IMG/VR virus record: IMGVR_UViG_3300021438_000010
Location: 1-64,000 of that record
Length of the DNA stretch: 64,000 nucleotides
Direction: 5' to 3' (one strand)
Source: a virus
Shown here: piece by piece, positions 1 through 64,000 of the stretch
Numbering within the stretch: position 1 is the stretch's first letter
Layout of the letters: each line of letters opens with the position of its first letter
The notes under the pieces: model-generated
Seen by the model: only the letters and a program-made list of their open reading frames with translations
Told to the model about the DNA's origin: nothing
Database searches by the model: none
Program-made: the position numbers and the translations under genes

Positions 1-3000
1 TACCGCAAGGTTCAACTGAGACATATGTAACAAGATCCTCATTAAGAGGAAGCGGAGTTGCTGATATAAAAATATATTATCCGGGGTGGTACGAACAAAT
101 GCCCTGTAAAGAAGTGGAAGATTGTAGTCCAGATCCAGCTAAAATTCAAATTCAATCACGATGTGAAATGCCACTTATGCACTATGGTGATTTACGCGCT
201 CAGTGGAATGAATCATGTTGTACAAATGGTGGATTATTAATATATGGTCATAATTGGCCGCTTGTGTTTGGATCATATAAACCTCAGTGCGGAGAAGACA
301 CATCATTTGAAGATAAGCCCAGTAAAAACTTTGAGCCAATACCACTATTAGTAGCAGCAGAACAAGTTGACAAAGAAATAATATACCCAGCAGTACCAGC
401 GCAATATAAATCTATTCCTATATATGAAACTATATCTGAAAATACTTTATATTATGATTTTGGAAGCCCAACTTCATCAGTTCCAACATTTATATGGGAT
501 AGTGGAAATGTTCCAGAAAACTCTGTTTCTTTCAATATAACTAATAACTTAAGCGAACAATTATTCTACAAACCATCAGATGATTCTATACTACAAGCTA
601 GAGGCATTCCAAAAGTAAAGGTTGACTCATATTTATCTAAAGAAATAATTTCTGATAAAACTTATTTTGGTATAGAGCATACTTATGATAAAACCACATC
701 TAAGGTTGTAGTTTTATCTAGCGTAACTGGTGAATCTGAATCATCATTACTAAATAGTGCTGGGGATCAAAATGTTAAATTTTATACTAATCTAGTTTCT
801 AGATCAATTAGCGAAAAAAATCGCTCATTTATAGCACAACTTGGAGGATGGACAGGAAGATCATCATTCAAAGATGGTTATGAAAATTCAATATTAAAGA
901 GCATTTTTCTTCAAAATACCAATTCAGTCACAGAGAATGTTTTAAGTTCAAGTCTGAATAGCACATTTAATGTGGTGTGGATAGCAAATATCGCAAGTCA
1001 ACCATCAAATGATGATTTATTTTATATTAAAAATTGGTTATCTCTTGGAGACAGAAAATTAATTATTACTTGTGGTGATTCTTTAGAAAGCTCTAAGAAT
1101 GCTCAAGATCTTTGTGATAAATTAGGCATAGATATTGGTCCTTTGTATTTACCATATTCTGATAAATACGAACAATCCTCAACTGGTGGATTTGCTGTAA
1201 ATGAATTGCATCAAGCTGGTGGTCAATTCTTCCAGCCATACAAGAAAACAAATATCATAGAATATTTTTCTGCAACTCTTCAATTTTATCCATTAAGACT
1301 TACATCTGGCGGAACACCAATAGCATACGTTGATATCCCAGTTTATGATTTTGCCCCCAAAGAAAATGTAAATACTTATTGGTCTATGAATCCCGGCATA
1401 ACAAGATTTACAGTTCCAGTACAAGCTGGTTCTGGATATAAAGTATTTATTACAACTTCTTCTGATAGCCCTTCGGAAACAGAGCCTCTACAGATTAATA
1501 TCGATAATGCTTCTATAGCACCTAATCTACCTTATCCAGACTCTTTATATAATGTTGGCATAATAGAGTTGAATTCAGATGGAGATTTATTTGAGTCTAA
1601 ATCTATAAATACTGGGGTTATTCCTAAAATAGTACAAGGATCTGCGACAAATACATTAGATATTCAAGTTACTGAAGGCACAAATAATATAAATATTTAT
1701 ATATCATGTGCTATACCAAGAATATCTCCCGAATCTAATATAATACCAAAGAGCGTCAAATTAATTGGTATATCTGGCGTACCAATTCCTATAAATCAAA
1801 AAGTCTCTATTTCAACTCAACAGATTCCTACTGGAAGATTTGAGATAGTAAAAACATCTGACGCACAACCAGAAGCAAGAGAAACAATTCAGATCATAAG
1901 ACCTATCAGTACTGATAATACTAAATATTGCAAGGGTGGATGCGAATTTTTAGGTGGAATACCAATAGAAGATGGTCCAGTTGTGTCGGCTCAAGAAATA
2001 GAGATATTATCTCCATTTGATGCCGGTGTTGCTAGGTCCAGAATAACTGTTATAACAGATTCTAGCATGATTCAAGGTAGATATGTAACAGACAATGGAG
2101 TTATTCCAATTGATACATACTCGTTCATAAGAAGTTTATATCCAGAAACAGAGTTTCCATACGAATCTTATGGAAGACAATTTAATGTATATAATAAATT
2201 GATTTCACCAGAACGCGGTAGCCCAACTAAATACTTTAACCAAGGAATATTAAGTGGACTTAACAGTAACTTTGGAGGATTTATTTCCATTGGAAGTCAA
2301 CCTATTAATCAATATGAATCACAATATAATCCAAAATATGTCAATAGACCAAAAGTTCCTTGGAAAGATGAGACAGAAGAAGAAAAAATTTCAGAAATTA
2401 AAAATGAGCTTATAAGCGGATTTTTGACAAAACAAATTCAACATGCATCTACTTCTAGATTTAGTGGAATCATAGATGGAGCTACATATTTGGACGCTCC
2501 AATCGGTGGTGGATTACCAAGGTTATTAAAAGAAAAAGGATATGACTATTTAGACTTTGATAAATTCCCATCTGGATATCCCGGTGACTTATTTGGTTAT
2601 TCTTTATGTATTAGAGGAAATAAGATATTAGTTGGCTCCCCATTCTCTGCTTTTGGTACAGATATTATAACTCCTTGGACAAGTGGAAGTCAACTACACT
2701 TGGGATATGATGGTGGTGCTGGATCGGTATATATGTTTGAAAAATCTGGAAATCTATCTTGGGATTGTATTAGAAAACTTAGACCACAATCTCTTATGGG
2801 ACAACTGAGTGGAATCAATGCTAAATCTGATCAATTTGGACATTCTGTATCAATGCAAAATGATACATTGATCATAGGATCTCCTAACCATATTTATGGA
2901 AGTTATTATGAAAATATATATCAAGATGGCGCATTTGCGAGAAAAAATTTCAATTCACAATTTGATGTGCCGATTAGAAATGTGTATGATCTAGGTTTGT

Positions 3001-3839
3001 CTGGTAATAGGAATAATTTTCAACAAGACGGAATATATGCTAAAAATGCCGGATCAATATATGTATATGAAAATAAAATTACAGATTGGGAAAACAAGCA
3101 GCAATCATGGAAATTAGTAGAAAAAATAATTTCTGATTCATCATCTCCAAGCGGAGAACGTTTTGGTAAAACGACTTATATTACAAGACCATATAGAACT
3201 GACGCTGATTATACCATATTTGCTGGGTGCGATTCTGCATCTGGAAATGGCTCTTTAAACATTGGTGCAGTATATGCAAAAGATATTATGCTCAAAAAGC
3301 AACCCCCGTCAGTTTCTAATTCTGGGGCATGGATACATGCTAAAGTATTTGGAGAAAAAGGTGGGCAGAATGAGTATATTGTTAATCTAAGATTTTCAAA
3401 TAGCGGGGATAGTATTCCTTATTATTCTAGTGGCATAGTTGTTTCTAATTCTAAGGGGGAGATTTTTATTGAAGTTTCTGGTCAAGATCCATCAACTAAG
3501 GGTTTCATATCTCACAGACCATATATAGAATCTATCATAGGATATTATCAGTACGGAAAAATACTCGAAAATAACATGATTTTATTCTGTGATGGTCAAT
3601 ATCCACCCCCAAGTTCCCAAATGAATCTTATTATAGATGTTGAAAATTCTGCTTATGTGTATAATACATTAGGATTGTACGGTAGTGTTATAACAGATGC
3701 TGTTTCTACTTATCCTTCTGGACTAAATCTGTTCATAGAAAGTCCATCTGGATCTTCAGCGTCTTCTCTTAATTTATATATGCCTAGCGGGATAGGAAGT
3801 CTTGGCGACAATCTTAACTTACAAGTAAGAGGAAAATAA
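1..3839 (+). CDS. Giant virion/tail protein with FG-GAP repeats, 5'-partial
   Basis: The frame is open from base 3 at the left edge and the first in-window ATG (99) has no convincing Shine-Dalgarno, so the gene starts outside the window; about 1,278 residues are visible. Counting from that ATG, residues ~825-1075 contain three FG-GAP-like units (D-x-FG-x-S, then VGSP or IIGSP, then GSVYMFE or GSIYVYE), the calcium-loop repeat of integrin-type beta-propellers. Near residues 290-350 an alpha/beta stretch (VVWIANI ... LIITCGD) looks Rossmann-like. The last ~60 residues repeat an x-LNL-x unit (SGLNLFI, SSLNLYM, DNLNLQV). The stop overlaps the next ATG by one base. Inference: an adhesive or tail-associated structural protein; the whole protein matches no family I recognise. 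Confidence 0.7.
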   Translation, partial: PQGSTETYVTRSSLRGSGVADIKIYYPGWYEQMPCKEVEDCSPDPAKIQIQSRCEMPLMHYGDLRAQWNESCCTNGGLLIYGHNWPLVFGSYKPQCGEDTSFEDKPSKNFEPIPLLVAAEQVDKEIIYPAVPAQYKSIPIYETISENTLYYDFGSPTSSVPTFIWDSGNVPENSVSFNITNNLSEQLFYKPSDDSILQARGIPKVKVDSYLSKEIISDKTYFGIEHTYDKTTSKVVVLSSVTGESESSLLNSAGDQNVKFYTNLVSRSISEKNRSFIAQLGGWTGRSSFKDGYENSILKSIFLQNTNSVTENVLSSSLNSTFNVVWIANIASQPSNDDLFYIKNWLSLGDRKLIITCGDSLESSKNAQDLCDKLGIDIGPLYLPYSDKYEQSSTGGFAVNELHQAGGQFFQPYKKTNIIEYFSATLQFYPLRLTSGGTPIAYVDIPVYDFAPKENVNTYWSMNPGITRFTVPVQAGSGYKVFITTSSDSPSETEPLQINIDNASIAPNLPYPDSLYNVGIIELNSDGDLFESKSINTGVIPKIVQGSATNTLDIQVTEGTNNINIYISCAIPRISPESNIIPKSVKLIGISGVPIPINQKVSISTQQIPTGRFEIVKTSDAQPEARETIQIIRPISTDNTKYCKGGCEFLGGIPIEDGPVVSAQEIEILSPFDAGVARSRITVITDSSMIQGRYVTDNGVIPIDTYSFIRSLYPETEFPYESYGRQFNVYNKLISPERGSPTKYFNQGILSGLNSNFGGFISIGSQPINQYESQYNPKYVNRPKVPWKDETEEEKISEIKNELISGFLTKQIQHASTSRFSGIIDGATYLDAPIGGGLPRLLKEKGYDYLDFDKFPSGYPGDLFGYSLCIRGNKILVGSPFSAFGTDIITPWTSGSQLHLGYDGGAGSVYMFEKSGNLSWDCIRKLRPQSLMGQLSGINAKSDQFGHSVSMQNDTLIIGSPNHIYGSYYENIYQDGAFARKNFNSQFDVPIRNVYDLGLSGNRNNFQQDGIYAKNAGSIYVYENKITDWENKQQSWKLVEKIISDSSSPSGERFGKTTYITRPYRTDADYTIFAGCDSASGNGSLNIGAVYAKDIMLKKQPPSVSNSGAWIHAKVFGEKGGQNEYIVNLRFSNSGDSIPYYSSGIVVSNSKGEIFIEVSGQDPSTKGFISHRPYIESIIGYYQYGKILENNMILFCDGQYPPPSSQMNLIIDVENSAYVYNTLGLYGSVITDAVSTYPSGLNLFIESPSGSSASSLNLYMPSGIGSLGDNLNLQVRGK

Positions 3840-5677
3840 TGCTAACTGTTTATTATAATGGCACTGGGTGCGTAATTAGACCCGTCCCATTTATTTCTAT
3901 AACTCAAAATGCTATTAGAAATAAAACGGGCATGTTAGGTAGTTATTATAATATAACTTTGAATGGTACTATTTTACCAGATAAGGGTTCTCCTTTTTAT
4001 AGCGGTCAAACACTTTCTAATCTCCCAACTGGATTTGCTACTGGTCACGCCAGACCGGGACAAGAGGCAGTTTCCTTGGGAAGTTCTATGGCGTCCATAG
4101 TATATAAACAAAATTTAATTAGAGAATTATTTAAACGGGATGGTCAAAAAGTTGAACTATTGCCAGCTAAAGTAGATTCAGCAGCATTTGTTGGTGACAC
4201 TGGCACAGATGCTCCAGTTTTAGTATTCTATCCTACTGTTGAGTCTATTAATTTTGAAGAAGGGCAGTATATAAATAGTTGTAAATATACTGTTAACTTG
4301 AGAGCAGAGGTTTTATTAGATTCTGCTGGAAATATTATTTCAGATGGTTTGCCTAACTCTACTCATACACCTACTGGAACAGATGGTCAACCATTCAGAG
4401 GAAATGCTGGAAATAGATTAAATTTAGTAACAGCATTATCTCAAAGTGGATTTATTGATGATTATAGCGAAACTTGGTCGCTTGATGTTGAAGAGGGTAG
4501 AGGGACTACTAAGACAAGCAGTGCATATGTTGATCCAACCGGAGACATCACTTCTATAAGAACATATAGACTTACTAGAAACGTGACAGCTACTGGCAGA
4601 ACAATGTATTATGACGAATCCAGTACAATAAAAAGAAAAGAAGCTTGGCAACAAGCGAAAAATTATGTATATTTAAGCGTTTTACGCGACACCACTCCGA
4701 ATACATCTTCGGATAATTCAACAGGATATGAACAATTTCCAGAGTATAGTTTAGGACCATATTTTGGTAGTGGTTACTTAAATATAGCTAAAGATCTTTG
4801 GGGTGGATATAACCATTTAAGAACAGAGTCTTTTGATGTAACCGCTGGAACATTTACATTAACTGATGTGTGGTTATTGTCAAGTGGAACAGCCTATGAA
4901 AATTATAACTTATCATTATCTAAAGGCTCAGATAATGGTCTTTATAAAATCAGCATAGAGGGAAATATAAAGGGATTGTCTAGCGCACATGCTGGACACG
5001 CTCAATACGGAGGAACTGTTCAGAGCAGTCAGCCAGCATTAAATCCTCAATTTGGAGTAACACCTTTAAATACTCAATATCAAAATGCCTTATATAAATG
5101 GCATCAAATATCTAATACTGGCACCTATGGCCCTTTATGTCATTTATTTAAACGCGCTCAATCTGTAACTCATGTTTCATTAAATCATGTTCCTTTGTCT
5201 ATATCTCTCGGAAGTAACGAGTTCAATGGTGAGATTACATATAATATTGAATATGATAGTCGCCCAATGAATTTAATTAGTGGAGCATTATCCGAAAATA
5301 TTTCCTATAGCGATACTTACCCCGGAGATGTTTTCGCTGTTATTCCTGTTATTGGCAGACAAACTGGACCAGTTCTTCAATATATAGGAGGCAGAACAGA
5401 ATATCAAAGAAGTTTAAATATTGATCTAGTAATGGACAGATACTACTCTTCTGGAAATGGAAATCTTACCCAGCGAATAAGGGAAATGAGCGTTTTGTCA
5501 AAACCAAGTTTAAATGAACCTTTTAAAAGTCAAATTAATGCTATCATCCATGCATATAGCCCAATACAAGAAACTGGTATAAGAAAATATTTTGCTAGTC
5601 CAGCTACTGAGAGTTGGGATGCTAGCTCTGGTCGTTATTCATTACAAATAAACTGGACATATGAGTTAAACAGATGA
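3839..5677 (+). CDS. Virion structural protein of unknown family, 612 aa
   Basis: I do not recognise the family. The 612-residue product is rich in Ser, Thr, Gly, Asn and Tyr, has no signal peptide or membrane segment, and reads as mostly beta-strand with short loops. It starts at an ATG overlapping the previous stop (TAATG), with AGAGG just upstream, and its own stop overlaps the next gene's ATG, so it is translationally coupled on both sides. The C-terminus ends in an alternating strand pattern (SLQINWTYEL). Size, composition and position among other large virion genes suggest a baseplate or tail component; this is inference from context only. Confidence 0.6.
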   Translation: MLTVYYNGTGCVIRPVPFISITQNAIRNKTGMLGSYYNITLNGTILPDKGSPFYSGQTLSNLPTGFATGHARPGQEAVSLGSSMASIVYKQNLIRELFKRDGQKVELLPAKVDSAAFVGDTGTDAPVLVFYPTVESINFEEGQYINSCKYTVNLRAEVLLDSAGNIISDGLPNSTHTPTGTDGQPFRGNAGNRLNLVTALSQSGFIDDYSETWSLDVEEGRGTTKTSSAYVDPTGDITSIRTYRLTRNVTATGRTMYYDESSTIKRKEAWQQAKNYVYLSVLRDTTPNTSSDNSTGYEQFPEYSLGPYFGSGYLNIAKDLWGGYNHLRTESFDVTAGTFTLTDVWLLSSGTAYENYNLSLSKGSDNGLYKISIEGNIKGLSSAHAGHAQYGGTVQSSQPALNPQFGVTPLNTQYQNALYKWHQISNTGTYGPLCHLFKRAQSVTHVSLNHVPLSISLGSNEFNGEITYNIEYDSRPMNLISGALSENISYSDTYPGDVFAVIPVIGRQTGPVLQYIGGRTEYQRSLNIDLVMDRYYSSGNGNLTQRIREMSVLSKPSLNEPFKSQINAIIHAYSPIQETGIRKYFASPATESWDASSGRYSLQINWTYELNR

Positions 5678-6018
5678 CAAGCAATACAAGTTCAGAAAGT
5701 CTAAATACAGAAGAAACGTTAGCAGACAACAATGTTGCACTTAGACGGCCAATGTCTAGTGGCATTATAGGCTTGACAAAAGATATAACATATACGCCAA
5801 ATGCGGCAAATGTTAGTCCATTAGCACCAAATAATTTAGTATTTGCAACCACTGGAATTTCTAATGGTTATCAATCTTCTTTAGATACAAGTGGAATAAC
5901 TAATTTTACTGCTTATAATGATTACATACATAATGAAGGCTTTAGAAGAAAAAATGTGATGGGAACTTTAGTATTAGCTTCACAAAGATTTGAAGTATAC
6001 AGTAGACAATTTAGGTAA
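5674..6018 (+). CDS. Small virion-operon protein, 114 aa, unknown
   Basis: A 114-residue protein with a Ser/Thr/Asn-rich, probably disordered N-terminus and a more ordered C-terminal half with a short basic segment (GFRRKN) and the strand-like ending VLASQRFEVYSRQFR. The ATG overlaps the stop of the 612-residue structural gene (ATGA), which supports translation. No family recognised. Small proteins between two large tail or baseplate genes are often assembly or connector subunits, but nothing in the sequence fixes a role. Confidence 0.55.
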   Translation: MTSNTSSESLNTEETLADNNVALRRPMSSGIIGLTKDITYTPNAANVSPLAPNNLVFATTGISNGYQSSLDTSGITNFTAYNDYIHNEGFRRKNVMGTLVLASQRFEVYSRQFR

Positions 6019-6023
6019 ATAAT

Positions 6024-9000
6024 ATGTGGCTAACAAGCGGAAATTTAAATCAAAGATCACAGGTTAAAACTGGAATAGGCGGAAATAGTGCTATACCAGC
6101 TAGTGGTTATTATGGAAATAGCTGGCCATCTAAAAGTGGAAGTGTAATTCCACAGGGTATATCAACTGGAGGGTGGGTATTAGATTCAACCACACCAGAG
6201 ACATATGATAGAGGATATGTACAACAGACTTTTCTGGGAGCATCTATCAGAAGCTTCACTATGAATGGCGGTTTTGGAGATAATAGTTCATCTTTAACTG
6301 TAGAATTAGTAAATGATGAGTTTAACAAATCAGATAATACTGCCCAAGGAGTTGGTGATGATGTTTATCATTCTGGAAATGGAGATAGATTTGTTCCACC
6401 AATAGTTGGAAGCCCTGTTTATTTTAAGTTTGGTCAAAATTTAGCCACAGTAGAAGAAGCTTATAGAAGAACCTTTGATGAATTATATGGGTTCAATACA
6501 TTAAGCGCACAAGCAACTGTTAGTTCTAATGGCTCATTTAACAAAGATAATTTTACTTCTTTAAGTGATTATACTTATGTAAATTTAGATAATAATCAAT
6601 TTTATAATTTTTCAAGCACAATGACGGGTCCAGCAAGAGGATCTGGTCACATTGTATTTGGTGGAATACTACAGTCTTATGTGCAAAATCGTGGCCCCGG
6701 AGGAAATCCATTATATACGGTTCAAGTAACTGATCCGAGGGAAATACTATCAAATGTAGTAGTCATATTAAATAATTACTCAGGTACTACTTTTAATACT
6801 CAAAATGTATTAAATGTATATGGTTTTTTAGAACATAATATGACGGGGGCATTATCTGGAATATTACAAAGTGCTTATGGTAATTATAATTTATTGAAGA
6901 AAAAAGTTGATATGAACACTGGCAAAATATCTTACGTTGGATCTGCCGGTGATACTACTGATCCAAGGCTAAGTGGACTTTTAGATTGCTGGTATCAAAC
7001 TGGTGGTGGTTGGTTTGGAAATACATTTAAATATTTTCCTGTCACCGGTACTGGTTTTTCTAGAAGAGGACCACAAGGAATTCCGTATTATAGAGTCAAA
7101 CAGGCTTTGAATGCATTGATGTCTGTTGGATATAAACTGCCAGATGAATATAAAAATAAATGCTATGGTAAAAAAATTAATTTTAGAGGGTATAGATATA
7201 TCGTAGATTTTAGTGGACTAAAAGATTTGCCACCAATGTATTTTTTAGATTTTGATCAAATTAATCTTTTAGATTTAGCATTAGAAATATGTGATGTAAC
7301 AAGTAGAGATTTATTTGTTTCATTATTGCCAGTTATAAATCATCCAGCATGTTTGCCAATATACAATGATCAAAATAGTTCTGGAGAAGAAGTAGTTGCT
7401 GGAATTATTAGATTAGACAGTATAGATAGGTCACATGCTCCAGTATATGGATCTATTAAAAAATATATAGATAGTTTGGCATCATCTGGAATATTAGTAG
7501 AAAATCAAGATGTTGGATATGAATTATCTAATGTTACAACAGATAAATTTGTTGTTGGCGCACAAGAAGTAGATATGTATTATTTTACTGCAAATACTGA
7601 TAGGGGAATGAAAAATGCAAGAAATAGAACTACTGCCGGTGATAATTGGCATCAGTGGCTTTTAGATAAGCAAGAAGAACAACAAATTCTGCCATATTAT
7701 GGTTTGCTTGGTAATAATGCCGTGACTATCCCAAAGGGTTGGGGAGCCTATCAGCAAATTTTGCTAGACACTACTGGATTAAATGCTAATGGTGTTGGCT
7801 GTTATTATGTTGCAACTGAAATGGAACTAAGATGCGCTTCAGTATCATATGAATGCTGGAAAAATTTCTTACAGCAATATAATGATATTTATTTAGAATC
7901 TGTTGAGGGGAATGATAGTTATGAGGGTGGAGTTTTACAAGGAAGCGCATCTTTTTCAAGTGTTCCCAATCCTCCAAATATATCTAGTAATTATGCTGTG
8001 ACTGTTCCAAGGTCGGTTTTTGAAACTTTTGCTACTACAGCTTTTAGTGGAGGATATCCAACAAGTCCATGTAATCCGCCGTATGGATATCCATTATATT
8101 ATAAACGAATGACTAAATTAGGTATTCCAGAGGGCGGTCTAACAAAATTACAGCATAGAATTACTACGATGATAACTGGTGCCGCAAGTATAAGAGGAGC
8201 AGATGCCGAAAATTATCAAGAAATAAAAAATGCTCAATTAAAAGAATTAGAATCTATTAAAGAAGAATATGGAACTCTTTCTCAAGCAGAACAAGATTAT
8301 TACAATGCTGTTAAAGCAGCTTTAGCTACTACTCCACCAAGTATAGACTTGTTAAACGATATAGAGGAATCTTTACACAAGATGGCGGCTGTATTACCTA
8401 GATTAGCTAAAAAAGGTACTGAAAATGCACTAAAAGTATATGAATTTTTGAAAAAAATAGCAGATGAAAATTTAGGTAAAAAATTTCTTGTAAAAATACC
8501 TAATAAAGTCAATTTGTATTATCAAAATAATATGACTCAAAGTTCTTCTACTATAACTGCTGGACCTTTTGGATTTAAACCTAGACCAACAGAGTCTGGA
8601 ATTGGATCTGAATTTTCTTCATCTTTTAGAACTACATATCGCGGATTAGCTACTAATGATATGGTTTATAGTTTTTGTCAAAGCGGTACTACTGCTAATC
8701 AAGAAAAATATGGCGGTGCTTTAAAAAGTAATTTTAATCCAGTAACAGATAAGCATGAATTCAATTATACTCCTGTTAATTTAGGTGGATATTTTCCATT
8801 TGATTTATATACAAATACTTTGCCGATGAAAACAATAGAAACCTTGCCAACTTCGTCTAGACCAAGTGGTGTTGTAAATATGTTAATTCCTCAAGACTTA
8901 ACAAATTTCTTAGATGAAAACGGAAGAGTATCTGCATATGTTAGATTTGATCAAAGTCAGCATCTGTCATTTGACAACATAAACTCAGAAGATTTTACTC

Positions 9001-10709
9001 AACAGCTAATAACTCCTCAAGGTATGGTTCCAGACCTTTGTGAATTTTTAGATAACGTAGGTGAGAGCAAGTGGGAATCTTTTGCAACAGCTGATGCCGA
9101 TAAAAAAGATAACGATAATAATAAACCTAAACAATGTGCCTTTGTGAAATGTACTTTAGATGAAAAGTTTTATATGCCCCCAAAGATACTTTCATCTTCT
9201 GTCCCGGTCTATGGTGCCGCAGATTATAGGAAAAAGATTTCAAAACCAAGAAAGATTTTTATTCCATGTTCTGGATGGAAACCCGGAACGAGTCGAACAA
9301 GTACCGATGATTTAATGCCGGGAACAGGATGTTATGTAGATAGTTTTAGATATACAGAGTTGAGTTACTATCCAACTGAGTCACAAAGTTCCACCGCCAC
9401 TAGATACGTTTATGATAGAAAACTACAACCATTTTTAAATAGTTTCATAATTAAAACTGATTTCGCTGATTTAGATACTAATTGTGTTTATGCTTTAATA
9501 ACACTTCCAAATAGGATTGCTGCGACCAAGGATGCTAGATATAGAGATGCTGCTAATCAAAAAGATAGTGCCTATTCAATAAAACATTACTTGACAATAG
9601 ATGTTGTAAAAAATCTTCCAGAATTTAGTAGTCCCGGCTATGCTAAGTTATCTACTAGTAATTTATTAGCTGGTGATCCTACTTGTAAGCATTATCCGGT
9701 AGAATCAAGAAGTGCCGCTTGGTTAGCTGCTAAAAAAGCAAAATCCGCTCTTCAATTTGGTTTTTCTCAACAAATGGAAATGGTTGCACCATCTCCAGTA
9801 TATCCAGATTTGGTAGCATTGCCATTAATGTCTAACGAAAGATGTTATGGCCCTTGGATTTCTTCACAAGTAGATCCGCAAGGATCAGCGTATATAAATG
9901 TTGGAGGAAGAGTAGAATTTATCAAAGATGAGAATTTGGCACCTTGGAACTATGCTGGATATGAACTTCTTAATATTGCTGGAAAAACTCAAGCAGAATT
10001 TGCAAATAGTCTGTTACTTTTTTCAGAAAGAGGAGGATTTACATATCCCGGTATGCCAACTTCTTCCTTGTGTCAGGTTTTACTATCTGGTGGTCCACTA
10101 GTAACAAATATAACCGTAGATGTATCAGATAATGGAATAAAAACAACATATAAAATGGATCTTTATACTGCTAGTTTTGGAAAATTACAAAAACAAAAAC
10201 AAGATATGATTTCTAAAATTAGTAGAGAAAGACAAAGACTAAGAGATGAAAGAAATGCTTTGATTAGAAAAGGCATAGGAAAAGGGCAAACTAGTTTAAA
10301 TATTGTTGGTGCTATAAACATGTTTGGTAATAATGGAACGCTGCCATCTATACCAAATGCCGCTAACCATATAGTTGCATCAGTAGCTCAATATGATACT
10401 AAATTATATAGTCCAGTATTACCATCTACAACTGGAGTTCCGTCTGTAGATAATGTTTACTCAGCATCTTTACAAAATGAAGAACAAATTCATGATAATT
10501 TTAACATTTTTGATAGTCCTATTCAACGAAATATTGCAGAATATAACGCCGGTGCAGCTAGAATAGATGATCTTTATATTCCATATTCTAATGAGCCGTA
10601 TCATGGCAATATACCTCATATGGAGTATGTTGACTATAGAGCAAATAATAGATTATATGAAAATGATGATTTCAAGATTCAAGACGATAACATAACGTCG
10701 CCAGCATAA
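6024..10709 (+). CDS. Very large virion protein, baseplate-hub-like N-terminal region
   Basis: A 1,561-residue protein. Residues ~70-100 (SFTMNGGFGDNSSSLTVEL) resemble the opening strand pair of phage tail-hub proteins, and around residues 410-435 LLDLALEICDV ... LFVSLLP resembles the hub helix-strand element; both are by-eye resemblances. Two helical, charged segments (about residues 731-818 and 1385-1420) could form coiled coils inside an otherwise beta-rich, Tyr/Asn/Gly-rich protein. The Shine-Dalgarno is weak (TAGGTAAATAAT before ATG), five bases after the previous stop. The best guess is a central baseplate or tail-tip component; size is unusual for a simple hub, so fused adhesin domains are likely. 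Confidence 0.55.
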   Translation: MWLTSGNLNQRSQVKTGIGGNSAIPASGYYGNSWPSKSGSVIPQGISTGGWVLDSTTPETYDRGYVQQTFLGASIRSFTMNGGFGDNSSSLTVELVNDEFNKSDNTAQGVGDDVYHSGNGDRFVPPIVGSPVYFKFGQNLATVEEAYRRTFDELYGFNTLSAQATVSSNGSFNKDNFTSLSDYTYVNLDNNQFYNFSSTMTGPARGSGHIVFGGILQSYVQNRGPGGNPLYTVQVTDPREILSNVVVILNNYSGTTFNTQNVLNVYGFLEHNMTGALSGILQSAYGNYNLLKKKVDMNTGKISYVGSAGDTTDPRLSGLLDCWYQTGGGWFGNTFKYFPVTGTGFSRRGPQGIPYYRVKQALNALMSVGYKLPDEYKNKCYGKKINFRGYRYIVDFSGLKDLPPMYFLDFDQINLLDLALEICDVTSRDLFVSLLPVINHPACLPIYNDQNSSGEEVVAGIIRLDSIDRSHAPVYGSIKKYIDSLASSGILVENQDVGYELSNVTTDKFVVGAQEVDMYYFTANTDRGMKNARNRTTAGDNWHQWLLDKQEEQQILPYYGLLGNNAVTIPKGWGAYQQILLDTTGLNANGVGCYYVATEMELRCASVSYECWKNFLQQYNDIYLESVEGNDSYEGGVLQGSASFSSVPNPPNISSNYAVTVPRSVFETFATTAFSGGYPTSPCNPPYGYPLYYKRMTKLGIPEGGLTKLQHRITTMITGAASIRGADAENYQEIKNAQLKELESIKEEYGTLSQAEQDYYNAVKAALATTPPSIDLLNDIEESLHKMAAVLPRLAKKGTENALKVYEFLKKIADENLGKKFLVKIPNKVNLYYQNNMTQSSSTITAGPFGFKPRPTESGIGSEFSSSFRTTYRGLATNDMVYSFCQSGTTANQEKYGGALKSNFNPVTDKHEFNYTPVNLGGYFPFDLYTNTLPMKTIETLPTSSRPSGVVNMLIPQDLTNFLDENGRVSAYVRFDQSQHLSFDNINSEDFTQQLITPQGMVPDLCEFLDNVGESKWESFATADADKKDNDNNKPKQCAFVKCTLDEKFYMPPKILSSSVPVYGAADYRKKISKPRKIFIPCSGWKPGTSRTSTDDLMPGTGCYVDSFRYTELSYYPTESQSSTATRYVYDRKLQPFLNSFIIKTDFADLDTNCVYALITLPNRIAATKDARYRDAANQKDSAYSIKHYLTIDVVKNLPEFSSPGYAKLSTSNLLAGDPTCKHYPVESRSAAWLAAKKAKSALQFGFSQQMEMVAPSPVYPDLVALPLMSNERCYGPWISSQVDPQGSAYINVGGRVEFIKDENLAPWNYAGYELLNIAGKTQAEFANSLLLFSERGGFTYPGMPTSSLCQVLLSGGPLVTNITVDVSDNGIKTTYKMDLYTASFGKLQKQKQDMISKISRERQRLRDERNALIRKGIGKGQTSLNIVGAINMFGNNGTLPSIPNAANHIVASVAQYDTKLYSPVLPSTTGVPSVDNVYSASLQNEEQIHDNFNIFDSPIQRNIAEYNAGAARIDDLYIPYSNEPYHGNIPHMEYVDYRANNRLYENDDFKIQDDNITSPA

Positions 10710-10724
10710 TATAAAGGACAAATT

Positions 10725-13700
10725 ATGGCACTTTTTTCAAGACCCGGATCTGAACTTGCTAGAAATTTCCACAGCTACATTGCTGATAGGCCGAGCCTTC
10801 AAAACATTGGACTAGCATCATATACTAAAAATTCAATGCAAAAATTTGGTAAAGAAAGAAGAAATGGACAAGATGTTGAAGTTGCAGATATCAAAGAATA
10901 TTTTGGAGGTACTATTCCTAGGTCAGATTTACTTGGAACATCTGCCACATTATCTATACTCAGATTTGATAAAGGAAATAAAAGATACGTTATGTGTACT
11001 TCTTCCGGTAGCGGAGAAGATAATTTATGGTATACTCCGAGTGGAAATTTTGGTGGCGGTCTAAGTCAATATCAAGATAGATTTGATTTATATCAAAAGG
11101 GCTTTATAACAACAGATCTTGAAAAATATCAAATAAGTTATGTTTGGTCTAAAATACAAACTAGTATGTCGGGATGTATCACATTTCAAGCTAATTACAC
11201 TGTTTTATCATGTCCAGATAGTGGGGTTATAAGGTTATATTTTCAATCCGCCGGAAAATCTAATGGAGATAGAAGTGTAGCAAACAAAGGCGCACCTATA
11301 GTTGCAGCAACTCCAAGAAGACCAACTGGCCCACAATATTCTCACGCTAGCACAAAAGAATCTGCACCCGGAGTTTATATTCCAGCTAGAGAGGGTGGAG
11401 ATAATAATCCAGAAAATACTATTGCGGCTAAGTTTAAGATGCACTATGATCCAGCTACTGGTCAATGGGAGTCTGGAACCACGCAAATGATGTTTAGACT
11501 TTTAACAGATATAGATGGTGTGCCATTAAAAGATTTGCCGCCGGATGTAGACACAGTAGGAATTGATGAATTTTATCAAGGTGGATTATCATCATCATTT
11601 ACCGTTGGTAGCGGTATGGCTGTTAGCACAGAAAATGGAAATCCATATTTATTTGGTCCCAATACTAATAGTTGCGCCAATAATGCCCCAAAAGAAAAAG
11701 TTATTTTAGTAAATAGAACCCCAAGAAGTTATACTAAAGGTGAGATTGTTATAGCCAGTTTGATAAATGGCGAATGGATACCAATGGGTTTTGGTTTACC
11801 TAAAACGGTTTCTAAAAAAGTAGATATTCAATGGTCACAAATACAAAAATATATTGTTAATTCAGCCGTATTTTTTAGAAATGCTTCAGATACTGATTAC
11901 GTTACACCGGATGATTATAAAAATCACGTAAGGTATAAATTCTATTCTTCACTGGCCGGTTTATCTAATTCCGCAATGCTTACTAGCTCTGGCAATGATT
12001 TGAATAAAATTGCTTTATTAAATCTTGATGCTCAACCACTAGAATCATATACGCTTAATGACAATGGAACAATAAAATTTACTACCACGACTATATCATC
12101 ATTACCTAATTATAATAAATACATTAATATGGTTCCAAGTACTGGATACTTTCAATTCTTTGATGCAGACACAATTAATGCTAGTTTTGGTGGAAATAAT
12201 AACAATAATTCAAAACTCAAAAAAACAAATATTGCACAAATGCCACAAGATGTTCCAGACGTTGGAGAGGTATATGCTGAGAATGTTCCATCTAGCTGGG
12301 GGTTATATTTTAGAGATGGGTATACTTCTGCTAGTGTTTCTAGGCTAAAAAGTAATACAACGGCAACGTCTGCATTTGCTGTTAATGGGGCTGGTTCAAA
12401 AATCATTTATGCTCCATCTACTTTAAATTTTGCTGATACGACAAGTCTAGACTTAAGTGATTCAAATTTTTATCATTTACCAGCTCAAATTGCTCTTAAT
12501 TCTTCTGGTAATCAAACGATGTTCATGGAATTGTTGTGGTTTAAACAAAATCAAGCGGGATCATATGCCAATAATTTAATAAACTTTTTTAAGGATCCAT
12601 TGAAGGGCGATTATTTATATAAAAATAATAATACTACAATATTTGGATTATCACCAGTAAATTCAACATCAGTACAATTTACTCCGTTATCATTGGAATT
12701 AGCTTTATGTAGCACCATAATACCAGCAGACCATGCTATAAAAGCTATTAATGGAGGCTACGAAGACTTAAGGATAAACCTAGCATATCAAAATTGGACT
12801 AAAGATGCATTTGGCAAAGCTTGGGAAAGACTTGGAGGTTCAAGAGGTCAACCATTTATAATTGATACAACCAATAATATTCAAACATGGGTTCCTTTTG
12901 GTAAAATTTTGATAAGAAATGGGCAAATTGTTAATCCAGCAAGAAAAGATACAAAACCAGATGGTGGGCCGGGTATCTTACCGCAAGATAATGGAGATGA
13001 AATATCTAATGTCGTTGGAATATTAGCCGCAAAAGCAACAGTAAATCTTCCTGCTGGTGGACAACTAGAACTAAGAACTGATAACCATTTTGGTCTTAAC
13101 GCTTATGGCGTTGTTGGGGGTGGGGGTGGGTTTTTGTCATTTATACCAACAATGTTTGGATTAGTTCCCGGTGCAGACGGAAGAAGTGAAATTAAAAAAT
13201 ATGATTTTGTTCAATGGGGTAGTAGTAGTTCTGATGGAGATATAAAAGCGTTTGGAACAACTGCCTTATATTGTGCTATTGAAGATCATTGTCCAAGTTC
13301 AATATATGACGGAAGATATCTTACATCTCTTCAATTTCATGGAAACTCTGTTGATCTTGCTGGACAGCCAATAGATGTTGAAATTCCTGCAACTGGAACT
13401 GGAACAACAAAAGTACCATTAACAGTTGGAACAGTGATAGATTCAACATACGCTCAAACAATAACAACAATTAAAAATCCTATTAGAAGAAACATGCTTT
13501 TAACTGGGGGAGGATTTTACTATATTAAGAGAGTACTTGGAGCTAATACAGCAGCTTCTGCAATAGAAATTAAAGATATAGATCCTGCTCATCCAGCAAC
13601 TGGATATGTTGATGGTGACTTAGTATTGTTTCAAGGTTCAAAGCCAGCAACTTTTAAGGTTACGCAAACAGATGCTAATGGAAAAATAACTAAGATAGAA

Positions 13701-14105
13701 ATAGATGATTCATTGGGAACTGATGCTTATGGAGAATTTACTGGAAATCCATTCAAGAGCGCACCTATAGAAGCATATCCAAAGTCTCAGAATGGCAGGG
13801 GAGCTAAAATATTACTAAAATCTGGTAAAATTATAGAAAAAGTTATGTTAGATTCTATTAATAACTATAATATTCAAGTATTGACACCATCCGACAATGA
13901 TGGTGGCGGCGATTCTTACGGATATGTCAGATCTTCCAAAAGTGTAACTTATAATTTAGCCCAAAATTCAAATGGAAAGTATGATATATTGTTCTTTTTT
14001 GTCAATGATATAGCAAATTACCCAGAAAATAGTGCTGGTGCCAATGGGCAGATGGAGACTATGCCATTTGCACAATATGTTAATCTAAATATAAGCGCAA
14101 ACTAA
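10725..14105 (+). CDS. Large virion protein, Gly-rich, 1126 aa
   Basis: A 1,126-residue protein without signal peptide or membrane helices, starting at an ATG with AAGGA 8 bases upstream. It is Ser/Thr/Asn/Gly-rich and strand-rich, typical of fibre or baseplate-wedge proteins. A hydrophobic Gly run (VVGGGGGFLSFIP) near residue 795 is encoded by an uninterrupted G-rich stretch at about 13113-13135. The C-terminal ~200 residues look like a compact beta domain (GTGTTKVPLTVGT, GRGAKILLKSGKIIEK). No family recognised. It is the fifth gene of the + strand run and is followed by a short gap carrying a -10-like box, so it probably ends the long operon. Confidence 0.6.
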   Translation: MALFSRPGSELARNFHSYIADRPSLQNIGLASYTKNSMQKFGKERRNGQDVEVADIKEYFGGTIPRSDLLGTSATLSILRFDKGNKRYVMCTSSGSGEDNLWYTPSGNFGGGLSQYQDRFDLYQKGFITTDLEKYQISYVWSKIQTSMSGCITFQANYTVLSCPDSGVIRLYFQSAGKSNGDRSVANKGAPIVAATPRRPTGPQYSHASTKESAPGVYIPAREGGDNNPENTIAAKFKMHYDPATGQWESGTTQMMFRLLTDIDGVPLKDLPPDVDTVGIDEFYQGGLSSSFTVGSGMAVSTENGNPYLFGPNTNSCANNAPKEKVILVNRTPRSYTKGEIVIASLINGEWIPMGFGLPKTVSKKVDIQWSQIQKYIVNSAVFFRNASDTDYVTPDDYKNHVRYKFYSSLAGLSNSAMLTSSGNDLNKIALLNLDAQPLESYTLNDNGTIKFTTTTISSLPNYNKYINMVPSTGYFQFFDADTINASFGGNNNNNSKLKKTNIAQMPQDVPDVGEVYAENVPSSWGLYFRDGYTSASVSRLKSNTTATSAFAVNGAGSKIIYAPSTLNFADTTSLDLSDSNFYHLPAQIALNSSGNQTMFMELLWFKQNQAGSYANNLINFFKDPLKGDYLYKNNNTTIFGLSPVNSTSVQFTPLSLELALCSTIIPADHAIKAINGGYEDLRINLAYQNWTKDAFGKAWERLGGSRGQPFIIDTTNNIQTWVPFGKILIRNGQIVNPARKDTKPDGGPGILPQDNGDEISNVVGILAAKATVNLPAGGQLELRTDNHFGLNAYGVVGGGGGFLSFIPTMFGLVPGADGRSEIKKYDFVQWGSSSSDGDIKAFGTTALYCAIEDHCPSSIYDGRYLTSLQFHGNSVDLAGQPIDVEIPATGTGTTKVPLTVGTVIDSTYAQTITTIKNPIRRNMLLTGGGFYYIKRVLGANTAASAIEIKDIDPAHPATGYVDGDLVLFQGSKPATFKVTQTDANGKITKIEIDDSLGTDAYGEFTGNPFKSAPIEAYPKSQNGRGAKILLKSGKIIEKVMLDSINNYNIQVLTPSDNDGGGDSYGYVRSSKSVTYNLAQNSNGKYDILFFFVNDIANYPENSAGANGQMETMPFAQYVNLNISAN

Positions 14106-14114
14106 CAAAAAGTG

Positions 14115-14120
14115 TATAAT
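14115..14120 (+). promoter_or_regulatory. Candidate -10 box before last + strand virion gene
   Basis: TATAAT sits 33 bases before the ATG of the 242-residue virion gene, in the 47-base gap after the preceding stop, with GTG directly before it. I see no TTGACA-like box 16-18 bases upstream (the bases there are inside the preceding gene). A similar GTGTATATAAT block lies before the 204-residue structural gene on the - strand near 54035. These could be late promoters for the phage sigma factor or simple -10 elements. Confidence 0.4.
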
Positions 14121-14152
14121 ACATTGTAACCTACAAAACAAGGGAGATTTTT

Positions 14153-14881
14153 ATGGCTGAAATCAAATTTTATGCTAACGTAAAAGCCGACGATTCTAAT
14201 ACCCTAATACAGCACACATTGGGATCTGGGCTTGGTTTTTATGGGTCTTCTCATGGAATTTCGGTTCCTGTAGGTTCGCAACAAAGAACCACATATGTCA
14301 CAGATTCAACTGGAACATCTGAAGGCATACAACTACATAATACATCTATGGATACTAGTGGAACAGCATCTGTTACGGGGACAGTATCGGTTGACGGCGG
14401 AACGCCAATTACATTAGACAAATTACCCAACTATTTATGTCCACTTAATATTAGATTTGAACATCCAACTCCAGTTAGAGTTCAAAATTGCAAACTACGT
14501 ATATTTGACAGAAATAACATTGATAACCCCGCTAGTGGAGTAGTCACATGGGTATATGAAGCTAGACACCCATCAACAAGTCAACAGGTTGGAAGTTTAA
14601 ATTTTAGAGCTAACAAAGATACTACACCGGTAGCCGGTTTTAGATGGACTGAATTTGATCCAACATTATCTCAAATAAATATGCCATTCACAAGTTCTCC
14701 CGGCATGAGTGGTAAAAATACAGATACTGGAGATACTGAAGTTCTTTTAGGCTTCAATTCTCAGAGTGGCATTTCACTACAGTCTATGAGACACGATTGG
14801 TTCGTTGCAATTAGTTCTCAACCAGATAGCATTGGTAGCAAAACTAATTATGGTCTTTATTTTACAGTAGAATATCTATGA
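14153..14881 (+). CDS. Virion structural protein, 242 aa, own transcription unit
   Basis: A 242-residue, strand-rich protein with no signal peptide. The start is well supported by AGGGAG seven bases before the ATG. It is preceded by a gap with a TATAAT box and followed directly by a GC-rich hairpin, so it may be transcribed separately from the large virion genes, as expected for an abundant structural subunit. The N-terminus (MAEIKFYANVKADD) and Gly/Ser/Thr content suit a decoration, fibre or tail protein. No family recognised. Confidence 0.6.
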   Translation: MAEIKFYANVKADDSNTLIQHTLGSGLGFYGSSHGISVPVGSQQRTTYVTDSTGTSEGIQLHNTSMDTSGTASVTGTVSVDGGTPITLDKLPNYLCPLNIRFEHPTPVRVQNCKLRIFDRNNIDNPASGVVTWVYEARHPSTSQQVGSLNFRANKDTTPVAGFRWTEFDPTLSQINMPFTSSPGMSGKNTDTGDTEVLLGFNSQSGISLQSMRHDWFVAISSQPDSIGSKTNYGLYFTVEYL

Positions 14882-14904
14882 AAAAAGGGGCGGTTTCCCG
14901 CCCC
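14881..14904 (-). terminator. Intrinsic terminator, convergent junction
   Basis: A 7-bp all-GC stem (GGGGCGG at 14887-14893 with CCGCCCC at 14898-14904) closes a 4-base loop. On the - strand it is followed by six T (14881-14886), so it is a canonical terminator for the long leftward transcripts. On the + strand the 3' side is AAAATC, without a U tract, so stopping of rightward virion transcripts would be weaker. It marks the switch from + to - strand genes. Confidence 0.8.
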
Positions 14905-14911
14905 AAAATCA

Positions 14912-15196
14912 TCAGTAATTCCAGCACCTATGTCTGTGTCTTATGACCGGCATAGGTGTTGTTGTATAGTAAGGATACCCCCAATAAATTCTTTGATCAA
15001 TTATTGGTTGAGGATAAACTACTATTGGCACAGGAACAGTTACAAATACTTGTGGTGCTTGATATACCATAGTTTGTGTTACTACTACTGGCTGTTGAAC
15101 AACAACCTGTTGAGGTTGAGGAACAAAATAAATCTGATTAGCATATCCATCCTTGGATAGTGCTATCAACATAAATAATATTGCTAAATATTTCAT
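14912..15196 (-). CDS. Secreted Val/Gln/Pro-rich low-complexity protein
   Basis: A 94-residue protein with a typical signal peptide (MKYLAILFMLIALSKDGYA, cleavage likely after YA at about residue 19). The mature part is built of VVVQQP, VVVTQT and VPVPIVVYPQP units, then an aromatic segment (YWGYPYY) and a basic His/Arg/Cys tail (RHRHRCW). It should be exported to the periplasm or cell surface. Its ATG overlaps the stop of the zinc-ribbon gene, so it is the last gene of the leftward operon. Low-complexity secreted proteins of this style are more usual in bacterial genomes than phages, so host origin is possible. Function unknown. Confidence 0.6.
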   Translation of the reverse strand: MKYLAILFMLIALSKDGYANQIYFVPQPQQVVVQQPVVVTQTMVYQAPQVFVTVPVPIVVYPQPIIDQRIYWGYPYYTTTPMPVIRHRHRCWNY

Positions 15197-15528
15197 TCAG
15201 CCTTCTCCGTCTTGGGGTTCCATTTAACCCACCCATTATCGGATAGCCAATTCCCGTCGTTATCCTTACGCTTTGGGAACAAACCGCCACCCTTCTTGTG
15301 AACACCAAATGATAGTCTAGCACCGCACTTCATACAGCGAAGTTCATAGTACTGATTATCGTCAACTGTGCGAACTACAAATCGAATATCGTCAGAACCG
15401 CACTTGCCACATGTGGTTTCCTCAAATACTTCTTGAAATCTACTTAGTTCATTAAATAGATCCTTCTGTGACTCGCCCTCTATTTCTGCTTGTAGTCTGC
15501 CATTCTTTGTAGTATATAGAATTTTCAT
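15193..15528 (-). CDS. Zinc-ribbon protein next to annealing protein
   Basis: A 111-residue protein with a central zinc ribbon: CGKCG at residues ~40-44 and CMKCG at ~66-70, separated by RTVDDNQYYEL. The N-terminal ~35 residues are a small alpha/beta unit, the C-terminus is basic with Trp/Gly motifs (GNWLSDNGWVKW). Its ATG overlaps the stop of the Rad52-like gene, so the two are probably translated together. This suggests a nucleic-acid-binding accessory of the recombination protein; that role is inferred from context and the ribbon only. Confidence 0.6.
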   Translation of the reverse strand: MKILYTTKNGRLQAEIEGESQKDLFNELSRFQEVFEETTCGKCGSDDIRFVVRTVDDNQYYELRCMKCGARLSFGVHKKGGGLFPKRKDNDGNWLSDNGWVKWNPKTEKAE

Positions 15529-16280
15529 TTACGCCACTCCTGTTTATAGCCTATAATATCTTGTGGAATTGAACTCTTATCACGCTGATAATCGTTTAGT
15601 GAATCAATGATCTCACTAGCGATTTTTTTAGAAACCTTTTTCCCGCTATCAACACTAAACTGTGCAAATAGCTTCTCTCCATCAATGTTGAGTTGCTTGC
15701 ACTTTACATCAATAAAGTTGTACTGTGCATCACTCATTCGACTTTGATCATCATACTCGCCCTCACTGGACGTCTTTGTGCTAGAGATTTCTCTAACAAT
15801 CTTAGCTGTGTCCTTTTTAGTTAATTCTTCCGCAGCGACACCTTTAATCTTTAATGCTTTACGCAACGCTCTGGCTTCTGCTCTAGTGCTAGCAATAGCA
15901 ACAGCAAATGCACAGAACATATCATCAGTATTACCTTCCCAAGAATCTGCAACTTCTGAATATCTCACCCCATTAGCAAACTCTACAGTGAATACTACTG
16001 TTGCTCTACCATGATGATCTTCACGCTGAACTGGAAAGACCTGTGTTGGCCCACTAAATACAATCGTACCAAGTATAAGTTCAGATACACGCCTCAAACC
16101 AGCAACTAGAGGGTGACCATCTACTAGTTCTGATGGATGAAACAATGACATGGCATAATCGTGCCATTCTGGCGAAAGCATTGACGGGGCATCTGTCATA
16201 ACAATGTCCTTTACTGATGTATTTGTATTACTAGGTGAAGCGAGTTCTACTTCTTCAAATATTGCTGCTATATCACTCAT
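15525..16280 (-). CDS. Putative Rad52-like single-strand annealing protein
   Basis: A 251-residue protein. Residues ~30-150 carry an alpha/beta core ending in AIASTRAEARALRKAL, the 'TRA-x-x-RALR' helix found in Rad52/22-like phage annealing proteins. The C-terminal ~60 residues (SDAQYNFIDVKCKQL ... SEIIDSLNDY) match the small helical tail seen in several phage annealing proteins. The expected role is annealing of complementary strands during recombination-dependent replication, alongside the RecA-like protein and the RecB-like nuclease elsewhere in the window. ATGA coupling links it to the upstream endonuclease gene and to the zinc-ribbon gene downstream. Identification is by motif, not alignment; RecT or Erf-type relatives are alternatives. 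Confidence 0.5.
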   Translation of the reverse strand: MSDIAAIFEEVELASPSNTNTSVKDIVMTDAPSMLSPEWHDYAMSLFHPSELVDGHPLVAGLRRVSELILGTIVFSGPTQVFPVQREDHHGRATVVFTVEFANGVRYSEVADSWEGNTDDMFCAFAVAIASTRAEARALRKALKIKGVAAEELTKKDTAKIVREISSTKTSSEGEYDDQSRMSDAQYNFIDVKCKQLNIDGEKLFAQFSVDSGKKVSKKIASEIIDSLNDYQRDKSSIPQDIIGYKQEWRK

Positions 16281-17044
16281 ATTTCAATCTCTATGTACCT
16301 TTCTGATTTTGGAGGGAACGATCCCTTTATTCTATCCAAGTATTTCAAAATGTCAAGTCTCAACTTTTCTTTATCGGCCAGACACACTGAGTCAGATAAG
16401 TTTTTTATTCTTATGATGACCATCCCTTTACTTAATATTAAACCGCTTTTTTGTGTGTCAGCTTTTATCTGCTTTTGAAGTTTTTCTTCTCCCCATATAG
16501 GTAAGAAGTGAGAAGGTCCGTCTACCTCTATTATAGTCTTGATGGAGGGGATGTACATATCAAGTTCCATGTCTTGATTTTGAATGAGTTGTTTCTTGTG
16601 GTATTGAACGGCATACCCACCCTTAGTAATTTCTTCGTATAAAAACTTCTCTAGTTTAGATCCTTCTTTACCAGCCGCTTGTATGCTTTTGATAGCAGCA
16701 CTCATCATTTTGTCCTTTTCTACATCTGACAAAGATTCCCATCTCTTTTTAGATTGATTGACTCTTGACTTATACATTTCATCAGACATATCATCCCAGT
16801 ATTTTTTAAGGCCAGAGCTAATCTTTAATTTTTCTTCTTTAGTTCTGACTTTACCGCTAGTAGGGTGAGTAGCGGTTCCTGTTTCAATAGCATTCTTTTG
16901 AGCTTCACTTTTAGTTTTTAAATTTACTCCGCTCTTAATAAGAATACGTCTTATACGATTGGGATAAGTATTTAACTCCTCCGCAATCTCATAGGTACTC
17001 TTATGCTGTTTGGTATACATCGTTATTATTTGATTTGTATTCAT
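16277..17044 (-). CDS. Free-standing EDxHD/Vsr-like homing endonuclease
   Basis: A 255-residue protein with the domain order of a mobile endonuclease. Residues ~16-40 form a helix-turn-helix (STYEIAEELNTYPNRIRRIL); ~66-115 are basic NUMOD-like repeats (RTKEEKLKISSGLKKYW); ~150-225 form a Vsr/DUF559-type nuclease core with ELDMYIPS, then IIEVDGPSHF, then VIIRIKN. The E-x-D, E-x-D-G-x-x-H spacing is that of EDxHD nucleases such as I-Bth0305I. The ATG at 17044 has a good GGAG seven bases upstream and lies 44 bases inside the previous gene, as expected for an insertion between functional genes. A host intron was not identified. Confidence 0.6.
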   Translation of the reverse strand: MNTNQIITMYTKQHKSTYEIAEELNTYPNRIRRILIKSGVNLKTKSEAQKNAIETGTATHPTSGKVRTKEEKLKISSGLKKYWDDMSDEMYKSRVNQSKKRWESLSDVEKDKMMSAAIKSIQAAGKEGSKLEKFLYEEITKGGYAVQYHKKQLIQNQDMELDMYIPSIKTIIEVDGPSHFLPIWGEEKLQKQIKADTQKSGLILSKGMVIIRIKNLSDSVCLADKEKLRLDILKYLDRIKGSFPPKSERYIEIEI

Positions 17045-17489
17045 CTTTATACTCCAGTAATAGATCTACTATATTATCAAAGTCTTCTGAAATCCCTATT
17101 GGTTTTTTCCCAGTTAGTCTATAAAATTCCTTTTTATCGCTTTCTGATCTACAGATTATCTTCACATTATCTCTAGTTGACATTGCCAAATTTATAACAT
17201 TTTTTTCTTTTTCCCACCCATAGTAATAAAAAATATTGATATTATTTACAATATTAAAAGCCGTATTTAATGCATATAAAGATGTTACAATTAAATTTCC
17301 ATTAAAACTCCATAAATCAGTGGAGTTAAACATTCCGCATTTGGTATTGTCTGGATTAAATGCAACATTATCATAGAAAATACTGACATCATATATTTCT
17401 TTTTTATTAACGATATCATCTATTAATTTATTTATTTTTTGAAGTTGATTTCCATCTGTCAGGTCAGATATATATATGCCTAAATTCAT
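17001..17489 (-). CDS. Unknown protein of the glycosyltransferase block, 162 aa
   Basis: A 162-residue alpha/beta protein (MNLGIYISDLTDG ... VSIFYDNVAF ... NINIFYYYGWEKEKN ... VKIICRSESDKKEFYRLTG). Alternating strands and helices suggest a Rossmann-like fold, possibly one lobe of a GT-B glycosyltransferase, but no nucleotide-sugar motif is visible. It is first downstream of the GT-D-like gene with a one-base gap. Its last 44 bases overlap the endonuclease gene. Role unknown. Confidence 0.5.
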   Translation of the reverse strand: MNLGIYISDLTDGNQLQKINKLIDDIVNKKEIYDVSIFYDNVAFNPDNTKCGMFNSTDLWSFNGNLIVTSLYALNTAFNIVNNINIFYYYGWEKEKNVINLAMSTRDNVKIICRSESDKKEFYRLTGKKPIGISEDFDNIVDLLLEYKDEYKSNNNDVYQTA

Positions 17490-17490
17490 T

Positions 17491-18213
17491 TCATTTCCCC
17501 CAAATGCACGTTAAGTTAGAAAACACATTGTTTCCCATATAATAATGCCGTTCAAATCCAGCGGATCCAAGGAATGGATTTAATGTTGATCCTATATCTA
17601 AATAAGTATGTTGATCATCATATGCAGTCAGTTGATGACATAATATATTACCAAATGGTCCACAGCAAAACAAGAACAACATATTTTTTTCTGGCATTTT
17701 AGATACTAACTTCTTAGCATCATCAACTAAATTCCAATTATATTCCCAAGCATTATTTTTCAATGGAACTACTATGTAAGGTCTAAATGGTAATTGATCT
17801 ACACGCCCATTTTCATTGCAGAAAAGAACTACATTTCTTTCTTTATATAGTGGCAATATATTAGAAACATAATATTTATAATTTGAATTTACCCATAAAT
17901 TGGCCCAAGTCAAATGATCATCATCTTGTTCTGAATAATCTATCATTTTATTGAAAGTTTCCTGCCCTTGACAACACGGGCAAGATATTCCAACATAATA
18001 ATTTGGATGCTTATATTTAAAAGATTCTATTAAAACTTCTCTTTTTAGTTGATCTTTTTCATTGCTTGGATCAAACCAAAATTCATTATTATTGATAGAT
18101 TGATTTTGTATTACTGCCCATTCTCCATCTGCGTATTTAGAAAAAGTAAAGTTTTCTTTATTTAGTAGCTTATTTCTGAATAATACTAAATCTTGACGAA
18201 ATGATTTTGTCAT
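17491..18213 (-). CDS. GT-D-like glycosyltransferase (DUF1792-like)
   Basis: A 240-residue protein with the signature FSKYADGEWAVI near residues 24-35, equivalent to the D-G-E motif of GT-D glycosyltransferases (DUF1792, first described in Streptococcus). A C-terminal segment LFCCGPFGNILCHQL ... YLDIGSTLNPFLG matches the conserved glycine-rich and D-x-G-S/T elements of that family. It should transfer a hexose from a nucleotide sugar. Its ATG overlaps the stop of the 2-epimerase gene. Six cysteines, including CPCC near residue 79, are more than usual. Assignment is by motif only. Confidence 0.5.
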   Translation of the reverse strand: MTKSFRQDLVLFRNKLLNKENFTFSKYADGEWAVIQNQSINNNEFWFDPSNEKDQLKREVLIESFKYKHPNYYVGISCPCCQGQETFNKMIDYSEQDDDHLTWANLWVNSNYKYYVSNILPLYKERNVVLFCNENGRVDQLPFRPYIVVPLKNNAWEYNWNLVDDAKKLVSKMPEKNMLFLFCCGPFGNILCHQLTAYDDQHTYLDIGSTLNPFLGSAGFERHYYMGNNVFSNLTCIWGK

Positions 18214-19205
18214 AGTCTCTCCAGTATTTTAAGTATTTTTTTGCTAGATTTCCCGTCGCCATATGGGCATGATTCATTTACCAATTCTATTTTTATGCTA
18301 TTAAAAATTTCAGATAACATATCTGGAAAAGAACAAAGCCATGAGAATATGTATTCACCTTCAACTCGCTCAGTCGTTGACCTACAAACTATACATTTCT
18401 TTTTTAAAAATGAAGATTCTTCTTGTAAGCCGCCGCTATCGGTTATCACCAGACCACAGGTTGATAAATACTTTTTGCATTCTTCATAATCTATTGGGTC
18501 AATGACCTTTACATTTGTCAAAATATTTTTATGTTTTTGTATTTCTGGATTTAAATGCATTGGGAAAATAAATTCAAGCTTTGGATTATTGATTGCTAAA
18601 TCATTTATAGCTTTAAACCATTTGTTCATTATTGGCAAATTTTCTCTTCTATGCATAGTAATCAAAACCGTATTGTTTATTGTTGGAACTATATCTAGCA
18701 GATTGTCTAAAACCGTGTTGCCAATAACATAAGCTTTGCTATTTTTACTCATGACATGTCTTAAATTTTCCTTAGATTGATCAGTTGGGCATAAATGAAT
18801 ATCTGCCATAGCACCTATAGATATTCTATTAGATTCTTCTGGATATGGATTGTCTTTATCCCAACTTCTTAATCCGGCTTCTAAATGTATAATTTTTATT
18901 TTTCTATGAAATGCTGCTAACGCTAGAGCAAAAGCCGACGTAGTATCTCCTTGAACCATGATATGAGTAATTCCATCGGAATACTTGTCGAACTCTTTTA
19001 ATATTGTTGTTACTATAGAATCCAATCTATTACTTCCATCAGTTATGTTAAGATAAGACACTTTGTAGTTATTAATAGAGTTGTCTATTAGTGATCCGTG
19101 TTGACCGGTGCATAAAAGTCTAAATGGTATTTTTCCATTTATTTTTTCTACAACTGGTCTTATCTTTATCCACTCTGGACGAGTTCCAAATCCTATTAAT
19201 ATCAT
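18210..19205 (-). CDS. wecB: UDP-N-acetylglucosamine 2-epimerase
   Basis: At 331 residues this is slightly short for the family (E. coli WecB ~376). It carries the hallmark segments in order: GTRPEWIK (residues ~6-13), QGDTTSA (~85), HLEAGLRSWDKDNPYPEESN (~105-125), HRREN (~185), FPMHLNP (~212) and TDSGGLQEES (~255). The enzyme interconverts UDP-GlcNAc and UDP-ManNAc, a precursor for ManNAc-containing glycans. The conserved Asp, Glu and His positions used in catalysis are all visible. Both ends overlap neighbouring glycosyltransferase genes, so it belongs to the sugar block as a donor-making enzyme. Confidence 0.9.
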   Translation of the reverse strand: MILIGFGTRPEWIKIRPVVEKINGKIPFRLLCTGQHGSLIDNSINNYKVSYLNITDGSNRLDSIVTTILKEFDKYSDGITHIMVQGDTTSAFALALAAFHRKIKIIHLEAGLRSWDKDNPYPEESNRISIGAMADIHLCPTDQSKENLRHVMSKNSKAYVIGNTVLDNLLDIVPTINNTVLITMHRRENLPIMNKWFKAINDLAINNPKLEFIFPMHLNPEIQKHKNILTNVKVIDPIDYEECKKYLSTCGLVITDSGGLQEESSFLKKKCIVCRSTTERVEGEYIFSWLCSFPDMLSEIFNSIKIELVNESCPYGDGKSSKKILKILERL

Positions 19206-19942
19206 TCTGAATCCTTAGCTAATTTATAATCTTGAGAAAGCATATAATTCCAATAAGCATTTGCTTGAATATGACCAGCAGATGTTCTTGATGTTGCTGC
19301 CATATCTTCACCATACTTACTAGGGTTAGTTGACGCCCATAAATCTGGATCATTTTCTGGTTGAGGTGGAATGTATGAAAATAATCCCAATCTACGCTGT
19401 AATACAAAAGAAAAATGCATATCTTCGCCACCATATAAGAACGGTATACTGGGCATGTCTAGCCAATAAAATCTTAACCAATCTTTTTCAAAAAACCAAG
19501 AATGTCCAATAATATCTACTCTTTTAATTTTATCGTTCCCTCTACCTACACCTTCATATTTACAGCCGGGATAATTTGGATAGTCATCACCAATCATTTT
19601 TACCCCTCTTCCGCCAATAAGACCATTAGTAGATTTAATAGTATCTAGGCAATGTTCTATCCATTTTTTCCCCGGCATGGTATCATCGTCTAACATGCAA
19701 ACATATTGTGTTGTTGCATTTAAAGCAAATGCAAATCTAGCCCAAACTCCTAGATTTTGATTACAAAAAGCCGTTGTGCATTTAGTAAGAACTTCTGTAG
19801 GAAACTTGTCAAATGAGTCGCTGTCATAATTCCCCCAAAACATCACATTAATATCTTTATAGGATTGATTTACAACAGCATCGTACTGTTCTTTTAATGC
19901 GTGTGGTCTTTTGTACCCATTCAATATAACTGTAACGCTCAT
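19202..19942 (-). CDS. GT2-family glycosyltransferase
   Basis: A 246-residue GT-A fold enzyme. It opens SVTVILNGYKRPHALKEQYD, a typical GT2 N-terminus, and has CMLDDDTMPGKKW around residues 88-100, the D-x-D metal/nucleotide site. The segment GGEDMHFSFVLQRRLG near residue 165 is the E-D acceptor-site motif of this group. Its start overlaps the upstream gene's stop by four bases. It probably adds a sugar supplied by the neighbouring nucleotide-sugar enzymes; the acceptor is unknown. Confidence 0.8.
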   Translation of the reverse strand: MSVTVILNGYKRPHALKEQYDAVVNQSYKDINVMFWGNYDSDSFDKFPTEVLTKCTTAFCNQNLGVWARFAFALNATTQYVCMLDDDTMPGKKWIEHCLDTIKSTNGLIGGRGVKMIGDDYPNYPGCKYEGVGRGNDKIKRVDIIGHSWFFEKDWLRFYWLDMPSIPFLYGGEDMHFSFVLQRRLGLFSYIPPQPENDPDLWASTNPSKYGEDMAATSRTSAGHIQANAYWNYMLSQDYKLAKDSE

Positions 19943-20760
19943 ATTTTGTTTATCTCGCTATCTACTTTGGATGATAAATCTGTATACGATAAACTTGAAA
20001 GAAGAGATTTCAATCTATGCAAACATGTATGCTTGTTTTTGACTGACGATAACAATTTTTGCCCCTTAAAAATATTATCTATTTTATCTAAGTCTTTTGA
20101 GTCTTTTGTATCAAAAATTATTTTAGTGCCACTATATATGGCATTGAATGATAGTTGAGATCCTATATATGATCCTCCCTTGAAAACAATTTCTTGATAA
20201 TTTGAAAATATAGAATTCAATAAAGTGATTGGGATAACAAAATCTACTTTACTAGTCAATTCGGCATTATCATTGGTAGCTACTGTAGTATAATGATATG
20301 AGCAATCTAATTCTTGAATTTGACTCTCATTGTCTACAAATATGAGCTTATCTACTGAGTAATTTTTTGGCCCCTTTTGTAGAAATATATCTGCCCCCGG
20401 CAATATTTTAAAATATGTAGCATTGTCAAATTTTAAATCTTCTTTACCAAACAAAGTAGGCTTTATGTTTTCAGACACTAACGATAAATAAGCTTTTTCT
20501 ATATGGTCTGCTGGAATTCCATCAACATTAATCACAAGTTTTATATTTTTATTCTCCTTCAAGTATAAAACAATATCCATAGACATTTGTCCAAAATATG
20601 TTATGAATACATCTGGTTTTGCTGTATCAAAATTATCATATACACTAGCTGACTGATTAAATAAAGATGATTGCACACCATCAATTAAGCTCAATCCAGC
20701 ATTGAAATAATGAGATTCTGTTGACCAAGGAGTACTATAATTAGACACTAAAAATTTCAT
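19939..20760 (-). CDS. Glycosyltransferase-like protein, 273 aa
   Basis: A 273-residue alpha/beta protein with repeated strand-helix units (PDVFITYFGQMSMDIV, IKLVINVDGIPADHIEKA, EIVFKGGSYIGSQLSFNAIYSGTKIIFDT). The Rossmann-like pattern and location between a GT2 gene and a nucleotidyltransferase-like gene suggest a GT-B-type glycosyltransferase or relative. I see no E-x7-E motif of the GT4 family, so the exact family stays open. Its N-terminus overlaps the upstream gene by 20 bases. Confidence 0.5.
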   Translation of the reverse strand: MKFLVSNYSTPWSTESHYFNAGLSLIDGVQSSLFNQSASVYDNFDTAKPDVFITYFGQMSMDIVLYLKENKNIKLVINVDGIPADHIEKAYLSLVSENIKPTLFGKEDLKFDNATYFKILPGADIFLQKGPKNYSVDKLIFVDNESQIQELDCSYHYTTVATNDNAELTSKVDFVIPITLLNSIFSNYQEIVFKGGSYIGSQLSFNAIYSGTKIIFDTKDSKDLDKIDNIFKGQKLLSSVKNKHTCLHRLKSLLSSLSYTDLSSKVDSEINKI

Positions 20761-21505
20761 GATTATCCCTTATATTATGATAAGTTTTTATATTGTTTAT
20801 TTTAAAAATGGGAAACTTGTTCTCTATGCATAAAATATCGTAATTGTCTTTTATGAGTTCATTCACAGCTTCAAAAATAAACTTTTTTTTGCTGTCTTGA
20901 GCCATTAAAAATTTCCTTAAAGTTTCTATAATTTCATGACCATTTATGAATAATATTTCAGACCAAGTTCTGTATGCTCCAAAAGAAAAATGCTGTGCCT
21001 TATTTTCTTCATTTACATTGATACCTATTTCTAAGTTTTCAATTGACCCTTTCTCAATTACTGCACAATTTTTTGCAATATCTAAAGACAACAACGTTTT
21101 TTTGTTTATAAGTAAATTTCCATCGCAGATTACTATTTTATTATTCATAGTATTATTTATGCTTATTCTAACGCTTTCGCATGAATTGCAGGAATTAAAA
21201 CATTGATTTTCTACTATTCTTATGTTTAGATCGGCATATTTTGATCTGACATATTTTATTATTTTTTCTCCATCGAATCCGACGCATAGTATAATTTCAA
21301 AATTTTTAAAAGCCCTTTTTATGGCATCTATTTGTATATCTATAAGATACTTGTTCTTTATTTTTATTAAAGACGTTGGGCCATAAGATTTCATCCTATA
21401 TCCCGGTAGATCACAAAGTAAAATAACAGTTATAAGATCTGGTATTATTAAATCATCTTTTTGTTTTATATTTTTTTTTCTAATTTTTGTTTTTATTCTT
21501 GGCAT
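20741..21505 (-). CDS. Nucleotidyltransferase-like protein, sugar activation
   Basis: A 254-residue protein with a GT-A-like nucleotidyltransferase layout: LITVILLCDLPGYRMKSYGPTSLIKI resembles the G-x-G-x-R-M ... K-P-L entry loop of GlmU/RmlA-type enzymes, followed by YLIDIQIDAIKRA and IVICDGNLLI (strand ending in D, the usual metal position). The glycine-rich loop is weaker than in active enzymes (PGYRMKS). It would attach a nucleotide to a sugar phosphate, fitting the 2-epimerase and glycosyltransferases around it. A non-catalytic or divergent version is possible. Confidence 0.5.
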   Translation of the reverse strand: MPRIKTKIRKKNIKQKDDLIIPDLITVILLCDLPGYRMKSYGPTSLIKIKNKYLIDIQIDAIKRAFKNFEIILCVGFDGEKIIKYVRSKYADLNIRIVENQCFNSCNSCESVRISINNTMNNKIVICDGNLLINKKTLLSLDIAKNCAVIEKGSIENLEIGINVNEENKAQHFSFGAYRTWSEILFINGHEIIETLRKFLMAQDSKKKFIFEAVNELIKDNYDILCIENKFPIFKINNIKTYHNIRDNHEIFSV

Positions 21506-21507
21506 AC

Positions 21508-22248
21508 TTAAAACTCAACGTATAGTTTTTCGTCAATAGCTCTCTTTTTTATGTCTGGCATAATACCATCATAGTCTAAATATAAATTTGGATATATCAA
21601 TTTACACGCTAAACTAGAAATAGCCAATTTATTGTTATAACTAGCTAAAATAAATTTTGCTAAATCTTTGTTTATATGGTCGTTTATCTTATTCATAAAA
21701 ATTCCAAAGTCAGATATATTATTTTCATCTAATAGTATATGAAAGGAACTTCTGGTTTTATTCATTAAAGATGTCAAAAACTCAGATTTGTCAAAATAAG
21801 TAGAAATAGTTGAATTTTGATTATCTAAGTTTGAGTGTATATCCAAAATCATTTCTCTCTGTTCTTTGCTAGATTTATATAGATGATATAAGGTTATAGC
21901 GTATTTATATACTGGATAAGATATTTTTTGTATTTCACTCTTGATAACATCGTGGTATGTTTTATCCATGTTGCTACACTCAATCATAATATCAAAAGTT
22001 ACAGAAGATTCATTGTAAGCCCTTTGAAGATCACAAACGCCAGAATTCCAAGTGCTATCTCTATAAAGATTGCATAATTGTTTGACTACATAGAATTCCT
22101 TAGAATCGTCATATGCTTCAATTAATATATCTTTATATTTTTCTATTCTATTAGCCATGCACCCGTATTGGGTTTTACCTTCATAGATTGCAAAAACACA
22201 ATCCTTGCAACTAGTTTTGTTAGACTGATCTTGAGGCGTGGATTTCAT
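21508..22248 (-). CDS. Cys-motif protein of the sugar block, unknown
   Basis: A 246-residue protein. Residues ~14-31 contain CKDCVFAIYEG ... QYGC and a further Cys lies in QLCNLYRD near residue 59, a C-x2-C-x12-C pattern that could bind a metal or iron-sulfur cluster. After that comes a GT-A-like strand region (FDIMIECSNMDKTYHDVI) and a helical C-terminal half. The start codon lies 29 bases inside the preceding gene. No catalytic family is certain; membership in the sugar block suggests a glycan-related role. Confidence 0.5.
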   Translation of the reverse strand: MKSTPQDQSNKTSCKDCVFAIYEGKTQYGCMANRIEKYKDILIEAYDDSKEFYVVKQLCNLYRDSTWNSGVCDLQRAYNESSVTFDIMIECSNMDKTYHDVIKSEIQKISYPVYKYAITLYHLYKSSKEQREMILDIHSNLDNQNSTISTYFDKSEFLTSLMNKTRSSFHILLDENNISDFGIFMNKINDHINKDLAKFILASYNNKLAISSLACKLIYPNLYLDYDGIMPDIKKRAIDEKLYVEF

Positions 22249-22636
22249 ATATTGATCCTTTTAATGTCATTTTGTCTATAGTCAGCCCCAATTCAGATAT
22301 TTTATCAAATAGTTCTTTGGAATCATAAATCGCTCTCTTTGAAAAAATTACATCATTATAAGTTTTGACATCTATAACTTTATTTATTAAATCCCTACTA
22401 ATGCAGTTAATATCTATTCCACCTATAACTAATTTTCCATTTATTCTTAAATACCTTCTTAAAGTTCTTAAAGTATTATCTAGCATGTTATATGGGATGT
22501 TTTCTATTGATTGTAGCATCAATATAGAAGATATCGAATTTTCTGGTGCATCTATAGTAAATGTACCTTCTTCCAAAAGAATCGGATTATAACCATCTAT
22601 GCACTCTTTGATATCAGTAATTATTTGTATTTTCAT
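22220..22636 (-). CDS. Methyltransferase-like protein lacking SAM motif I
   Basis: A 138-residue protein resembling the C-terminal two-thirds of a class I SAM methyltransferase of the type-11 kind: SSILMLQSIENIPYNMLDNTLRTLRRYLRINGKLVIGGIDINCIS is the post-motif strand and the 'lead-helix, L-K-P-G-G' equivalent. The glycine-rich motif I that holds SAM is absent at the N-terminus, which is only ~30 residues long before this region. It may be inactive, be a regulatory partner, or work on a minimal fold. Stop and start overlap on both sides. Confidence 0.5.
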   Translation of the reverse strand: MKIQIITDIKECIDGYNPILLEEGTFTIDAPENSISSILMLQSIENIPYNMLDNTLRTLRRYLRINGKLVIGGIDINCISRDLINKVIDVKTYNDVIFSKRAIYDSKELFDKISELGLTIDKMTLKGSIYEIHASRSV

Positions 22637-23625
22637 GTTGTAGATACCTCATATATTTTGTCAAACAATTCATTCCACTTATTTATAAATTTTTCTTCTG
22701 AAAACATTTCCAATATTGTATCTCTAGCATTTTTACCTAGTATTGATCTCAAATCTGAGTCATTCAAAACTAAATTTAAGTAATTTCTTAATTCATTTTC
22801 ATCATTCGATATAAATCCATTGTATCCATTTTTTATTATTTCTGGTATCATGCATGTTGCTGTAGATACGACAGCACATCCACATGACATAGCCTCTAGC
22901 AAAGATGTTGGAATTGGACTTAAAGTAGAGCTATTAAAGTAAACAGAACATGAAGTATAGGCATCAACTAACTCGTCTATAGACTTCGCTGGTTCAGAAA
23001 GTCCCTTAGTATCTCCAATTACTTGTACATCTAAGTTTTGAGTTACTCTTTTCCATCCAGAATAATTTAAACAATAGTCACGATTTATAAAGTCATTTGC
23101 TATAGTCAAAACTTTTTGATTTTTAATATTATCTTTTGGTGCAAATTTCTTTGAGTCTATACCATGATGTATTACTTCTCCATATATTCCCCAAGCTTTT
23201 TTGGAAAAATCTGATATAAAAACGTTAAAGTCGCCATTCATATTCTTCATTTGTTCCAACTGATCTCTAGGAGTAGTTTGAGGCGTAGGAACAGTATGCT
23301 CTAAGCAAATTATTGGTATGTTTAGCTGCTGATTTATATTTTGTGCCAGTTGGAATTGCCCAAACTTACTTTGAACTAATATAAAATCGTAGTTTATATA
23401 ATTACATAATTGATTCTTTGGCAGAATATGATAATTTATAGGAACTGGGGTTTGTTGCGTATTCCATTGCTTGGCATTATCAATATTTAAAGCGTAAAAA
23501 TCATGACCCGTTTTACACAGTTGTGTTTCATATCTTTCGTGAGTTGGAAAAGTTAGTATATTATATTTTTCCGGCTTTGTCTTGTTTGTTATATCAATTA
23601 ATCTTTCTACAGTATTATTATACAT
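22633..23625 (-). CDS. GT4-type (GT-B) glycosyltransferase
   Basis: A 330-residue GT-B protein. The C-terminal lobe has LLEAMSCGCAVVSTATCMIPEIIKNGYNGFI (residues ~237-270), the canonical donor-site E-x7-E region of family GT4/GT1 enzymes, preceded by VLTIANDF and SSTLSPIPTS. The N-terminal lobe includes VPTPQTTPRDQLEQM. It probably transfers a sugar in a glycan built by this block. Its ATG overlaps the next gene by eight bases. Confidence 0.8.
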   Translation of the reverse strand: MYNNTVERLIDITNKTKPEKYNILTFPTHERYETQLCKTGHDFYALNIDNAKQWNTQQTPVPINYHILPKNQLCNYINYDFILVQSKFGQFQLAQNINQQLNIPIICLEHTVPTPQTTPRDQLEQMKNMNGDFNVFISDFSKKAWGIYGEVIHHGIDSKKFAPKDNIKNQKVLTIANDFINRDYCLNYSGWKRVTQNLDVQVIGDTKGLSEPAKSIDELVDAYTSCSVYFNSSTLSPIPTSLLEAMSCGCAVVSTATCMIPEIIKNGYNGFISNDENELRNYLNLVLNDSDLRSILGKNARDTILEMFSEEKFINKWNELFDKIYEVSTT

Positions 23626-24730
23626 TTAATAGTTCCTTAATCAAATTTCCAACATTTTGGTAAGAAAATTCTTGTGCATCAGCAAGACCTCTGGATCTGT
23701 CAATAGATTCTCTATTTTCATAATAAAATCTCATAGCTGCTTTGATTTCATCTTCATCTGGTATAAACCAAGATTCTCTACCAGTGAAAATATTCTGAAA
23801 TGCCGCATCTGAGTGTTCACAAACTCCACGTATACCAGATATTAATGTACCAGAATCTCTATTTTTTATAAATTCTTTTGGTCCACCCTCATTGCTACAA
23901 ATTGGAGTTTTTCCAAAACACATAGCGTCAAAAGCTGGTATAGACCATCCTTCTCCATGAGTTGTATTTACTAAACAGTCACACGAATGGTGTAAAATAT
24001 CAATTTCTTCTTCTGTCATCTCATCAGATATAATTATCTCATCATGATAATCCTCTAATGATGGATAAATTCTAAGATTTTTTTTGATAGAGTTGCATAT
24101 TTCACTAACATGTTTTTGAAGTTCTTGAGGATGTATACCAAATTTTTTTACTTTTAATACTAAAGATACTGGTTCGTATCTACCAAACTCACTGTGGAAA
24201 CATCTTATTACAGTTTCTATATTTTTTCTATCATTTAGATCTGCTATATAATAAAACTTAAAGGTACTATTTTTTGATCCAAAGTTTAGTCTGCTAGAGA
24301 TTTTTTTATTATATCTTGAAAGATCAAATGCGTGTGGAGCATATTTTGCAAATTCAATACCATCGCTTTTTAAATTGTTTACCAAGTCTTTATTTGGAAC
24401 CCATACTTCATCAACCATTTTCAAATTTGACAACCAATTATTATATTTGAGTGTACTTGACTCACCAACATAATAACTAATATTTTTGTTAAATTTTGAT
24501 GTTCCAACAATATGGTGAGGTAAAACATGTTGTATGCATACTTTTACATCTGATATAGATTTTTTTTCTAACTCTAAAATTCTGTTTGGAATATCTCCTA
24601 TTTTGCTTGTCAGCTTGATATTTCTACATACAATATCAATACCAACAGAATCCATTGCCATAATTAAATCCGTAGCGGCTCTTGACCAACCGCTAGATTC
24701 TTTATAGTGTCCTATATAAAGTACTTTCAC
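23618..24730 (-). CDS. GT4-type glycosyltransferase
   Basis: A 370-residue GT-B enzyme opening MKVLYIGHYKESSGWSRAATDL, the usual glycine-rich acceptor loop. The C-lobe contains FYYIADLNDRKNIETVI, then CDCLVNTTHGEGWSIPAFDAMCFGKTPICSNEGGPKEF (residues ~257-294), with E-G-W-S and E-x-G-G-P-x-E donor-site residues. It lies at the head of the block downstream of a 54-base gap. Donor and acceptor are not predictable. Confidence 0.8.
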   Translation of the reverse strand: MKVLYIGHYKESSGWSRAATDLIMAMDSVGIDIVCRNIKLTSKIGDIPNRILELEKKSISDVKVCIQHVLPHHIVGTSKFNKNISYYVGESSTLKYNNWLSNLKMVDEVWVPNKDLVNNLKSDGIEFAKYAPHAFDLSRYNKKISSRLNFGSKNSTFKFYYIADLNDRKNIETVIRCFHSEFGRYEPVSLVLKVKKFGIHPQELQKHVSEICNSIKKNLRIYPSLEDYHDEIIISDEMTEEEIDILHHSCDCLVNTTHGEGWSIPAFDAMCFGKTPICSNEGGPKEFIKNRDSGTLISGIRGVCEHSDAAFQNIFTGRESWFIPDEDEIKAAMRFYYENRESIDRSRGLADAQEFSYQNVGNLIKELLNV

Positions 24731-24784
24731 TTCATTACTCCAATCTTACAAATATTTTTTGTAGTTTATATTTTTTATTATAAA

Positions 24785-26452
24785 TTACATACCTCTAGAT
24801 TTTAACATTTCGATTCTTTTGTTTTCCCAAAAATTTCTTCTCATACACAAGTGAGACATTTGTTCATAAGCGATGTCAAAATCAAATGGATTTCTAGTCT
24901 GCTTAGAATCAAAAGCGGCAGAGCTTTCGTTGAAATACATTCCGCCTGTTGTAGACGTTGCACTTCTATAAGTCAAATCTCTTACTAGTCTAGACTCAAA
25001 ATAAGAATTTATACGCTCTGGCTCTCCAAGTACTTCACTTATAAGCCATCTTGCAATCTCTTGTATCGGTGCCTGTTCTGGTATTTCTTTTGGTTTTGGT
25101 TGAGGGTTTTTGATCCTTGGTTCTGATTTCCAATTCTGAAAATTTTCAGATATTTGAACACTATCAAAATAATTTTCCCAAGCTTTGCCACTCTTATCCC
25201 ATTGATAATGTTTTAGAAATGCTTGCCTAGTCTCAAAGCCCAGCCTTTTTCTAATACTAATTGGTTGCTCAAAAAATTCCTTAAACTTCTTTGCTGCTAA
25301 CTCATTATCTGGAACTGCTCTAAAGCATCCTGTTTCAAGCTCTTTATATAAAGCCCTTGGCGTCAGAGGAGTTCCACCAAGATTCCTTACAACACTTTCC
25401 ATAGCAGAATAATCTGTTGCCATAACTGGTATTCCGCAAGCGGCGGCTTCTACTTGTGGCAATCCAAAGCCTTCGCAATTTGCATATTGTACATAAAGAT
25501 CAAACAAATTTATTATCTTAGAAAGATCTTCATATTCAACACCGTGTTTTACATTTGATAGCGAAGCACCATATTTACCAGTATACGGAGACTGTGCAAT
25601 AGCCCCTTTAAACAACGATGGAAAAGGTCTTCCTGTTTGACCGCATATATAAGTGAAATATACTTTGGATGATAATTGATATTGTTGTAAAAGTTCTGGA
25701 ATATCCCAACCTAAATCTGGATAACTAGTATGACAATATAGATAATAATTAGAGTTATCTTCTACGCTATCTAACAATAGTCTAAAGGCTTGAAACAGAT
25801 CTGGATACAACTTCCTTCTCTGGTTTCTCATGACTGTGCCAATAATTTTAGCCTCTGGATTAATTCCAAATGAAGCCCTTAATCCAGATTTGTCTTCTAT
25901 TGGTTGATATGCATTATGTGCGGAAGGAGGAGAAATCCCTATATAATTTATCTTTCCCCCAGACTGTTGTTTTAAAACTTCTCCAGCCCATTCTGAATAA
26001 GTTAAACATGCATCTGCTGATTTATAAGTTGAAACCCACTGCCTTGCTTGCGGTCTTGCGTCTACCGTTGGCATTATACACCATTTAAAATATGGCCTAA
26101 ATGGTGATCTTTCCGCAAAATCCAACATCCAAAAGTCTCGTATGTCACAAACAATATCTGGTAAGAAATCCAAACATACTGGTTCAAAAATCAATTCCCC
26201 AAATTGTGCTAGCGGATTCTGATTATATTGATTTTTCTCATCGTCAGGACACGAAGAGTCTGGAACAACGCCGTAATATTTCCAAGGTATGTTTTTAGCT
26301 CTTGAATCATGACGTTCACCATATGAAGCCATTTCAGCTAGTTCGTACTTTCCAGTACTATACAAATAATTTAATATTTCTCTAGTATAAGTAGCATAAC
26401 CGGTATTTAAGAATGTTGCTTCACTACAAAATAATATTCGTGGTTTTCTCAT
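24785..26452 (-). CDS. Large GT4-type glycosyltransferase, 555 aa
   Basis: A 555-residue GT-B enzyme opening MRKPRILFCSEATFLNTGYATYTREIL. The donor site is clear at NCEGFGLPQVEAAACGIPVMATDYSAMESV (residues ~320-350). The extra ~130 C-terminal residues (after FDSVQ) contain a Pro/Lys linker (NPQPKPKEIPEQAP) and a helical region, not part of the usual fold. Its ATG overlaps the SSB gene's stop (TAATG), so the sugar block is transcribed on from the replication operon. A role in virion or surface glycan synthesis is inferred. Confidence 0.8.
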   Translation of the reverse strand: MRKPRILFCSEATFLNTGYATYTREILNYLYSTGKYELAEMASYGERHDSRAKNIPWKYYGVVPDSSCPDDEKNQYNQNPLAQFGELIFEPVCLDFLPDIVCDIRDFWMLDFAERSPFRPYFKWCIMPTVDARPQARQWVSTYKSADACLTYSEWAGEVLKQQSGGKINYIGISPPSAHNAYQPIEDKSGLRASFGINPEAKIIGTVMRNQRRKLYPDLFQAFRLLLDSVEDNSNYYLYCHTSYPDLGWDIPELLQQYQLSSKVYFTYICGQTGRPFPSLFKGAIAQSPYTGKYGASLSNVKHGVEYEDLSKIINLFDLYVQYANCEGFGLPQVEAAACGIPVMATDYSAMESVVRNLGGTPLTPRALYKELETGCFRAVPDNELAAKKFKEFFEQPISIRKRLGFETRQAFLKHYQWDKSGKAWENYFDSVQISENFQNWKSEPRIKNPQPKPKEIPEQAPIQEIARWLISEVLGEPERINSYFESRLVRDLTYRSATSTTGGMYFNESSAAFDSKQTRNPFDFDIAYEQMSHLCMRRNFWENKRIEMLKSRGM

Positions 26453-26763
26453 TAGTCTTCAAAGTCCTTGTGGCAGAAATCAAATTCATTAATTCTAAAT
26501 ACTATCTCATCACTGTCCTTGGTGACATTTTTAGCAGAGGCATTAACAACTAATTTTGTACCTTTTGTAGCATACTTTTCTAAAGTCTCAGCACCAGTAT
26601 GCCAAGCCTCGCAGTTTATATAAGTTGGAATCCTGTTTTTCTCTCCGGTCTTAGTTTTACGATAAGTATATATAACCATAGTAAACTGGGCTAAAACTAT
26701 ATCTCCAACCATAGAGACTCTTGGGTTTTCAACCAAGTATCCCGTAAAAGAACATATATTCAT
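26452..26763 (-). CDS. SSB-like OB-fold protein
   Basis: A 103-residue protein with the SSB pattern: MNICSFTGYLVENPRVS, LAQFTMVIYTY, YINCEAWHTGAETLEKYATKGTKLVV (the W-x-x-x-A-E ... K-G helix-strand of bacterial SSB). No acidic C-terminal tip of the DDDIPF kind, although it ends KDFED. The ATG at 26763 has AAGGAG nine bases upstream. It lies directly downstream of the polymerase C-terminal half. This is one of two SSB-like genes; the other is at 57928. Confidence 0.75.
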   Translation of the reverse strand: MNICSFTGYLVENPRVSMVGDIVLAQFTMVIYTYRKTKTGEKNRIPTYINCEAWHTGAETLEKYATKGTKLVVNASAKNVTKDSDEIVFRINEFDFCHKDFED

Positions 26764-26774
26764 CAAAACTCTCC

Positions 26775-26788
26775 TTATCTTATTATAT
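26775..26788 (-). promoter_or_regulatory. TATAAT element just before SSB-like gene
   Basis: On the - strand ATATAATAAGATAA runs straight into the Shine-Dalgarno AGGAG. The same 14 bases occur before rIIB (62042-62055), also directly upstream of GGAG, and TATAATAAG recurs at the consensus promoter at 31568. The -10 match is perfect but the -35 region is only a T run. It may be a weak promoter giving a very short leader, or a translational enhancer. Confidence 0.4.
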
Positions 26789-26816
26789 TAGCAGCGACAT
26801 GACAAAAAAACAACTG

Positions 26817-28385
26817 TCAGATTTCATGAATTTTATCAACAATAAAAGAGGCATCATTAGCATTAACAGATCCACAAAAGATTAAATTATTACCTTCATA
26901 TAGTACATATTTATACTTTTCACGTACTTTTGGAAAGATTATAACACTATCTAATATACAAGTATCATCTTCTATTGTTAAAAATGACATAACCTGCCCC
27001 TTTGAATCACCTTTAGTAATTGTATAATCTGATAATCTCTGTATGTTAGCTACTATGCACATATCCTTGCCCTTTTTGCCATTAACAATTTCTTTACATG
27101 TAGTGTTAGCGGCAGACGTATCGGAAATTTCAACCTTAGTCATAGTAACAGGACAGCCTAAAAATTTAATTTCTTGATCTACTATCCAGCTGGGGTCATC
27201 TTCCAAATCATAAGGTGGATTGATAAGCAGTTGTATTTCATTCTCTACGGCTTGTTTTCTGTCAGCTTTGCTAGTTCCTCCACCTTCCTTTTTTGTAGGT
27301 GCTAAATCTTTTAAACAGTCTATAAAAGTATCCCATTTTTTTAGTGGATAATTATTTAATATCCAAGTCTGTTCAGATTTAGTAAGAGTTCTGTATATCT
27401 CATAGTCATATAAGGCTTTATTTCTACTGATGCTTCCTTTAAAGTTTCTAAAAAAACCTATTGAAGATAAAGCTTTAAAAGCTGTAGAACTGATATTTGC
27501 ACCAATAAATAACAAAATTTCAAGCCAAGTAAACTTGTCAACACTTTTTCCTAAATCTTGTTCTGCAACTATAATAGTCTCAATCAATTTATCTCCCGTT
27601 GCACCAGTTAATGATTTTATATCTTTGATACCAAAGTATATTTTTCCATTCTTTATATTAAACTTACGATCAAAGTTCGTTAAGCTTGGGGTTCTTGTTT
27701 CAATATCAAATAATTTAGCTTCTGATATTAATTCATAAACTTCTTGATGAGGATCTTGCTTTTCATTGGCATAGTACAAATATGATAGAAAAAACTCTTT
27801 AGTATTGTGGGCCTTAAAGTATGCACTCCAATAGGAACATACTGCATATGAAACACTGTGAGATTTATTAAAAGCATACCGTGAAGATTTTTCAATCCAT
27901 CCGAAAATTTGTTCAGCCTCGTCCTTAGAAACGATTCCAACACGCTCTGCTCCTGCTATAAATGATTTCTTAACTTCGTTCATAAGATCGGCTTTCTTCT
28001 TTCCGATAGCTTTACGAAGAACGTCAGCCTCTTGCAAATTAAATCCAGCAATTTTTTCAGCTATACGCATTGATTGTTCTTGATATACAAGAACACCATA
28101 CGTTGGTTTTAATATATCCTCTAGTGCGGGATGTAAATAGGTTACTTCTTCCCTTCCATGCTTTCTGTCTACATAACGCTGGGTCATGCTTTTACCATCA
28201 ACGAAAGCTTTCAAAGTTCCCGGTCTAATGATAGCAATTAATGCAGAAAGTTCTTCTAAATTCGTTGGTGCTAATTTCTTAGACCAAGACTTCCCAAGAT
28301 TACTTTCTAATTGAAAAATACCCTTGGTTTTACCCTCTGCAAATAATTGCCATGTTGCTTTATCATTATAATCAATATCGATCAT
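26817..28385 (-). CDS. dnaE: DNA polymerase III alpha subunit, C-terminal half
   Basis: A 522-residue protein equal to the part of DnaE after the catalytic palm. It opens MIDIDYNDKATWQLF ... KGIFQLES, aligning with the E. coli segment PLDDPKSFNML ... TAVFQLES, then IIRPGTL, YGVLVYQEQSM, RKAIGKKKADLM (fingers) and YAFNKSHSVSYAV. The C-terminus has an OB domain (VANIQRLSDYTITKG ... MSFLTIEDDT). The three palm aspartates are not here; they lie in the N-terminal half at 29900-31531, so both are needed. No intein motifs are visible at the N-terminus. The ATG overlaps the HNH gene's stop (ATGA). Confidence 0.88.
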   Translation of the reverse strand: MIDIDYNDKATWQLFAEGKTKGIFQLESNLGKSWSKKLAPTNLEELSALIAIIRPGTLKAFVDGKSMTQRYVDRKHGREEVTYLHPALEDILKPTYGVLVYQEQSMRIAEKIAGFNLQEADVLRKAIGKKKADLMNEVKKSFIAGAERVGIVSKDEAEQIFGWIEKSSRYAFNKSHSVSYAVCSYWSAYFKAHNTKEFFLSYLYYANEKQDPHQEVYELISEAKLFDIETRTPSLTNFDRKFNIKNGKIYFGIKDIKSLTGATGDKLIETIIVAEQDLGKSVDKFTWLEILLFIGANISSTAFKALSSIGFFRNFKGSISRNKALYDYEIYRTLTKSEQTWILNNYPLKKWDTFIDCLKDLAPTKKEGGGTSKADRKQAVENEIQLLINPPYDLEDDPSWIVDQEIKFLGCPVTMTKVEISDTSAANTTCKEIVNGKKGKDMCIVANIQRLSDYTITKGDSKGQVMSFLTIEDDTCILDSVIIFPKVREKYKYVLYEGNNLIFCGSVNANDASFIVDKIHEI

Positions 28386-28732
28386 TTATTCCTCGACAAT
28401 AAGTAATTCAATGCTTGAATTAAGCCCTCTATGTTATCTCCTAATCTACTAATCCCTACATTGCAATTATTGCATAGCCATCCGCGAAATAAATCTGTTT
28501 TATGGCAATGATCTAAGTGTAATTTTCCAATTTTTCCACAACAGTCGCATTTGATCGGTTTAGTATGATTGTTTTCCTTTTTAAGTTTGATTAGTAATGC
28601 ATTTATTTTATACTCACAAGATTTACAATTTGTATATGTTCTTAATAAAGAATTATCTTCTGATCTTTGTCTATATCGAAATTCAGATTCATCCTTAAAT
28701 TGTCCACATTTTGGGCAAATCTTATTTGACAT
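28382..28732 (-). CDS. Endonuclease VII-type HNH endonuclease
   Basis: A 116-residue zinc-bound HNH nuclease of the recombination endonuclease VII kind: CPKCGQFK and CKSCEYK at the N-terminus, CDCCG, then LHLDHCHKTDLFRGWLCNNCN with the D-H-C-H and L-C-x-x-C-N core. I take the ATG at 28732 because the longer frame would start deep inside the exonuclease gene. It sits between the DnaQ-like gene and the polymerase C-terminal half with start/stop overlaps. It may be a homing nuclease that broke the polymerase gene, or a structure-specific nuclease. Confidence 0.8.
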   Translation of the reverse strand: MSNKICPKCGQFKDESEFRYRQRSEDNSLLRTYTNCKSCEYKINALLIKLKKENNHTKPIKCDCCGKIGKLHLDHCHKTDLFRGWLCNNCNVGISRLGDNIEGLIQALNYLLSRNK

Positions 28733-29402
28733 ATAAATTTCCGTCAGCAAATGCCTTATCAAAGTTCATGTTCTGATATACTGCACGATGAGTCTTCATA
28801 AGCTTTATGAATATATTAGCTTCATCTTTAACGTCTTGCAATGCATCGTGTGCATTATCAAATGATAGTCCCATTCTTTCTCGTAGTGAGTCCATACTAA
28901 TAGATCTTACACTCGGATCACTCTCTGTCCAAGCAAATATACTATCCATAATGTCAATTTTGTAAACTCTACTAAATAACTTTTGCTGTTCTCTTTCCTT
29001 ATCCCAAGGACCAAATTCTTTGCACAGACGATTGATAATATGCATATCAAACCCAAGAATATTAAAACCTACAGGAATTGGATTATAAAAAGCATCGCCC
29101 TTCCAATTGTATTGATCAACAAATTTGGTAAATTTAGTCCACACTGACTTTAGAGAAGGTGCTAATTCTAATTGTTCTCTTGTCTTTTTAGTAATCTTTA
29201 ATGCTTCATCTTCAATCGGATCAAACCCTGCCGCCCTAGCTTTGTCTTCATCAAATATAGGCTTAATTTCGCTATTGAATTGTCCCTTCATTGTTAAACT
29301 TCTACCATCTAATGCTATGGCAGCAATCTGAGTTGGTTGTGTGCGATGAGGATTTCTGCTTCCAGTTTCAAAGTCAAATATAATATAGTCTCTATTAGCC
29401 AT
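28722..29402 (-). CDS. DnaQ-like 3'-5' exonuclease (DEDDh)
   Basis: A 226-residue exonuclease. Motif I is IIFDFETGSRNP (residues ~7-18), motif II is VGFNILGFDMHIINRL (~107-122), motif III is HDALQDVKDEANIF with the H-x4-D of the DEDDh class (~190). This is the proofreading fold of the DnaQ epsilon subunit, and its place between the two halves of the polymerase alpha subunit makes a proofreading partner likely. No clamp-binding motif was identified. Starts eight bases inside the methyltransferase gene. Confidence 0.85.
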   Translation of the reverse strand: MANRDYIIFDFETGSRNPHRTQPTQIAAIALDGRSLTMKGQFNSEIKPIFDEDKARAAGFDPIEDEALKITKKTREQLELAPSLKSVWTKFTKFVDQYNWKGDAFYNPIPVGFNILGFDMHIINRLCKEFGPWDKEREQQKLFSRVYKIDIMDSIFAWTESDPSVRSISMDSLRERMGLSFDNAHDALQDVKDEANIFIKLMKTHRAVYQNMNFDKAFADGNLYVK

Positions 29403-29919
29403 GATAGTGCAATACTCCTAATCCTTTTTCTACCTTATGAATTCTAAATGGGTATCTGGAAAGATCTATTGTGGTTCCTTTAATGGAAAAATCATCAATA
29501 CATATGTAGATATCTTGTAAATTAAAAGACAATATTTTATCAAATTGATTTTTAGTTTCGGATGGATCTACACTTCCGTCTAGATAGTAGAGGTTGTATT
29601 CTGGAGTAATATAGTCTATTCCATCACCATAACAAAGATTAACATCGTAGCCTAGCTGGCTTGAAATTAAATTTGAGTGTGCTAAATGATCCAAGGATAT
29701 ATCTGCTATAGTAAATATTCCACCATTTTTCTTTATATAGTTACCAAATATTATGTCAGACCAACCAGAACCTATCCTAAATAAATAATTATCTAGTGTT
29801 TCTATGGCACCAATTTGAAAAATATTAATAGGCTTATTAGAAAAAGTATTCAATACATTTAAAAATACTTCATCCCTTGGACTAGATATATTTATTAACT
29901 CATTTATTTTGTCTATCAT
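29395..29919 (-). CDS. Class I methyltransferase-like protein inside polymerase locus
   Basis: A 174-residue alpha/beta protein. NIFQIGAIETLDNYLFRIGSGWSD looks like a weak SAM motif I, GIFTIADISLDHL like motif II with its acidic residue, and NLYYLDGSVDP plus IYICIDDFSIKGTTI resemble the D-G and I-D-D-x segments of Methyltransf_24/O-methyltransferases. The start has GGAG eight bases upstream and lies 20 bases inside the end of the polymerase N-terminal half. Target unknown; sugar or small-molecule methylation is as likely as anything linked to replication. Confidence 0.5.
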   Translation of the reverse strand: MIDKINELINISSPRDEVFLNVLNTFSNKPINIFQIGAIETLDNYLFRIGSGWSDIIFGNYIKKNGGIFTIADISLDHLAHSNLISSQLGYDVNLCYGDGIDYITPEYNLYYLDGSVDPSETKNQFDKILSFNLQDIYICIDDFSIKGTTIDLSRYPFRIHKVEKGLGVLHYHG

Positions 29920-31531
29920 TAATGATCTCCTCTATTTTCATTATTTTATCAAGAAGGTTTATACCAAGAACATCAAACTTTACATGACCCAAAGCCTCCA
30001 AATCCGACATTTCTAATCCAGCAATTTTTTCCGATGATCCTTTTTGTTTTACCATAGGACATACTTGTTGTAATGGTTCAGCAGATATAACAACACCAGC
30101 AGCATGTTTACCTTGAGTCTTAAATGTACCCTCTATTTGAATAGCCTGCTCAAAATATTCAGCATATTCTCCATCTAATTTGTTGTCTTCTGATAATCTA
30201 CAAAAGTCTCGTAATGCATCAGAATTATTTATTAATGCCCACTTTATAATAGATCTATCTTCATCATCCATTTCTGCTAATTGATCTGAAATTTTAGCTT
30301 CATCTGGAATGCAGTTACTGATAGCATTCATCTCTGCGAATGAACAAGCCTCATTTATACGCAATACTTCTTTTATGGCACTTTTTCCTTGTAGCCTACC
30401 AAAAGTTAACATTTGACTAACTCTTTCATGACCATACTTGTCTTTAATATATGAAATAATTTCATCACGTTTAGTACCGGGAACGTCCATGTCAATATCT
30501 GGTAAAGATATATGATCGGCAGTATTTCGCCCAGCATTATAAAATCGTGCAAACAGAAGATCAAACTCTATAGGATCAATCTTAGTAATACCAATTAAGT
30601 ATGAGATTAAACAACCTGCGGCAGACCCTCTACCGGGACCAGAAAGCCAGCCCATATCATTAACATGCTGTATAATATCACGAACAATTAAAAAATATCC
30701 GAATAGATTAGCACCTTTAATAACATCAAATTCTTCCTTGAATCTACTAAGATATTTCTGCTTATCTTCTTCTTTTGATACTTTGCCTTGATCTATTAAT
30801 ATTTTCTTCCAACCTATGCGACATAGTTCTTTAAGATAATCTTCTTCTGTCGCTCCTTTTGGACACTCAAATTTTGGAAGCATTGGCTTGCTAAGAATAT
30901 CGTAGTCTTCGCATTGGTCATAAATCTTTTTTAGTTTAGTTATATCTAAACCCTTGGTTTCTGTTTTGTCTTTTACATAGAAAGAATCGCTAGTAAAAAA
31001 ACTTAATTTATCTAGATGTTCCTTGGGATATTTATTTTCATCTACTAAAATATCTCCATCTAGGGCTTTATGCAAAGACTTCTTTATCTTTGGTAATGTT
31101 GTCTTCATCTCTGAACACAATAATATTCTATGAAGCTTTGCATCTTCACGATTAGTATAATAGCTGATAGGCATTGATTCGTCGGGAGCATTGAAGACAC
31201 TAATGAGATTTTTGCTAACCTCTAAGCTATCAAAATCTCTTGGTAATTTGCCATTTTCGTCCAATGCTGAAACCATCTCAATCAATTCATACCAACCTTC
31301 TTTGTTCTTAGCAAATAATGTAGTAGCATCAAAAGAGCATCCAATAATAGGCTTTATACCATGCTTTTTACAAGCCTTATAAAATGCTACTGCTCCAGAT
31401 AATGTCTTATAATCACAGATACCACATGCTGGATATCCATTTTCTTTACATTTTTTAGCCAATTCTTCTGGTTTTGAGTAACCTTTTAGCAAACTATAGT
31501 GAGTATAATTCTTCAACGGGAACCAATTCAT
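29900..31531 (-). CDS. dnaE: DNA polymerase III alpha subunit, N-terminal half
   Basis: A 543-residue protein equal to the PHP and palm domains of DnaE. It opens WFPLKNYTHYSLLKGYSKPEEL with ACGICDYKTLSGAVAFYKAC (PHP; the metal residues look partly replaced). SGPGRGSAAG and LPDIDMDVPG (~residues 290 and 347) carry the first two catalytic Asp; HVKFDVLGINLL (~518) carries the third. It stops shortly after with IINDRQNK, where E. coli DnaE continues toward the fingers; that continuation is encoded separately at 26817-28385. A strong sigma70-type promoter lies just upstream. Confidence 0.9.
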   Translation of the reverse strand: MNWFPLKNYTHYSLLKGYSKPEELAKKCKENGYPACGICDYKTLSGAVAFYKACKKHGIKPIIGCSFDATTLFAKNKEGWYELIEMVSALDENGKLPRDFDSLEVSKNLISVFNAPDESMPISYYTNREDAKLHRILLCSEMKTTLPKIKKSLHKALDGDILVDENKYPKEHLDKLSFFTSDSFYVKDKTETKGLDITKLKKIYDQCEDYDILSKPMLPKFECPKGATEEDYLKELCRIGWKKILIDQGKVSKEEDKQKYLSRFKEEFDVIKGANLFGYFLIVRDIIQHVNDMGWLSGPGRGSAAGCLISYLIGITKIDPIEFDLLFARFYNAGRNTADHISLPDIDMDVPGTKRDEIISYIKDKYGHERVSQMLTFGRLQGKSAIKEVLRINEACSFAEMNAISNCIPDEAKISDQLAEMDDEDRSIIKWALINNSDALRDFCRLSEDNKLDGEYAEYFEQAIQIEGTFKTQGKHAAGVVISAEPLQQVCPMVKQKGSSEKIAGLEMSDLEALGHVKFDVLGINLLDKIMKIEEIINDRQNK

Positions 31532-31567
31532 ATATTTCCTTATTCAAAATCAAGAGATCAACAACTT

Positions 31568-31596
31568 ATTATACCGTCTTGGGGACCATAAGTCAA
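31568..31596 (-). promoter_or_regulatory. Consensus sigma70-type promoter before polymerase gene
   Basis: On the - strand TTGACT (31591-31596) and TATAAT (31568-31573) are separated by exactly 17 bases, the ideal spacing for bacterial sigma70 promoters. Transcription would start about 25-30 bases before the ATG of the polymerase N-terminal half. This is the best promoter match seen in the window and implies early or middle transcription by host polymerase. Confidence 0.75.
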
Positions 31597-31608
31597 TATG
31601 ACCCCCAA
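31579..31608 (-). repeat. Inverted repeat enclosing the -35 box
   Basis: Two 12-base arms (31579-31590 and 31597-31608) flank six bases that are exactly the -35 hexamer. As - strand RNA the arms pair fully with two G-U wobbles (UUGGGG ... CCCCAA ends). No U tract follows, so a classical terminator for the ferritin-like gene is not supported. As DNA it could be an operator covering the -35 region; as RNA it would protect or attenuate transcripts coming from the upstream gene. Confidence 0.55.
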
Positions 31609-31617
31609 ACAAAATTA

Positions 31618-32163
31618 TCAAACCTGTATGCTTAAGAAATTATCAAGACCCATTTGCTCAATAAGCTTCAAATAACCTTCATATAATTCAATACCATCTT
31701 CACTACCTTGTAGTAATGGAGTCATCATATTAGCAGTAATTTCATCACCAACTGCCCTAGCCGCCACAATCGTTGCCCTCTCAGCAACAGACGCTTCTTT
31801 TACTGATGCAAGATTATATTCGATCATTGACACCATATCATGACGTTTCCACGAAGGCGGGCTTACCATCAATGGTTGATAGTCAGCGTCAAAAAATTCA
31901 AGTCTTTTAATATTGATTGCGGCGTGTTCTTGTTCTTGTTTTGAATCGGCCTTAATAATTTCTGCTAGTTTTTTGTATCCCCATCTTTCAAGATGTTCTG
32001 CTTGTGCTGTTAGAACAGTTGTTTGCTGCCAGTGAATATTTAATGATTTTTTCAATAGTTCTATAACTTGGTCACTAGAGTAACCAGACACTTCTTGTGC
32101 TATAACATCATCTTTTATTTCGGATTGATTCTGTTGATCCAAAAGTTCATTAATACTTGTCAT
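31618..32163 (-). CDS. Bacterioferritin-like protein with altered metal ligands
   Basis: A 181-residue four-helix protein. Residues ~63-105 (HLERWGYKKLAEIIKADSKQEQEHAAINIKRLEFF) and the end IEQMGLDNFLSIQV match bacterioferritin, whose C-terminus reads IQKMGLQNYLQAQI. Aligned by eye, the E-x-x-H of helix 2 remains (EQEH), but the haem methionine is Gln, the first helix-1 Glu position looks like His, and the helix-4 Glu/His pair appears lost. An extra ~25 residue N-terminal tail precedes the fold. It may be a cage or a DNA- or particle-associated protein without normal ferroxidase activity. Confidence 0.65.
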   Translation of the reverse strand: MTSINELLDQQNQSEIKDDVIAQEVSGYSSDQVIELLKKSLNIHWQQTTVLTAQAEHLERWGYKKLAEIIKADSKQEQEHAAINIKRLEFFDADYQPLMVSPPSWKRHDMVSMIEYNLASVKEASVAERATIVAARAVGDEITANMMTPLLQGSEDGIELYEGYLKLIEQMGLDNFLSIQV

Positions 32164-32178
32164 ATATATCTCCTGTAT

Positions 32179-32598
32179 TTATTTTATTGGACCGCCAGTG
32201 ATCCATGCGTCACAAGTCCTATCTCCAGCACATTTAAAATCAAATAACTCACAGTATCCTAAATTGGCTTTGTCAACTATATCTAGTGCTAATTGCTCTT
32301 CATCTATTTCAGAAGCAATTCCTTTTTCTATGCAATTTATCATTTTTTCTTTTTGGATAAATGCTGCACAGTTTTTGCATCTCATTGTTTGTGCTTGTTC
32401 AATATCTGTTTTAAATAGATCGGCTTTCTTTTTCCAAAAATCAGAATTATCTAGTTCTGGATTCGCTGGACCATAGTTTGCTTTTTCTACACAAATCTTT
32501 CTATTAGCTAAATTAATAGTAATATCCTGCGTTGCTGGCGGGCATTCTATTTTAGCTTGAACGGATTGTAATAATTCTTCTGCTCTAGATTTTTTCAT
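32179..32598 (-). CDS. Conserved Cys-rich phage protein, probable metal site
   Basis: A 139-residue protein with a Cys-rich C-terminal half: RCKNCAAF, NCIEKG, then GYCELFDFKCAGDRTCDAWITGGP. Six cysteines with conserved spacing point to an iron-sulfur or zinc site. This module is familiar from many phage genomes near morphogenesis genes, where it has no established function. The N-terminal half is polar. Good ribosome site (AAGGAG) before its ATG; ten bases downstream of the next gene's stop. Confidence 0.6.
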   Translation of the reverse strand: MKKSRAEELLQSVQAKIECPPATQDITINLANRKICVEKANYGPANPELDNSDFWKKKADLFKTDIEQAQTMRCKNCAAFIQKEKMINCIEKGIASEIDEEQLALDIVDKANLGYCELFDFKCAGDRTCDAWITGGPIK

Positions 32599-32607
32599 GA
32601 TTTCTCC

Positions 32608-33372
32608 TTACCAGCTTTTGCAAGCCCAGTATCGTGCTTTATATTTAGGGCCGGGATTATCACATCTCATTCTTGCTCTAAAGCTTTTGCGTCTAGCAGG
32701 AATGTCTTTCTTGATTTCCATATTAGGATCACCAAAGTTTACTTTAACGACATTACCTTTGTCATTCTTAACGTATACGCTAAACTTCTTGGGACCATCT
32801 GGAGTTCTAAACGGTTTGTTGAGCGTTACTTTTCTGCCTTGATATTCTTCTGCCTCGCCCATATACATTAACACTCTACCATCTTTCTCATAATAACCCT
32901 TGCGTCTATAAGTGTAGACTTCGCCGGTATGAGTGTCTTGGTATTGATGTTTACCTTCTGTTTCTTCATTCTGAGCCTTCTTCCAAGCTTCTGGATCTGG
33001 ACGATCTTTATCTCCCGGCTTTGCTGGCTTATAATTCTTACCTTCTCGCTCTTTCTTCTTTCTTATATTATCCCAAAGTCCCGGCTTTTCTCCAGCAATG
33101 TCCCATTCTTCTGTTTCTTCGCCAAAATCTTCATACTCTGCTTCTGCTGGAATATAGAAATTGTTTTCATCAATTTCTTCTTCATATCCGAATTCCATTT
33201 GCATATAAAAATCAGCGGCTTCAATACAATCGCAATCGGCTGTTGCCTGACCGATGCATATTGCCACTCTTTGAGAATTATCTGGATATTCTTTCTTCAT
33301 CACTTCGCTGCTCATGCAGCGTGAAACAAACTTGTCTTTATCTTCATCTTTATTTCTTTTAGGAAGTGGCAT
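32608..33372 (-). CDS. Conserved phage protein with RCM and ARRKSFRAR motifs
   Basis: A 254-residue protein from the ATG at 33372, chosen because GGAG lies seven bases upstream and the earlier in-frame ATG overlaps that site. It has two conserved ends: MPLPKRNKDEDKDKFVSRCM ... YPDNSQRVAICIGQA at the N-terminus and KVNFGDPNMEI ... ARRKSFRARMRCDNPGPKYKARYWACKSW at the C-terminus. Both motifs are common in phage proteins, often near head genes, and the C-terminal Cys/Trp/Arg unit could bind metal or nucleic acid. The middle is acidic, Glu/Tyr-rich and likely disordered. Function not known. Confidence 0.6.
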   Translation of the reverse strand: MPLPKRNKDEDKDKFVSRCMSSEVMKKEYPDNSQRVAICIGQATADCDCIEAADFYMQMEFGYEEEIDENNFYIPAEAEYEDFGEETEEWDIAGEKPGLWDNIRKKKEREGKNYKPAKPGDKDRPDPEAWKKAQNEETEGKHQYQDTHTGEVYTYRRKGYYEKDGRVLMYMGEAEEYQGRKVTLNKPFRTPDGPKKFSVYVKNDKGNVVKVNFGDPNMEIKKDIPARRKSFRARMRCDNPGPKYKARYWACKSW

Positions 33373-34228
33373 AATTATCTCCAAGTATTGTTTTTTTAGC
33401 TTCGTTAAAAATATTGTCTAGACTTGCTCTTGGTATCCTATTTCTAAAATAGTTATAGATACTTGATACCATCAAATCATTTGGATTTTTTGTTATTTCT
33501 AACCATCCTATAAAATAATTCCAAATTCGGTCTTCTAATACTAATCTGTATTTAACGCCCTCCGGTCTTCCAAATCTATGTAACCATCCTAACTGGGGAA
33601 GACATATTGATCTACCACCATTTCTTCTAAATTTTTCATGTATATATCCCTCTTCACCACCAAATCCTTTAAAATGTTCATTAAATCCAAGCCAGTTTTT
33701 GGTTTCACACGAAAACAGTCCAAGTCCCATCATTGGTATGTCAAAAGGTTCACCTTTTTCACATGCATCTTTGTTTGTACCCCAAGTTCCAAACATGTCT
33801 CCACGCCAAACGGGATCGAATTGAGTAGAATAACTTGTTTGATCGTCATAGATCATCGGACCTTGTACTATATCCTTACAGTCAGGTTTGCTTTCATAAT
33901 ATTTTAATAAGGAATCTAATCCCCCCGGCCTTATAAAAACGTGACAGTCAACAGAAACAGTATATTTACCAGATGAATTAGCAAATATTTCATTTCTAAC
34001 CGCTGTACTTGTTCTGCTTTCGTATGGTATGTATCTTACATTTTTAAGCCATCCACACATCCCTTTTACTGACTCGCCATGCTTGCCTTTTGGATTATTG
34101 TCTATAATTATTATTTCATAATCGATTGATTTAAGTATATCTTGATACATTATAAGAGCTTGAGTAGTGAAATAAACACCATCAAAATCATCATATGTAG
34201 CCATTCCTATAGTAAGTAATTTACTCAT
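33359..34228 (-). CDS. GT2-family glycosyltransferase
   Basis: A 289-residue GT-A enzyme: LTIGMATYDDFDGVYFTTQAL, YEIIIIDNNPKGKHGE (residues ~38-53), YTVSVDCHVFIRPGGLDSL (D-x-H in place of D-x-D, ~90-108) and FGGEEGYIHEKFRRNGG (~195). It resembles polypeptide- or sugar-chain GT2 transferases. Located apart from the main sugar block, between the RecB-like nuclease gene and the conserved phage protein at 32608. Acceptor unknown. Confidence 0.75.
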   Translation of the reverse strand: MSKLLTIGMATYDDFDGVYFTTQALIMYQDILKSIDYEIIIIDNNPKGKHGESVKGMCGWLKNVRYIPYESRTSTAVRNEIFANSSGKYTVSVDCHVFIRPGGLDSLLKYYESKPDCKDIVQGPMIYDDQTSYSTQFDPVWRGDMFGTWGTNKDACEKGEPFDIPMMGLGLFSCETKNWLGFNEHFKGFGGEEGYIHEKFRRNGGRSICLPQLGWLHRFGRPEGVKYRLVLEDRIWNYFIGWLEITKNPNDLMVSSIYNYFRNRIPRASLDNIFNEAKKTILGDNYATS

Positions 34229-34234
34229 AATATT

Positions 34235-35254
34235 TTAGCCGGGAGCTGAATAGAACCCGATGTCAAATCCTTTCCTTGTGCAGTCTTTTATTGTCTGTTC
34301 CATACCATTAGTTTTTATACTATTCTCTATATATATACACATGTTTTGATCGGTTTCTGGCCAGTTATGCTTACAATAGTGGCATAATTTGGTACATTTC
34401 CAGTTCTCACGATTCTGCGAAATTGGCTGTGGTTTTTCGTTGTTTTTGATCTCTAAAAACCTGTCTTTTAACATTTCTAGGAATCTCTTTTCGTCGGATT
34501 TGTCAAAACACATTGAGAATGGACCGCCATCTTTAATAAAAAAGATGCTCATTATTGATTGCCTATATTCTGGGAAAAGCTTAGAAATTGCATAATTATA
34601 TAGCAGCAATTGTGGGTCAGAACACAGTTTACCATATGTCTTTTCTTCGCCAGTTGCCCAATCTAATCTGCGTCCAGTTTTCCAATCAATGACTTCAATA
34701 ATGCCTTCATCAGTTTCTGTAACTAGATCTATAGTACCTTTGATAGCTAACTGACCCTTGATCTTTTGGCCATCTACTTCGTATTCATAAAAAGCCCAAT
34801 CTTCATCTATGGGTATATCAAAGTGAGGCTCTGCCGCGACTATTTTTCTCAACCTAGGATCAAACTGACCGTCATTGTATTTTAATGTATCCCATACTAA
34901 TTTTAAGCATAGGTCTTTGTCGCTCTTTGTAAAGTTATGCTTAGAACTATTTGTGTAAAAGTCAAAACTTCTAGATAAGAGTTTATCGACTAGTGTGCTA
35001 GTTAACAATTCATTTTTTTTGATTGATACTGTCTTTAAGGCATCGTCTTCTATACTTAACGTAGCTTTTCTTGAGTTATCTTGTTGATACTTCTTTAAAT
35101 TGGCTAATACTTCCATAACTTTGTGGACGATAGTGCCTAACTCTGCCTTTTTACCACTATCTGGTTGATGACCCAAAACATAAGTTATAAAGTACTGCAT
35201 TTGGCAGTAGGCATAATTATTATAACTAGATGACCTTATGTATGTTACTAGCAT
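34235..35254 (-). CDS. RecB/Cas4-like PD-(D/E)XK nuclease
   Basis: A 339-residue nuclease from the ATG at 35254 (GGAGG seven bases upstream; the earlier TTG frame is less likely). It has ELGTIVHKVMEVL (His44), DLVTETDEGIIEVIDWKTGRR (D ... E-x-D-W-K catalytic core, ~180-200) and LLLYNYAISKLF (Q/Y motif). One N-terminal Cys (Cys17, NYAYCQMQYF) and a C-terminal C-x3-C-x2-C ... C cluster match the iron-sulfur arrangement of Cas4/AddB. It would resect DNA ends, in step with the RecA-like and Rad52-like proteins. No CRISPR context. Confidence 0.8.
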   Translation of the reverse strand: MLVTYIRSSSYNNYAYCQMQYFITYVLGHQPDSGKKAELGTIVHKVMEVLANLKKYQQDNSRKATLSIEDDALKTVSIKKNELLTSTLVDKLLSRSFDFYTNSSKHNFTKSDKDLCLKLVWDTLKYNDGQFDPRLRKIVAAEPHFDIPIDEDWAFYEYEVDGQKIKGQLAIKGTIDLVTETDEGIIEVIDWKTGRRLDWATGEEKTYGKLCSDPQLLLYNYAISKLFPEYRQSIMSIFFIKDGGPFSMCFDKSDEKRFLEMLKDRFLEIKNNEKPQPISQNRENWKCTKLCHYCKHNWPETDQNMCIYIENSIKTNGMEQTIKDCTRKGFDIGFYSAPG

Positions 35255-35997
35255 CAAATCCTCCAAAAAGTATTGTTTTTAAGTTCACCACATAAAGTTT
35301 CTAGTGTCATGTTATGATTATCAATGACCATATCAAAATTATGCCAATCAAACCTATCGCTATCTAGCGATGATTCAGACTCAGAATCACTGTTAAATAC
35401 ATTCCTTGTAAGTCTTATAACGATTCCACCATTGTCTTTTATAGATTTTACTTCATTTGGGAATCTTACATCTGGTATAATTGCCAGTTGTGAATCCTCA
35501 CTTATTACCTTATTTATTGTAGCATCTACCCATGCTGTTGACTTTATTTTTCTTATAATTTTTGTTCCAAAATGCTCCAAAAATTCTCTATGTGTCATAT
35601 ATCCCGATTTATTATTATCATTATTTGGTACATCTTCCCACTTGATATTTGTAAGTTCATTCTTTTGGTCATCTGTACCATATACATTGGTGGGATCAAA
35701 GCCAAATAAATTTACGCACATGTCTTTTAAGTAATCTGCGAAATGGTATACCTTGATATATGGCCATAATTCTCTTTGTGCATACTCAACAAATACATTG
35801 TCCTTTCTTGTAACATCAAATATGCCATACCCACTAGTTCCCGCTGAGTCTTTGGTTTGTATTCCAAGCTTACCGTCATCCTCAATGAAAAATTGTTCAA
35901 TCATCATTTTGTTTTGTAAAACATCGCCATTCATATAATTTGCGATTGTATTTTTACCAGATTGTTTTCTACCAGATATACCTATTATTTTAACCAT
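35254..35997 (-). CDS. Deoxynucleoside monophosphate kinase
   Basis: A 247-residue P-loop kinase resembling T4 gp1. The Walker A motif is GRKQSGKNT (residues 9-17). YAQRELWPYIKVYHFADYLKDMCVNLFG (~75-100) is the nucleotide-binding helix, followed by HREFLEHFGTKIIRKI and IPDVRFPNEVKSIKDNGGIVIRLTR, both typical of phage dNMP kinases. It phosphorylates dNMPs to dNDPs, completing supply from dUTPase, dCMP deaminase and RNR products. Its stop overlaps the nuclease start codon. Confidence 0.85.
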   Translation of the reverse strand: MVKIIGISGRKQSGKNTIANYMNGDVLQNKMMIEQFFIEDDGKLGIQTKDSAGTSGYGIFDVTRKDNVFVEYAQRELWPYIKVYHFADYLKDMCVNLFGFDPTNVYGTDDQKNELTNIKWEDVPNNDNNKSGYMTHREFLEHFGTKIIRKIKSTAWVDATINKVISEDSQLAIIPDVRFPNEVKSIKDNGGIVIRLTRNVFNSDSESESSLDSDRFDWHNFDMVIDNHNMTLETLCGELKNNTFWRI

Positions 35998-37024
35998 TAA
36001 CTATTCCCCGGATTTGTGGTATTACTATTTTGTTGATCTGCTCTACGCTCATTTCGCCAACATCCTTAGTTGGTATTCTTGGAAAAGAAAGCTTGTACAT
36101 TCTACCTAGCTGTCTTTGCAGTTGAACCTTTGCTTCTCTTCCTGCTTGATCATTGTCCATCAGAACTACTATATGCGTGAGTGGCATTTTGTACAGTTTT
36201 GTTTCCTGCTCTTTGCTAAGAGTTCTTCCAAAAATACTCATACATTGAGTAATTCCAGCCTCATATAGCCTCCAAACATCGCCTTGCCCTTCAACTAAAA
36301 CTAAGGATGAGGTTTTTTGAACGCTACTTATAGCTCTGTGATAATTATAGAAAAAATATCTTTTATCAAAACCCTTGGGATCTAGTAGAAATTTAGGATG
36401 CTTATAATCTTTGATAGATCGTGCTATACATGCTATTATTTTTTCACCGGTATCATTATGAATTGGTATAATAGATCTATCATATAGTTTAGATGATTTG
36501 TTAGTACAGTCTCCCACCCCAAAATGCATTAATGTTTCTGGTTTAAATCCTCTAGAAATGAAATATTTTGACGGTAACTCTGAACATATTTCTTCTTTAA
36601 TAGCTGGGTAATCTTGATCTAGAGTGATGCTAGAATTTATGGTATTAACAAGTTTAGAGAAATCATCTTCCTCAAACTTGGGTTTAGAAACTATTTTTGA
36701 TTTGCTTTGTTTATTTATTCCTAGAAAGTTACAAGACCATTTTAAGGCTTCTGAAAAACCGGCATCAATTCCGCTATCCTTCGATATTGATCCTCTGATA
36801 ACCCCAAAGATATCATTCCTATATTGCTCTTGACAGTCTCTGGTCCAGCATTTCCAGATCCCTTTATCTTTTGAAAAGGAAAAAGCTCTTGGATTATCAC
36901 TGCCATCATGTACCGGACAATTACAGTATATATTATCTCCTAACACCTCGTATTTCATACCAAGGCTTGAAAATACTTCTTCTGCCCGATTATTTAGATC
37001 ACTCTTGATCTTCTGCAAGTCCAT
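35990..37024 (-). CDS. DnaG-like DNA primase
   Basis: A 344-residue primase. The N-terminal zinc module has Cys34, Cys36, His39, Cys59 and Cys64 (CNCPVHD ... CWTRDC). The TOPRIM domain shows VLVEGQGDVWRLYEAG (~242) and VVLMDNDQAGREA (~290), with the Glu and D-x-D metal residues. It makes RNA primers for replication and probably works with the DnaB-like helicase whose gene overlaps it by 26 bases upstream. The Shine-Dalgarno is weak, so translational coupling to the helicase is likely. Shorter than E. coli DnaG, lacking a clear helicase-binding C-terminal domain. Confidence 0.85.
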   Translation of the reverse strand: MDLQKIKSDLNNRAEEVFSSLGMKYEVLGDNIYCNCPVHDGSDNPRAFSFSKDKGIWKCWTRDCQEQYRNDIFGVIRGSISKDSGIDAGFSEALKWSCNFLGINKQSKSKIVSKPKFEEDDFSKLVNTINSSITLDQDYPAIKEEICSELPSKYFISRGFKPETLMHFGVGDCTNKSSKLYDRSIIPIHNDTGEKIIACIARSIKDYKHPKFLLDPKGFDKRYFFYNYHRAISSVQKTSSLVLVEGQGDVWRLYEAGITQCMSIFGRTLSKEQETKLYKMPLTHIVVLMDNDQAGREAKVQLQRQLGRMYKLSFPRIPTKDVGEMSVEQINKIVIPQIRGIVNG

Positions 37025-38465
37025 TTATTTTTAACTTATCTAATGTGTCTTGATTTACCATGCCAGTATCTCCTACTGGCTGGTTCTTAAATTCATTTCT
37101 AGTCTTGAGTTCTCTTAGTTTGGCGTGTGATCCTTGCATGACCATATTTATATAGTCACCATCATCTAATCCTCCACCATGTCTTGACACAATAGGAACT
37201 AGTTTTCTATTACCAGCATTTGGACCGTCTTCTGCTAATTCTTCTGGCGATTTAGCCTTGAAGATACTAAATGAAGTACACAGCCAAATTAGTCTATCTG
37301 AGCCGCTAACAGCGTCTGTGCTTTCTTTGGTTATGCCATCACGGTTAAGCTGAACGAATGAAAGGCATGGTATGTCAAGTTTAACGCAAAGATTATGAAG
37401 AGAAGTAATTTGAAAGCCAAGTGCTTGGTATTCTTGTATGTTATTGGTTATAGAACTAGAAGACATTAGCTTAAGATAATCATATATAATAAGACAGTTA
37501 TTTGTTTTACCATTGTCATCCATTCTAACGTCTTGCATTACCCATCGTCTAATTAAGTTAAGTATTTGTTCAAACGGCTTTCCTGCAACGCTAACGTAAC
37601 TATACGGTATGGATTCAATCTTTTCAATAGCGTCTAATACCTTTTGTCGTTTTTCATCATCCTCTGTGAATCTTCCAGTAGCGATTTCATTAATTGGAAC
37701 GCCACTGATATTCGCTAATAGCCTATTCAAATGATCTTCTTTGCTCATTTCGGTATCTAACATTAATACCGGAATTTCTTTAGAAGATACATTTAAAGCT
37801 ACATTATCGGCAAATACGCTTTTGCCAACCTTTGGTCGTGCGGATATAAGATCAACGCATTTCCTTCTTAGTCCTCCACCAATGGCTTCGTCATACTTAT
37901 TAAAGCCTGTTGGTATTCCTATAATGTCACATTTGTTCTCTTCTAGGAATTCTAAATACTGTTTGGCATCCTTGCCAATCTTCTCTGGAAGATCGCCGCT
38001 ATCGTCTTCTCGTAAAAAGTCTGTAACGGGATTTTCTAGAATTTGTATAATTTCATTTATAGACTCTGACCCAGTAACATCATCTATATCCTTGTGGATT
38101 TTTGCTGTAAGACCTTTTATCTTACGTGCAAATTCAAATTTCTTAATCTGTATTGCAAAGCTAAACACATTATCTTTGTTGATCGGGAAGTCCATTAAGG
38201 ACTTTATGTATTTCAACTCTTGATCTGTATTTATGCTCTCAGAAAGACTCAACTGTTCTGATGCAGATAAAATAGATGGTATATCTACTTTCTGGTCATT
38301 CAATATAACCTTTTCAATACACTTAAACAATACTTGATTGTTAAAGTGACCGAAGCTATCTTGATTAATGACATCAGATATAGATACATAGGCATCTATG
38401 CCGTGCTGCAAAAGCCCAGCTAAAACCGCTCTCTCTGATCCAATATCAGTTAATTTAGTTTCCAT
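36999..38465 (-). CDS. DnaB-like replicative helicase
   Basis: A 488-residue RecA-fold helicase from ATG 38465 (GGAAAG upstream, one base after the preceding stop region). The N-terminal domain is DnaB-type (SERAVLAGLLQHG ... FNNQVLFKCIEK). The ATPase domain has GIPTGFNKYDEAIGGGLRR, Walker A SARPKVGKS (~205-213), LMLDTEMSKEDHLNRL, Walker B CLIIYDYLKLM (~328) and DRLIWLCTSFSIF. It unwinds the fork ahead of the split polymerase. Confidence 0.87.
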   Translation of the reverse strand: METKLTDIGSERAVLAGLLQHGIDAYVSISDVINQDSFGHFNNQVLFKCIEKVILNDQKVDIPSILSASEQLSLSESINTDQELKYIKSLMDFPINKDNVFSFAIQIKKFEFARKIKGLTAKIHKDIDDVTGSESINEIIQILENPVTDFLREDDSGDLPEKIGKDAKQYLEFLEENKCDIIGIPTGFNKYDEAIGGGLRRKCVDLISARPKVGKSVFADNVALNVSSKEIPVLMLDTEMSKEDHLNRLLANISGVPINEIATGRFTEDDEKRQKVLDAIEKIESIPYSYVSVAGKPFEQILNLIRRWVMQDVRMDDNGKTNNCLIIYDYLKLMSSSSITNNIQEYQALGFQITSLHNLCVKLDIPCLSFVQLNRDGITKESTDAVSGSDRLIWLCTSFSIFKAKSPEELAEDGPNAGNRKLVPIVSRHGGGLDDGDYINMVMQGSHAKLRELKTRNEFKNQPVGDTGMVNQDTLDKLKINGLAEDQE

Positions 38466-38466
38466 A

Positions 38467-38886
38467 CTACTTTCCGGTGCATCGATTACAGCGATAATAA
38501 TCACCGTGAACGAATCGTGCGTCTTCTTTAAATGTTTTACCGCAAACGTGACATTCTACCTCAACCTTTTTATGTGGCTGGCGACGGCGTGGAGTTTTTT
38601 CAAACTGAGGTGTTTCTACATCTCTGAATTCGCCTGTATCCTTCCACTCATTCTTTCTGGCTCTCACGGGTTCTTTTCTCCTAGTATTAGAAGTACTGTC
38701 CTGCTTAAACATTGTAAAATCTTCATTCACACTTGCAGGCGGTGTGGAAGATTGTATCTTTTTTATGCTTTCCTTTTTTACTTCTTCTGGAACGTTTGAC
38801 ACCGTTGGGCTATCTCCAACTAGTGCCTTTAATAATGCTTGCTTTTGCTCATCGTTGAGCATGTTTATAAAATCGTTCATACTCAT
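38467..38886 (-). CDS. Zinc-finger protein upstream of helicase
   Basis: A 139-residue protein. Residues 1-22 form a helix (MNDFINMLNDEQKQALLKAL), the middle is charged, Arg/Lys/Glu-rich and probably disordered (RRKEPVRARKNEWK, TPRRRQPHKKVE), and the C-terminus is a zinc finger, CHVCGKTF ... YRCNRC (C-x2-C-x16-C-x2-C). Likely nucleic-acid binding. The gene is start/stop-coupled with the coiled-coil gene upstream and the helicase downstream, so a helicase loader or transcription role is possible but not shown. Confidence 0.55.
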   Translation of the reverse strand: MSMNDFINMLNDEQKQALLKALVGDSPTVSNVPEEVKKESIKKIQSSTPPASVNEDFTMFKQDSTSNTRRKEPVRARKNEWKDTGEFRDVETPQFEKTPRRRQPHKKVEVECHVCGKTFKEDARFVHGDYYRCNRCTGK

Positions 38887-39359
38887 GATCGTTTACCTTT
38901 CTCAAGTAATATATCAGCTTTTCTCTTTAGTTCAAACACTTTGCCGTCTAGTGATTGCAATCTAGCCTCTGCTACTTCTCTCATATTTTCTAGAGATGCG
39001 GCATACGAGTTACTGTTAGCAAGAATATGTTTTTTAGATTCATGTTTTGTATATTGCCCAAATTCATGTTGATTTTTTACTATCATTTTTTCCATCTGAT
39101 CGTTGCACCAATTTAAAGCAACCTTATTTTTATTTACTTCATCTTGAATATATGTGGCATATCCATAAAGTAAATATGCAGCATCAAACAATTCCTGCTG
39201 TGAAGTTTTTCTTAGTTGATCTAATGATAAATCAGCAACCATCAAATATTCTTCTCTAAAAGAAGAAAATTTAGTATTGCTACTGTTTATGTAATCATTT
39301 ATTAGTGTTATATGTTCTGCTAACTTATCAGATGCCTTTGATTCTTTTTCTCCACTCAT
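38883..39359 (-). CDS. Helical protein, possible recombination mediator
   Basis: A 158-residue, almost wholly helical protein from ATG 39359. Segments such as FDAAYLLYGYATYIQDEVNKNKVALNWCNDQME and YAASLENMREVAEARLQSLDGKVFELKRKADILLEKG suggest long antiparallel coils. The size and layout recall T4 UvsY, a RecA-type loader, and a RecA-like gene lies about 1.2 kb upstream in the same operon, but I see no sequence signature that proves this. Start lies inside the EDxHD-like gene. Confidence 0.45.
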   Translation of the reverse strand: MSGEKESKASDKLAEHITLINDYINSSNTKFSSFREEYLMVADLSLDQLRKTSQQELFDAAYLLYGYATYIQDEVNKNKVALNWCNDQMEKMIVKNQHEFGQYTKHESKKHILANSNSYAASLENMREVAEARLQSLDGKVFELKRKADILLEKGKRS

Positions 39360-39750
39360 CGTCACTTTCTGAATATTTTAGGGTTATTAGTTCAATTCCA
39401 TTCAACTCGCACCAATTTATTTTATCATCGTCACGAACTTGACCTTTTATGAAGTCTGCTTTGCTCTTATGAAAGAATGGGTTGTATTCATAATGCTGTT
39501 CTCCGTGGACTTCAACTCCAAGTTTAATAGAAGGAATGTAAAAGTCAAGATACAGTACAGATTTTCTATGTAAGGCTGTGCTTCCCGGTAATTTTACTTC
39601 TTCTAATATTCTATAACTATTGTAGATTTCTTTTAGTAGGTTTCTAGCACGAATATGATATTTAGATCTCTTACGTTTATCATCATTAAAAACATCATAC
39701 CCAGTTAGGTTCCATGTATACTCTTTGCCATTTATTCCTTTTACTTTCAT
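39328..39750 (-). CDS. EDxHD/Vsr-like nuclease, 140 aa
   Basis: A 140-residue nuclease-like protein from ATG 39750. YLDFYIPSIKLGVEVHGEQHYEYNPFF (residues ~67-93) gives the D ... E-V-H-G-E-Q-H pattern of Vsr/DUF559-type PD-(D/E)XK enzymes, and GIELITLKY forms the last core strand. It lacks the helix-turn-helix and NUMOD-like parts of the other EDxHD gene (16277). A repair nuclease, resolvase-like enzyme or stripped homing nuclease are all possible. Confidence 0.55.
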   Translation of the reverse strand: MKVKGINGKEYTWNLTGYDVFNDDKRKRSKYHIRARNLLKEIYNSYRILEEVKLPGSTALHRKSVLYLDFYIPSIKLGVEVHGEQHYEYNPFFHKSKADFIKGQVRDDDKINWCELNGIELITLKYSESDDEWRKRIKGI

Positions 39751-39752
39751 AA

Positions 39753-40514
39753 CTACCAATATAATACTAGATTATTATGTAATGTTTCTGGGGTTTCTTT
39801 AATAATATTAGAATTTTTTATTATGTCTTGTATATCATGTGCATGATATGTCATTCTACTATCAGTAGAACTATTATTAAATGTTATATATCCATGCTTA
39901 GAATTTTGTAAAATATACATATAATTATCTTGTACGTGTTTTGGTAGCTCAGAAAATGCGTAATTACTTATAACTAAATCATATTTATCATTGTCTTGAA
40001 TAGGGTATGTTAGATGCTTGATCTTTGTGCTTAATCCTATGCGTTCCAAGTAAAGTTTGGATAATCTGTTTACATCATATAAATCAACTAATGTATAGGA
40101 TTTGATATTAAAAAATATATCTATTATTTTACATTGACCGCCATATCCACCACCTATTTCGCATATGTTATAATTACTTAGACTACCAAATAAATTACGT
40201 AAATCGCATAGTACTTTTATATATCTAAGAGTCGATGGAGAAATATATCCAATGTGTTCATTTCTATAATCTTGTATATTTGATCCACCTAAGATATCAT
40301 TTTCTTTGAACATTTCTATTTTAGACATTATCTCTCTATCTTTTTTTATTTCTTTAATATAAGACAGTCCTTGATTATAATCTAGATGTTCTAAGACAAT
40401 ATTATACGCCGGATTGGATTTAAATGTATGAAAATATTTGTCATCTGATACAGCTGATCTACATGCATCAATATATCCATGATACCACGAATCATTTATA
40501 TTCCAAACATCCAT
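39753..40514 (-). CDS. Putative sugar O-methyltransferase
   Basis: A 253-residue class I SAM methyltransferase. Motif I is NICEIGGGYGGQCKI (~118-132), followed by YTLVDLYDVNRLSKLYL (motif II with Asp) and YDLVISNYAFSELP (motif IV-like). The E-I-G-G-G-Y-G-G-Q signature matches the putative sugar O-methyltransferase family found in glycan loci. It lies among recombination genes, away from the main sugar block, one base downstream of the RecA-like gene. Confidence 0.75.
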   Translation of the reverse strand: MDVWNINDSWYHGYIDACRSAVSDDKYFHTFKSNPAYNIVLEHLDYNQGLSYIKEIKKDREIMSKIEMFKENDILGGSNIQDYRNEHIGYISPSTLRYIKVLCDLRNLFGSLSNYNICEIGGGYGGQCKIIDIFFNIKSYTLVDLYDVNRLSKLYLERIGLSTKIKHLTYPIQDNDKYDLVISNYAFSELPKHVQDNYMYILQNSKHGYITFNNSSTDSRMTYHAHDIQDIIKNSNIIKETPETLHNNLVLYW

Positions 40515-40515
40515 A

Positions 40516-41622
40516 TTAGTGTAATTCCTTTATCTTATCGTAAAGAAATGATGAGATTGCCGTATTACTATTCAAGAACTCAGCCACGTTATTTACTCCT
40601 TGAAACTTAAAAAATCTTTCTATCTCATCTAGAGTTTTACCTATCTGATTTTCTTCTAATACTTTTGCAACTATTGGATTATTTGGTTCATCTACAGCAC
40701 ACTGTATAGTATACCAAGCTCCAGCCGCCTTTATAAGTCTGAACTCACAGGCAATTTGAATTATTTCCTGCACTTCATCAACTCCGACTCCGTACTTAAT
40801 CCAACTTTCTGCTGTGCTATTTGGTCTACCGCCAGCTGTAGATGTTTTTATTACCCAGTTTGCTATTTGACCAACGTGAACACCTGTGTCTTTTGGCACT
40901 TGCCACTTTCCACGATGAGTAATTACCATGTTTGTACCAGCTTGATATTGTAACATGTTTCCACAATCTGCCATCTTTTGCGGTGCATAAGGAGATCCGC
41001 CAGTATTAGCAATATTATGAGTAATGCAAATTAGTATGGTCTTATTCTTCATTAAAGTACCACTAATACGCTTGAAGAACATAGACAACAATCTAGGTAA
41101 AGCATTTCTTACACCAGTTCTGACTTCTCCCTCTAATTCACATGCTGGAACCATATTAGACAATGAGTCCGTAATGATAACACAGCCGGGATCATTGTTA
41201 ATATAAAACTCAATAATATTTAGAAAATCTTCTGCCGATAGAACTCTTTCGTCAGTTGATTCTATAATGATAATATTGTCTGGCTCTAGACCCCTAATAC
41301 CATCAAAATTTTGCTTAGATAGTCTACCTTCTGTATTAATGTAGATAATTCTTTTATTAAGTTTTTGACACTTGGCGGCAAAATGAAGGGCTGTTGTCGT
41401 TTTCCCGCTTTTTGGATCTCCTGTCATTACAACAACGGACCCTTCTCTGAGTCCACCACCCAAAGCGATATCCAATGCTGGTGATATACCGATGACGCTA
41501 AGATTATTTATGTTTTGAAGAACTTCTGTTCCACTTCTAACAACATCTCCATATTTACTTACTATTGAATTGCTAACTGCATCCTCTGAAAACTTACCCG
41601 ATGTCTTTTTAGTTTTGCTCAT
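40516..41622 (-). CDS. recA: RecA-like recombinase
   Basis: A 368-residue RecA-fold ATPase. SPALDIALGGGLREGSVVVMTGDPKSGKTTTALHFA contains Walker A GDPKSGKT (~66-73); IIYINTEGRLSKQNFDGIRG follows; Walker B is CVIITDSLSN (~148-157); LICITHNIANTG matches the QNQ-type sensor region. It forms filaments on ssDNA for strand exchange. The N-terminal DNA-binding region is short. It is RecA/UvsX-like rather than RadA (no zinc finger). Coupled by overlap with the gene upstream. Confidence 0.85.
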   Translation of the reverse strand: MSKTKKTSGKFSEDAVSNSIVSKYGDVVRSGTEVLQNINNLSVIGISPALDIALGGGLREGSVVVMTGDPKSGKTTTALHFAAKCQKLNKRIIYINTEGRLSKQNFDGIRGLEPDNIIIIESTDERVLSAEDFLNIIEFYINNDPGCVIITDSLSNMVPACELEGEVRTGVRNALPRLLSMFFKRISGTLMKNKTILICITHNIANTGGSPYAPQKMADCGNMLQYQAGTNMVITHRGKWQVPKDTGVHVGQIANWVIKTSTAGGRPNSTAESWIKYGVGVDEVQEIIQIACEFRLIKAAGAWYTIQCAVDEPNNPIVAKVLEENQIGKTLDEIERFFKFQGVNNVAEFLNSNTAISSFLYDKIKELH

Positions 41623-42134
41623 AAATTCCTCAATTTGTTCAACGTTGTCCTTTTTGTATTATAGCTACCAGAAGCTCTGGTTTCAAGTGTTGTATTTTCT
41701 TGTTTGACTTCAAAATTTACTTGAGGCTTATTTTTTTCTTCTTCAAGTTTTTTATGATACTTGGCTATAACTTTTTCGGCTTCTGGATTTATTTTGTATC
41801 CTCTTCCATTTTGAACTCCAAGTACAAGCAATTTATCGAAGTCTTTAGATTGTATAGCTTGCAATATAGCTTCTTCACTATATTTTTTCTTGAGTTGAAC
41901 AGCAGCACCATGCTGCTTTTTCCATAGCCAATGCAAAGGATCTCCCTTAGTCCAGAATTTATATGCTGGTTTACCAAGATTCAACTTTTCTGATCTTCTT
42001 ATAACTATATATTCAGCAACATAAGATTCAAATGTACAATATTCACCGGTGTGAATGTGCTTGTATTTGTGAGTCTCTGACCATTGCTTTTGATAATCTT
42101 GATTAAAAAGCTCAGGTTTTTCTTTCTTCGTCAT
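41619..42134 (-). CDS. Unknown phage protein, 171 aa
   Basis: A 171-residue protein without a recognised domain. Residues ~20-65 (YKHIHTGEYCTFESYVAEYIVIRRSEKLNLGKPAYKFW) are followed by a helical, Lys/Glu-rich region and a polar tail. Two Trp-rich motifs (KFWTKGDPLHWLWKK) suggest a folded N-terminal domain. It overlaps the RecA-like gene (ATGA) downstream and the next gene upstream by 23 bases, so it belongs to the recombination operon. Confidence 0.5.
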   Translation of the reverse strand: MTKKEKPELFNQDYQKQWSETHKYKHIHTGEYCTFESYVAEYIVIRRSEKLNLGKPAYKFWTKGDPLHWLWKKQHGAAVQLKKKYSEEAILQAIQSKDFDKLLVLGVQNGRGYKINPEAEKVIAKYHKKLEEEKNKPQVNFEVKQENTTLETRASGSYNTKRTTLNKLRNL

Positions 42135-42546
42135 AATTATATATCAATGCTTCTTCAAAACAATTTTCAACTTTGTCTTCATCTTCAAGTTCTTGTATAA
42201 GTTCTGGAATTATCCAGATAGTTTTTCTAACTGTGTCTCCAACTAACTTCCCAATTGTAAAAGTTTGTCTAGTTGTCTTATCAAATGATCCTATTATAGA
42301 TCTTGTTAGATATACACCGTGACAATCTGACGTATCAATTTCTATTGAGTGAGATCTATATTGTAAGCCAATCTTTTTAACAGAAAGTTTTTTTTCTTTA
42401 CAATACGATTTGAGATCTAACCACTCTGAATAGTCTAATAAATATATTTCAACTCCATTTGACAGAATAGCTCTTATCCAAGTTTTATTCTTGTCGTTTC
42501 TATATTCTTCAAGCCAATCTTTGTATGATGTGATAAAATTTTTCAT
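42112..42546 (-). CDS. Unknown phage protein, 144 aa
   Basis: A 144-residue acidic protein starting at ATG 42546, chosen because it overlaps the preceding stop as ATGA. It mixes strands (WIRAILSNGVEIYLLDYSEW, FTIGKLVGDTVRKTIWIIPEL) and ends in an acidic helix (LEDEDKVENCFEEALIYN). No family recognised. Neighbours are a small HTH-like protein and the RecA operon. Confidence 0.5.
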   Translation of the reverse strand: MKNFITSYKDWLEEYRNDKNKTWIRAILSNGVEIYLLDYSEWLDLKSYCKEKKLSVKKIGLQYRSHSIEIDTSDCHGVYLTRSIIGSFDKTTRQTFTIGKLVGDTVRKTIWIIPELIQELEDEDKVENCFEEALIYNYDEERKT

Positions 42547-42830
42547 CGTATTTTGGTGATGCAATTAGATTTGGTATTATTGATTGGTCTACGATTACTG
42601 TCGATCATAGATGAGGCATTTTCTGTCATTATCGTTGCACCGCCCTGACGAACAAATTGCTGTTCAACTATTGTTTTTGGTGCTTCAATCTTATTTTTTT
42701 TGATATGTTTTTCTATTGCACTTACAGCACGATCCAAATCTTTAGCGATTTGTTCTACCGTTTCACCTATTTTAAATTTTTCTTCTGTGTAAAAAGATTC
42801 TGCCTTTCCTAGCGGCCCAGTTTTAGCCAT
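42543..42830 (-). CDS. Small HTH-like protein, 95 aa
   Basis: A 95-residue protein. Residues ~20-48 (KIGETVEQIAKDLDRAVSAIEKHIKKNK) look like a helix-turn-helix; the C-terminal half is polar and probably disordered (MTENASSMIDSNRRPINN). It may bind DNA or act as a small regulatory or assembly factor. It starts eight bases inside the upstream gene's end. Family not recognised. Confidence 0.5.
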   Translation of the reverse strand: MAKTGPLGKAESFYTEEKFKIGETVEQIAKDLDRAVSAIEKHIKKNKIEAPKTIVEQQFVRQGGATIMTENASSMIDSNRRPINNTKSNCITKIR

Positions 42831-43170
42831 TTATAAAGCTCCTTTGCGATCTGGTCATATATAATGAGTTTTTAGTCTTTAAGTATGAGATATAATAATT
42901 GTATGTTTGTTGACTTACAGATTTTAATTCTAATTTTAGATTAGATTCTCTATGACTATCAGCACCATACGGATCATAAGGTTGATTCTTATAAATTAAG
43001 ATAAAATATTTAGTTTGATTTTGATTATTTCCAATGTCAACACTAATAGTTTTGGCAAAGACTAGTTCATTGTTTCCATCGGTTGGGCGACCAACTTTGT
43101 TAAACAAGATTTCTACATTTTGTTTCTTGTCAATATTTTCAATATTGTCTGATGAGCTAATAAACTTCAT
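42823..43170 (-). CDS. Unknown phage protein, 115 aa
   Basis: A 115-residue protein with strand-rich centre (VGRPTDGNNELVFAKTISVDIG, TKYFILIYKNQPYDPYG) and a Ser/Lys/Tyr-rich helical C-terminus. No signal peptide or membrane segment. Both ends overlap neighbours, so it is translated as part of the same operon as the FmdB-like and RecA-like genes. Function unknown. Confidence 0.5.
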   Translation of the reverse strand: MKFISSSDNIENIDKKQNVEILFNKVGRPTDGNNELVFAKTISVDIGNNQNQTKYFILIYKNQPYDPYGADSHRESNLKLELKSVSQQTYNYYISYLKTKNSLYMTRSQRSFING

Positions 43171-43517
43171 TTTTCACCTGTCATTATGTATTTACTTTTT
43201 TGAGCCTCTGTCATTTTACTTATTTCTTTTTTGGATGCAGAGCCAAATGAAGAAAAATACGAAGCGTCCTCCGTACTTTTCTTCGATTTAGCTTCTATTT
43301 CAGACTTTTCGTAATGACCTTTTTTAGACCAATTACTATCCGCAAGACTTCCAATGGTCTTTGGTTCCTTCATAAATGAAGCTATCCCACCATATATTAC
43401 CCTTCTGAGGCTATCTTTTCCACAGCTTGGGCAAGTAACCAGTGCTTCGTCTTTTATAGACTGATAAACATCCTTCATTTCATGTGAACATTCATCACAA
43501 ATATAGTCATATAACAT
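43167..43517 (-). CDS. FmdB-like zinc-ribbon protein
   Basis: A 116-residue protein with an N-terminal zinc ribbon of the FmdB type: YDYICDECSHEMKDVYQS ... TCPSCGKDSLRRVIYGG, followed by SFMKEPKTIGSLADSNWSKKG, the usual phage extension of this family, and a polar Ser/Lys-rich tail. The ribbon is generally thought to be regulatory or DNA-associated, without a proven role in phages. It starts eight bases downstream of phoH's stop. Confidence 0.7.
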   Translation of the reverse strand: MLYDYICDECSHEMKDVYQSIKDEALVTCPSCGKDSLRRVIYGGIASFMKEPKTIGSLADSNWSKKGHYEKSEIEAKSKKSTEDASYFSSFGSASKKEISKMTEAQKSKYIMTGEK

Positions 43518-43524
43518 TTTTTCC

Positions 43525-44211
43525 TCAAGATTCTAGAGCGTGTAAGACCGCTCCTAATATTCCATTTCTTTGTATATCTTGATAACCTAGACTGCAAATA
43601 CCAATACCATTGATATTACTTAATTTATCTATACATTCTAATAGCCCATTTCCGCGATATAAATCTGTTTGTTTTGTATCGCCATTTATCATGACTTTAG
43701 AATTTTCACCCATTCTTGTGATAAACATTTTAATCTGTTCAAGGGTACAATTTTGTGCTTCATCTAAAATCATATAAGCATTATGAAATGTTGATCCTCT
43801 CATTGTTTCTAACGGCTCAAATCTAATTCTTCTAGTATTATAATACAATCCAAACTTATCTCTACCTAGAAAATACTTAAGATTTTCTTCCATTGGCTGT
43901 AGATATGGTTTAATTTTTTCTCCCAGTTCTCCCGGTAACGAACCAATATCTTTACCAGTACAAACTAATGGTCTTGTTACTATAATAGATTCTATCTTAT
44001 CCTTCATAAGATGTTCAGCAGCTATACCGGCAGCAATAAAAGATTTGCCAGTACCAGATGGTCCAGTGCAAAAGATAATATCATTTTCAACAATAGATAA
44101 GATATATTCTTTTTGATTGTCCGTTTTAGCTATTAAAACATTTTCTTTAGGAGTTTGCTTTTTATTTTTTTTATTATTCTTTCTCGGGTTGTTATTTGCC
44201 GCTGCTGCCAA
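43525..44211 (-). CDS. phoH: PhoH-like ATPase
   Basis: A 228-residue P-loop ATPase of the PhoH family. Walker A is GPSGTGKS (residues 50-57), then VTRPLVCTGKDIGSLPGEL, Walker B YMILDEAQN (~147), and VMINGDTKQTDL near the C-terminus. The frame has no early ATG; a TTG at 44211 with GGAG about ten bases upstream, overlapping the dUTPase end, is the most likely start. The short basic N-terminus (RKNNKKNKK) precedes the ATPase. PhoH is frequent in phages with proposed RNA-related roles. Confidence 0.85.
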   Translation of the reverse strand: MAAAANNNPRKNNKKNKKQTPKENVLIAKTDNQKEYILSIVENDIIFCTGPSGTGKSFIAAGIAAEHLMKDKIESIIVTRPLVCTGKDIGSLPGELGEKIKPYLQPMEENLKYFLGRDKFGLYYNTRRIRFEPLETMRGSTFHNAYMILDEAQNCTLEQIKMFITRMGENSKVMINGDTKQTDLYRGNGLLECIDKLSNINGIGICSLGYQDIQRNGILGAVLHALES

Positions 44212-44611
44212 AGCCGTTGTCTCCTCGTTGCGAGGAACCTAACGTTTCATGGACCTCCATACTTACGCGAGGAACCTCTTGGAATATAATCTGAGCGATT
44301 CTATCCCCGGTATTTATACCAACAACCTCATCAGAGGTATTATATAAACATACCATTATTTCTCCTCTATATCCGCTATCCACTACTCCAGCCAAAACAT
44401 CAATTCCCTGTTTAACTGATAAGCCCGATCTGGGCCAAATTAAACCGGCTAGATGGTCTGGCATTTGCAATGCTATCCCCGTTCTGACAGTCTTACGTTG
44501 TTTTGGTGGTATGACAGTATCAAGTATTGAATATAAATCAAATCCTGCGTCATTTTGATTAGCTTTGGTTGGAACTTTCGCTTTGCCATCAAGTAATTGT
44601 ACAGAAATCAT
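44192..44611 (-). CDS. dut: dUTPase
   Basis: A 139-residue trimeric dUTPase with all five motifs: DAGFDLYS (21-28), WPRSGLSVKQGI (~58-70), GVVDSGYRGEI (~75-85), GDRIAQIIF (~103), and the flexible C-terminal RGDNGFGSSGK (129-139). It hydrolyses dUTP to dUMP, keeping uracil out of DNA and feeding thymidylate synthesis. AGGAGG lies upstream of the ATG, which overlaps the nrdB stop. Confidence 0.92.
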   Translation of the reverse strand: MISVQLLDGKAKVPTKANQNDAGFDLYSILDTVIPPKQRKTVRTGIALQMPDHLAGLIWPRSGLSVKQGIDVLAGVVDSGYRGEIMVCLYNTSDEVVGINTGDRIAQIIFQEVPRVSMEVHETLGSSQRGDNGFGSSGK

Positions 44612-45687
44612 AGATCAAATCCTCCTAGGTCAACATCCTCTAAATCATTTTTACTAGCACCAATTTTATACGAAGTAATTTCATGTTCTTGTGGTGCAAC
44701 TTGTACTGATTCACTATTCATCCAAGGGTCAGTCCATCCAGATATTGGATTTCTAGTACCTTTATCATATGGCAAACCTATGTTTTTTCTTCTAGTCATG
44801 CATAGCCAATCTATATACTCTGCCATGACTTTTTCATTTAGACCAATAATTGATCCATCTTTAAATAGATACTCTGACCATGCTTTTTCTTCATTCGCTG
44901 CTGATTCAAACATAGCAACTGCTTCTTCTTGGCACTCTTCTGCTATCTTTACGAAACCTTCTTCTGGAACGCTATGAAGAATTTTAATAATTTCTTGAGT
45001 ATTATAAAGATGTAATGCTTCATCGCGTTTGATGAGTTTGATAATATCCGCATTCCCAATCATTTTCTTATTTTCTGCAAATGCGAATGCACAAATAAAT
45101 GATACATAAAATCGAACCGCCTCAAGGATGTTAACGCTAATGAGAGTTAGGTAAATCTGCTTTTTTATATCTTTGACTTTGCCGGAATGACCTATTTCTC
45201 GTAAAGCGTTATATTCTTTGATTGCTACGTTAGCTCTTTTAAGAATTTCTTTGTCTGTTAAGCAGCTATCTAATATTTCGCTAGGATTATTATATACATT
45301 CTTAATAATATATGTATAGCTGTAACTATGAATTTGTTCGAAAAATTGCCAAACATTCATACACGCTTCTAATTCTGGATTAGAAACATATTCTGTGAGA
45401 GTTGGCACACCACGACAGATAACACTATCCATCATGGTTTGATACTTAAGATTAGAAGTAAAGATAAAACGCTCATTCTCTGACATTATATCGTCATTCT
45501 TGAAATCGTTTCTATCTTTCTTCAATTCTATTTCTTCTGGCCTCCAGAAGAACTCAATCTGTTTCTTGTATAGATCAAAAAATACAGGATATTTAAACTT
45601 GTCATATCTCTGTAGAGAAAGATCTTCGCCTAGAAAAAGCGGTTGAGCAAGATAATCAACGTTATGTTTATTTAGTATTGTTTTCAT
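44608..45687 (-). CDS. nrdB: Class Ia ribonucleotide reductase, beta subunit
   Basis: A 359-residue protein strongly similar in motif order to E. coli NrdB. Di-iron and radical residues are visible: Asp87 (MMDSVI), Glu117 and His120 (FFEQIHS), radical Tyr124 (YSYTYI), Glu in CAFAFAEN and Glu/His in RDEALHL. VQVAPQEHEITSY and the short acidic C-terminal tail for docking to alpha are present. It makes the tyrosyl radical for ribonucleotide reduction. The ATG at 45687 overlaps the nrdA stop. Confidence 0.93.
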   Translation of the reverse strand: MKTILNKHNVDYLAQPLFLGEDLSLQRYDKFKYPVFFDLYKKQIEFFWRPEEIELKKDRNDFKNDDIMSENERFIFTSNLKYQTMMDSVICRGVPTLTEYVSNPELEACMNVWQFFEQIHSYSYTYIIKNVYNNPSEILDSCLTDKEILKRANVAIKEYNALREIGHSGKVKDIKKQIYLTLISVNILEAVRFYVSFICAFAFAENKKMIGNADIIKLIKRDEALHLYNTQEIIKILHSVPEEGFVKIAEECQEEAVAMFESAANEEKAWSEYLFKDGSIIGLNEKVMAEYIDWLCMTRRKNIGLPYDKGTRNPISGWTDPWMNSESVQVAPQEHEITSYKIGASKNDLEDVDLGGFDL

Positions 45688-47912
45688 ATTGAGCAAGACC
45701 CCGATTCACATCCAGATGATTTTTCAGTATTTCCGTCACCATCCGGCGTGTTGCAATAGTAAAAGTTCTTTACACCATATTTATACCCCTGTATTTGATC
45801 TTTTATCAAAACGCTCAAGGGAATATTGCCGTCAGGGTAATGAGAATAATTATAATATAAATTAACACTTATGCTCATATCTACGAATTTCTGTAAAATA
45901 GCACAAATATTTAAAATAGCTTTATTATTTTCCATTTCCCACGCTAAAGTATAATAATTCTTACGAGAGGCATAATTAGGCACCAACTGCTTTAGAATGC
46001 CGTTTTTAGCCTTCTTGTAGGACATTAGACTCCTAACGGGTTCAATGCCATTTGTGCTATTCTGGATGACGCTAGAGGACTCACAGGGCATTATGGCAGT
46101 TAGGGTAGAGTGTCTTAGTCCATACTGCTTAATTCTGGAACGAAGACCTTCCCAATCCATAGTATACTCTGGCTTAACTAGTTCGTCAACTGTTTTTTTG
46201 TACCAATCAATAGGAAGCAATCCGCGAGAATATTTAGTCTCATTAAATTTACTACATGGTCCCTTAAGTCTAGCAAGTTTGCAAGATTCATTAAGCAAAT
46301 ACCACTGAATCTTTTCCATAGTTTCATGGACTAATTTTAGTGCTTCTGGATCATCATACTTAAGCTTGTGCTTTGCCAAAAATGCTGCGAAGTTGGTTAT
46401 TCCTACTCCTAAAGATCTACGATTTTTAGTGAAATTCTCTCCAGCCTTAACTGGATAATCTTGATAATCAATTATTGATTCTAATGATCTTACTACAATT
46501 GAACATGCTTTTTCTATATCTTTTTCATTTTCTAATTCAAGTAAGTTTAGTGCTGAAAGAATACAAATACCGATTTCGCCCTCTTCGTCATCAATAGATG
46601 ATATTGGAACTGTGGGGTGAAGAATTTCTTGGCACAAATTACTCATATAAACTGGAGCGTCCCATGACCCATGTTCATTGGCGTTATCAATATTCATTAC
46701 ATAGATGCGACCAGTTTCTAGTCTTTCTTTAGTAAAAATCTCAGCTAGCTTTCTAGCGTTAATTTTCTTCTTCATTTTTACATGGCGAGAGTTCTCATAC
46801 TTCTCATATAGTTTTTTAAAGTCTTCATTGTTATTCATAGAACTATAAAGACCGCCAGTTTCATGTGGACTCATCAAAGTGATATCTTCATTCTTAATTA
46901 AGCGTTCATAGAAAAGCTTGTTGAACTGAACAGAGTAATCCAACTTCCTTACTCTATTATCGTCAGTTCCAGCGTTATTCTTGAGAGTCATTACATCTTC
47001 AATCTCATAATGCCAAAATGGAATATGAACAGTCGCAGAACCGCCGCGAATACCATTTTGGCTTGTGGCCTTGACTGTAGATTCAAATATCTTTAAGTAT
47101 GGGATAAGACCGGTGTGAATAACTTCTCCACCTCTTATACTTGAATTGATAGGTCTAATTCGCCCAATATTTAAACCAATGCCAGCCCTTCTTGCTGTAT
47201 ACTTTCCCACCGCGTGTACACTTGAGAATATAGAACTTAAATCATCTTCAACGTCTACCAATACGCAACTAGCAAACTGCTTGATTTTAGTTCTCACGCC
47301 AGCCATGATTGGGGTTGGAAGATTAATTTTAAATGTGGAGAAACATTCATATGCTTCTTCTACATCCTCTGCTGTCTCAAATAGAGACATAGCAATGCAT
47401 ACATAAGCAAACTGTGGTGTTTCATATATCTTACCAGTTGATCTATTTTTGATAAGATACTTATCTATCATTTGCTGTAACCCCGCATAGGTAAATAGAT
47501 AATCTCTATCGTGGTCGATAAACTTTTCTATCTTATTGATTTGATCTTCACTCCATTTGTGAAGTATAGCCTCATCATATACTCCAGCTTCTACATTGCT
47601 TTTTATATGAGATAAAAGACTTGGTGGAGAATCATACTTTTCCCATAAATCTTTCCTAAGAGACATATTCAGTAATCGTGATGCAACATACTGATAATTG
47701 GGTTTGCTTGGAGATGTTAGATCATTGGCAGATTTGATTAAGATTTGATGGATTTCTTCTGTTGTTATTCCATCTTTTAAAGAGAGCTTGGCATTCATCT
47801 CTATGTCTGACCAAGAAACGTTAGCGATGTCTTTAATCGCCCATTCTACAACCTTATGAATTTTTTCAACTGTATAGACTTCGAAACTACCGTTCCTCTT
47901 CTGAACGCGCAT
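45684..47912 (-). CDS. nrdA: Class Ia ribonucleotide reductase, alpha subunit
   Basis: A 742-residue protein, close to E. coli NrdA in size. Visible features include the N-terminal ATP-cone-like region (RVQKRNGSFEVYTVEKI), the active-site cysteines (ASCVLVD, NLCQEIL, GICILSALNL), ITAIMPCESSS and the C-terminal redox pair in GCESGSCSI. It reduces NDPs to dNDPs. No intein or intron break is seen. Start ATG has GAGGG upstream. Confidence 0.93.
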   Translation of the reverse strand: MRVQKRNGSFEVYTVEKIHKVVEWAIKDIANVSWSDIEMNAKLSLKDGITTEEIHQILIKSANDLTSPSKPNYQYVASRLLNMSLRKDLWEKYDSPPSLLSHIKSNVEAGVYDEAILHKWSEDQINKIEKFIDHDRDYLFTYAGLQQMIDKYLIKNRSTGKIYETPQFAYVCIAMSLFETAEDVEEAYECFSTFKINLPTPIMAGVRTKIKQFASCVLVDVEDDLSSIFSSVHAVGKYTARRAGIGLNIGRIRPINSSIRGGEVIHTGLIPYLKIFESTVKATSQNGIRGGSATVHIPFWHYEIEDVMTLKNNAGTDDNRVRKLDYSVQFNKLFYERLIKNEDITLMSPHETGGLYSSMNNNEDFKKLYEKYENSRHVKMKKKINARKLAEIFTKERLETGRIYVMNIDNANEHGSWDAPVYMSNLCQEILHPTVPISSIDDEEGEIGICILSALNLLELENEKDIEKACSIVVRSLESIIDYQDYPVKAGENFTKNRRSLGVGITNFAAFLAKHKLKYDDPEALKLVHETMEKIQWYLLNESCKLARLKGPCSKFNETKYSRGLLPIDWYKKTVDELVKPEYTMDWEGLRSRIKQYGLRHSTLTAIMPCESSSVIQNSTNGIEPVRSLMSYKKAKNGILKQLVPNYASRKNYYTLAWEMENNKAILNICAILQKFVDMSISVNLYYNYSHYPDGNIPLSVLIKDQIQGYKYGVKNFYYCNTPDGDGNTEKSSGCESGSCSI

Positions 47913-47938
47913 AATTCCCTCTTTCTTTTAATCAACTA

Positions 47939-48577
47939 TCAATATTCGTTAAAAAGTTTTCTGAACAATCTTTCAAGTATAAACTTTAATATAACGGGCA
48001 ATACAACATAGATTAGCAAGAATGTTAGTACAACAGATCCATACATTACTTCTGGATCTTGTTTTACATTAGACATTACAAAATCTTTGCAGTCTCTTTT
48101 TAATTGCCTCTTGCTATATGAGTCGCACTCCGCAAAGTTTGTTCCACCTTGGCTAGCTATTGTAGCCCATTCGTTGCCATACTGCAAACATTTTTTGGCT
48201 AAAAAGTTTCTCTCTTCATCTTGATATTCAGCATCAATTTGAGCCTCTATGTCGCTAGTGTCGAAAGAGCTACCAAATAAAGCTTCTGAGTTTTCATCAT
48301 ACGAAAACTTTATATCTGGTAGATACTTTAGCTTTAGTGTACCACCCTCTTTGCCTAAAGTCAAGCCTTGAACATAGGCACTTAGTTTTATGATTTTTTT
48401 CCAAGTTACTTTTGGAAGAGACTCTGTAAAAGATAATATGATATTTTCAGAGGTATCTTTGATTATCTTTATATCTAATGGCTGTGGAAAACTTATATTT
48501 AGATTTTTAATGTCATAGCCATTTTTTGAAAATATAAAGTCAACAATTTGTTTGATTTGCGAAATTGGTATTGCCAT
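47939..48577 (-). CDS. C-terminally membrane-anchored protein, 212 aa
   Basis: A 212-residue protein with a soluble N-terminal ~180 residues and one C-terminal membrane helix (SVVLTFLLIYVVLPVILKFILERLF, ~182-206) followed by a basic tail. Two cysteines in CLQYGNEW and FAECDSY and one in RDCKDF could pair. Together with the next three genes it forms a small membrane-protein group between the RNR genes and the lysis/virion cluster. No family recognised. Confidence 0.55.
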   Translation of the reverse strand: MAIPISQIKQIVDFIFSKNGYDIKNLNISFPQPLDIKIIKDTSENIILSFTESLPKVTWKKIIKLSAYVQGLTLGKEGGTLKLKYLPDIKFSYDENSEALFGSSFDTSDIEAQIDAEYQDEERNFLAKKCLQYGNEWATIASQGGTNFAECDSYSKRQLKRDCKDFVMSNVKQDPEVMYGSVVLTFLLIYVVLPVILKFILERLFRKLFNEY

Positions 48578-48578
48578 A

Positions 48579-49043
48579 TTAATTCTTCTGTATTAGTGAC
48601 CAAGCCAAACCCATAAACCTATCTGATAACTTGTTTTTTTCTTCATCTGATAATTTGTGATTATCATCGCCAGTGACCCCAGTGATAAGACCCAATACGC
48701 CATCATCAAACGATTCGTACTTGTCTTTTATAGAGCCTTGGAAAAAATCGGTTGCCGCTAAAACCAAGAGATCATTTAATTGTTGCAAATCAGTATCATA
48801 CTTTTTAATACGATTGGCAAATTCTTGACTATAAATAGCAACTTTAGCCCTATCAGTTGGATCAGTGATCAATGATGATACTGGCTTGACTAGTTCAACT
48901 ATTTCATCACTTGGTTTGTCAATATTTAGAATAGCAACTTCTGGTTTTGGTGATATTGGAATTACACTTAATATTGGTTGATATAAAGCTATTCCTATCA
49001 AAACAAGTGCTAATAAATTTCTGACCTTAAGAAACTTTTCCAT
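48579..49043 (-). CDS. N-terminally membrane-anchored protein, 154 aa
   Basis: A 154-residue protein from ATG 49043, chosen for GAGG six bases upstream (a longer TTG frame exists). One membrane helix near the N-terminus (LLALVLIGIALYQPILSVIPI) anchors a mostly helical extracytoplasmic or periplasmic domain (AKVAIYSQEFANRIKKYDTDLQQLNDLLVLAATDFFQG). It is one base upstream of the C-anchored gene. Role unknown. Confidence 0.55.
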   Translation of the reverse strand: MEKFLKVRNLLALVLIGIALYQPILSVIPISPKPEVAILNIDKPSDEIVELVKPVSSLITDPTDRAKVAIYSQEFANRIKKYDTDLQQLNDLLVLAATDFFQGSIKDKYESFDDGVLGLITGVTGDDNHKLSDEEKNKLSDRFMGLAWSLIQKN

Positions 49044-49302
49044 CGTTGTCCTCAATTACTTTGTTTAATAGTGGAAATACTTCGTCTAATTTCTCAGACG
49101 CTACTGTTAAATGGTATTCATCGCATTTGTTTTTTAGCTGATACCATAAACTAACTATTTCCAAGAATCCCTCTTCTTTATTTTCTAAAATTTTGGCATT
49201 AGACTTAGCAAATAGTCTAGACACCCAGTATGGAATATCTACAAAATTAGTTGCTAATATAAGCAGAGCAATTACAATTAACCAAACATTCCACGATTCC
49301 AT
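49027..49302 (-). CDS. Small membrane protein, 91 aa
   Basis: A 91-residue protein: an N-terminal membrane helix (WLIVIALLILATNFVDIPYWV, ~6-27), then an amphipathic, charged helix (NAKILENKEEGFLEIVSLWYQLKNKCDEYHLTV). Overlaps the next gene by 17 bases; GAGG lies upstream of its ATG. Could be an i-spanin- or holin-like component, but no defining feature separates these options. Confidence 0.5.
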   Translation of the reverse strand: MESWNVWLIVIALLILATNFVDIPYWVSRLFAKSNAKILENKEEGFLEIVSLWYQLKNKCDEYHLTVASEKLDEVFPLLNKVIEDNDGKVS

Positions 49303-49306
49303 CTTA

Positions 49307-49621
49307 TTACCTCTTTAAATTAGTGGTCTTTGCATGAAATGGGCATACTGTTTTATGACCATCTCCTTGAACAATTATTCCTGTACCTTTGCAAACGCAT
49401 TTTGCGGGATCTGGATCAGTATCCACAACTGGCTGTGGTTTTGGATCTACTTTGAAAACCTCTTTCTCTGCGTTGTCAAAAGCTGTCTTACACTTTTCTT
49501 GCCACTCCGTTACGTAAGAAGAGTACATATTTGTTATATCTTCTGGATTAACAGAAAACATATTATTTGAGCATCCAGCAAAAATAACTAGAAATAAAAT
49601 TAATAATATTTTTGTTTTCAT
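49307..49621 (-). CDS. Lipoprotein with DnaJ-like Cys motif
   Basis: A 104-residue lipoprotein from ATG 49621: MKTKILLILFLVIFAGC gives a signal peptide and lipobox with Cys17. The mature part is helical, then Pro/Asp-rich (VDPKPQPVVDTDPDP), ending in CVCKGTGIIVQGDGHKTVCPF, a C-x-C-x-G-T-G unit like one half of the DnaJ zinc module. Outer- or inner-membrane attached in the periplasm. An outer-membrane spanin-like role is conceivable given the neighbouring small membrane protein, but the Cys motif is not typical. Confidence 0.6.
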   Translation of the reverse strand: MKTKILLILFLVIFAGCSNNMFSVNPEDITNMYSSYVTEWQEKCKTAFDNAEKEVFKVDPKPQPVVDTDPDPAKCVCKGTGIIVQGDGHKTVCPFHAKTTNLKR

Positions 49622-49631
49622 AACTAACACT

Positions 49632-49949
49632 TTATTCATTAGATTGTAAAATTGTTACACTACCATCTTCATTTAAATTATATGAACCAATTAGTTTATT
49701 GATTTCTACAATGTCTTCTGGACTTATTGAATTAATAAATTGACCAAGAGAATAATAAAATTCAAACACTTTTTTCGCATCTGTTCCTAATTGTTCTGAT
49801 ATTTTTGTCGCATTTACGCCATTAGGATTATTCCAAATATTTTGTATTCCATTTCTATAAACAGTTGTTATATGCTCAAAAGTCTGAGATGTTGTTTTTT
49901 TGAGAACTCTTGTTACTAATTCTGGCATATTATTGTATGTAATACTCAT
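49632..49949 (-). CDS. Helical protein downstream of tail spike, 105 aa
   Basis: A 105-residue protein from ATG 49949 (GGAG upstream). Predominantly helical (MPELVTRVLKKTTSQTFEHITTVYRNGIQNIW, AKKVFEFYYSLGQFINSI, DIVEINKLIG) with a short strand end (GSVTIL). Position right after the tail-spike gene suggests a spike assembly chaperone or a virion-associated protein; this is context only. Confidence 0.5.
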   Translation of the reverse strand: MSITYNNMPELVTRVLKKTTSQTFEHITTVYRNGIQNIWNNPNGVNATKISEQLGTDAKKVFEFYYSLGQFINSISPEDIVEINKLIGSYNLNEDGSVTILQSNE

Positions 49950-49970
49950 ATATATATTCTCCAATTTGTC

Positions 49971-51269
49971 TTAGGGTCCATACTCACTAAACAATCCACC
50001 AACTTGATTTAAACCTGTTCCACTCCACCCTTGATTTTCTTCAAATCCATTGCCTAGAGTAAGGGTATAATAATTGTATATAGTTATTGGTGTACCTTGT
50101 CTAATGTTATTAAGGTGTACCTCATTTGGGTATGGTTCTATCATATAGATTTCATTTTGCCCAGTAACGTGCCAACCGTCAATAGAAAATAATCCCGCAT
50201 CAAAGCTACCAAACCATTGCATAGGAAGATTAGTTATACGTCCATATATATTTTTTAAAAAAATATGATCTATTTTAGGATTTATCCCATTTCCATTTAG
50301 ACCCCTTTTATTAGCATAACCTATTACTCTTATACCGTTTGTTGAATTTAGATAACAACCATCAACGGTGACGTTGTAAATATCTCCACCCATACCTGTC
50401 CATCTAGGGTCAATTAAATTACCTAATCCAACTCCTATCCCAAGATCCATGTTTTCATCAGTATTAAAAGCTATAGAATCATCATCACCATTAATACATG
50501 AATAGTTTTTAATTAACATATTTTTGATGGTTCCATATAAATGAATGCCATCTTTGTTAGTTCCATATACTAAATTTTCATCTCCATCATCCCAAATTGA
50601 CTGTAAATTTTCTATTACAGTATTTTCTAATTCCATAAGAGCTAAAGAATAAGTTTTTGAATTTTTGATAATGACATCTCGCATTATAAAATTTTTACCC
50701 CAACCAATCCAAAATCCTAAATTCCAAATACGACCATTATTTATGGTAGTGCTACTACCATTATATGGATTAGGTTGATTTAACTCCCATTTTGATTGAT
50801 GTGCCGCATTGCAGTTCCAAGTCCCGCCAATTATTGAAATATTATCATGACTTGGTTCTGTTGGCAATACATATCCAGTTGTTAATAAATGCCAATTTGA
50901 ACCCCCAGTTTGAAAAACTCCAGCACCAGAAAGACATCTTATTGTAGTGTTTCTCCATACTCTTAATGTTGATACCCTAGCTACACCGTCTATAATTACT
51001 TCAAGGGGCTTTCCATCTTGAGCTAAATCAAGTATAGCTTGCAGGGCGGCAGTATCATCTGTACCACCTCCAGTATTTATATTACTATTTAATGCACACC
51101 CATGCTTAGAAGCATAAATAACACGGGATGATTGGGGCAAACCATTTTTTATATTCTCAAAAGTTATTTTTTTAGTAACAGGTGGACTTGAATTGTCTAC
51201 TGTAACTAATAAATCATCATTTGTTATAGATGTTGCTGATGGTAGTTCTGTTATTTTTATATTAGCCAT
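49971..51269 (-). CDS. GH28/pectate-lyase-fold tail spike
   Basis: A 432-residue right-handed beta-helix protein. Residues 1-40 (ANIKITELPSATSITNDDLLVTVD ... TKKITFENIK) are the usual virion-attachment segment of phage fibres. From ~70 on, strand coils repeat, with NKDGIHLYG near 240 and GDDDSIAF near 260, matching the N-T-D-G and G/Q-D-D motifs of GH28 polygalacturonases (the T is replaced by K). It probably cleaves a host surface polysaccharide. It is on the - strand with lysis genes, far from the + strand tail genes. Confidence 0.75.
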   Translation of the reverse strand: MANIKITELPSATSITNDDLLVTVDNSSPPVTKKITFENIKNGLPQSSRVIYASKHGCALNSNINTGGGTDDTAALQAILDLAQDGKPLEVIIDGVARVSTLRVWRNTTIRCLSGAGVFQTGGSNWHLLTTGYVLPTEPSHDNISIIGGTWNCNAAHQSKWELNQPNPYNGSSTTINNGRIWNLGFWIGWGKNFIMRDVIIKNSKTYSLALMELENTVIENLQSIWDDGDENLVYGTNKDGIHLYGTIKNMLIKNYSCINGDDDSIAFNTDENMDLGIGVGLGNLIDPRWTGMGGDIYNVTVDGCYLNSTNGIRVIGYANKRGLNGNGINPKIDHIFLKNIYGRITNLPMQWFGSFDAGLFSIDGWHVTGQNEIYMIEPYPNEVHLNNIRQGTPITIYNYYTLTLGNGFEENQGWSGTGLNQVGGLFSEYGP

Positions 51270-51277
51270 GTTAATTT

Positions 51278-51523
51278 TTAGTTATTTGGATGACCACTAC
51301 CAGTAAAGAAGTAAGCCACATCATCAAACCTATTCTTTAGTCTAGTTTCATTAGCAGTATATGAGTAAGACTTTTCGTATTCAAAAGGGCTTACAAGAGC
51401 TTGATAATTTCCACTGCCACTGATTGGCACTCCAAAAAAACAATATACAACGGCTGAACCGTTCTGAATAGTTTCTCTACCAGATACTACGTTGGTAATA
51501 ACGTCTGTTGTTGTTATGGCCAT
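51278..51523 (-). CDS. Small protein between peptidase and tail spike, 81 aa
   Basis: An 81-residue polar protein (AITTTDVITNVVSGRE ... VVYCFFGVPISGSGNYQALVSPFEYEKSYSYT). Strand-rich, no signal peptide. Nine bases after the tail-spike start region and twelve before the peptidase stop. Perhaps a minor virion protein; no family recognised. Confidence 0.45.
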   Translation of the reverse strand: MAITTTDVITNVVSGRETIQNGSAVVYCFFGVPISGSGNYQALVSPFEYEKSYSYTANETRLKNRFDDVAYFFTGSGHPNN

Positions 51524-51535
51524 TTTAACCCCTTA

Positions 51536-52453
51536 TTAAAATATGTCTTTTAAGGTCCAAGCTACTTTTCTTGGAGGAAAACCGTTTACATCACTATATA
51601 CCCAAGAGCCATTTTGTGCAAGCATTTCTGCCGCATCTCTTTCTCTAATCCAGAAACTGCCATCGGGTTGATCTAAACGTTTTTCACCATTGTTCCAAAC
51701 TCCCCAAGAGTTTTGGACTAAGAATAGTGTTTCATCATATATTTCATGGGTATCATCCATCGCTATCCAAGCCATAGCGTGGCCCCACGAACCAGATCGT
51801 GCTGCTATTCCATACTTATCTCTTCTAGAACTAAATCCAGAATTACTGCATACGCTAATGGAATAACCATTAAATAGTGCATCACGCGCTTGATCTATAG
51901 TATTGATCAAACTTATGGTTTTGACTTGATTTTTCTGAGCATACTTAATTAGTTCCTCTGGAACCCCAGAGCGTCCCCATTTACCACCAATTGCACTATA
52001 TTCTGAAAGATCATATTCACCATACTTCTTACGAAGTAGAATTCCACCCGTTTCATGAACGAATCGTGCAGCACCAGCACAAGTCATACCTTCGCCACCG
52101 TGTCCGCGTGAGCCATAGATGCCTTCCGTGGCACCACGGGCTACGAATTCTTCTCGTTCGCCATTTATAATCTCACAGCTACGTGTAATATCTACGCTAT
52201 TTCGCGTAGCATGTGACACACAGTCACCTTGAACCTGCCTTTCTGACGGTCCAAATGCTGGGTCAAACTTTAATAAGGATTTAAATGGAAGTGCTAATTT
52301 TCCTTTACCGCTTCCAGAAAGATCATGTGCTGCCACACCGAATAGTGGATGTGGCAGTTCTCCTAAGAGTTTATCTAACTCTTTTGGATCACAGTATGAT
52401 CCTACAAAGCCTTCTTTATAGGCTTTTAATAAATCTTTAGGTGTTTTAAACAT
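51536..52453 (-). CDS. Papain-like C1 cysteine peptidase
   Basis: A 305-residue protein with the papain triad: QVQGDCVSHA (Gln75 oxyanion hole, Cys78), GHAMAWIAM (His, ~228) and FLVQNSWGVW (Asn, ~251), in the right order. There is no signal peptide. Papain-like enzymes are rare in phages; here it lies next to a holin-like gene and a tail spike, so a lysis, virion-maturation or host-protein-cleaving role is possible. The specificity region ARGATEGIYGSRGHGGEGMTC is Gly-rich. Confidence 0.75.
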   Translation of the reverse strand: MFKTPKDLLKAYKEGFVGSYCDPKELDKLLGELPHPLFGVAAHDLSGSGKGKLALPFKSLLKFDPAFGPSERQVQGDCVSHATRNSVDITRSCEIINGEREEFVARGATEGIYGSRGHGGEGMTCAGAARFVHETGGILLRKKYGEYDLSEYSAIGGKWGRSGVPEELIKYAQKNQVKTISLINTIDQARDALFNGYSISVCSNSGFSSRRDKYGIAARSGSWGHAMAWIAMDDTHEIYDETLFLVQNSWGVWNNGEKRLDQPDGSFWIRERDAAEMLAQNGSWVYSDVNGFPPRKVAWTLKDIF

Positions 52454-52458
52454 TGTAA

Positions 52459-52683
52459 TTACTTTGTTGTGTTATCTTTAGCCCATTTAACAACAGTATT
52501 AATAACGACCACGGTAACTGGAACAACTAATGCTGTCATGCTGCCAAGGTCTAATTTTGTTAGATTTTCACCAACATATGTTAATAAGGCTGCTAAACCA
52601 ACTAAAGCTGCATTCTTGCCAACTGCAATTAAATCAGTTGTATTTAATGAAAATGCACCAGAACCACATTTGACTTCTGACAT
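52459..52683 (-). CDS. Holin-like small membrane protein
   Basis: A 74-residue protein with two hydrophobic stretches (ALVGLAALLTYVGE, ~28-41, and MTALVVPVTVVVINTVVKWA, ~49-68) and a short charged C-terminus (KDNTTK), the layout of class II holins. AAGGAG lies before the ATG. It is two bases from the PAS-protein gene and five from the papain-like peptidase. Holin function is inferred from size, topology and context. Confidence 0.55.
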   Translation of the reverse strand: MSEVKCGSGAFSLNTTDLIAVGKNAALVGLAALLTYVGENLTKLDLGSMTALVVPVTVVVINTVVKWAKDNTTK

Positions 52684-52684
52684 T

Positions 52685-53278
52685 TTATGTCTCCTTGAGT
52701 TGAGAAATGCTTACTAAAAATCCTCCATGCTCTTTATCGCTTATCCTATACGGAAATCCCATCATCTTGACTATCTTATCATCTACTGTTTTTACTATTT
52801 TGACTAGCTTTCTATTCATTTTTAAGCAAGATTTCAATTCATCAAAAAGATCTTCTCTATCTTCTTCTTTTATATAATTTAACCAATCATATCCTTCTAC
52901 GCTGTTAACAACATCTTGTGTTAATTCATAAAAGTTATTATTTGTCCAAGTTAGTCTACCGTGATCGTCTGTTTCAAATAAAGCCACATCATTATAATGT
53001 AAGGCAGCTTTCGTTCGTTGTTCTATTACCTTTTGTCTTTTTTCCATTCTATTAATGGTAGATCTTAAGTCTACAATAGCGTCTTTTAAGCTATTTCCAC
53101 CATTAGTTGTGAGTTCTTTTTTGATTGTTTCTAATGATTTACCAAGTTCTTCTTGTCCTTTTACGAAGTTTAATGTAGGTTTAATTGCTTTGACCCACAT
53201 TATGCTAAAAAATGTTCCTAAACCACCAACAATACTAAAAATAAAGGTGATATGTTCTGGATTTTTTATATCTAGCAT
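52685..53278 (-). CDS. Membrane-anchored coiled-coil PAS-domain protein
   Basis: A 197-residue protein. Residues ~8-30 are a membrane helix (ITFIFSIVGGLGTFFSIMWVKAI), ~38-85 a coiled coil (GKSLETIKKELT, DLRSTINRMEKRQKVIEQRTK), and ~88-195 a PAS-like domain (HYNDVALFETDDHGRLTWTNNNFYELTQ ... DWLNYIKEEDREDLFDELKSCL ... MGFPYRISDKEHGGFLVSI). PAS domains bind small ligands or cofactors. No kinase or output domain follows. Adjacent to the holin-like gene with a one-base gap. GGAGG precedes the ATG. Sensing linked to lysis timing is speculation. Confidence 0.65.
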   Translation of the reverse strand: MLDIKNPEHITFIFSIVGGLGTFFSIMWVKAIKPTLNFVKGQEELGKSLETIKKELTTNGGNSLKDAIVDLRSTINRMEKRQKVIEQRTKAALHYNDVALFETDDHGRLTWTNNNFYELTQDVVNSVEGYDWLNYIKEEDREDLFDELKSCLKMNRKLVKIVKTVDDKIVKMMGFPYRISDKEHGGFLVSISQLKET

Positions 53279-53290
53279 ATGTGCCTCCGT

Positions 53291-53340
53291 AGAAAAAAGA
53301 AGGATAAAGTGCCTTAAGATTTCTCAAAAGGCACTTATCC
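53291..53340 (-). terminator. Intrinsic terminator after 204-aa structural gene
   Basis: A 13-bp stem with one bulged base (53302-53315 with 53328-53340; GTGCCTT/AAGGCAC core) is followed on the - strand by TTCTTTTTTC. It lies directly downstream of the 53352-53966 gene and should end most of its transcripts, with read-through into the PAS/holin genes. Confidence 0.8.
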
Positions 53341-53351
53341 AAAATAACGAC

Positions 53352-53966
53352 TTATTCGTTACTATCTTTAGCCTTGTAGGCAACATTACGTGTTGGTAAG
53401 TAAGCTCCAAACATGTAAGTAAGTTCGCCGGGAACTGTTCTACTTAAAGTTGCAGCGTCATCAACTGCTGGATAATTACCGCTTGTTGATTGATAAGTAA
53501 CTGCTGTGCCAGCACCAGTGCCTCTAGTTAAGCCTGGGAAAACACCACTAGATGGAGTTGCAAGTAGATTAAACTTGGTTGTTGCATATGAACCAACCTG
53601 AGTTGTCTTTAGATTCTTGTTGACAACATATTCTGTTGCACCGCCGGGGATTAATAGTGCAGTACTTGCTGAACCATTGATGTTAGTAGCATTGTCGCCA
53701 GCATTTCTTAATAAGAAATCTGTGCCGGGGGCTGGTGTATAGGCAAAAGTACCAGCACTTTTTACCTTTGTAACACCGTGAGGGTCGGTATAATCAAGTG
53801 GAGCAGACGGTGTATCTTGTACAACGGCTGTGCCATATGATTTTACCAATGCTAAATTTGTTCTAATTGATAGATCAGTTAAATTTTCTGATACTGCACC
53901 GGCTTGGATGACAACGCCGCCGTCATTGTTGTACACATTTGCAGAAACTACTTTTTGGGATGCCAT
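53352..53966 (-). CDS. Abundant structural protein candidate, 204 aa
   Basis: A 204-residue Ala/Thr/Gly/Val-rich, strand-rich protein with no signal peptide (ASQKVVSANVYNNDGGVVIQAG ... TDFLLRNAGDNATNINGSASTALLIPGGATEYVV). Upstream is a strong Shine-Dalgarno (AAAAGGAG) and a promoter candidate, downstream a strong terminator, so it is probably a highly expressed single-gene unit, as for decoration or tail-tube proteins. No family recognised with certainty. Confidence 0.55.
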   Translation of the reverse strand: MASQKVVSANVYNNDGGVVIQAGAVSENLTDLSIRTNLALVKSYGTAVVQDTPSAPLDYTDPHGVTKVKSAGTFAYTPAPGTDFLLRNAGDNATNINGSASTALLIPGGATEYVVNKNLKTTQVGSYATTKFNLLATPSSGVFPGLTRGTGAGTAVTYQSTSGNYPAVDDAATLSRTVPGELTYMFGAYLPTRNVAYKAKDSNE

Positions 53967-54034
53967 AATATTCTCCTTTTAAATTAAAATTTGCAAAATA
54001 ATATGTCCGCATCCTTTAAAGTCCAGTTCCTAAA

Positions 54035-54064
54035 ATTATATACACATTTAGCAGAATTTGTCCT
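54035..54064 (-). promoter_or_regulatory. Promoter candidate for 204-aa structural gene
   Basis: On the - strand TATAAT at 54035-54040 is preceded by GTGTA, with AGGACA (54059-54064) 18 bases upstream as a partial -35 box (4 of 6). It lies inside the end of the sigma-factor gene and ~70 bases before the structural ATG. The GTGTATATAAT block resembles GTGTATAAT at 14112-14120 before another structural gene. Confidence 0.5.
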
Positions 54065-54521
54065 TTATGTTATTAGCTAATTTATGTATTTTACGCCTGA
54101 CGCTTTCTCTATTTTTACCATGTTTTTCAGATATTTCTGATATAGTCATATTACTAATTCTGTCCTCAATCAATTTTTTGTCTTCTTCGTTTTTAAACTC
54201 ATCCATCAAATCTATCATCAAAAAATGATCTCTATCTGATGCAATATTACTATGTAATTTTCCTCCAAATTTATTTTTTTGATCAAACTTAATTTCTTTC
54301 ATGCATTCAATAAAAACACCTTTATATAAATACGTTGTAAACTTTGCACCCTTTGTTTCATCGTAGTTTACAAAAGTTTTCCACAGTGCATTCATCTGAC
54401 AAGTCCTAATTGAATCTGAATCTAATTGATTTCTAAATCGTCTAGAAGCCTTATTCATTATTTTTAATATATTGTCATCTTTCAATGCGTTTTCAATCTT
54501 TACGTTAATACAATCATTCAT
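54048..54521 (-). CDS. Phage RNA polymerase sigma factor
   Basis: A 157-residue sigma70-family protein from ATG 54521. Region 2 appears as DSIRTCQMNALWKTFVNYDETKGAKFTTYLYKGVFIECM (FTTYLY-type core), and region 4 as MTISEISEKHGKNRESVRRKIHKLANNIK, a helix-turn-helix. It lacks region 1 and is close in size to small phage late sigma factors. It would redirect host RNA polymerase to phage promoters. It starts eight bases inside the upstream gene's end; AAAGGAG lies about ten bases upstream. Confidence 0.75.
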   Translation of the reverse strand: MNDCINVKIENALKDDNILKIMNKASRRFRNQLDSDSIRTCQMNALWKTFVNYDETKGAKFTTYLYKGVFIECMKEIKFDQKNKFGGKLHSNIASDRDHFLMIDLMDEFKNEEDKKLIEDRISNMTISEISEKHGKNRESVRRKIHKLANNIKDKFC

Positions 54522-54972
54522 TTTCAAATTCTCCTTTTATTAATTTTTGCTCAATATCAAATCTAACATCTTGAAAATCAAACATTTCACCTATTCCAAC
54601 AAAAAATCTATATCTGCTAAATATTTTTAAAATCTCAACGCCGGGAGTTTTATTTAATTTTTCTTTTATTTTTGGTGTTATGTCAAAATTTGTGTGTCCT
54701 ATCCAACAGTCAAAATTAGATAACATTGAAACATCTTCTATTATTTGAGGCGTAAGTGGCATCATTTGGCTTATAGCCATCGATGGCATGTTTTTTTTGA
54801 TTGGCTCTTCATATGAGTCATCGTCATCTTCTTCTTCTTCACCATCTATAGCATCTTCTAGGTTTTGTGCCAACATATTTTGAATTATATTTTGCAATAT
54901 GGGACAAGACAATTGTTTTTCAATATAATCTTCATATTTTTGCCACCCAATCTTTTTTTCAAACTTTGCCAT
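54514..54972 (-). CDS. Unknown acidic protein upstream of sigma factor
   Basis: A 152-residue protein with a helical N-terminus (WQKYEDYIEKQLSC), a long acidic run near residue 45 (GEEEEDDDDSYEE) and a folded C-terminal part (FDCWIGHTNFDITPKIKEKLNK ... FSRYRFFVGIGEMFDF). It resembles small phage proteins encoding an alpha/beta unit but I cannot name the family. Good start (AGGAG). Overlaps the sigma gene, so possibly co-regulated. Confidence 0.5.
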   Translation of the reverse strand: MAKFEKKIGWQKYEDYIEKQLSCPILQNIIQNMLAQNLEDAIDGEEEEDDDDSYEEPIKKNMPSMAISQMMPLTPQIIEDVSMLSNFDCWIGHTNFDITPKIKEKLNKTPGVEILKIFSRYRFFVGIGEMFDFQDVRFDIEQKLIKGEFENE

Positions 54973-54986
54973 ATTTATCTCCTATG

Positions 54987-55355
54987 TTAGCGTAAAACGT
55001 CGGATGGTTTTATACATGGTTCCCCATCTTTAAGAGCTTTAGATGATCTGAACTTATTCTTTTGTCCGATATGAGTAATTATTTTAATTAAATATTCTTC
55101 TTGACCATCTGCTATCATGCCATCTTTTACTATTCCCATAGTTTCAATAAATGATCCCTCTTCTGATAAAACATCTAATATATTACATAAGGCATCTATA
55201 CATTTGTCGTTGTATTCTTCTATTTCAACGTCTACTATAGGGGTTTTTGCTCCTTCGATCATACAGTAACTAAGCTTTACTATAGTTTTATTAGATTGAC
55301 TTTGCTGCTGTTCATAAGTTTCATCTGAGTTTTTTTTAAAAAAATTAAATAACAT
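54987..55355 (-). CDS. Unknown small protein, 122 aa
   Basis: A 122-residue protein from ATG 55355, lying within the end of the glycosyltransferase gene. Short hydrophobic start (LFNFFKK), Gln/Ser linker, then an alpha/beta domain (TIVKLSYCMIEGAKTPIVDVEIEEYNDKCIDALCNILDVL ... EEYLIKIITHIG). No membrane helix. Function unknown. Confidence 0.5.
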   Translation of the reverse strand: MLFNFFKKNSDETYEQQQSQSNKTIVKLSYCMIEGAKTPIVDVEIEEYNDKCIDALCNILDVLSEEGSFIETMGIVKDGMIADGQEEYLIKIITHIGQKNKFRSSKALKDGEPCIKPSDVLR

Positions 55356-56412
55356 CAATTATTTTCCTTCCGGTATTTGACCAGCTAAATTGTTTGGCTG
55401 TTTTTACTCCTTCATCATTTTCATTTAACTTTTTGTTCATATTAAGATAATGTATATGCCTCATATGTCTGATGGCGTGTCCAATAGCATTATCATCTAA
55501 TCTAGCCCAATTTCCTTGACCATGAAACCATTTACCATCATATGCTGTTTCAGTGTCTTTGATTGGTATTAGCAATGAATTATTAGAATTACAAAACTCG
55601 GTGTGGGCAGAATAATCGGTTGCAATGACTTGCTTTCCGCAAGACATCATTTCTAATAGTTCTAAGTTCCATCCTTCTGCTCTTGCTGGAAATATGCCAC
55701 AATGCATTTGTCGCATAATATTATACACTTCCTGTTGAGTGCTTTGTCTTGGAATTATATGTATTTTAGATCCTAGCTTTGAATTTTTATATAAATTTAT
55801 CCATTCTCTTTGTTCTTCTTCTGTGCAAAATGGGTTTTCGCACATCATAAAAAGTTCAACATTATCATCTTCATTGAACGCTGAGTTAAAGATATCAATT
55901 AATTTATCGTGGCCTTTGCGTATTTCCCATTTACCGCAGTTAAAAAATCTAGTTGGGGTGTCAACTGGCATCTCGCAGGGTTGGAATATAGATGAATCAA
56001 CTCCAAGTGGTATCACTTTTACTTTGCTGCTAGATATTTTAATATTATTAAGAATTACTTTTTTAGCCCAGTTAGAACAAACAAAAATAATATCCAGAGA
56101 TTGCAGCTGATGTTTTTCTATATCACTAAATTTATCTAATTCAAATATTGGAAATCCAATCCTTTTTCCTCTACCGGCAAATTGAGCCATATCATGTTGA
56201 TGCCATATTTTTATACATGGAGCATTTGAATCAAAAAAGTGTGCATTTTGTATGCATTTTGATATTATATCTATATCTTCTTGGTTTGTAACCTGTGGAT
56301 GACCAATCATAAATAAAGACACATCATTATCTTTACTGAGGGTCTTAACTATGTTCAATCCTGTTATTCCATATCCCAACTGGTTTATGGGGCATGTTAT
56401 ATTAATGTTCAT
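55345..56412 (-). CDS. GT4-type glycosyltransferase
   Basis: A 355-residue GT-B enzyme. MNINITCPINQLGYGITGLNIV is the acceptor-lobe loop; FFNCGKWEIRKGHDKLIDIF begins the donor lobe; MHCGIFPARAEGWNLELLEMMSCGKQVIATDYSAHTEF (~235-272) is the donor-site E-x7-E-like region. The gene is away from the main sugar block, between the deoxyribosyltransferase-like gene and the sigma operon. Confidence 0.8.
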   Translation of the reverse strand: MNINITCPINQLGYGITGLNIVKTLSKDNDVSLFMIGHPQVTNQEDIDIISKCIQNAHFFDSNAPCIKIWHQHDMAQFAGRGKRIGFPIFELDKFSDIEKHQLQSLDIIFVCSNWAKKVILNNIKISSSKVKVIPLGVDSSIFQPCEMPVDTPTRFFNCGKWEIRKGHDKLIDIFNSAFNEDDNVELFMMCENPFCTEEEQREWINLYKNSKLGSKIHIIPRQSTQQEVYNIMRQMHCGIFPARAEGWNLELLEMMSCGKQVIATDYSAHTEFCNSNNSLLIPIKDTETAYDGKWFHGQGNWARLDDNAIGHAIRHMRHIHYLNMNKKLNENDEGVKTAKQFSWSNTGRKIIDVI

Positions 56413-56969
56413 GTATTATATCCTATATTGTTATATTTAAAAAAGAACCATCTTTTTAGTTTCTTAACATCTGCTTCTTTGTTAATTTCGTCAAGATAAT
56501 TTAATATTTCACTCAAAGAATTAAATATATGTTCGTGGGGTAACATAAAAAATAACCAATTTGGTGCATTCTTTTTCCCTTGTTCGCACCATACTAAAAC
56601 AGGCTTTTTTTGCCTGTTGGCTGTTACTATTTCTTCGTATGTTCCACATGCGTGAATATCTAGATCAATATATGCAATTATAAAATCTGATACATCTACG
56701 CATCTTAAGTCTGCACTTCTTATAATACCAAATTTATCTTTGATTTTGTCATATTGTTCAGTTTCTTTATAATAATCTATCCAGTGTCTTGTTTCTTCAT
56801 CTTCTATTACGCCGTTTATTGGTTTACGACACGGATCAATAACAACAATTCCCATTTTTTGTAATATTCCAGTAATTCTTTGTCTCCAACCAATACCGCC
56901 ATCTGGAACTCTATCCATAGCACCAACCAAATAAGTTCTCATCCCAATAAGATTATTTATTGAATCCAT
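56409..56969 (-). CDS. Nucleoside 2-deoxyribosyltransferase-like protein
   Basis: A 186-residue protein with the 2-deoxyribosyltransferase-like layout: MRTYLVGAMDRVPDGGIGWRQRI (glycine-rich start), CVDVSDFIIAYIDLDIHACGTYEEIVTANRQKKPVLVWCEQGK (~92-134, with D-x-x-D and the T-Y-E-E-I catalytic Glu region) and APNWLFFMLPHEHIF. It would exchange or remove bases of deoxynucleosides. It is coupled to the deaminase gene upstream. I prefer the first ATG (56969) for its GGAG. Confidence 0.65.
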   Translation of the reverse strand: MDSINNLIGMRTYLVGAMDRVPDGGIGWRQRITGILQKMGIVVIDPCRKPINGVIEDEETRHWIDYYKETEQYDKIKDKFGIIRSADLRCVDVSDFIIAYIDLDIHACGTYEEIVTANRQKKPVLVWCEQGKKNAPNWLFFMLPHEHIFNSLSEILNYLDEINKEADVKKLKRWFFFKYNNIGYNT

Positions 56970-57360
56970 TATCTATACTCCACCAAACTTTGTGTATTCC
57001 AAGAGATTGTATTATTCTGTCGCATCGTTCACACGGTTGACTGCACCTTAGTTCTCCTCTTTTATTTAGTCTTATTATAACCATTTTTAAACTGCCATCT
57101 ATATAATGTTTGCCCCATAATCTTGATATCAAGTCTGTCTCAGCATGAAAATATGGATATTCTAAATCAGTATTAAAACGTTTTGCAAGCATTAATGCCT
57201 GAGTATGTGTTTTCTCTGGATTGTTTTGACCTATGGCAAGAAGCTTATTTTTTTTATATCCAAATGCAAAATGAAAAAATTTGTTTTTAGTATTTCGTTC
57301 TTCTTTTGCTCTAGGAAGTAAACTCATCGCTATGTCTAGAGATTGATCTAATATGTTCAT
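56953..57360 (-). CDS. Cytidine/dCMP-deaminase-fold zinc enzyme
   Basis: A 135-residue deaminase-fold protein with the zinc site His72-Ala-Glu74 (YFHAETDLISR) and Cys110-x-x-Cys113 (SQPCERCDRI). The N-terminal segment has FHFAFGYKKNKLLAIGQN, the first core strands. It differs from the standard dCMP deaminase at 59024. Coupled to the deoxyribosyltransferase-like gene, so both may act on the same nucleoside or nucleotide. Substrate unknown. Confidence 0.7.
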   Translation of the reverse strand: MNILDQSLDIAMSLLPRAKEERNTKNKFFHFAFGYKKNKLLAIGQNNPEKTHTQALMLAKRFNTDLEYPYFHAETDLISRLWGKHYIDGSLKMVIIRLNKRGELRCSQPCERCDRIIQSLGIHKVWWSIDNGFNK

Positions 57361-57809
57361 GTAAAATCTATAGTATTAATAGTGACTAGTTTAATAAAAT
57401 CTTGAATACTTGTTACATTGTGCCTATCAAAAACATGCTTTGTTTGATTTTTGGCTTCTGTCTTTTTATATCCAAGTGCTATAAGCGAATTTATACAATC
57501 ATTATAAAGTTGCTCATCACGTTTAGGGGGAGAAGGTGGCAAAGTAGTTGTGGTTGTACTTGTAGTTGCTTCTACCTCTACAATAACTGGCTTAGTTTTC
57601 TTTTGTGGTTTTTTATTTTGAGTTATAGCTTTTGATCTTATTGGTTTTGGCTTTTCGATATATTTGTAATCTTCTATGTATCCAATTACAAATTTGTCAC
57701 AATCGAAAGTTTGGCAATCTAAATAAGCTTTATATGAATAAATGATAACAGCGATTATAAAAATAAAGGCAAAGATGTTACCAATCATTGGATCTGGTTG
57801 TGGATTCAT
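57357..57809 (-). CDS. Membrane-anchored protein with RuvA-C-like tail
   Basis: A 150-residue protein. Residues ~9-29 are a membrane helix (IGNIFAFIFIIAVIIYSYKAYL), followed by a Lys/Pro/Thr-rich linker with a TTSTTTTTLPP stretch, and a C-terminal helical domain INSLIALGYKKTEAKNQTKHVFDRHN that resembles RuvA domain III (A-L-x-x-L-G-Y-x-x-x-E-A). Own promoter upstream and GGAG before the ATG. The pairing of a membrane anchor with a helicase-contact fold is unusual. The RuvA resemblance is short. Confidence 0.5.
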   Translation of the reverse strand: MNPQPDPMIGNIFAFIFIIAVIIYSYKAYLDCQTFDCDKFVIGYIEDYKYIEKPKPIRSKAITQNKKPQKKTKPVIVEVEATTSTTTTTLPPSPPKRDEQLYNDCINSLIALGYKKTEAKNQTKHVFDRHNVTSIQDFIKLVTINTIDFT

Positions 57810-57827
57810 AGCATTTCTCCTAGCCCG

Positions 57828-57855
57828 ATTATACCTTAACCATCGTCATAGTCAA
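57828..57855 (-). promoter_or_regulatory. Sigma70-type promoter before RuvA-C-like gene
   Basis: TTGACT (57850-57855) and TATAAT (57828-57833) on the - strand with a 16-base spacer. It lies between the SSB terminator and the ATG at 57809, so it starts a new leftward unit (RuvA-C-like protein, deaminase, deoxyribosyltransferase, glycosyltransferase, sigma factor). Confidence 0.7.
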
Positions 57856-57866
57856 GAGGAGAATTT

Positions 57867-57904
57867 AAAAAAAATGGCCCGAAGCACAAGGCAACGGGCC
57901 ATTT
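57867..57904 (-). terminator. Intrinsic terminator after SSB gene
   Basis: A stem of nine to ten pairs (AATGGCCCG at 57873-57881 with CGGGCCATT at 57895-57903, extended by one A-T pair) with a 13-base loop. On the - strand it is followed by eight T. It ends the unit containing ssb. Confidence 0.85.
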
Positions 57905-57927
57905 ACTAGACAGATTGACTATCCAAT

Positions 57928-58260
57928 TCACTCTTTAGAATCTTGCCCTACAATTCCAGACGGGCCTAAAGAAATTTCATCTGCCATTACGCATATAGAA
58001 TTCTTTTGATTCCCATCCTTATCTTGATAATCATCAATTTTTAACTTTCCTTGAACGCCAACCAATCTGCCCTTTTTTAAGTGATCCTTTAATGCTTCAG
58101 CCATCTTTCCAAAGCAAAGGATATTTAAAAATAGAGTATCTTCATTACGACGATCATTAACTGCCATACGGAACTTTGCCATAGCAGTACCCTTTTGAGT
58201 AGTACTTAGTTCTGCATCTTTTGTTAATCGTCCACAACCAAGCCACGTATTAATATTCAT
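57928..58260 (-). CDS. ssb: Single-stranded DNA-binding protein
   Basis: A 110-residue SSB: MNINTWLGCGRLTKDAELST, MAKFRMAVNDRRNEDTLFLNILCFGKMAEALKDHLKKGRLVGVQGKL, with the W/F aromatic positions and the K-G-x-L-V-x-V-x-G strand typical of bacterial SSB. The tail is short, without the usual DDDIPF end. GGAGG precedes the ATG and a terminator follows. Probably the main SSB of the phage. Confidence 0.88.
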   Translation of the reverse strand: MNINTWLGCGRLTKDAELSTTQKGTAMAKFRMAVNDRRNEDTLFLNILCFGKMAEALKDHLKKGRLVGVQGKLKIDDYQDKDGNQKNSICVMADEISLGPSGIVGQDSKE

Positions 58261-58264
58261 GCTA

Positions 58265-58582
58265 TCATACCTCCAGTGCTGAACGGATTCTTCCTCTTAC
58301 TACCTGTGTATTGCCACGGTTATATGTGCCTAGGGTGGCACTATATACATTTCTAGCAATTGATCGTGGAATACCTAAAAGCCTAGCAGCAAATTCTGTA
58401 TCTTCACGATTATTATTAAAAAAACCAAATCCAGACTTATGAGCAAGTGCTGTAATTGGATTCAAGGTAAAACCTTTGTAATAGCCACTCTGAATTGTGG
58501 CAGTTACACGGTTCTTATTAATATCCCAGTGATATGCATCAGCTAGGTTGGATAGTCTATTAAAAAGTTCACTATAATTCAT
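58265..58582 (-). CDS. Unknown small protein beside ssb, 105 aa
   Basis: A 105-residue protein from ATG 58582, where AAGGAG lies six bases upstream; the longer open frame would overlap the next gene. It is basic (TATIQSGYYKGFTLNPITALAHKSG, GIPRSIARNVYSATLGTYNRGNTQVVRGRIRSALEV) and helical, with a HTH-like ARLLGIPRSIARNVYSA stretch. DNA binding and partnership with SSB are possible. No family recognised. Confidence 0.55.
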   Translation of the reverse strand: MNYSELFNRLSNLADAYHWDINKNRVTATIQSGYYKGFTLNPITALAHKSGFGFFNNNREDTEFAARLLGIPRSIARNVYSATLGTYNRGNTQVVRGRIRSALEV

Positions 58583-58583
58583 A

Positions 58584-58763
58584 TCAATCTCCTTCTTCGT
58601 TACTACTTGATTCTTCGAAAACTTGAATATCTTTAACACCACTTTGCACATAAGCTTTTAACTGCTCAATTTCTTTTTGAATTAATGCTTGTTGTTTTGT
58701 TAACTCTTCAATCCTTTGAGCAACATTTTGCAAATGTGCTTTTGCCATATCAATAACTGTCAT
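58584..58763 (-). CDS. Short coiled-coil protein, 59 aa
   Basis: A 59-residue protein with AAAGGAG seven bases before its ATG (58763) and a stop one base before the next gene. The sequence is a single long amphipathic helix (MAKAHLQNVAQRIEELTKQQALIQKEIEQLKAYVQ) followed by an acidic, Ser-rich tail (SGVKDIQVFEESSSNEEGD). Likely a dimeric or trimeric coiled coil. Function unknown. Confidence 0.65.
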   Translation of the reverse strand: MTVIDMAKAHLQNVAQRIEELTKQQALIQKEIEQLKAYVQSGVKDIQVFEESSSNEEGD

Positions 58764-58817
58764 ATTTTTCTCCTTTTTTGTTTACCTTGTTATACTCTGT
58801 TGTAACATTAAAAACAC

Positions 58818-59027
58818 TTATGGTTTTTGTTCGTATGTCATATAATCTAATACTTGAGTATGGGTCCATCCCAATTGATAGTTGTCATCAGTAGCAATTC
58901 TAGCAATATCAATATATTCCATTTCTAATCTAACTATTAATTCTGCTAAAAATTCAAGCTTATTTGAATAAACGCATTCTTCTATTAAGTCTAGGGTTTC
59001 TTTTACCGTTCTCTTATTTTTACTCAT
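58818..59027 (-). CDS. Small helical protein, 69 aa
   Basis: A 69-residue, acidic helical protein (VKETLDLIEECVYSNKLEFLAELIVRLEMEYIDIARIA ... WTHTQVLDYMTY). Its ATG overlaps the dCMP deaminase stop (ATGA). No domain recognised. Confidence 0.5.
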   Translation of the reverse strand: MSKNKRTVKETLDLIEECVYSNKLEFLAELIVRLEMEYIDIARIATDDNYQLGWTHTQVLDYMTYEQKP

Positions 59028-59461
59028 TTGGGATAATACTCTATTAATTCTGTTTTTGCTTGCTCAAAAAGCCAACGAGATAATATAAAATTTTTTTCCC
59101 ACCTATCTATTGAATTTTTGTATGATACCACTCTAGTAATTCCAGATTGTATTATCATACTAGCACATCTTGGGCATGGGATAAAAGGGTAAGTATATAA
59201 AGTACAACCTATAAGAGATTTGTTTGCAAATAATATAGCATTCATTTCTCCATGTACTATAATATTATACTTAGTTTCTCTATTATTTAGCATCTCTGTA
59301 CAATCATGAATATTTTTTGGAAACCCATTGTAACCAACGGATATTATCCTATTATCACGATCTGTTATTACGGCACCAACTTTAGTAGATGGATCTTTAG
59401 ACCAGCTAGAAATGAATTCCGCCAAGTCAAGAAATCTATAATCCCATTTTAGCAAATTCAT
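59024..59461 (-). CDS. dCMP deaminase
   Basis: A 145-residue deaminase with His70-x-Glu72 (IVHGEMNAI) and Cys96-x-x-Cys99 (PCPRCASMI), plus WSKDPSTKVGAVI and YNGFP at the N-terminus, the standard phage/bacterial dCMP deaminase pattern. It converts dCMP to dUMP for dTMP synthesis. Starts three bases after the FkbM-like gene's stop. Confidence 0.88.
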   Translation of the reverse strand: MNLLKWDYRFLDLAEFISSWSKDPSTKVGAVITDRDNRIISVGYNGFPKNIHDCTEMLNNRETKYNIIVHGEMNAILFANKSLIGCTLYTYPFIPCPRCASMIIQSGITRVVSYKNSIDRWEKNFILSRWLFEQAKTELIEYYPK

Positions 59462-59464
59462 AAA

Positions 59465-60034
59465 TTAATAATTAGATTTTAATTGAAAGACATAATCTTC
59501 GCCAATTGGCTGTACTTGTGGATTCCATACATTTTCTATAAGTTCATAATTGTTATCGTTCATCCATTCTATGATTTCATCAAAATGTGGATTTTTGTAT
59601 TCAACCCCAAAGCTATACATTTCTACAGAGATTTGTTTTGGTCTACTTATAAGATTTTTAATAATATCAAATTCGCTTCCCTCTGTATCTAATAGTAAAA
59701 CATCTATATCTCCATTATCAATTTCCTTGATAGACTTCATATTTATAGATGCTTTTCTCAACTCAGATTCTGCTTCTGGCTGAATTCCTTTTTGTGGGGA
59801 TGCAATTCCTTCTAAGAATGAAGATGGTCCAGCTAAAAAAAGATTGCATATTTTATTTTCTGATCCAACAGCATAATTAAATAATTTAAAATTAGGAAAA
59901 TAAGACAGGCTAGATTTCAATTCCTCAAAACATATTGGATTAGGTTCAAATAAATAGCATTCAATATCTGTATTAACAAATTGCTTTGTTCTACAGTGAT
60001 ATAAATGACCAACGCCTATTTCAAATATTTTCAT
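59465..60034 (-). CDS. FkbM-like methyltransferase
   Basis: A 189-residue SAM methyltransferase: MKIFEIGVGHLYHC (motif I), CYLFEPNPICFEELK (motif II), FKLFNYAVGSENKICNLFL, MKSIKEIDNGDIDVLLLDTEGSEFDIIKNL (D-x-E-G-x-E) and ISVEMYSFG, all typical of the FkbM family, which methylates sugar or polyketide hydroxyls. AGAGGAA precedes the ATG. Possibly completes glycan decoration. Confidence 0.8.
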   Translation of the reverse strand: MKIFEIGVGHLYHCRTKQFVNTDIECYLFEPNPICFEELKSSLSYFPNFKLFNYAVGSENKICNLFLAGPSSFLEGIASPQKGIQPEAESELRKASINMKSIKEIDNGDIDVLLLDTEGSEFDIIKNLISRPKQISVEMYSFGVEYKNPHFDEIIEWMNDNNYELIENVWNPQVQPIGEDYVFQLKSNY

Positions 60035-60043
60035 TTTATTCCT

Positions 60044-61087
60044 CTATGTAGTTTTATCAAAATGAACTCTGTTTACTCTAATGAATTCTGCACACTTTGG
60101 CAAATCTTTTAAACTATCAGAACCGACATAAGCACACGCACTCCTTATACCACCTAGTATATCATCAACAATATTTAATACATTACCTTTATAGTCAACT
60201 ATTTTAATACGACCTTCACTAGCCCTGTAGTTTTTGACTCCACCATATTTTTCTTGTGCTGCATGAGAACTCATTCCGTAGAACGTCAGAACTCGTTTGT
60301 CTCCAATGTAAGACCATTCACCATCGCACTGTTCTGATCCAGCTATCATTCCTCCAAGCATAACAAAATCTGCACCGGCAGCAAATGCCTTGACAACATC
60401 TGCTGGCGTTCTACATCCACCATCAGCACAAATCAATCCTAGATGTTTGTTTTTAGCTTTTAGTCCATGAGCGGCATGAGAACATTCGTCAATCGCAGAT
60501 AACTGTGGATATCCTATGCCAGTTTTTAATCTAGTTGTACATGCTGACCCCGGCCCAATACCAACCTTAACGATATCTACTCCACCGTGCAAAATCAACT
60601 CATGCACCATTTCTGGAGTACATACATTTCCAGCCATTATGATAGGTCTTGTGCCAAACTTATTTCTTATTTTAGCACAATGCTCTACAAATTGATCTGT
60701 ATACCCATTGGCAACATCAATACATATGTTGGGTATGTCTTCTATCCTGTCAACTATTTTTCTTAGTTTATCAATCTCATGATCACTAATTCCCATACTA
60801 TACCAAAATGTATTTAGGTTTTGAATATTTTCAACATAATCTTCTACTTCGTAGTGCTTGTGTAGGCATGTGATACAATTTCTCTCTGATAAAGATTCCG
60901 CCATCTTAAATGTGCCGGTAGTATCCATATTTGCTGCCATTATAGGAACTCCACTCCACTCCATTGAAGAGTGAAAGAATTTAAATGTTCTATTGACATC
61001 AACCAAGGACCGTGAAGCGGCTCGGGATCGCTGTGGAACGAGTAAGACATCATCAAAATCCAGTTTTTCATCGCTACGAATATTCAT
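60044..61087 (-). CDS. guaC: GMP reductase
   Basis: A 347-residue protein, the same length as E. coli GuaC. Conserved parts: LDFDDVLLVPQRS, VPIMAANMDTTGTFKMA, CIDVANGY, AGNVCTPEM, VKVGIGPGSACTTRLKTGIGYPQLSA (catalytic Cys ~183), ICADGGCRTPADVVKAFAAGADFVMLGGM and FYGMSSHAAQEKYGG. No CBS domains, so it is not IMP dehydrogenase. It reduces GMP to IMP with NADPH. ATG 61087 with AGGGG upstream; the longer open frame upstream crosses a terminator and is not used. Confidence 0.92.
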   Translation of the reverse strand: MNIRSDEKLDFDDVLLVPQRSRAASRSLVDVNRTFKFFHSSMEWSGVPIMAANMDTTGTFKMAESLSERNCITCLHKHYEVEDYVENIQNLNTFWYSMGISDHEIDKLRKIVDRIEDIPNICIDVANGYTDQFVEHCAKIRNKFGTRPIIMAGNVCTPEMVHELILHGGVDIVKVGIGPGSACTTRLKTGIGYPQLSAIDECSHAAHGLKAKNKHLGLICADGGCRTPADVVKAFAAGADFVMLGGMIAGSEQCDGEWSYIGDKRVLTFYGMSSHAAQEKYGGVKNYRASEGRIKIVDYKGNVLNIVDDILGGIRSACAYVGSDSLKDLPKCAEFIRVNRVHFDKTT

Positions 61088-61101
61088 TTTTGCCCCTATT
61101 T

Positions 61102-61109
61102 TATTTATA
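61102..61109 (-). promoter_or_regulatory. T4-late-type TATAAATA before guaC
   Basis: On the - strand TATAAATA lies between the rIIB terminator and the guaC ATG, about 15 bases before the start. This is the T4 late promoter consensus, but the surroundings are AT-rich and one occurrence can be chance. No -35 is seen. Confidence 0.35.
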
Positions 61110-61112
61110 CAT

Positions 61113-61148
61113 AAAAACAAACCGGAAGGGAATTGCTTCCCCTCCGGT
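61113..61148 (-). terminator. Intrinsic terminator after rIIB
   Basis: A 12-bp stem with one G-U pair (61121-61132 with 61137-61148) and GCAA tetraloop in the - strand RNA, followed by TTTGTTTTT. Strong terminator immediately downstream of rIIB, separating it from guaC. Confidence 0.85.
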
Positions 61149-61163
61149 CTGCCCACAACACAC

Positions 61164-62030
61164 TCAAACACTAACTGTTTGGAGTCTCTTTGAAAGAACC
61201 TTATTAAGTCTTTCCATTTTTGCTGTAACTTCAACAACCCACTCGCGGTTACGCTTCTTACGATTGAAGTGATTAACATCGTCACTGGTGAGATGAACGA
61301 CCTTATCAAAAATTGTATTAAATTCAGATACAACTTCATATCGACAAGTGCGAAGCTTTTGAAACTTATGATCAGATGGAACGCTAACAACATCGCGTGG
61401 ATTAACCTTGCAAATCATTAGACGGTTTCCACCATCATTGTCGCTATCAAAATCAATTCCACCATAACTCTTAGCATAGTCAATAGCACCAACATGTAGA
61501 CCCTTGCCGCAACCATTATCACGATTATTATCTACTGTATTGCGAGGAACTTGGCAAATAGAACCAACCTTGTTGTCAAAATTACCAGAGTAAATATCCT
61601 TATAATCTTCACGAACAGCCTTGTATGCCAAGAAACATCCATCACCAGTAATTGGCATATTCTTGTTTTCCATAAAATCAAACAGTTCAATTACTGCATG
61701 GTCGGATGGATTTTGACTAAGATTATCAAGGAAGTTAAGCATAGGCTCAAAGGGAAATCCCTGCTTAATCATATCAAGGATAGTACCAGTAAACATATCT
61801 GGCATCTTAATCCCATCCCATGTGAGCGATCCATCATTACAGTTAACATATCCTTCACAGAATGCGTTAACATGAGAAATGATATCGTAACATGCTTCAA
61901 AATACTCGACGTTATTATTCTTAAGGTGAGTAATAAGCTTATCATAATTTGGATGTGACTTATTAAATGTATAAGTCTGCTCACCCACAATCGCCGTTAC
62001 TCCACCATCATTAGCAATAATGTACTTCAT
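61164..62030 (-). CDS. rIIB: RIIB-like protein
   Basis: A 288-residue protein resembling T4 RIIB: MPITGDGCFLAYKAVREDYKDIYSG (~128-150), the NKVGSICQVPRNTVDNNRDNGCGKGLHVG core (~153-180), and MICKVNPRDVVSVPSDH plus RTCRYEVVSEF. Residues ~245-288 are basic. T4 RIIB with RIIA is membrane-associated and required under prophage exclusion; the role here is unknown. It follows rIIA directly and ends at a terminator. Codons are unlike most neighbours: Arg is mainly CGN and Lys mainly AAG. Confidence 0.85.
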   Translation of the reverse strand: MKYIIANDGGVTAIVGEQTYTFNKSHPNYDKLITHLKNNNVEYFEACYDIISHVNAFCEGYVNCNDGSLTWDGIKMPDMFTGTILDMIKQGFPFEPMLNFLDNLSQNPSDHAVIELFDFMENKNMPITGDGCFLAYKAVREDYKDIYSGNFDNKVGSICQVPRNTVDNNRDNGCGKGLHVGAIDYAKSYGGIDFDSDNDGGNRLMICKVNPRDVVSVPSDHKFQKLRTCRYEVVSEFNTIFDKVVHLTSDDVNHFNRKKRNREWVVEVTAKMERLNKVLSKRLQTVSV

Positions 62031-62041
62031 TGTTATCTCCT

Positions 62042-62055
62042 TTATCTTATTATAT
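62042..62055 (-). promoter_or_regulatory. TATAAT element just before rIIB
   Basis: The same 14 bases as at 26775-26788, again placed directly before the Shine-Dalgarno (ATATAATAAGATAA then AGGAG). It lies in the gap between rIIA and rIIB. No clear -35. It may be a weak internal promoter or leader element. Confidence 0.4.
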
Positions 62056-62057
62056 CT

Positions 62058-64000
62058 TTACATGAGGTTAAGAACATTCTGAGCGTGGAGTCCACGTTCA
62101 ACAGAATCAATATAATCTGCAACAACTTTCCTATCAGTCTCGCTCCAAACGTGACCAAGAAGCCTGAGAACAGGATACTTGTTCATTTCAGAATCAAACT
62201 GCTTGCTGAAACGATGGTCAGGCTTGTTTTCGCTAAGATCAACACTATCAACTCCGGGGAAAATCTTAGAGAATTCATGAATGATTCTCATATCATTAGA
62301 CATAGCTTCAATCTTGGATGAATATTCCTTATGTTCAAAGTAAACCTTCTTAGCAAGATTATCAGTCTGAGTCATCTTGAGGGTATCAATCCACTTAATG
62401 TTATGAAGAGATAGTGGGACAGATCGGAAAACATCTTTGATATTATCCTTGTTAGCTTCCACCGCAGTGTTAAATACTTTGGTAAGAATAGTCTCTCCAC
62501 CGAACCAGTTATCACGCTCATCAAGCTTCCTATTCTTAATGACAGAAGGCTTAACAAGATAAAAGGTAGCATCACCAATCATTTCTGGATACTTCTCATA
62601 TGCAAAGGCGATAGCATTAGAAAGATAACTTTCATCAACAGACCTATATCCGATGCTAACGTCACCCTTTGATTCTGAGAAATAGTGTGCATTTTCGTAT
62701 TTGACACTCATGTTGCAAATTTCAAACTTACCAGTTTCCACATTGAATACCTTGGCTTGAATAGCAGGACCACCACCAACGCCACTAGAGGTACGATTAT
62801 ACTCAACTTTATCAAGCATAGAAGTTGGGATAATGTCACTGACTGTGGCATCACCCATTATACTGAGCAAACGGCAGTTGTCAAGAGTCTCACCATCGCG
62901 GAGCTTATAGATGTAATGAACTTGATGACCACTCTGATCTTTCATATACTGACGAATACGACTAATGCCACCACGCGGAAGATTATCTACAAAGAATTTG
63001 GTATTCTCTTGAAAAACCATACGCTCTACGCTCTGCTTAACGTCAACCTTTGAACGGTAGGCAGACTTTTCGGCAGAGTTGATTTCGATCAAATTCTTGA
63101 CATTGATATATTCGCCAGCAACGCTATCAAAGATCTTGTGATCATTCCAAGAGATAGACTTCTGGAGCGATTCAACTGCGGATCGAATAGACGAACACTG
63201 ATTGCTAATCTGCACATACTTCATACGAGCCTTGAACAGCGACGGTTGATTAGCGATCTGCTCTTCAATCTTAGCGGCAATATCATCAGCGATTTGATTA
63301 ACAATGCCAATGATGTTCTTGCGAGTATCCTTGCTATAAGAAAGAGATTCTCGACTAGGAGTAACATCAACATCGCCAATATTGACGAAAATACGCAGAC
63401 CGCTGGAGTATTCAATAAACTTATGCTCCTTGTCAACATACTGACACAACTGATTTGCAGTCAGAGGATATGCAATCTGACCCATAACGATCAAATTCTC
63501 ATCAGCATCAGCATCATAATACCAGTTATCTCCAGCAAGAACTTTATTAACCTTCTTAAAAGAAATAGATTGACCGATAAAGTTAGGCTTCGTATTAAAA
63601 AATTCGTAGACCTTAACCGCTTCGTGATAGAAACGATGAATATCATACTCGTTAACGTTAATAGAAACCTTAATACCATTAGCTTCGTTGGTATCAAAAG
63701 TATCCATCAAGGAGAAAACAGGACTGCCATTCTCATCTTTGAAAGCATTATAAACACGACGCTTGCCATCAAGAAATGCTTCAACAGTAAAACTATCCGC
63801 ATAAGCAAACGGGGCTTTGCTACCGAGGCCAAGACAACCAACAGCATCATTGCTATTGTTTCGGGTACTACGAAAATACGTAGTATAAAGCTGCATACAA
63901 TCTTCGTGATTCATACTAGTGCCATAATCACGAATAAAAAAGGTAGGCTCAAGCCGAGTAGGAATATGTACATCAAATGGTACATTCTTTTTGCCAGCCT
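62058..64000 (-). CDS. rIIA: RIIA-like GHKL-ATPase-fold protein, N-terminally partial
   Basis: The frame is open to the right edge, so the N-terminus is missing; about 647 residues are visible. IRDYGTSM then YTTYFRSTRNN ... GCLGLGSKAPFAYADSF matches T4 RIIA and the D-x-G-x-x-M and G-x-G nucleotide motifs of the GHKL (Hsp90/gyrase-type) fold. The first ATG in the window (63914) is internal. The C-terminal half is unique to the family. Arg codons are mostly CGN, unlike the AGA-rich virion and replication genes. Confidence 0.85.
   Translation of the reverse strand, partial: AGKKNVPFDVHIPTRLEPTFFIRDYGTSMNHEDCMQLYTTYFRSTRNNSNDAVGCLGLGSKAPFAYADSFTVEAFLDGKRRVYNAFKDENGSPVFSLMDTFDTNEANGIKVSINVNEYDIHRFYHEAVKVYEFFNTKPNFIGQSISFKKVNKVLAGDNWYYDADADENLIVMGQIAYPLTANQLCQYVDKEHKFIEYSSGLRIFVNIGDVDVTPSRESLSYSKDTRKNIIGIVNQIADDIAAKIEEQIANQPSLFKARMKYVQISNQCSSIRSAVESLQKSISWNDHKIFDSVAGEYINVKNLIEINSAEKSAYRSKVDVKQSVERMVFQENTKFFVDNLPRGGISRIRQYMKDQSGHQVHYIYKLRDGETLDNCRLLSIMGDATVSDIIPTSMLDKVEYNRTSSGVGGGPAIQAKVFNVETGKFEICNMSVKYENAHYFSESKGDVSIGYRSVDESYLSNAIAFAYEKYPEMIGDATFYLVKPSVIKNRKLDERDNWFGGETILTKVFNTAVEANKDNIKDVFRSVPLSLHNIKWIDTLKMTQTDNLAKKVYFEHKEYSSKIEAMSNDMRIIHEFSKIFPGVDSVDLSENKPDHRFSKQFDSEMNKYPVLRLLGHVWSETDRKVVADYIDSVERGLHAQNVLNLM

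What the first reader, a model, noticed from the sequence alone, without database searches (positions are those of the whole stretch)
26817..31531. DNA polymerase III alpha subunit split into two genes, with three genes between
Seen: the N-terminal gene (29900-31531) has the PHP and palm with all three catalytic Asp and stops right after VKFDVLG; the C-terminal gene (26817-28385) resumes at the matching point before GIFQLES with its own ATG. A methyltransferase-like gene, a DnaQ-like exonuclease and an endonuclease-VII-type HNH gene lie between, all start/stop overlapped. Inference: the holoenzyme is rebuilt from two polypeptides, possibly with the exonuclease as partner; the HNH gene may have caused the break. 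The junction differs from the cyanobacterial split-intein site, which is intact in the C half (AFNKSH), and no intein motif is seen at either end.
Basis: partly seen in the sequence, partly recalled or inferred. Interest (0 to 1): 0.8.

Follow-up and report, generated by a model that had tools for sequence, protein, structure and literature searches.

The report
Phage replicative polymerase split in two
A large group of uncultured viruses of bacteria encodes its only recognisable DNA-copying enzyme as two separate proteins, with a proofreading-type enzyme gene always linked to the break; the break is old and conserved, so it gives a natural system for studying a replicative polymerase that must assemble from two parts without protein splicing.

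Summary
In detail: a full-length DnaE-type Pol III alpha is encoded as two ORFs (PHP+palm; fingers+HhH+OB), cut in the palm/fingers linker (E. coli alpha ~577|586-589), with no intein or Rfam intron. One correction: the N half runs 20 residues past VKFDVLG. Both halves are under strong purifying selection (dN/dS 0.02-0.07), keep D401/D403/D555 in 124/124 loci, and fold confidently alone. The split is not a local accident: 159 sequence-distinct IMG/VR loci (25 lineages at 68% identity) read N - exonuclease - C at the same junction; one relative is fused. Twelve records (80-210 kb) have no PolA, PolB or second Pol III. The HNH gene did not cause the break: related genes lie in only ~36/159 loci, and the window's copy is a recent arrival (dS 0.014 against ~0.9 or more for N, exonuclease and C). 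The DEDDh exonuclease is the only gene always linked to the break; one relative keeps it without catalytic residues. Some relatives are cut again in the palm by a split intein, giving alpha in three genes. Most likely: a non-covalently assembled two-subunit alpha plus an epsilon-like exonuclease. New variant of a known kind (split phage polymerases).

The parts
29900..31531 (-). alpha-N: PHP + palm/thumb half of DNA polymerase III alpha (543 aa)
   Evidence: PF02811, PF07733; aligns to E. coli alpha up to residue 577; AF2 pLDDT 88.9, pTM 0.87, 2hnh TMq 0.75; catalytic Asp 345/347/520 invariant in 124 loci
29395..29919 (-). methyltransferase-like cargo gene (174 aa), an optional insert between N and exonuclease
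   Evidence: no Pfam/PHROG family; between N and exonuclease only in the window and its near relatives L002/L003; relatives elsewhere after C or GT in L025/L075
28722..29402 (-). DEDDh (DnaQ/epsilon-like) 3'-5' exonuclease (226 aa), always linked to the break
   Evidence: PF00929 E 4e-14; phrog_192 'DNA polymerase exonuclease subunit'; between N and C in 159/159 split loci; D10, E12, D119, H185, D190 in 124/124
28382..28762 (-). endonuclease-VII-type HNH gene (126 aa from TTG; an ATG start at 28732 is more likely), recent mobile insert
   Evidence: PF02945 E 2e-11; dS 0.014 to L002 against 0.5-2.0 for the neighbouring genes; identity peak 96-99% decaying on both sides; related inserts in ~36/159 loci
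26817..28385 (-). alpha-C: fingers + HhH + OB half of DNA polymerase III alpha (522 aa)
   Evidence: PF17657; aligns to E. coli alpha from 589; AF2 pLDDT 87.5, pTM 0.74, Foldseek to Pol III alpha E 1e-20; ATG with GAGG upstream
26452..26766 (-). SSB-like protein, conserved next gene of the operon
   Evidence: PF00436 E 2e-8; follows C in nearly all relatives

Best explanation
The phage's replicative polymerase is a DnaE-type Pol III alpha made as two separately translated proteins, alpha-N (PHP, palm, thumb; all three catalytic Asp) and alpha-C (fingers, HhH, OB). They associate non-covalently along the palm/fingers interface, without splicing, and work with an epsilon-like DEDDh exonuclease whose gene lies in the break. 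The cut is in the natural linker between the last palm helix and the fingers, so no domain is damaged, and co-translation from one operon favours assembly. The break is old and unrelated to the HNH and methyltransferase-like genes, which are later passengers. SHOWN: the split, its conservation, selection on both halves, intact active sites, exonuclease linkage, absence of another recognisable polymerase, signs of recent mobility of the HNH gene. INFERRED: non-covalent assembly, polymerase activity, exonuclease contact, and that the break arose by insertion of the exonuclease (with or without a small upstream gene).
For: 159 sequence-distinct loci with N-EXO-C at the same linker, none with N+EXO or EXO+C fused; own start codon in all, 142 ATG, C start mostly overlapping the exonuclease stop by 8 or 11 nt where they adjoin. 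dN/dS 0.03-0.07 (N) and 0.02-0.03 (C). Catalytic residues invariant in 124/124. Each half folds alone with high confidence and matches the corresponding part of Pol III alpha. No PolA, PolB or second Pol III alpha in 12 records of 80-210 kb. A relative, L047, has the same two parts as one 1158-aa ORF. No intein or Rfam intron in the window. Distance matrices of N, C and EXO correlate.
Against: No experiment. A complex of the two halves could not be predicted with the tools. The E. coli clamp-binding motif is not recognisable by eye in alpha-C and no beta clamp was found, so the route to processivity is unknown. All close relatives are metagenomic; no cultured member was found.
Confidence: 0.85

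Rival explanations
1. The halves are rejoined covalently by an unrecognised process: a degenerate split intein, RNA splicing of a long intron carrying the exonuclease gene, or translational bypass.
For: Split inteins do interrupt the palm in relatives L061, L070, L071, L130, and a contiguous intein lies in the C half of L062 and L302, so splicing elements live in these genes.
Against: No Int-N/Int-C sequence at this junction in the relatives inspected; N tails are only 13-30 aa and vary. Interval length varies from 0.67 to ~7 kb. Rfam finds no intron. The C half always has its own start codon, and the interval carries a conserved replication-type gene, not just an intron endonuclease.
Confidence: 0.05
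2. The HNH (endonuclease VII-like) gene made the break by homing, as in homing-endonuclease-split T4-like genes.
For: The gene sits between the halves; its synonymous divergence from L002 is ~60 times lower than that of N and C and it lies in a conversion-like tract, as for a homing gene.
Against: Only ~36/159 loci have a related gene there; 32 have only the exonuclease between the halves. The same break is in lineages only ~45% identical. The gene is a late arrival. An unrelated, since-lost endonuclease as original cause cannot be excluded.
Confidence: 0.05
3. The exonuclease is not only a proofreader but a structural bridge that holds alpha-N and alpha-C together, which would explain why it never leaves the break.
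For: Linked to the break in all split loci; even where ~6 kb of cargo separates N from C (L191) it stays directly before C. Its non-catalytic C-terminal tail (KAFADG-type) is conserved, and in L302 an exonuclease-like protein lacking all five catalytic residues is still between the halves. In the fused L047 the exonuclease gene lies outside the polymerase.
Against: Operon conservation alone can keep neighbours; one dead copy is a single case; no interface was modelled.
Confidence: 0.3
4. The split is decay: a pseudogene pair or dispensable polymerase, replication being done by the host enzyme.
For: No sliding clamp was found; many phages use host polymerases.
Against: dN/dS 0.02-0.07, invariant catalytic residues in 124/124, conserved operon with SSB, primase and helicase nearby.
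Confidence: 0.03

Closest known systems
Minimal split Pol III alpha of group 2.2 jumbo phages (Iyer et al. 2021, PMC7824862)
   Same: Pol III alpha in a phage encoded as two standalone proteins proposed to reconstitute an enzyme, no intein reported
   Different: There: minimal (no PHP or other domains), cut between NTP-binding and Mg-binding parts, distant genes, accompanied by a PolB. Here: full PHP-palm / fingers-HhH-OB, cut after all catalytic Asp, one operon with the exonuclease, no PolA or PolB found
Cyanobacterial split DnaE (DnaE-n / DnaE-c; from own knowledge)
   Same: Replicative Pol III alpha encoded by two genes
   Different: Cyanobacterial halves are joined by a split intein at the FNKSH site; here no intein, a different site ~170 residues upstream, and the FNKSH site is intact
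Fractured genes with split inteins and free-standing endonucleases (Dassa et al. 2009, doi 10.1093/nar/gkp095; paper not held, content from own knowledge, citation seen in PMC10343443)
   Same: Phage replication gene broken in two with an endonuclease gene between; relatives L061 and L070 match this arrangement in the palm
   Different: The window's junction has no Int-N/Int-C, and its constant occupant is an exonuclease, not a homing endonuclease
Split Pol III alpha of Bacillus phage G gp339, Cellulophaga phage phiST, Bacillus phage Jayan, Alicyclobacillus phage MMB025
   Same: alpha in more than one ORF
   Different: Other break points: G just before VKFD; phiST and Jayan within the palm (~N residue 335-345); MMB025 within the fingers next to an endonuclease gene
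T4-like phages with gene 43 split by homing endonucleases; split archaeal PolB (from own knowledge)
   Same: Replicative polymerase as two polypeptides
   Different: Family B polymerases, different fold and break

Membership tests
DNA polymerase III alpha (DnaE type) | PHP + palm (PF07733) + fingers (PF17657), with the three catalytic Asp | tested here: met
   met by the two proteins together
DNA polymerase III alpha (DnaE type) | single polypeptide (usual state, not strictly defining) | tested here: not met
   two ORFs in the window and 159 loci; one chain only in L047
DNA polymerase III alpha (DnaE type) | internal beta-clamp-binding motif and C-terminal tau-binding domain | tested here: inconclusive
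   C half ends after the OB fold; no QxxMF-like motif seen by eye; no clamp found by PF02767
Split-intein fractured gene | Int-N at the end of the first half and Int-C at the start of the second | tested here: not met
   tails and starts in the relatives; met at another site in L061, L070, L071, L130
Split-intein fractured gene | free-standing endonuclease gene in the break | tested here: inconclusive
   HNH gene present in the window, but in ~36/159 loci only
Cyanobacterial split DnaE | break at the FNKSH site | tested here: not met
   site intact in the C half
Minimal split Pol III of jumbo phages | no PHP, distant genes, PolB present | tested here: not met
   PHP present, same operon, no PolB in 12 records
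DEDDh exonuclease (DnaQ/epsilon-like) | D-x-E, D, H-x4-D residues | tested here: met
   D10, E12, D119, H185, D190
DEDDh exonuclease (DnaQ/epsilon-like) | binds alpha through the PHP domain | not testable with these tools
   no complex prediction available
Endonuclease VII / HNH homing gene | Endonuclease_7 domain | tested here: met
   PF02945 E 2.4e-11
Endonuclease VII / HNH homing gene | homing demonstrated | not testable with these tools
   only sequence signs: dS drop and conversion tract

The most novel reading that the evidence does not exclude
A replicative polymerase core that is an obligate heterotrimer, alpha-N / exonuclease / alpha-C, in which the exonuclease-fold subunit holds the two alpha fragments together (and in some lineages has lost catalysis but kept this role), with some members making alpha from three genes, one junction closed by a split intein and the other never closed.
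Probability: 0.25. Interest if true: 0.82.

Novelty: new variant of a known kind. Interest (0 to 1): 0.64.

Why it matters
Replicative polymerases are essential and almost always keep palm and fingers on one chain. Here that boundary has stayed broken, without an intein, across a clade whose members are as little as ~45% identical, in viruses with no other recognisable polymerase. This makes it testable whether palm-fingers coupling needs a covalent link and whether an epsilon-like subunit can replace it. The same genes carry, in relatives, split inteins with free-standing endonucleases, contiguous inteins, a LAGLIDADG-associated break and one fused form, so the steps of gene fission and possible re-fusion can be compared in one family.

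Tried and rejected
HNH as cause of the break: rejected from its absence in most loci and its recent arrival. Intein or intron at the junction: none. Assembly error: rejected by recurrence. Second polymerase: none. Host from genome contigs: the scan found no relative. Was L047 fused ancestrally or re-fused? It nests in the split clade (SH-aLRT 91-98), but the AU test does not firmly exclude the split loci being one clade (p 0.125 with LG+G4, 0.051 with C20), so this stays open. Folding a fused L047 with N and C rows in one alignment failed because the aligner placed C halves on N columns (A1); the halves were folded apart instead. Dassa et al. 2009 is not held.

Full report
Observation. The window (bases 1-64000 of a 98.6 kb virus record) carries on the minus strand, in the order of transcription: alpha-N (29900-31531), an MT-like gene (29395-29919), a DEDDh exonuclease (28722-29402), an endonuclease VII/HNH gene (28382-28762), alpha-C (26817-28385), an SSB (26452-26766) and a glycosyltransferase-like gene (24785-26452). 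Primase, DnaB-like helicase, a PHROG-named exonuclease, dNMP kinase, class Ia RNR and a UvsX-like recombinase lie upstream. alpha-N matches E. coli alpha up to residue 577 and alpha-C from 589, so the cut lies in the linker between the last palm helix and the fingers, about 22 residues after D555.

Relatives. Scans of IMG/VR with each half and with diverged members gave about 290 loci. After removing copies, 159 loci that cover the region all read N - exonuclease - C on one strand; 25 lineages, the window's among them, remain at a 68% identity cut. One more, L191, has ~6 kb of metabolic-type cargo between N and the exonuclease, but the exonuclease still sits directly before C. No locus has N or C fused to the exonuclease. 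The only fused polymerase found inside the clade is L047 (1158 aa), where the exonuclease gene, with a small gene usually found beside it in the break, lies upstream of the polymerase and an HTH-bearing insert lies between. L074 and L076, fused, are distant outgroups.

Function. Both halves are under strong purifying selection: against near relatives dN/dS is 0.03-0.07 for N, 0.02-0.03 for C and 0.01-0.04 for the exonuclease, where dS is not saturated. The three palm Asp and the five DEDDh residues are invariant in 124 of 124 loci. The PHP metal-site residues are largely lost in the window's lineage (HxH replaced, ITDH to ICDY) but kept in some other lineages, so the exonuclease is the more likely proofreader. 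AlphaFold2 models of the halves alone are confident (N: pLDDT 88.9, pTM 0.87; C: 87.5, 0.74) and match Pol III alpha structures; N ends in a helix and C begins with a short loop. Twelve records of up to 210 kb hold exactly one PF07733 match each and no PolA, PolB or beta clamp. These records may be incomplete.

Cause and age of the break. Related HNH genes occur between exonuclease and C in about 36 of 159 loci; 32 loci have only the exonuclease between the halves. Between the window and L002 the HNH gene has dS 0.014, against 0.9-2.0 for N, exonuclease and C; identity is 96-99% over the HNH gene and falls to ~80% within roughly 0.3 kb on one side and 0.8 kb on the other. That is the pattern expected of recent homing with co-conversion, so the HNH gene is a passenger. 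The exonuclease is the only constant occupant. The simplest origin is insertion of the exonuclease, with or without the small gene, into the linker of an intact polymerase gene. Whether L047 keeps the ancestral state or was re-fused is unresolved: it nests inside the split clade, but with AU p of 0.125 and 0.051 for the alternative.

Further breaks in relatives. In L061, L070, L071 and L130 the N half is itself broken at GPGRG|S by a split intein: Int-N of ~90 aa starting C-F-(L/V)-P, Int-C of ~35 aa ending HN|S. Pfam Hint/intein profiles match below their cut-offs. L061 and L070 have a 264-291 aa nuclease-like free-standing gene (weak Phage_endo_I/TnsA-like matches) between. Such phages encode alpha in three genes. 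L062 and L302 carry a contiguous intein in the C half at RPG|C. L072 is broken before LPDID with a LAGLIDADG gene between; no intron was found by Rfam. In L302 the exonuclease-like protein between the halves lacks all five catalytic residues.

Comparison. Split Pol III alpha is not new as a kind. Iyer et al. 2021 (PMC7824862) describe a minimal one in jumbo phages; cyanobacterial DnaE is split with an intein (own knowledge); phages G, phiST, Jayan and MMB025 have other breaks. What appears new is a full-length alpha broken at the palm/fingers linker without an intein, conserved as the normal state of a large clade, with the exonuclease gene always at the break, plus three-gene versions. Literature searches of the open library found no description; most subscription papers were not searchable.

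Limits. All close relatives are metagenomic, the loci were found by similarity to the two halves, no host is known, and no assembly or activity has been shown.

Noticed in passing
L061 5950-8714, L070 7368-10444, L071 8031-10322, L130 4346-6311: Split intein at GPGRG|S of the palm (Int-N, sometimes a free-standing nuclease gene, then Int-C), so that alpha is in three genes.
   Followed up: partly
L062 ~10762-13008; L302 5951-8413: Contiguous intein in the C half at RPG|C (ends HHNFIA...VHN|C).
   Followed up: partly
L302 2451-3167: Exonuclease-like protein between the halves that lacks all five DEDDh catalytic residues; no Pfam match.
   Followed up: partly
L047 5908-11405: Fused N+C polymerase ORF with exonuclease and small gene upstream and an HTH-bearing insert between; natural fused counterpart, possibly a re-fusion.
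   Followed up: partly
L072 7386-10237: Palm broken before LPDID with a LAGLIDADG gene between; neither intein nor Rfam intron recognised.
   Followed up: partly
L041 9533-9760, L071 10326-10502 and about 70 other loci: Small proteins (58-76 aa, two families, 53 and 20 loci) of unknown function between N and exonuclease; no Pfam match.
   Followed up: no
L191 (reverse strand), L173 7050-9593: Large cargo between N and exonuclease: about five metabolic-type genes (6 kb) in L191, an 848-aa RCC1-repeat protein in L173.
   Followed up: no
window 29900-31531: PHP metal-site residues degenerate in the window's lineage but HxH/TDH kept in some other lineages of the clade.
   Followed up: partly
window 99-14105: Very large plus-strand ORFs (612-1561 aa) without any PHROG match.
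   Followed up: no
window 31618-32163: Ferritin/Dps-like gene directly upstream of alpha-N, present there in only some relatives.
   Followed up: no
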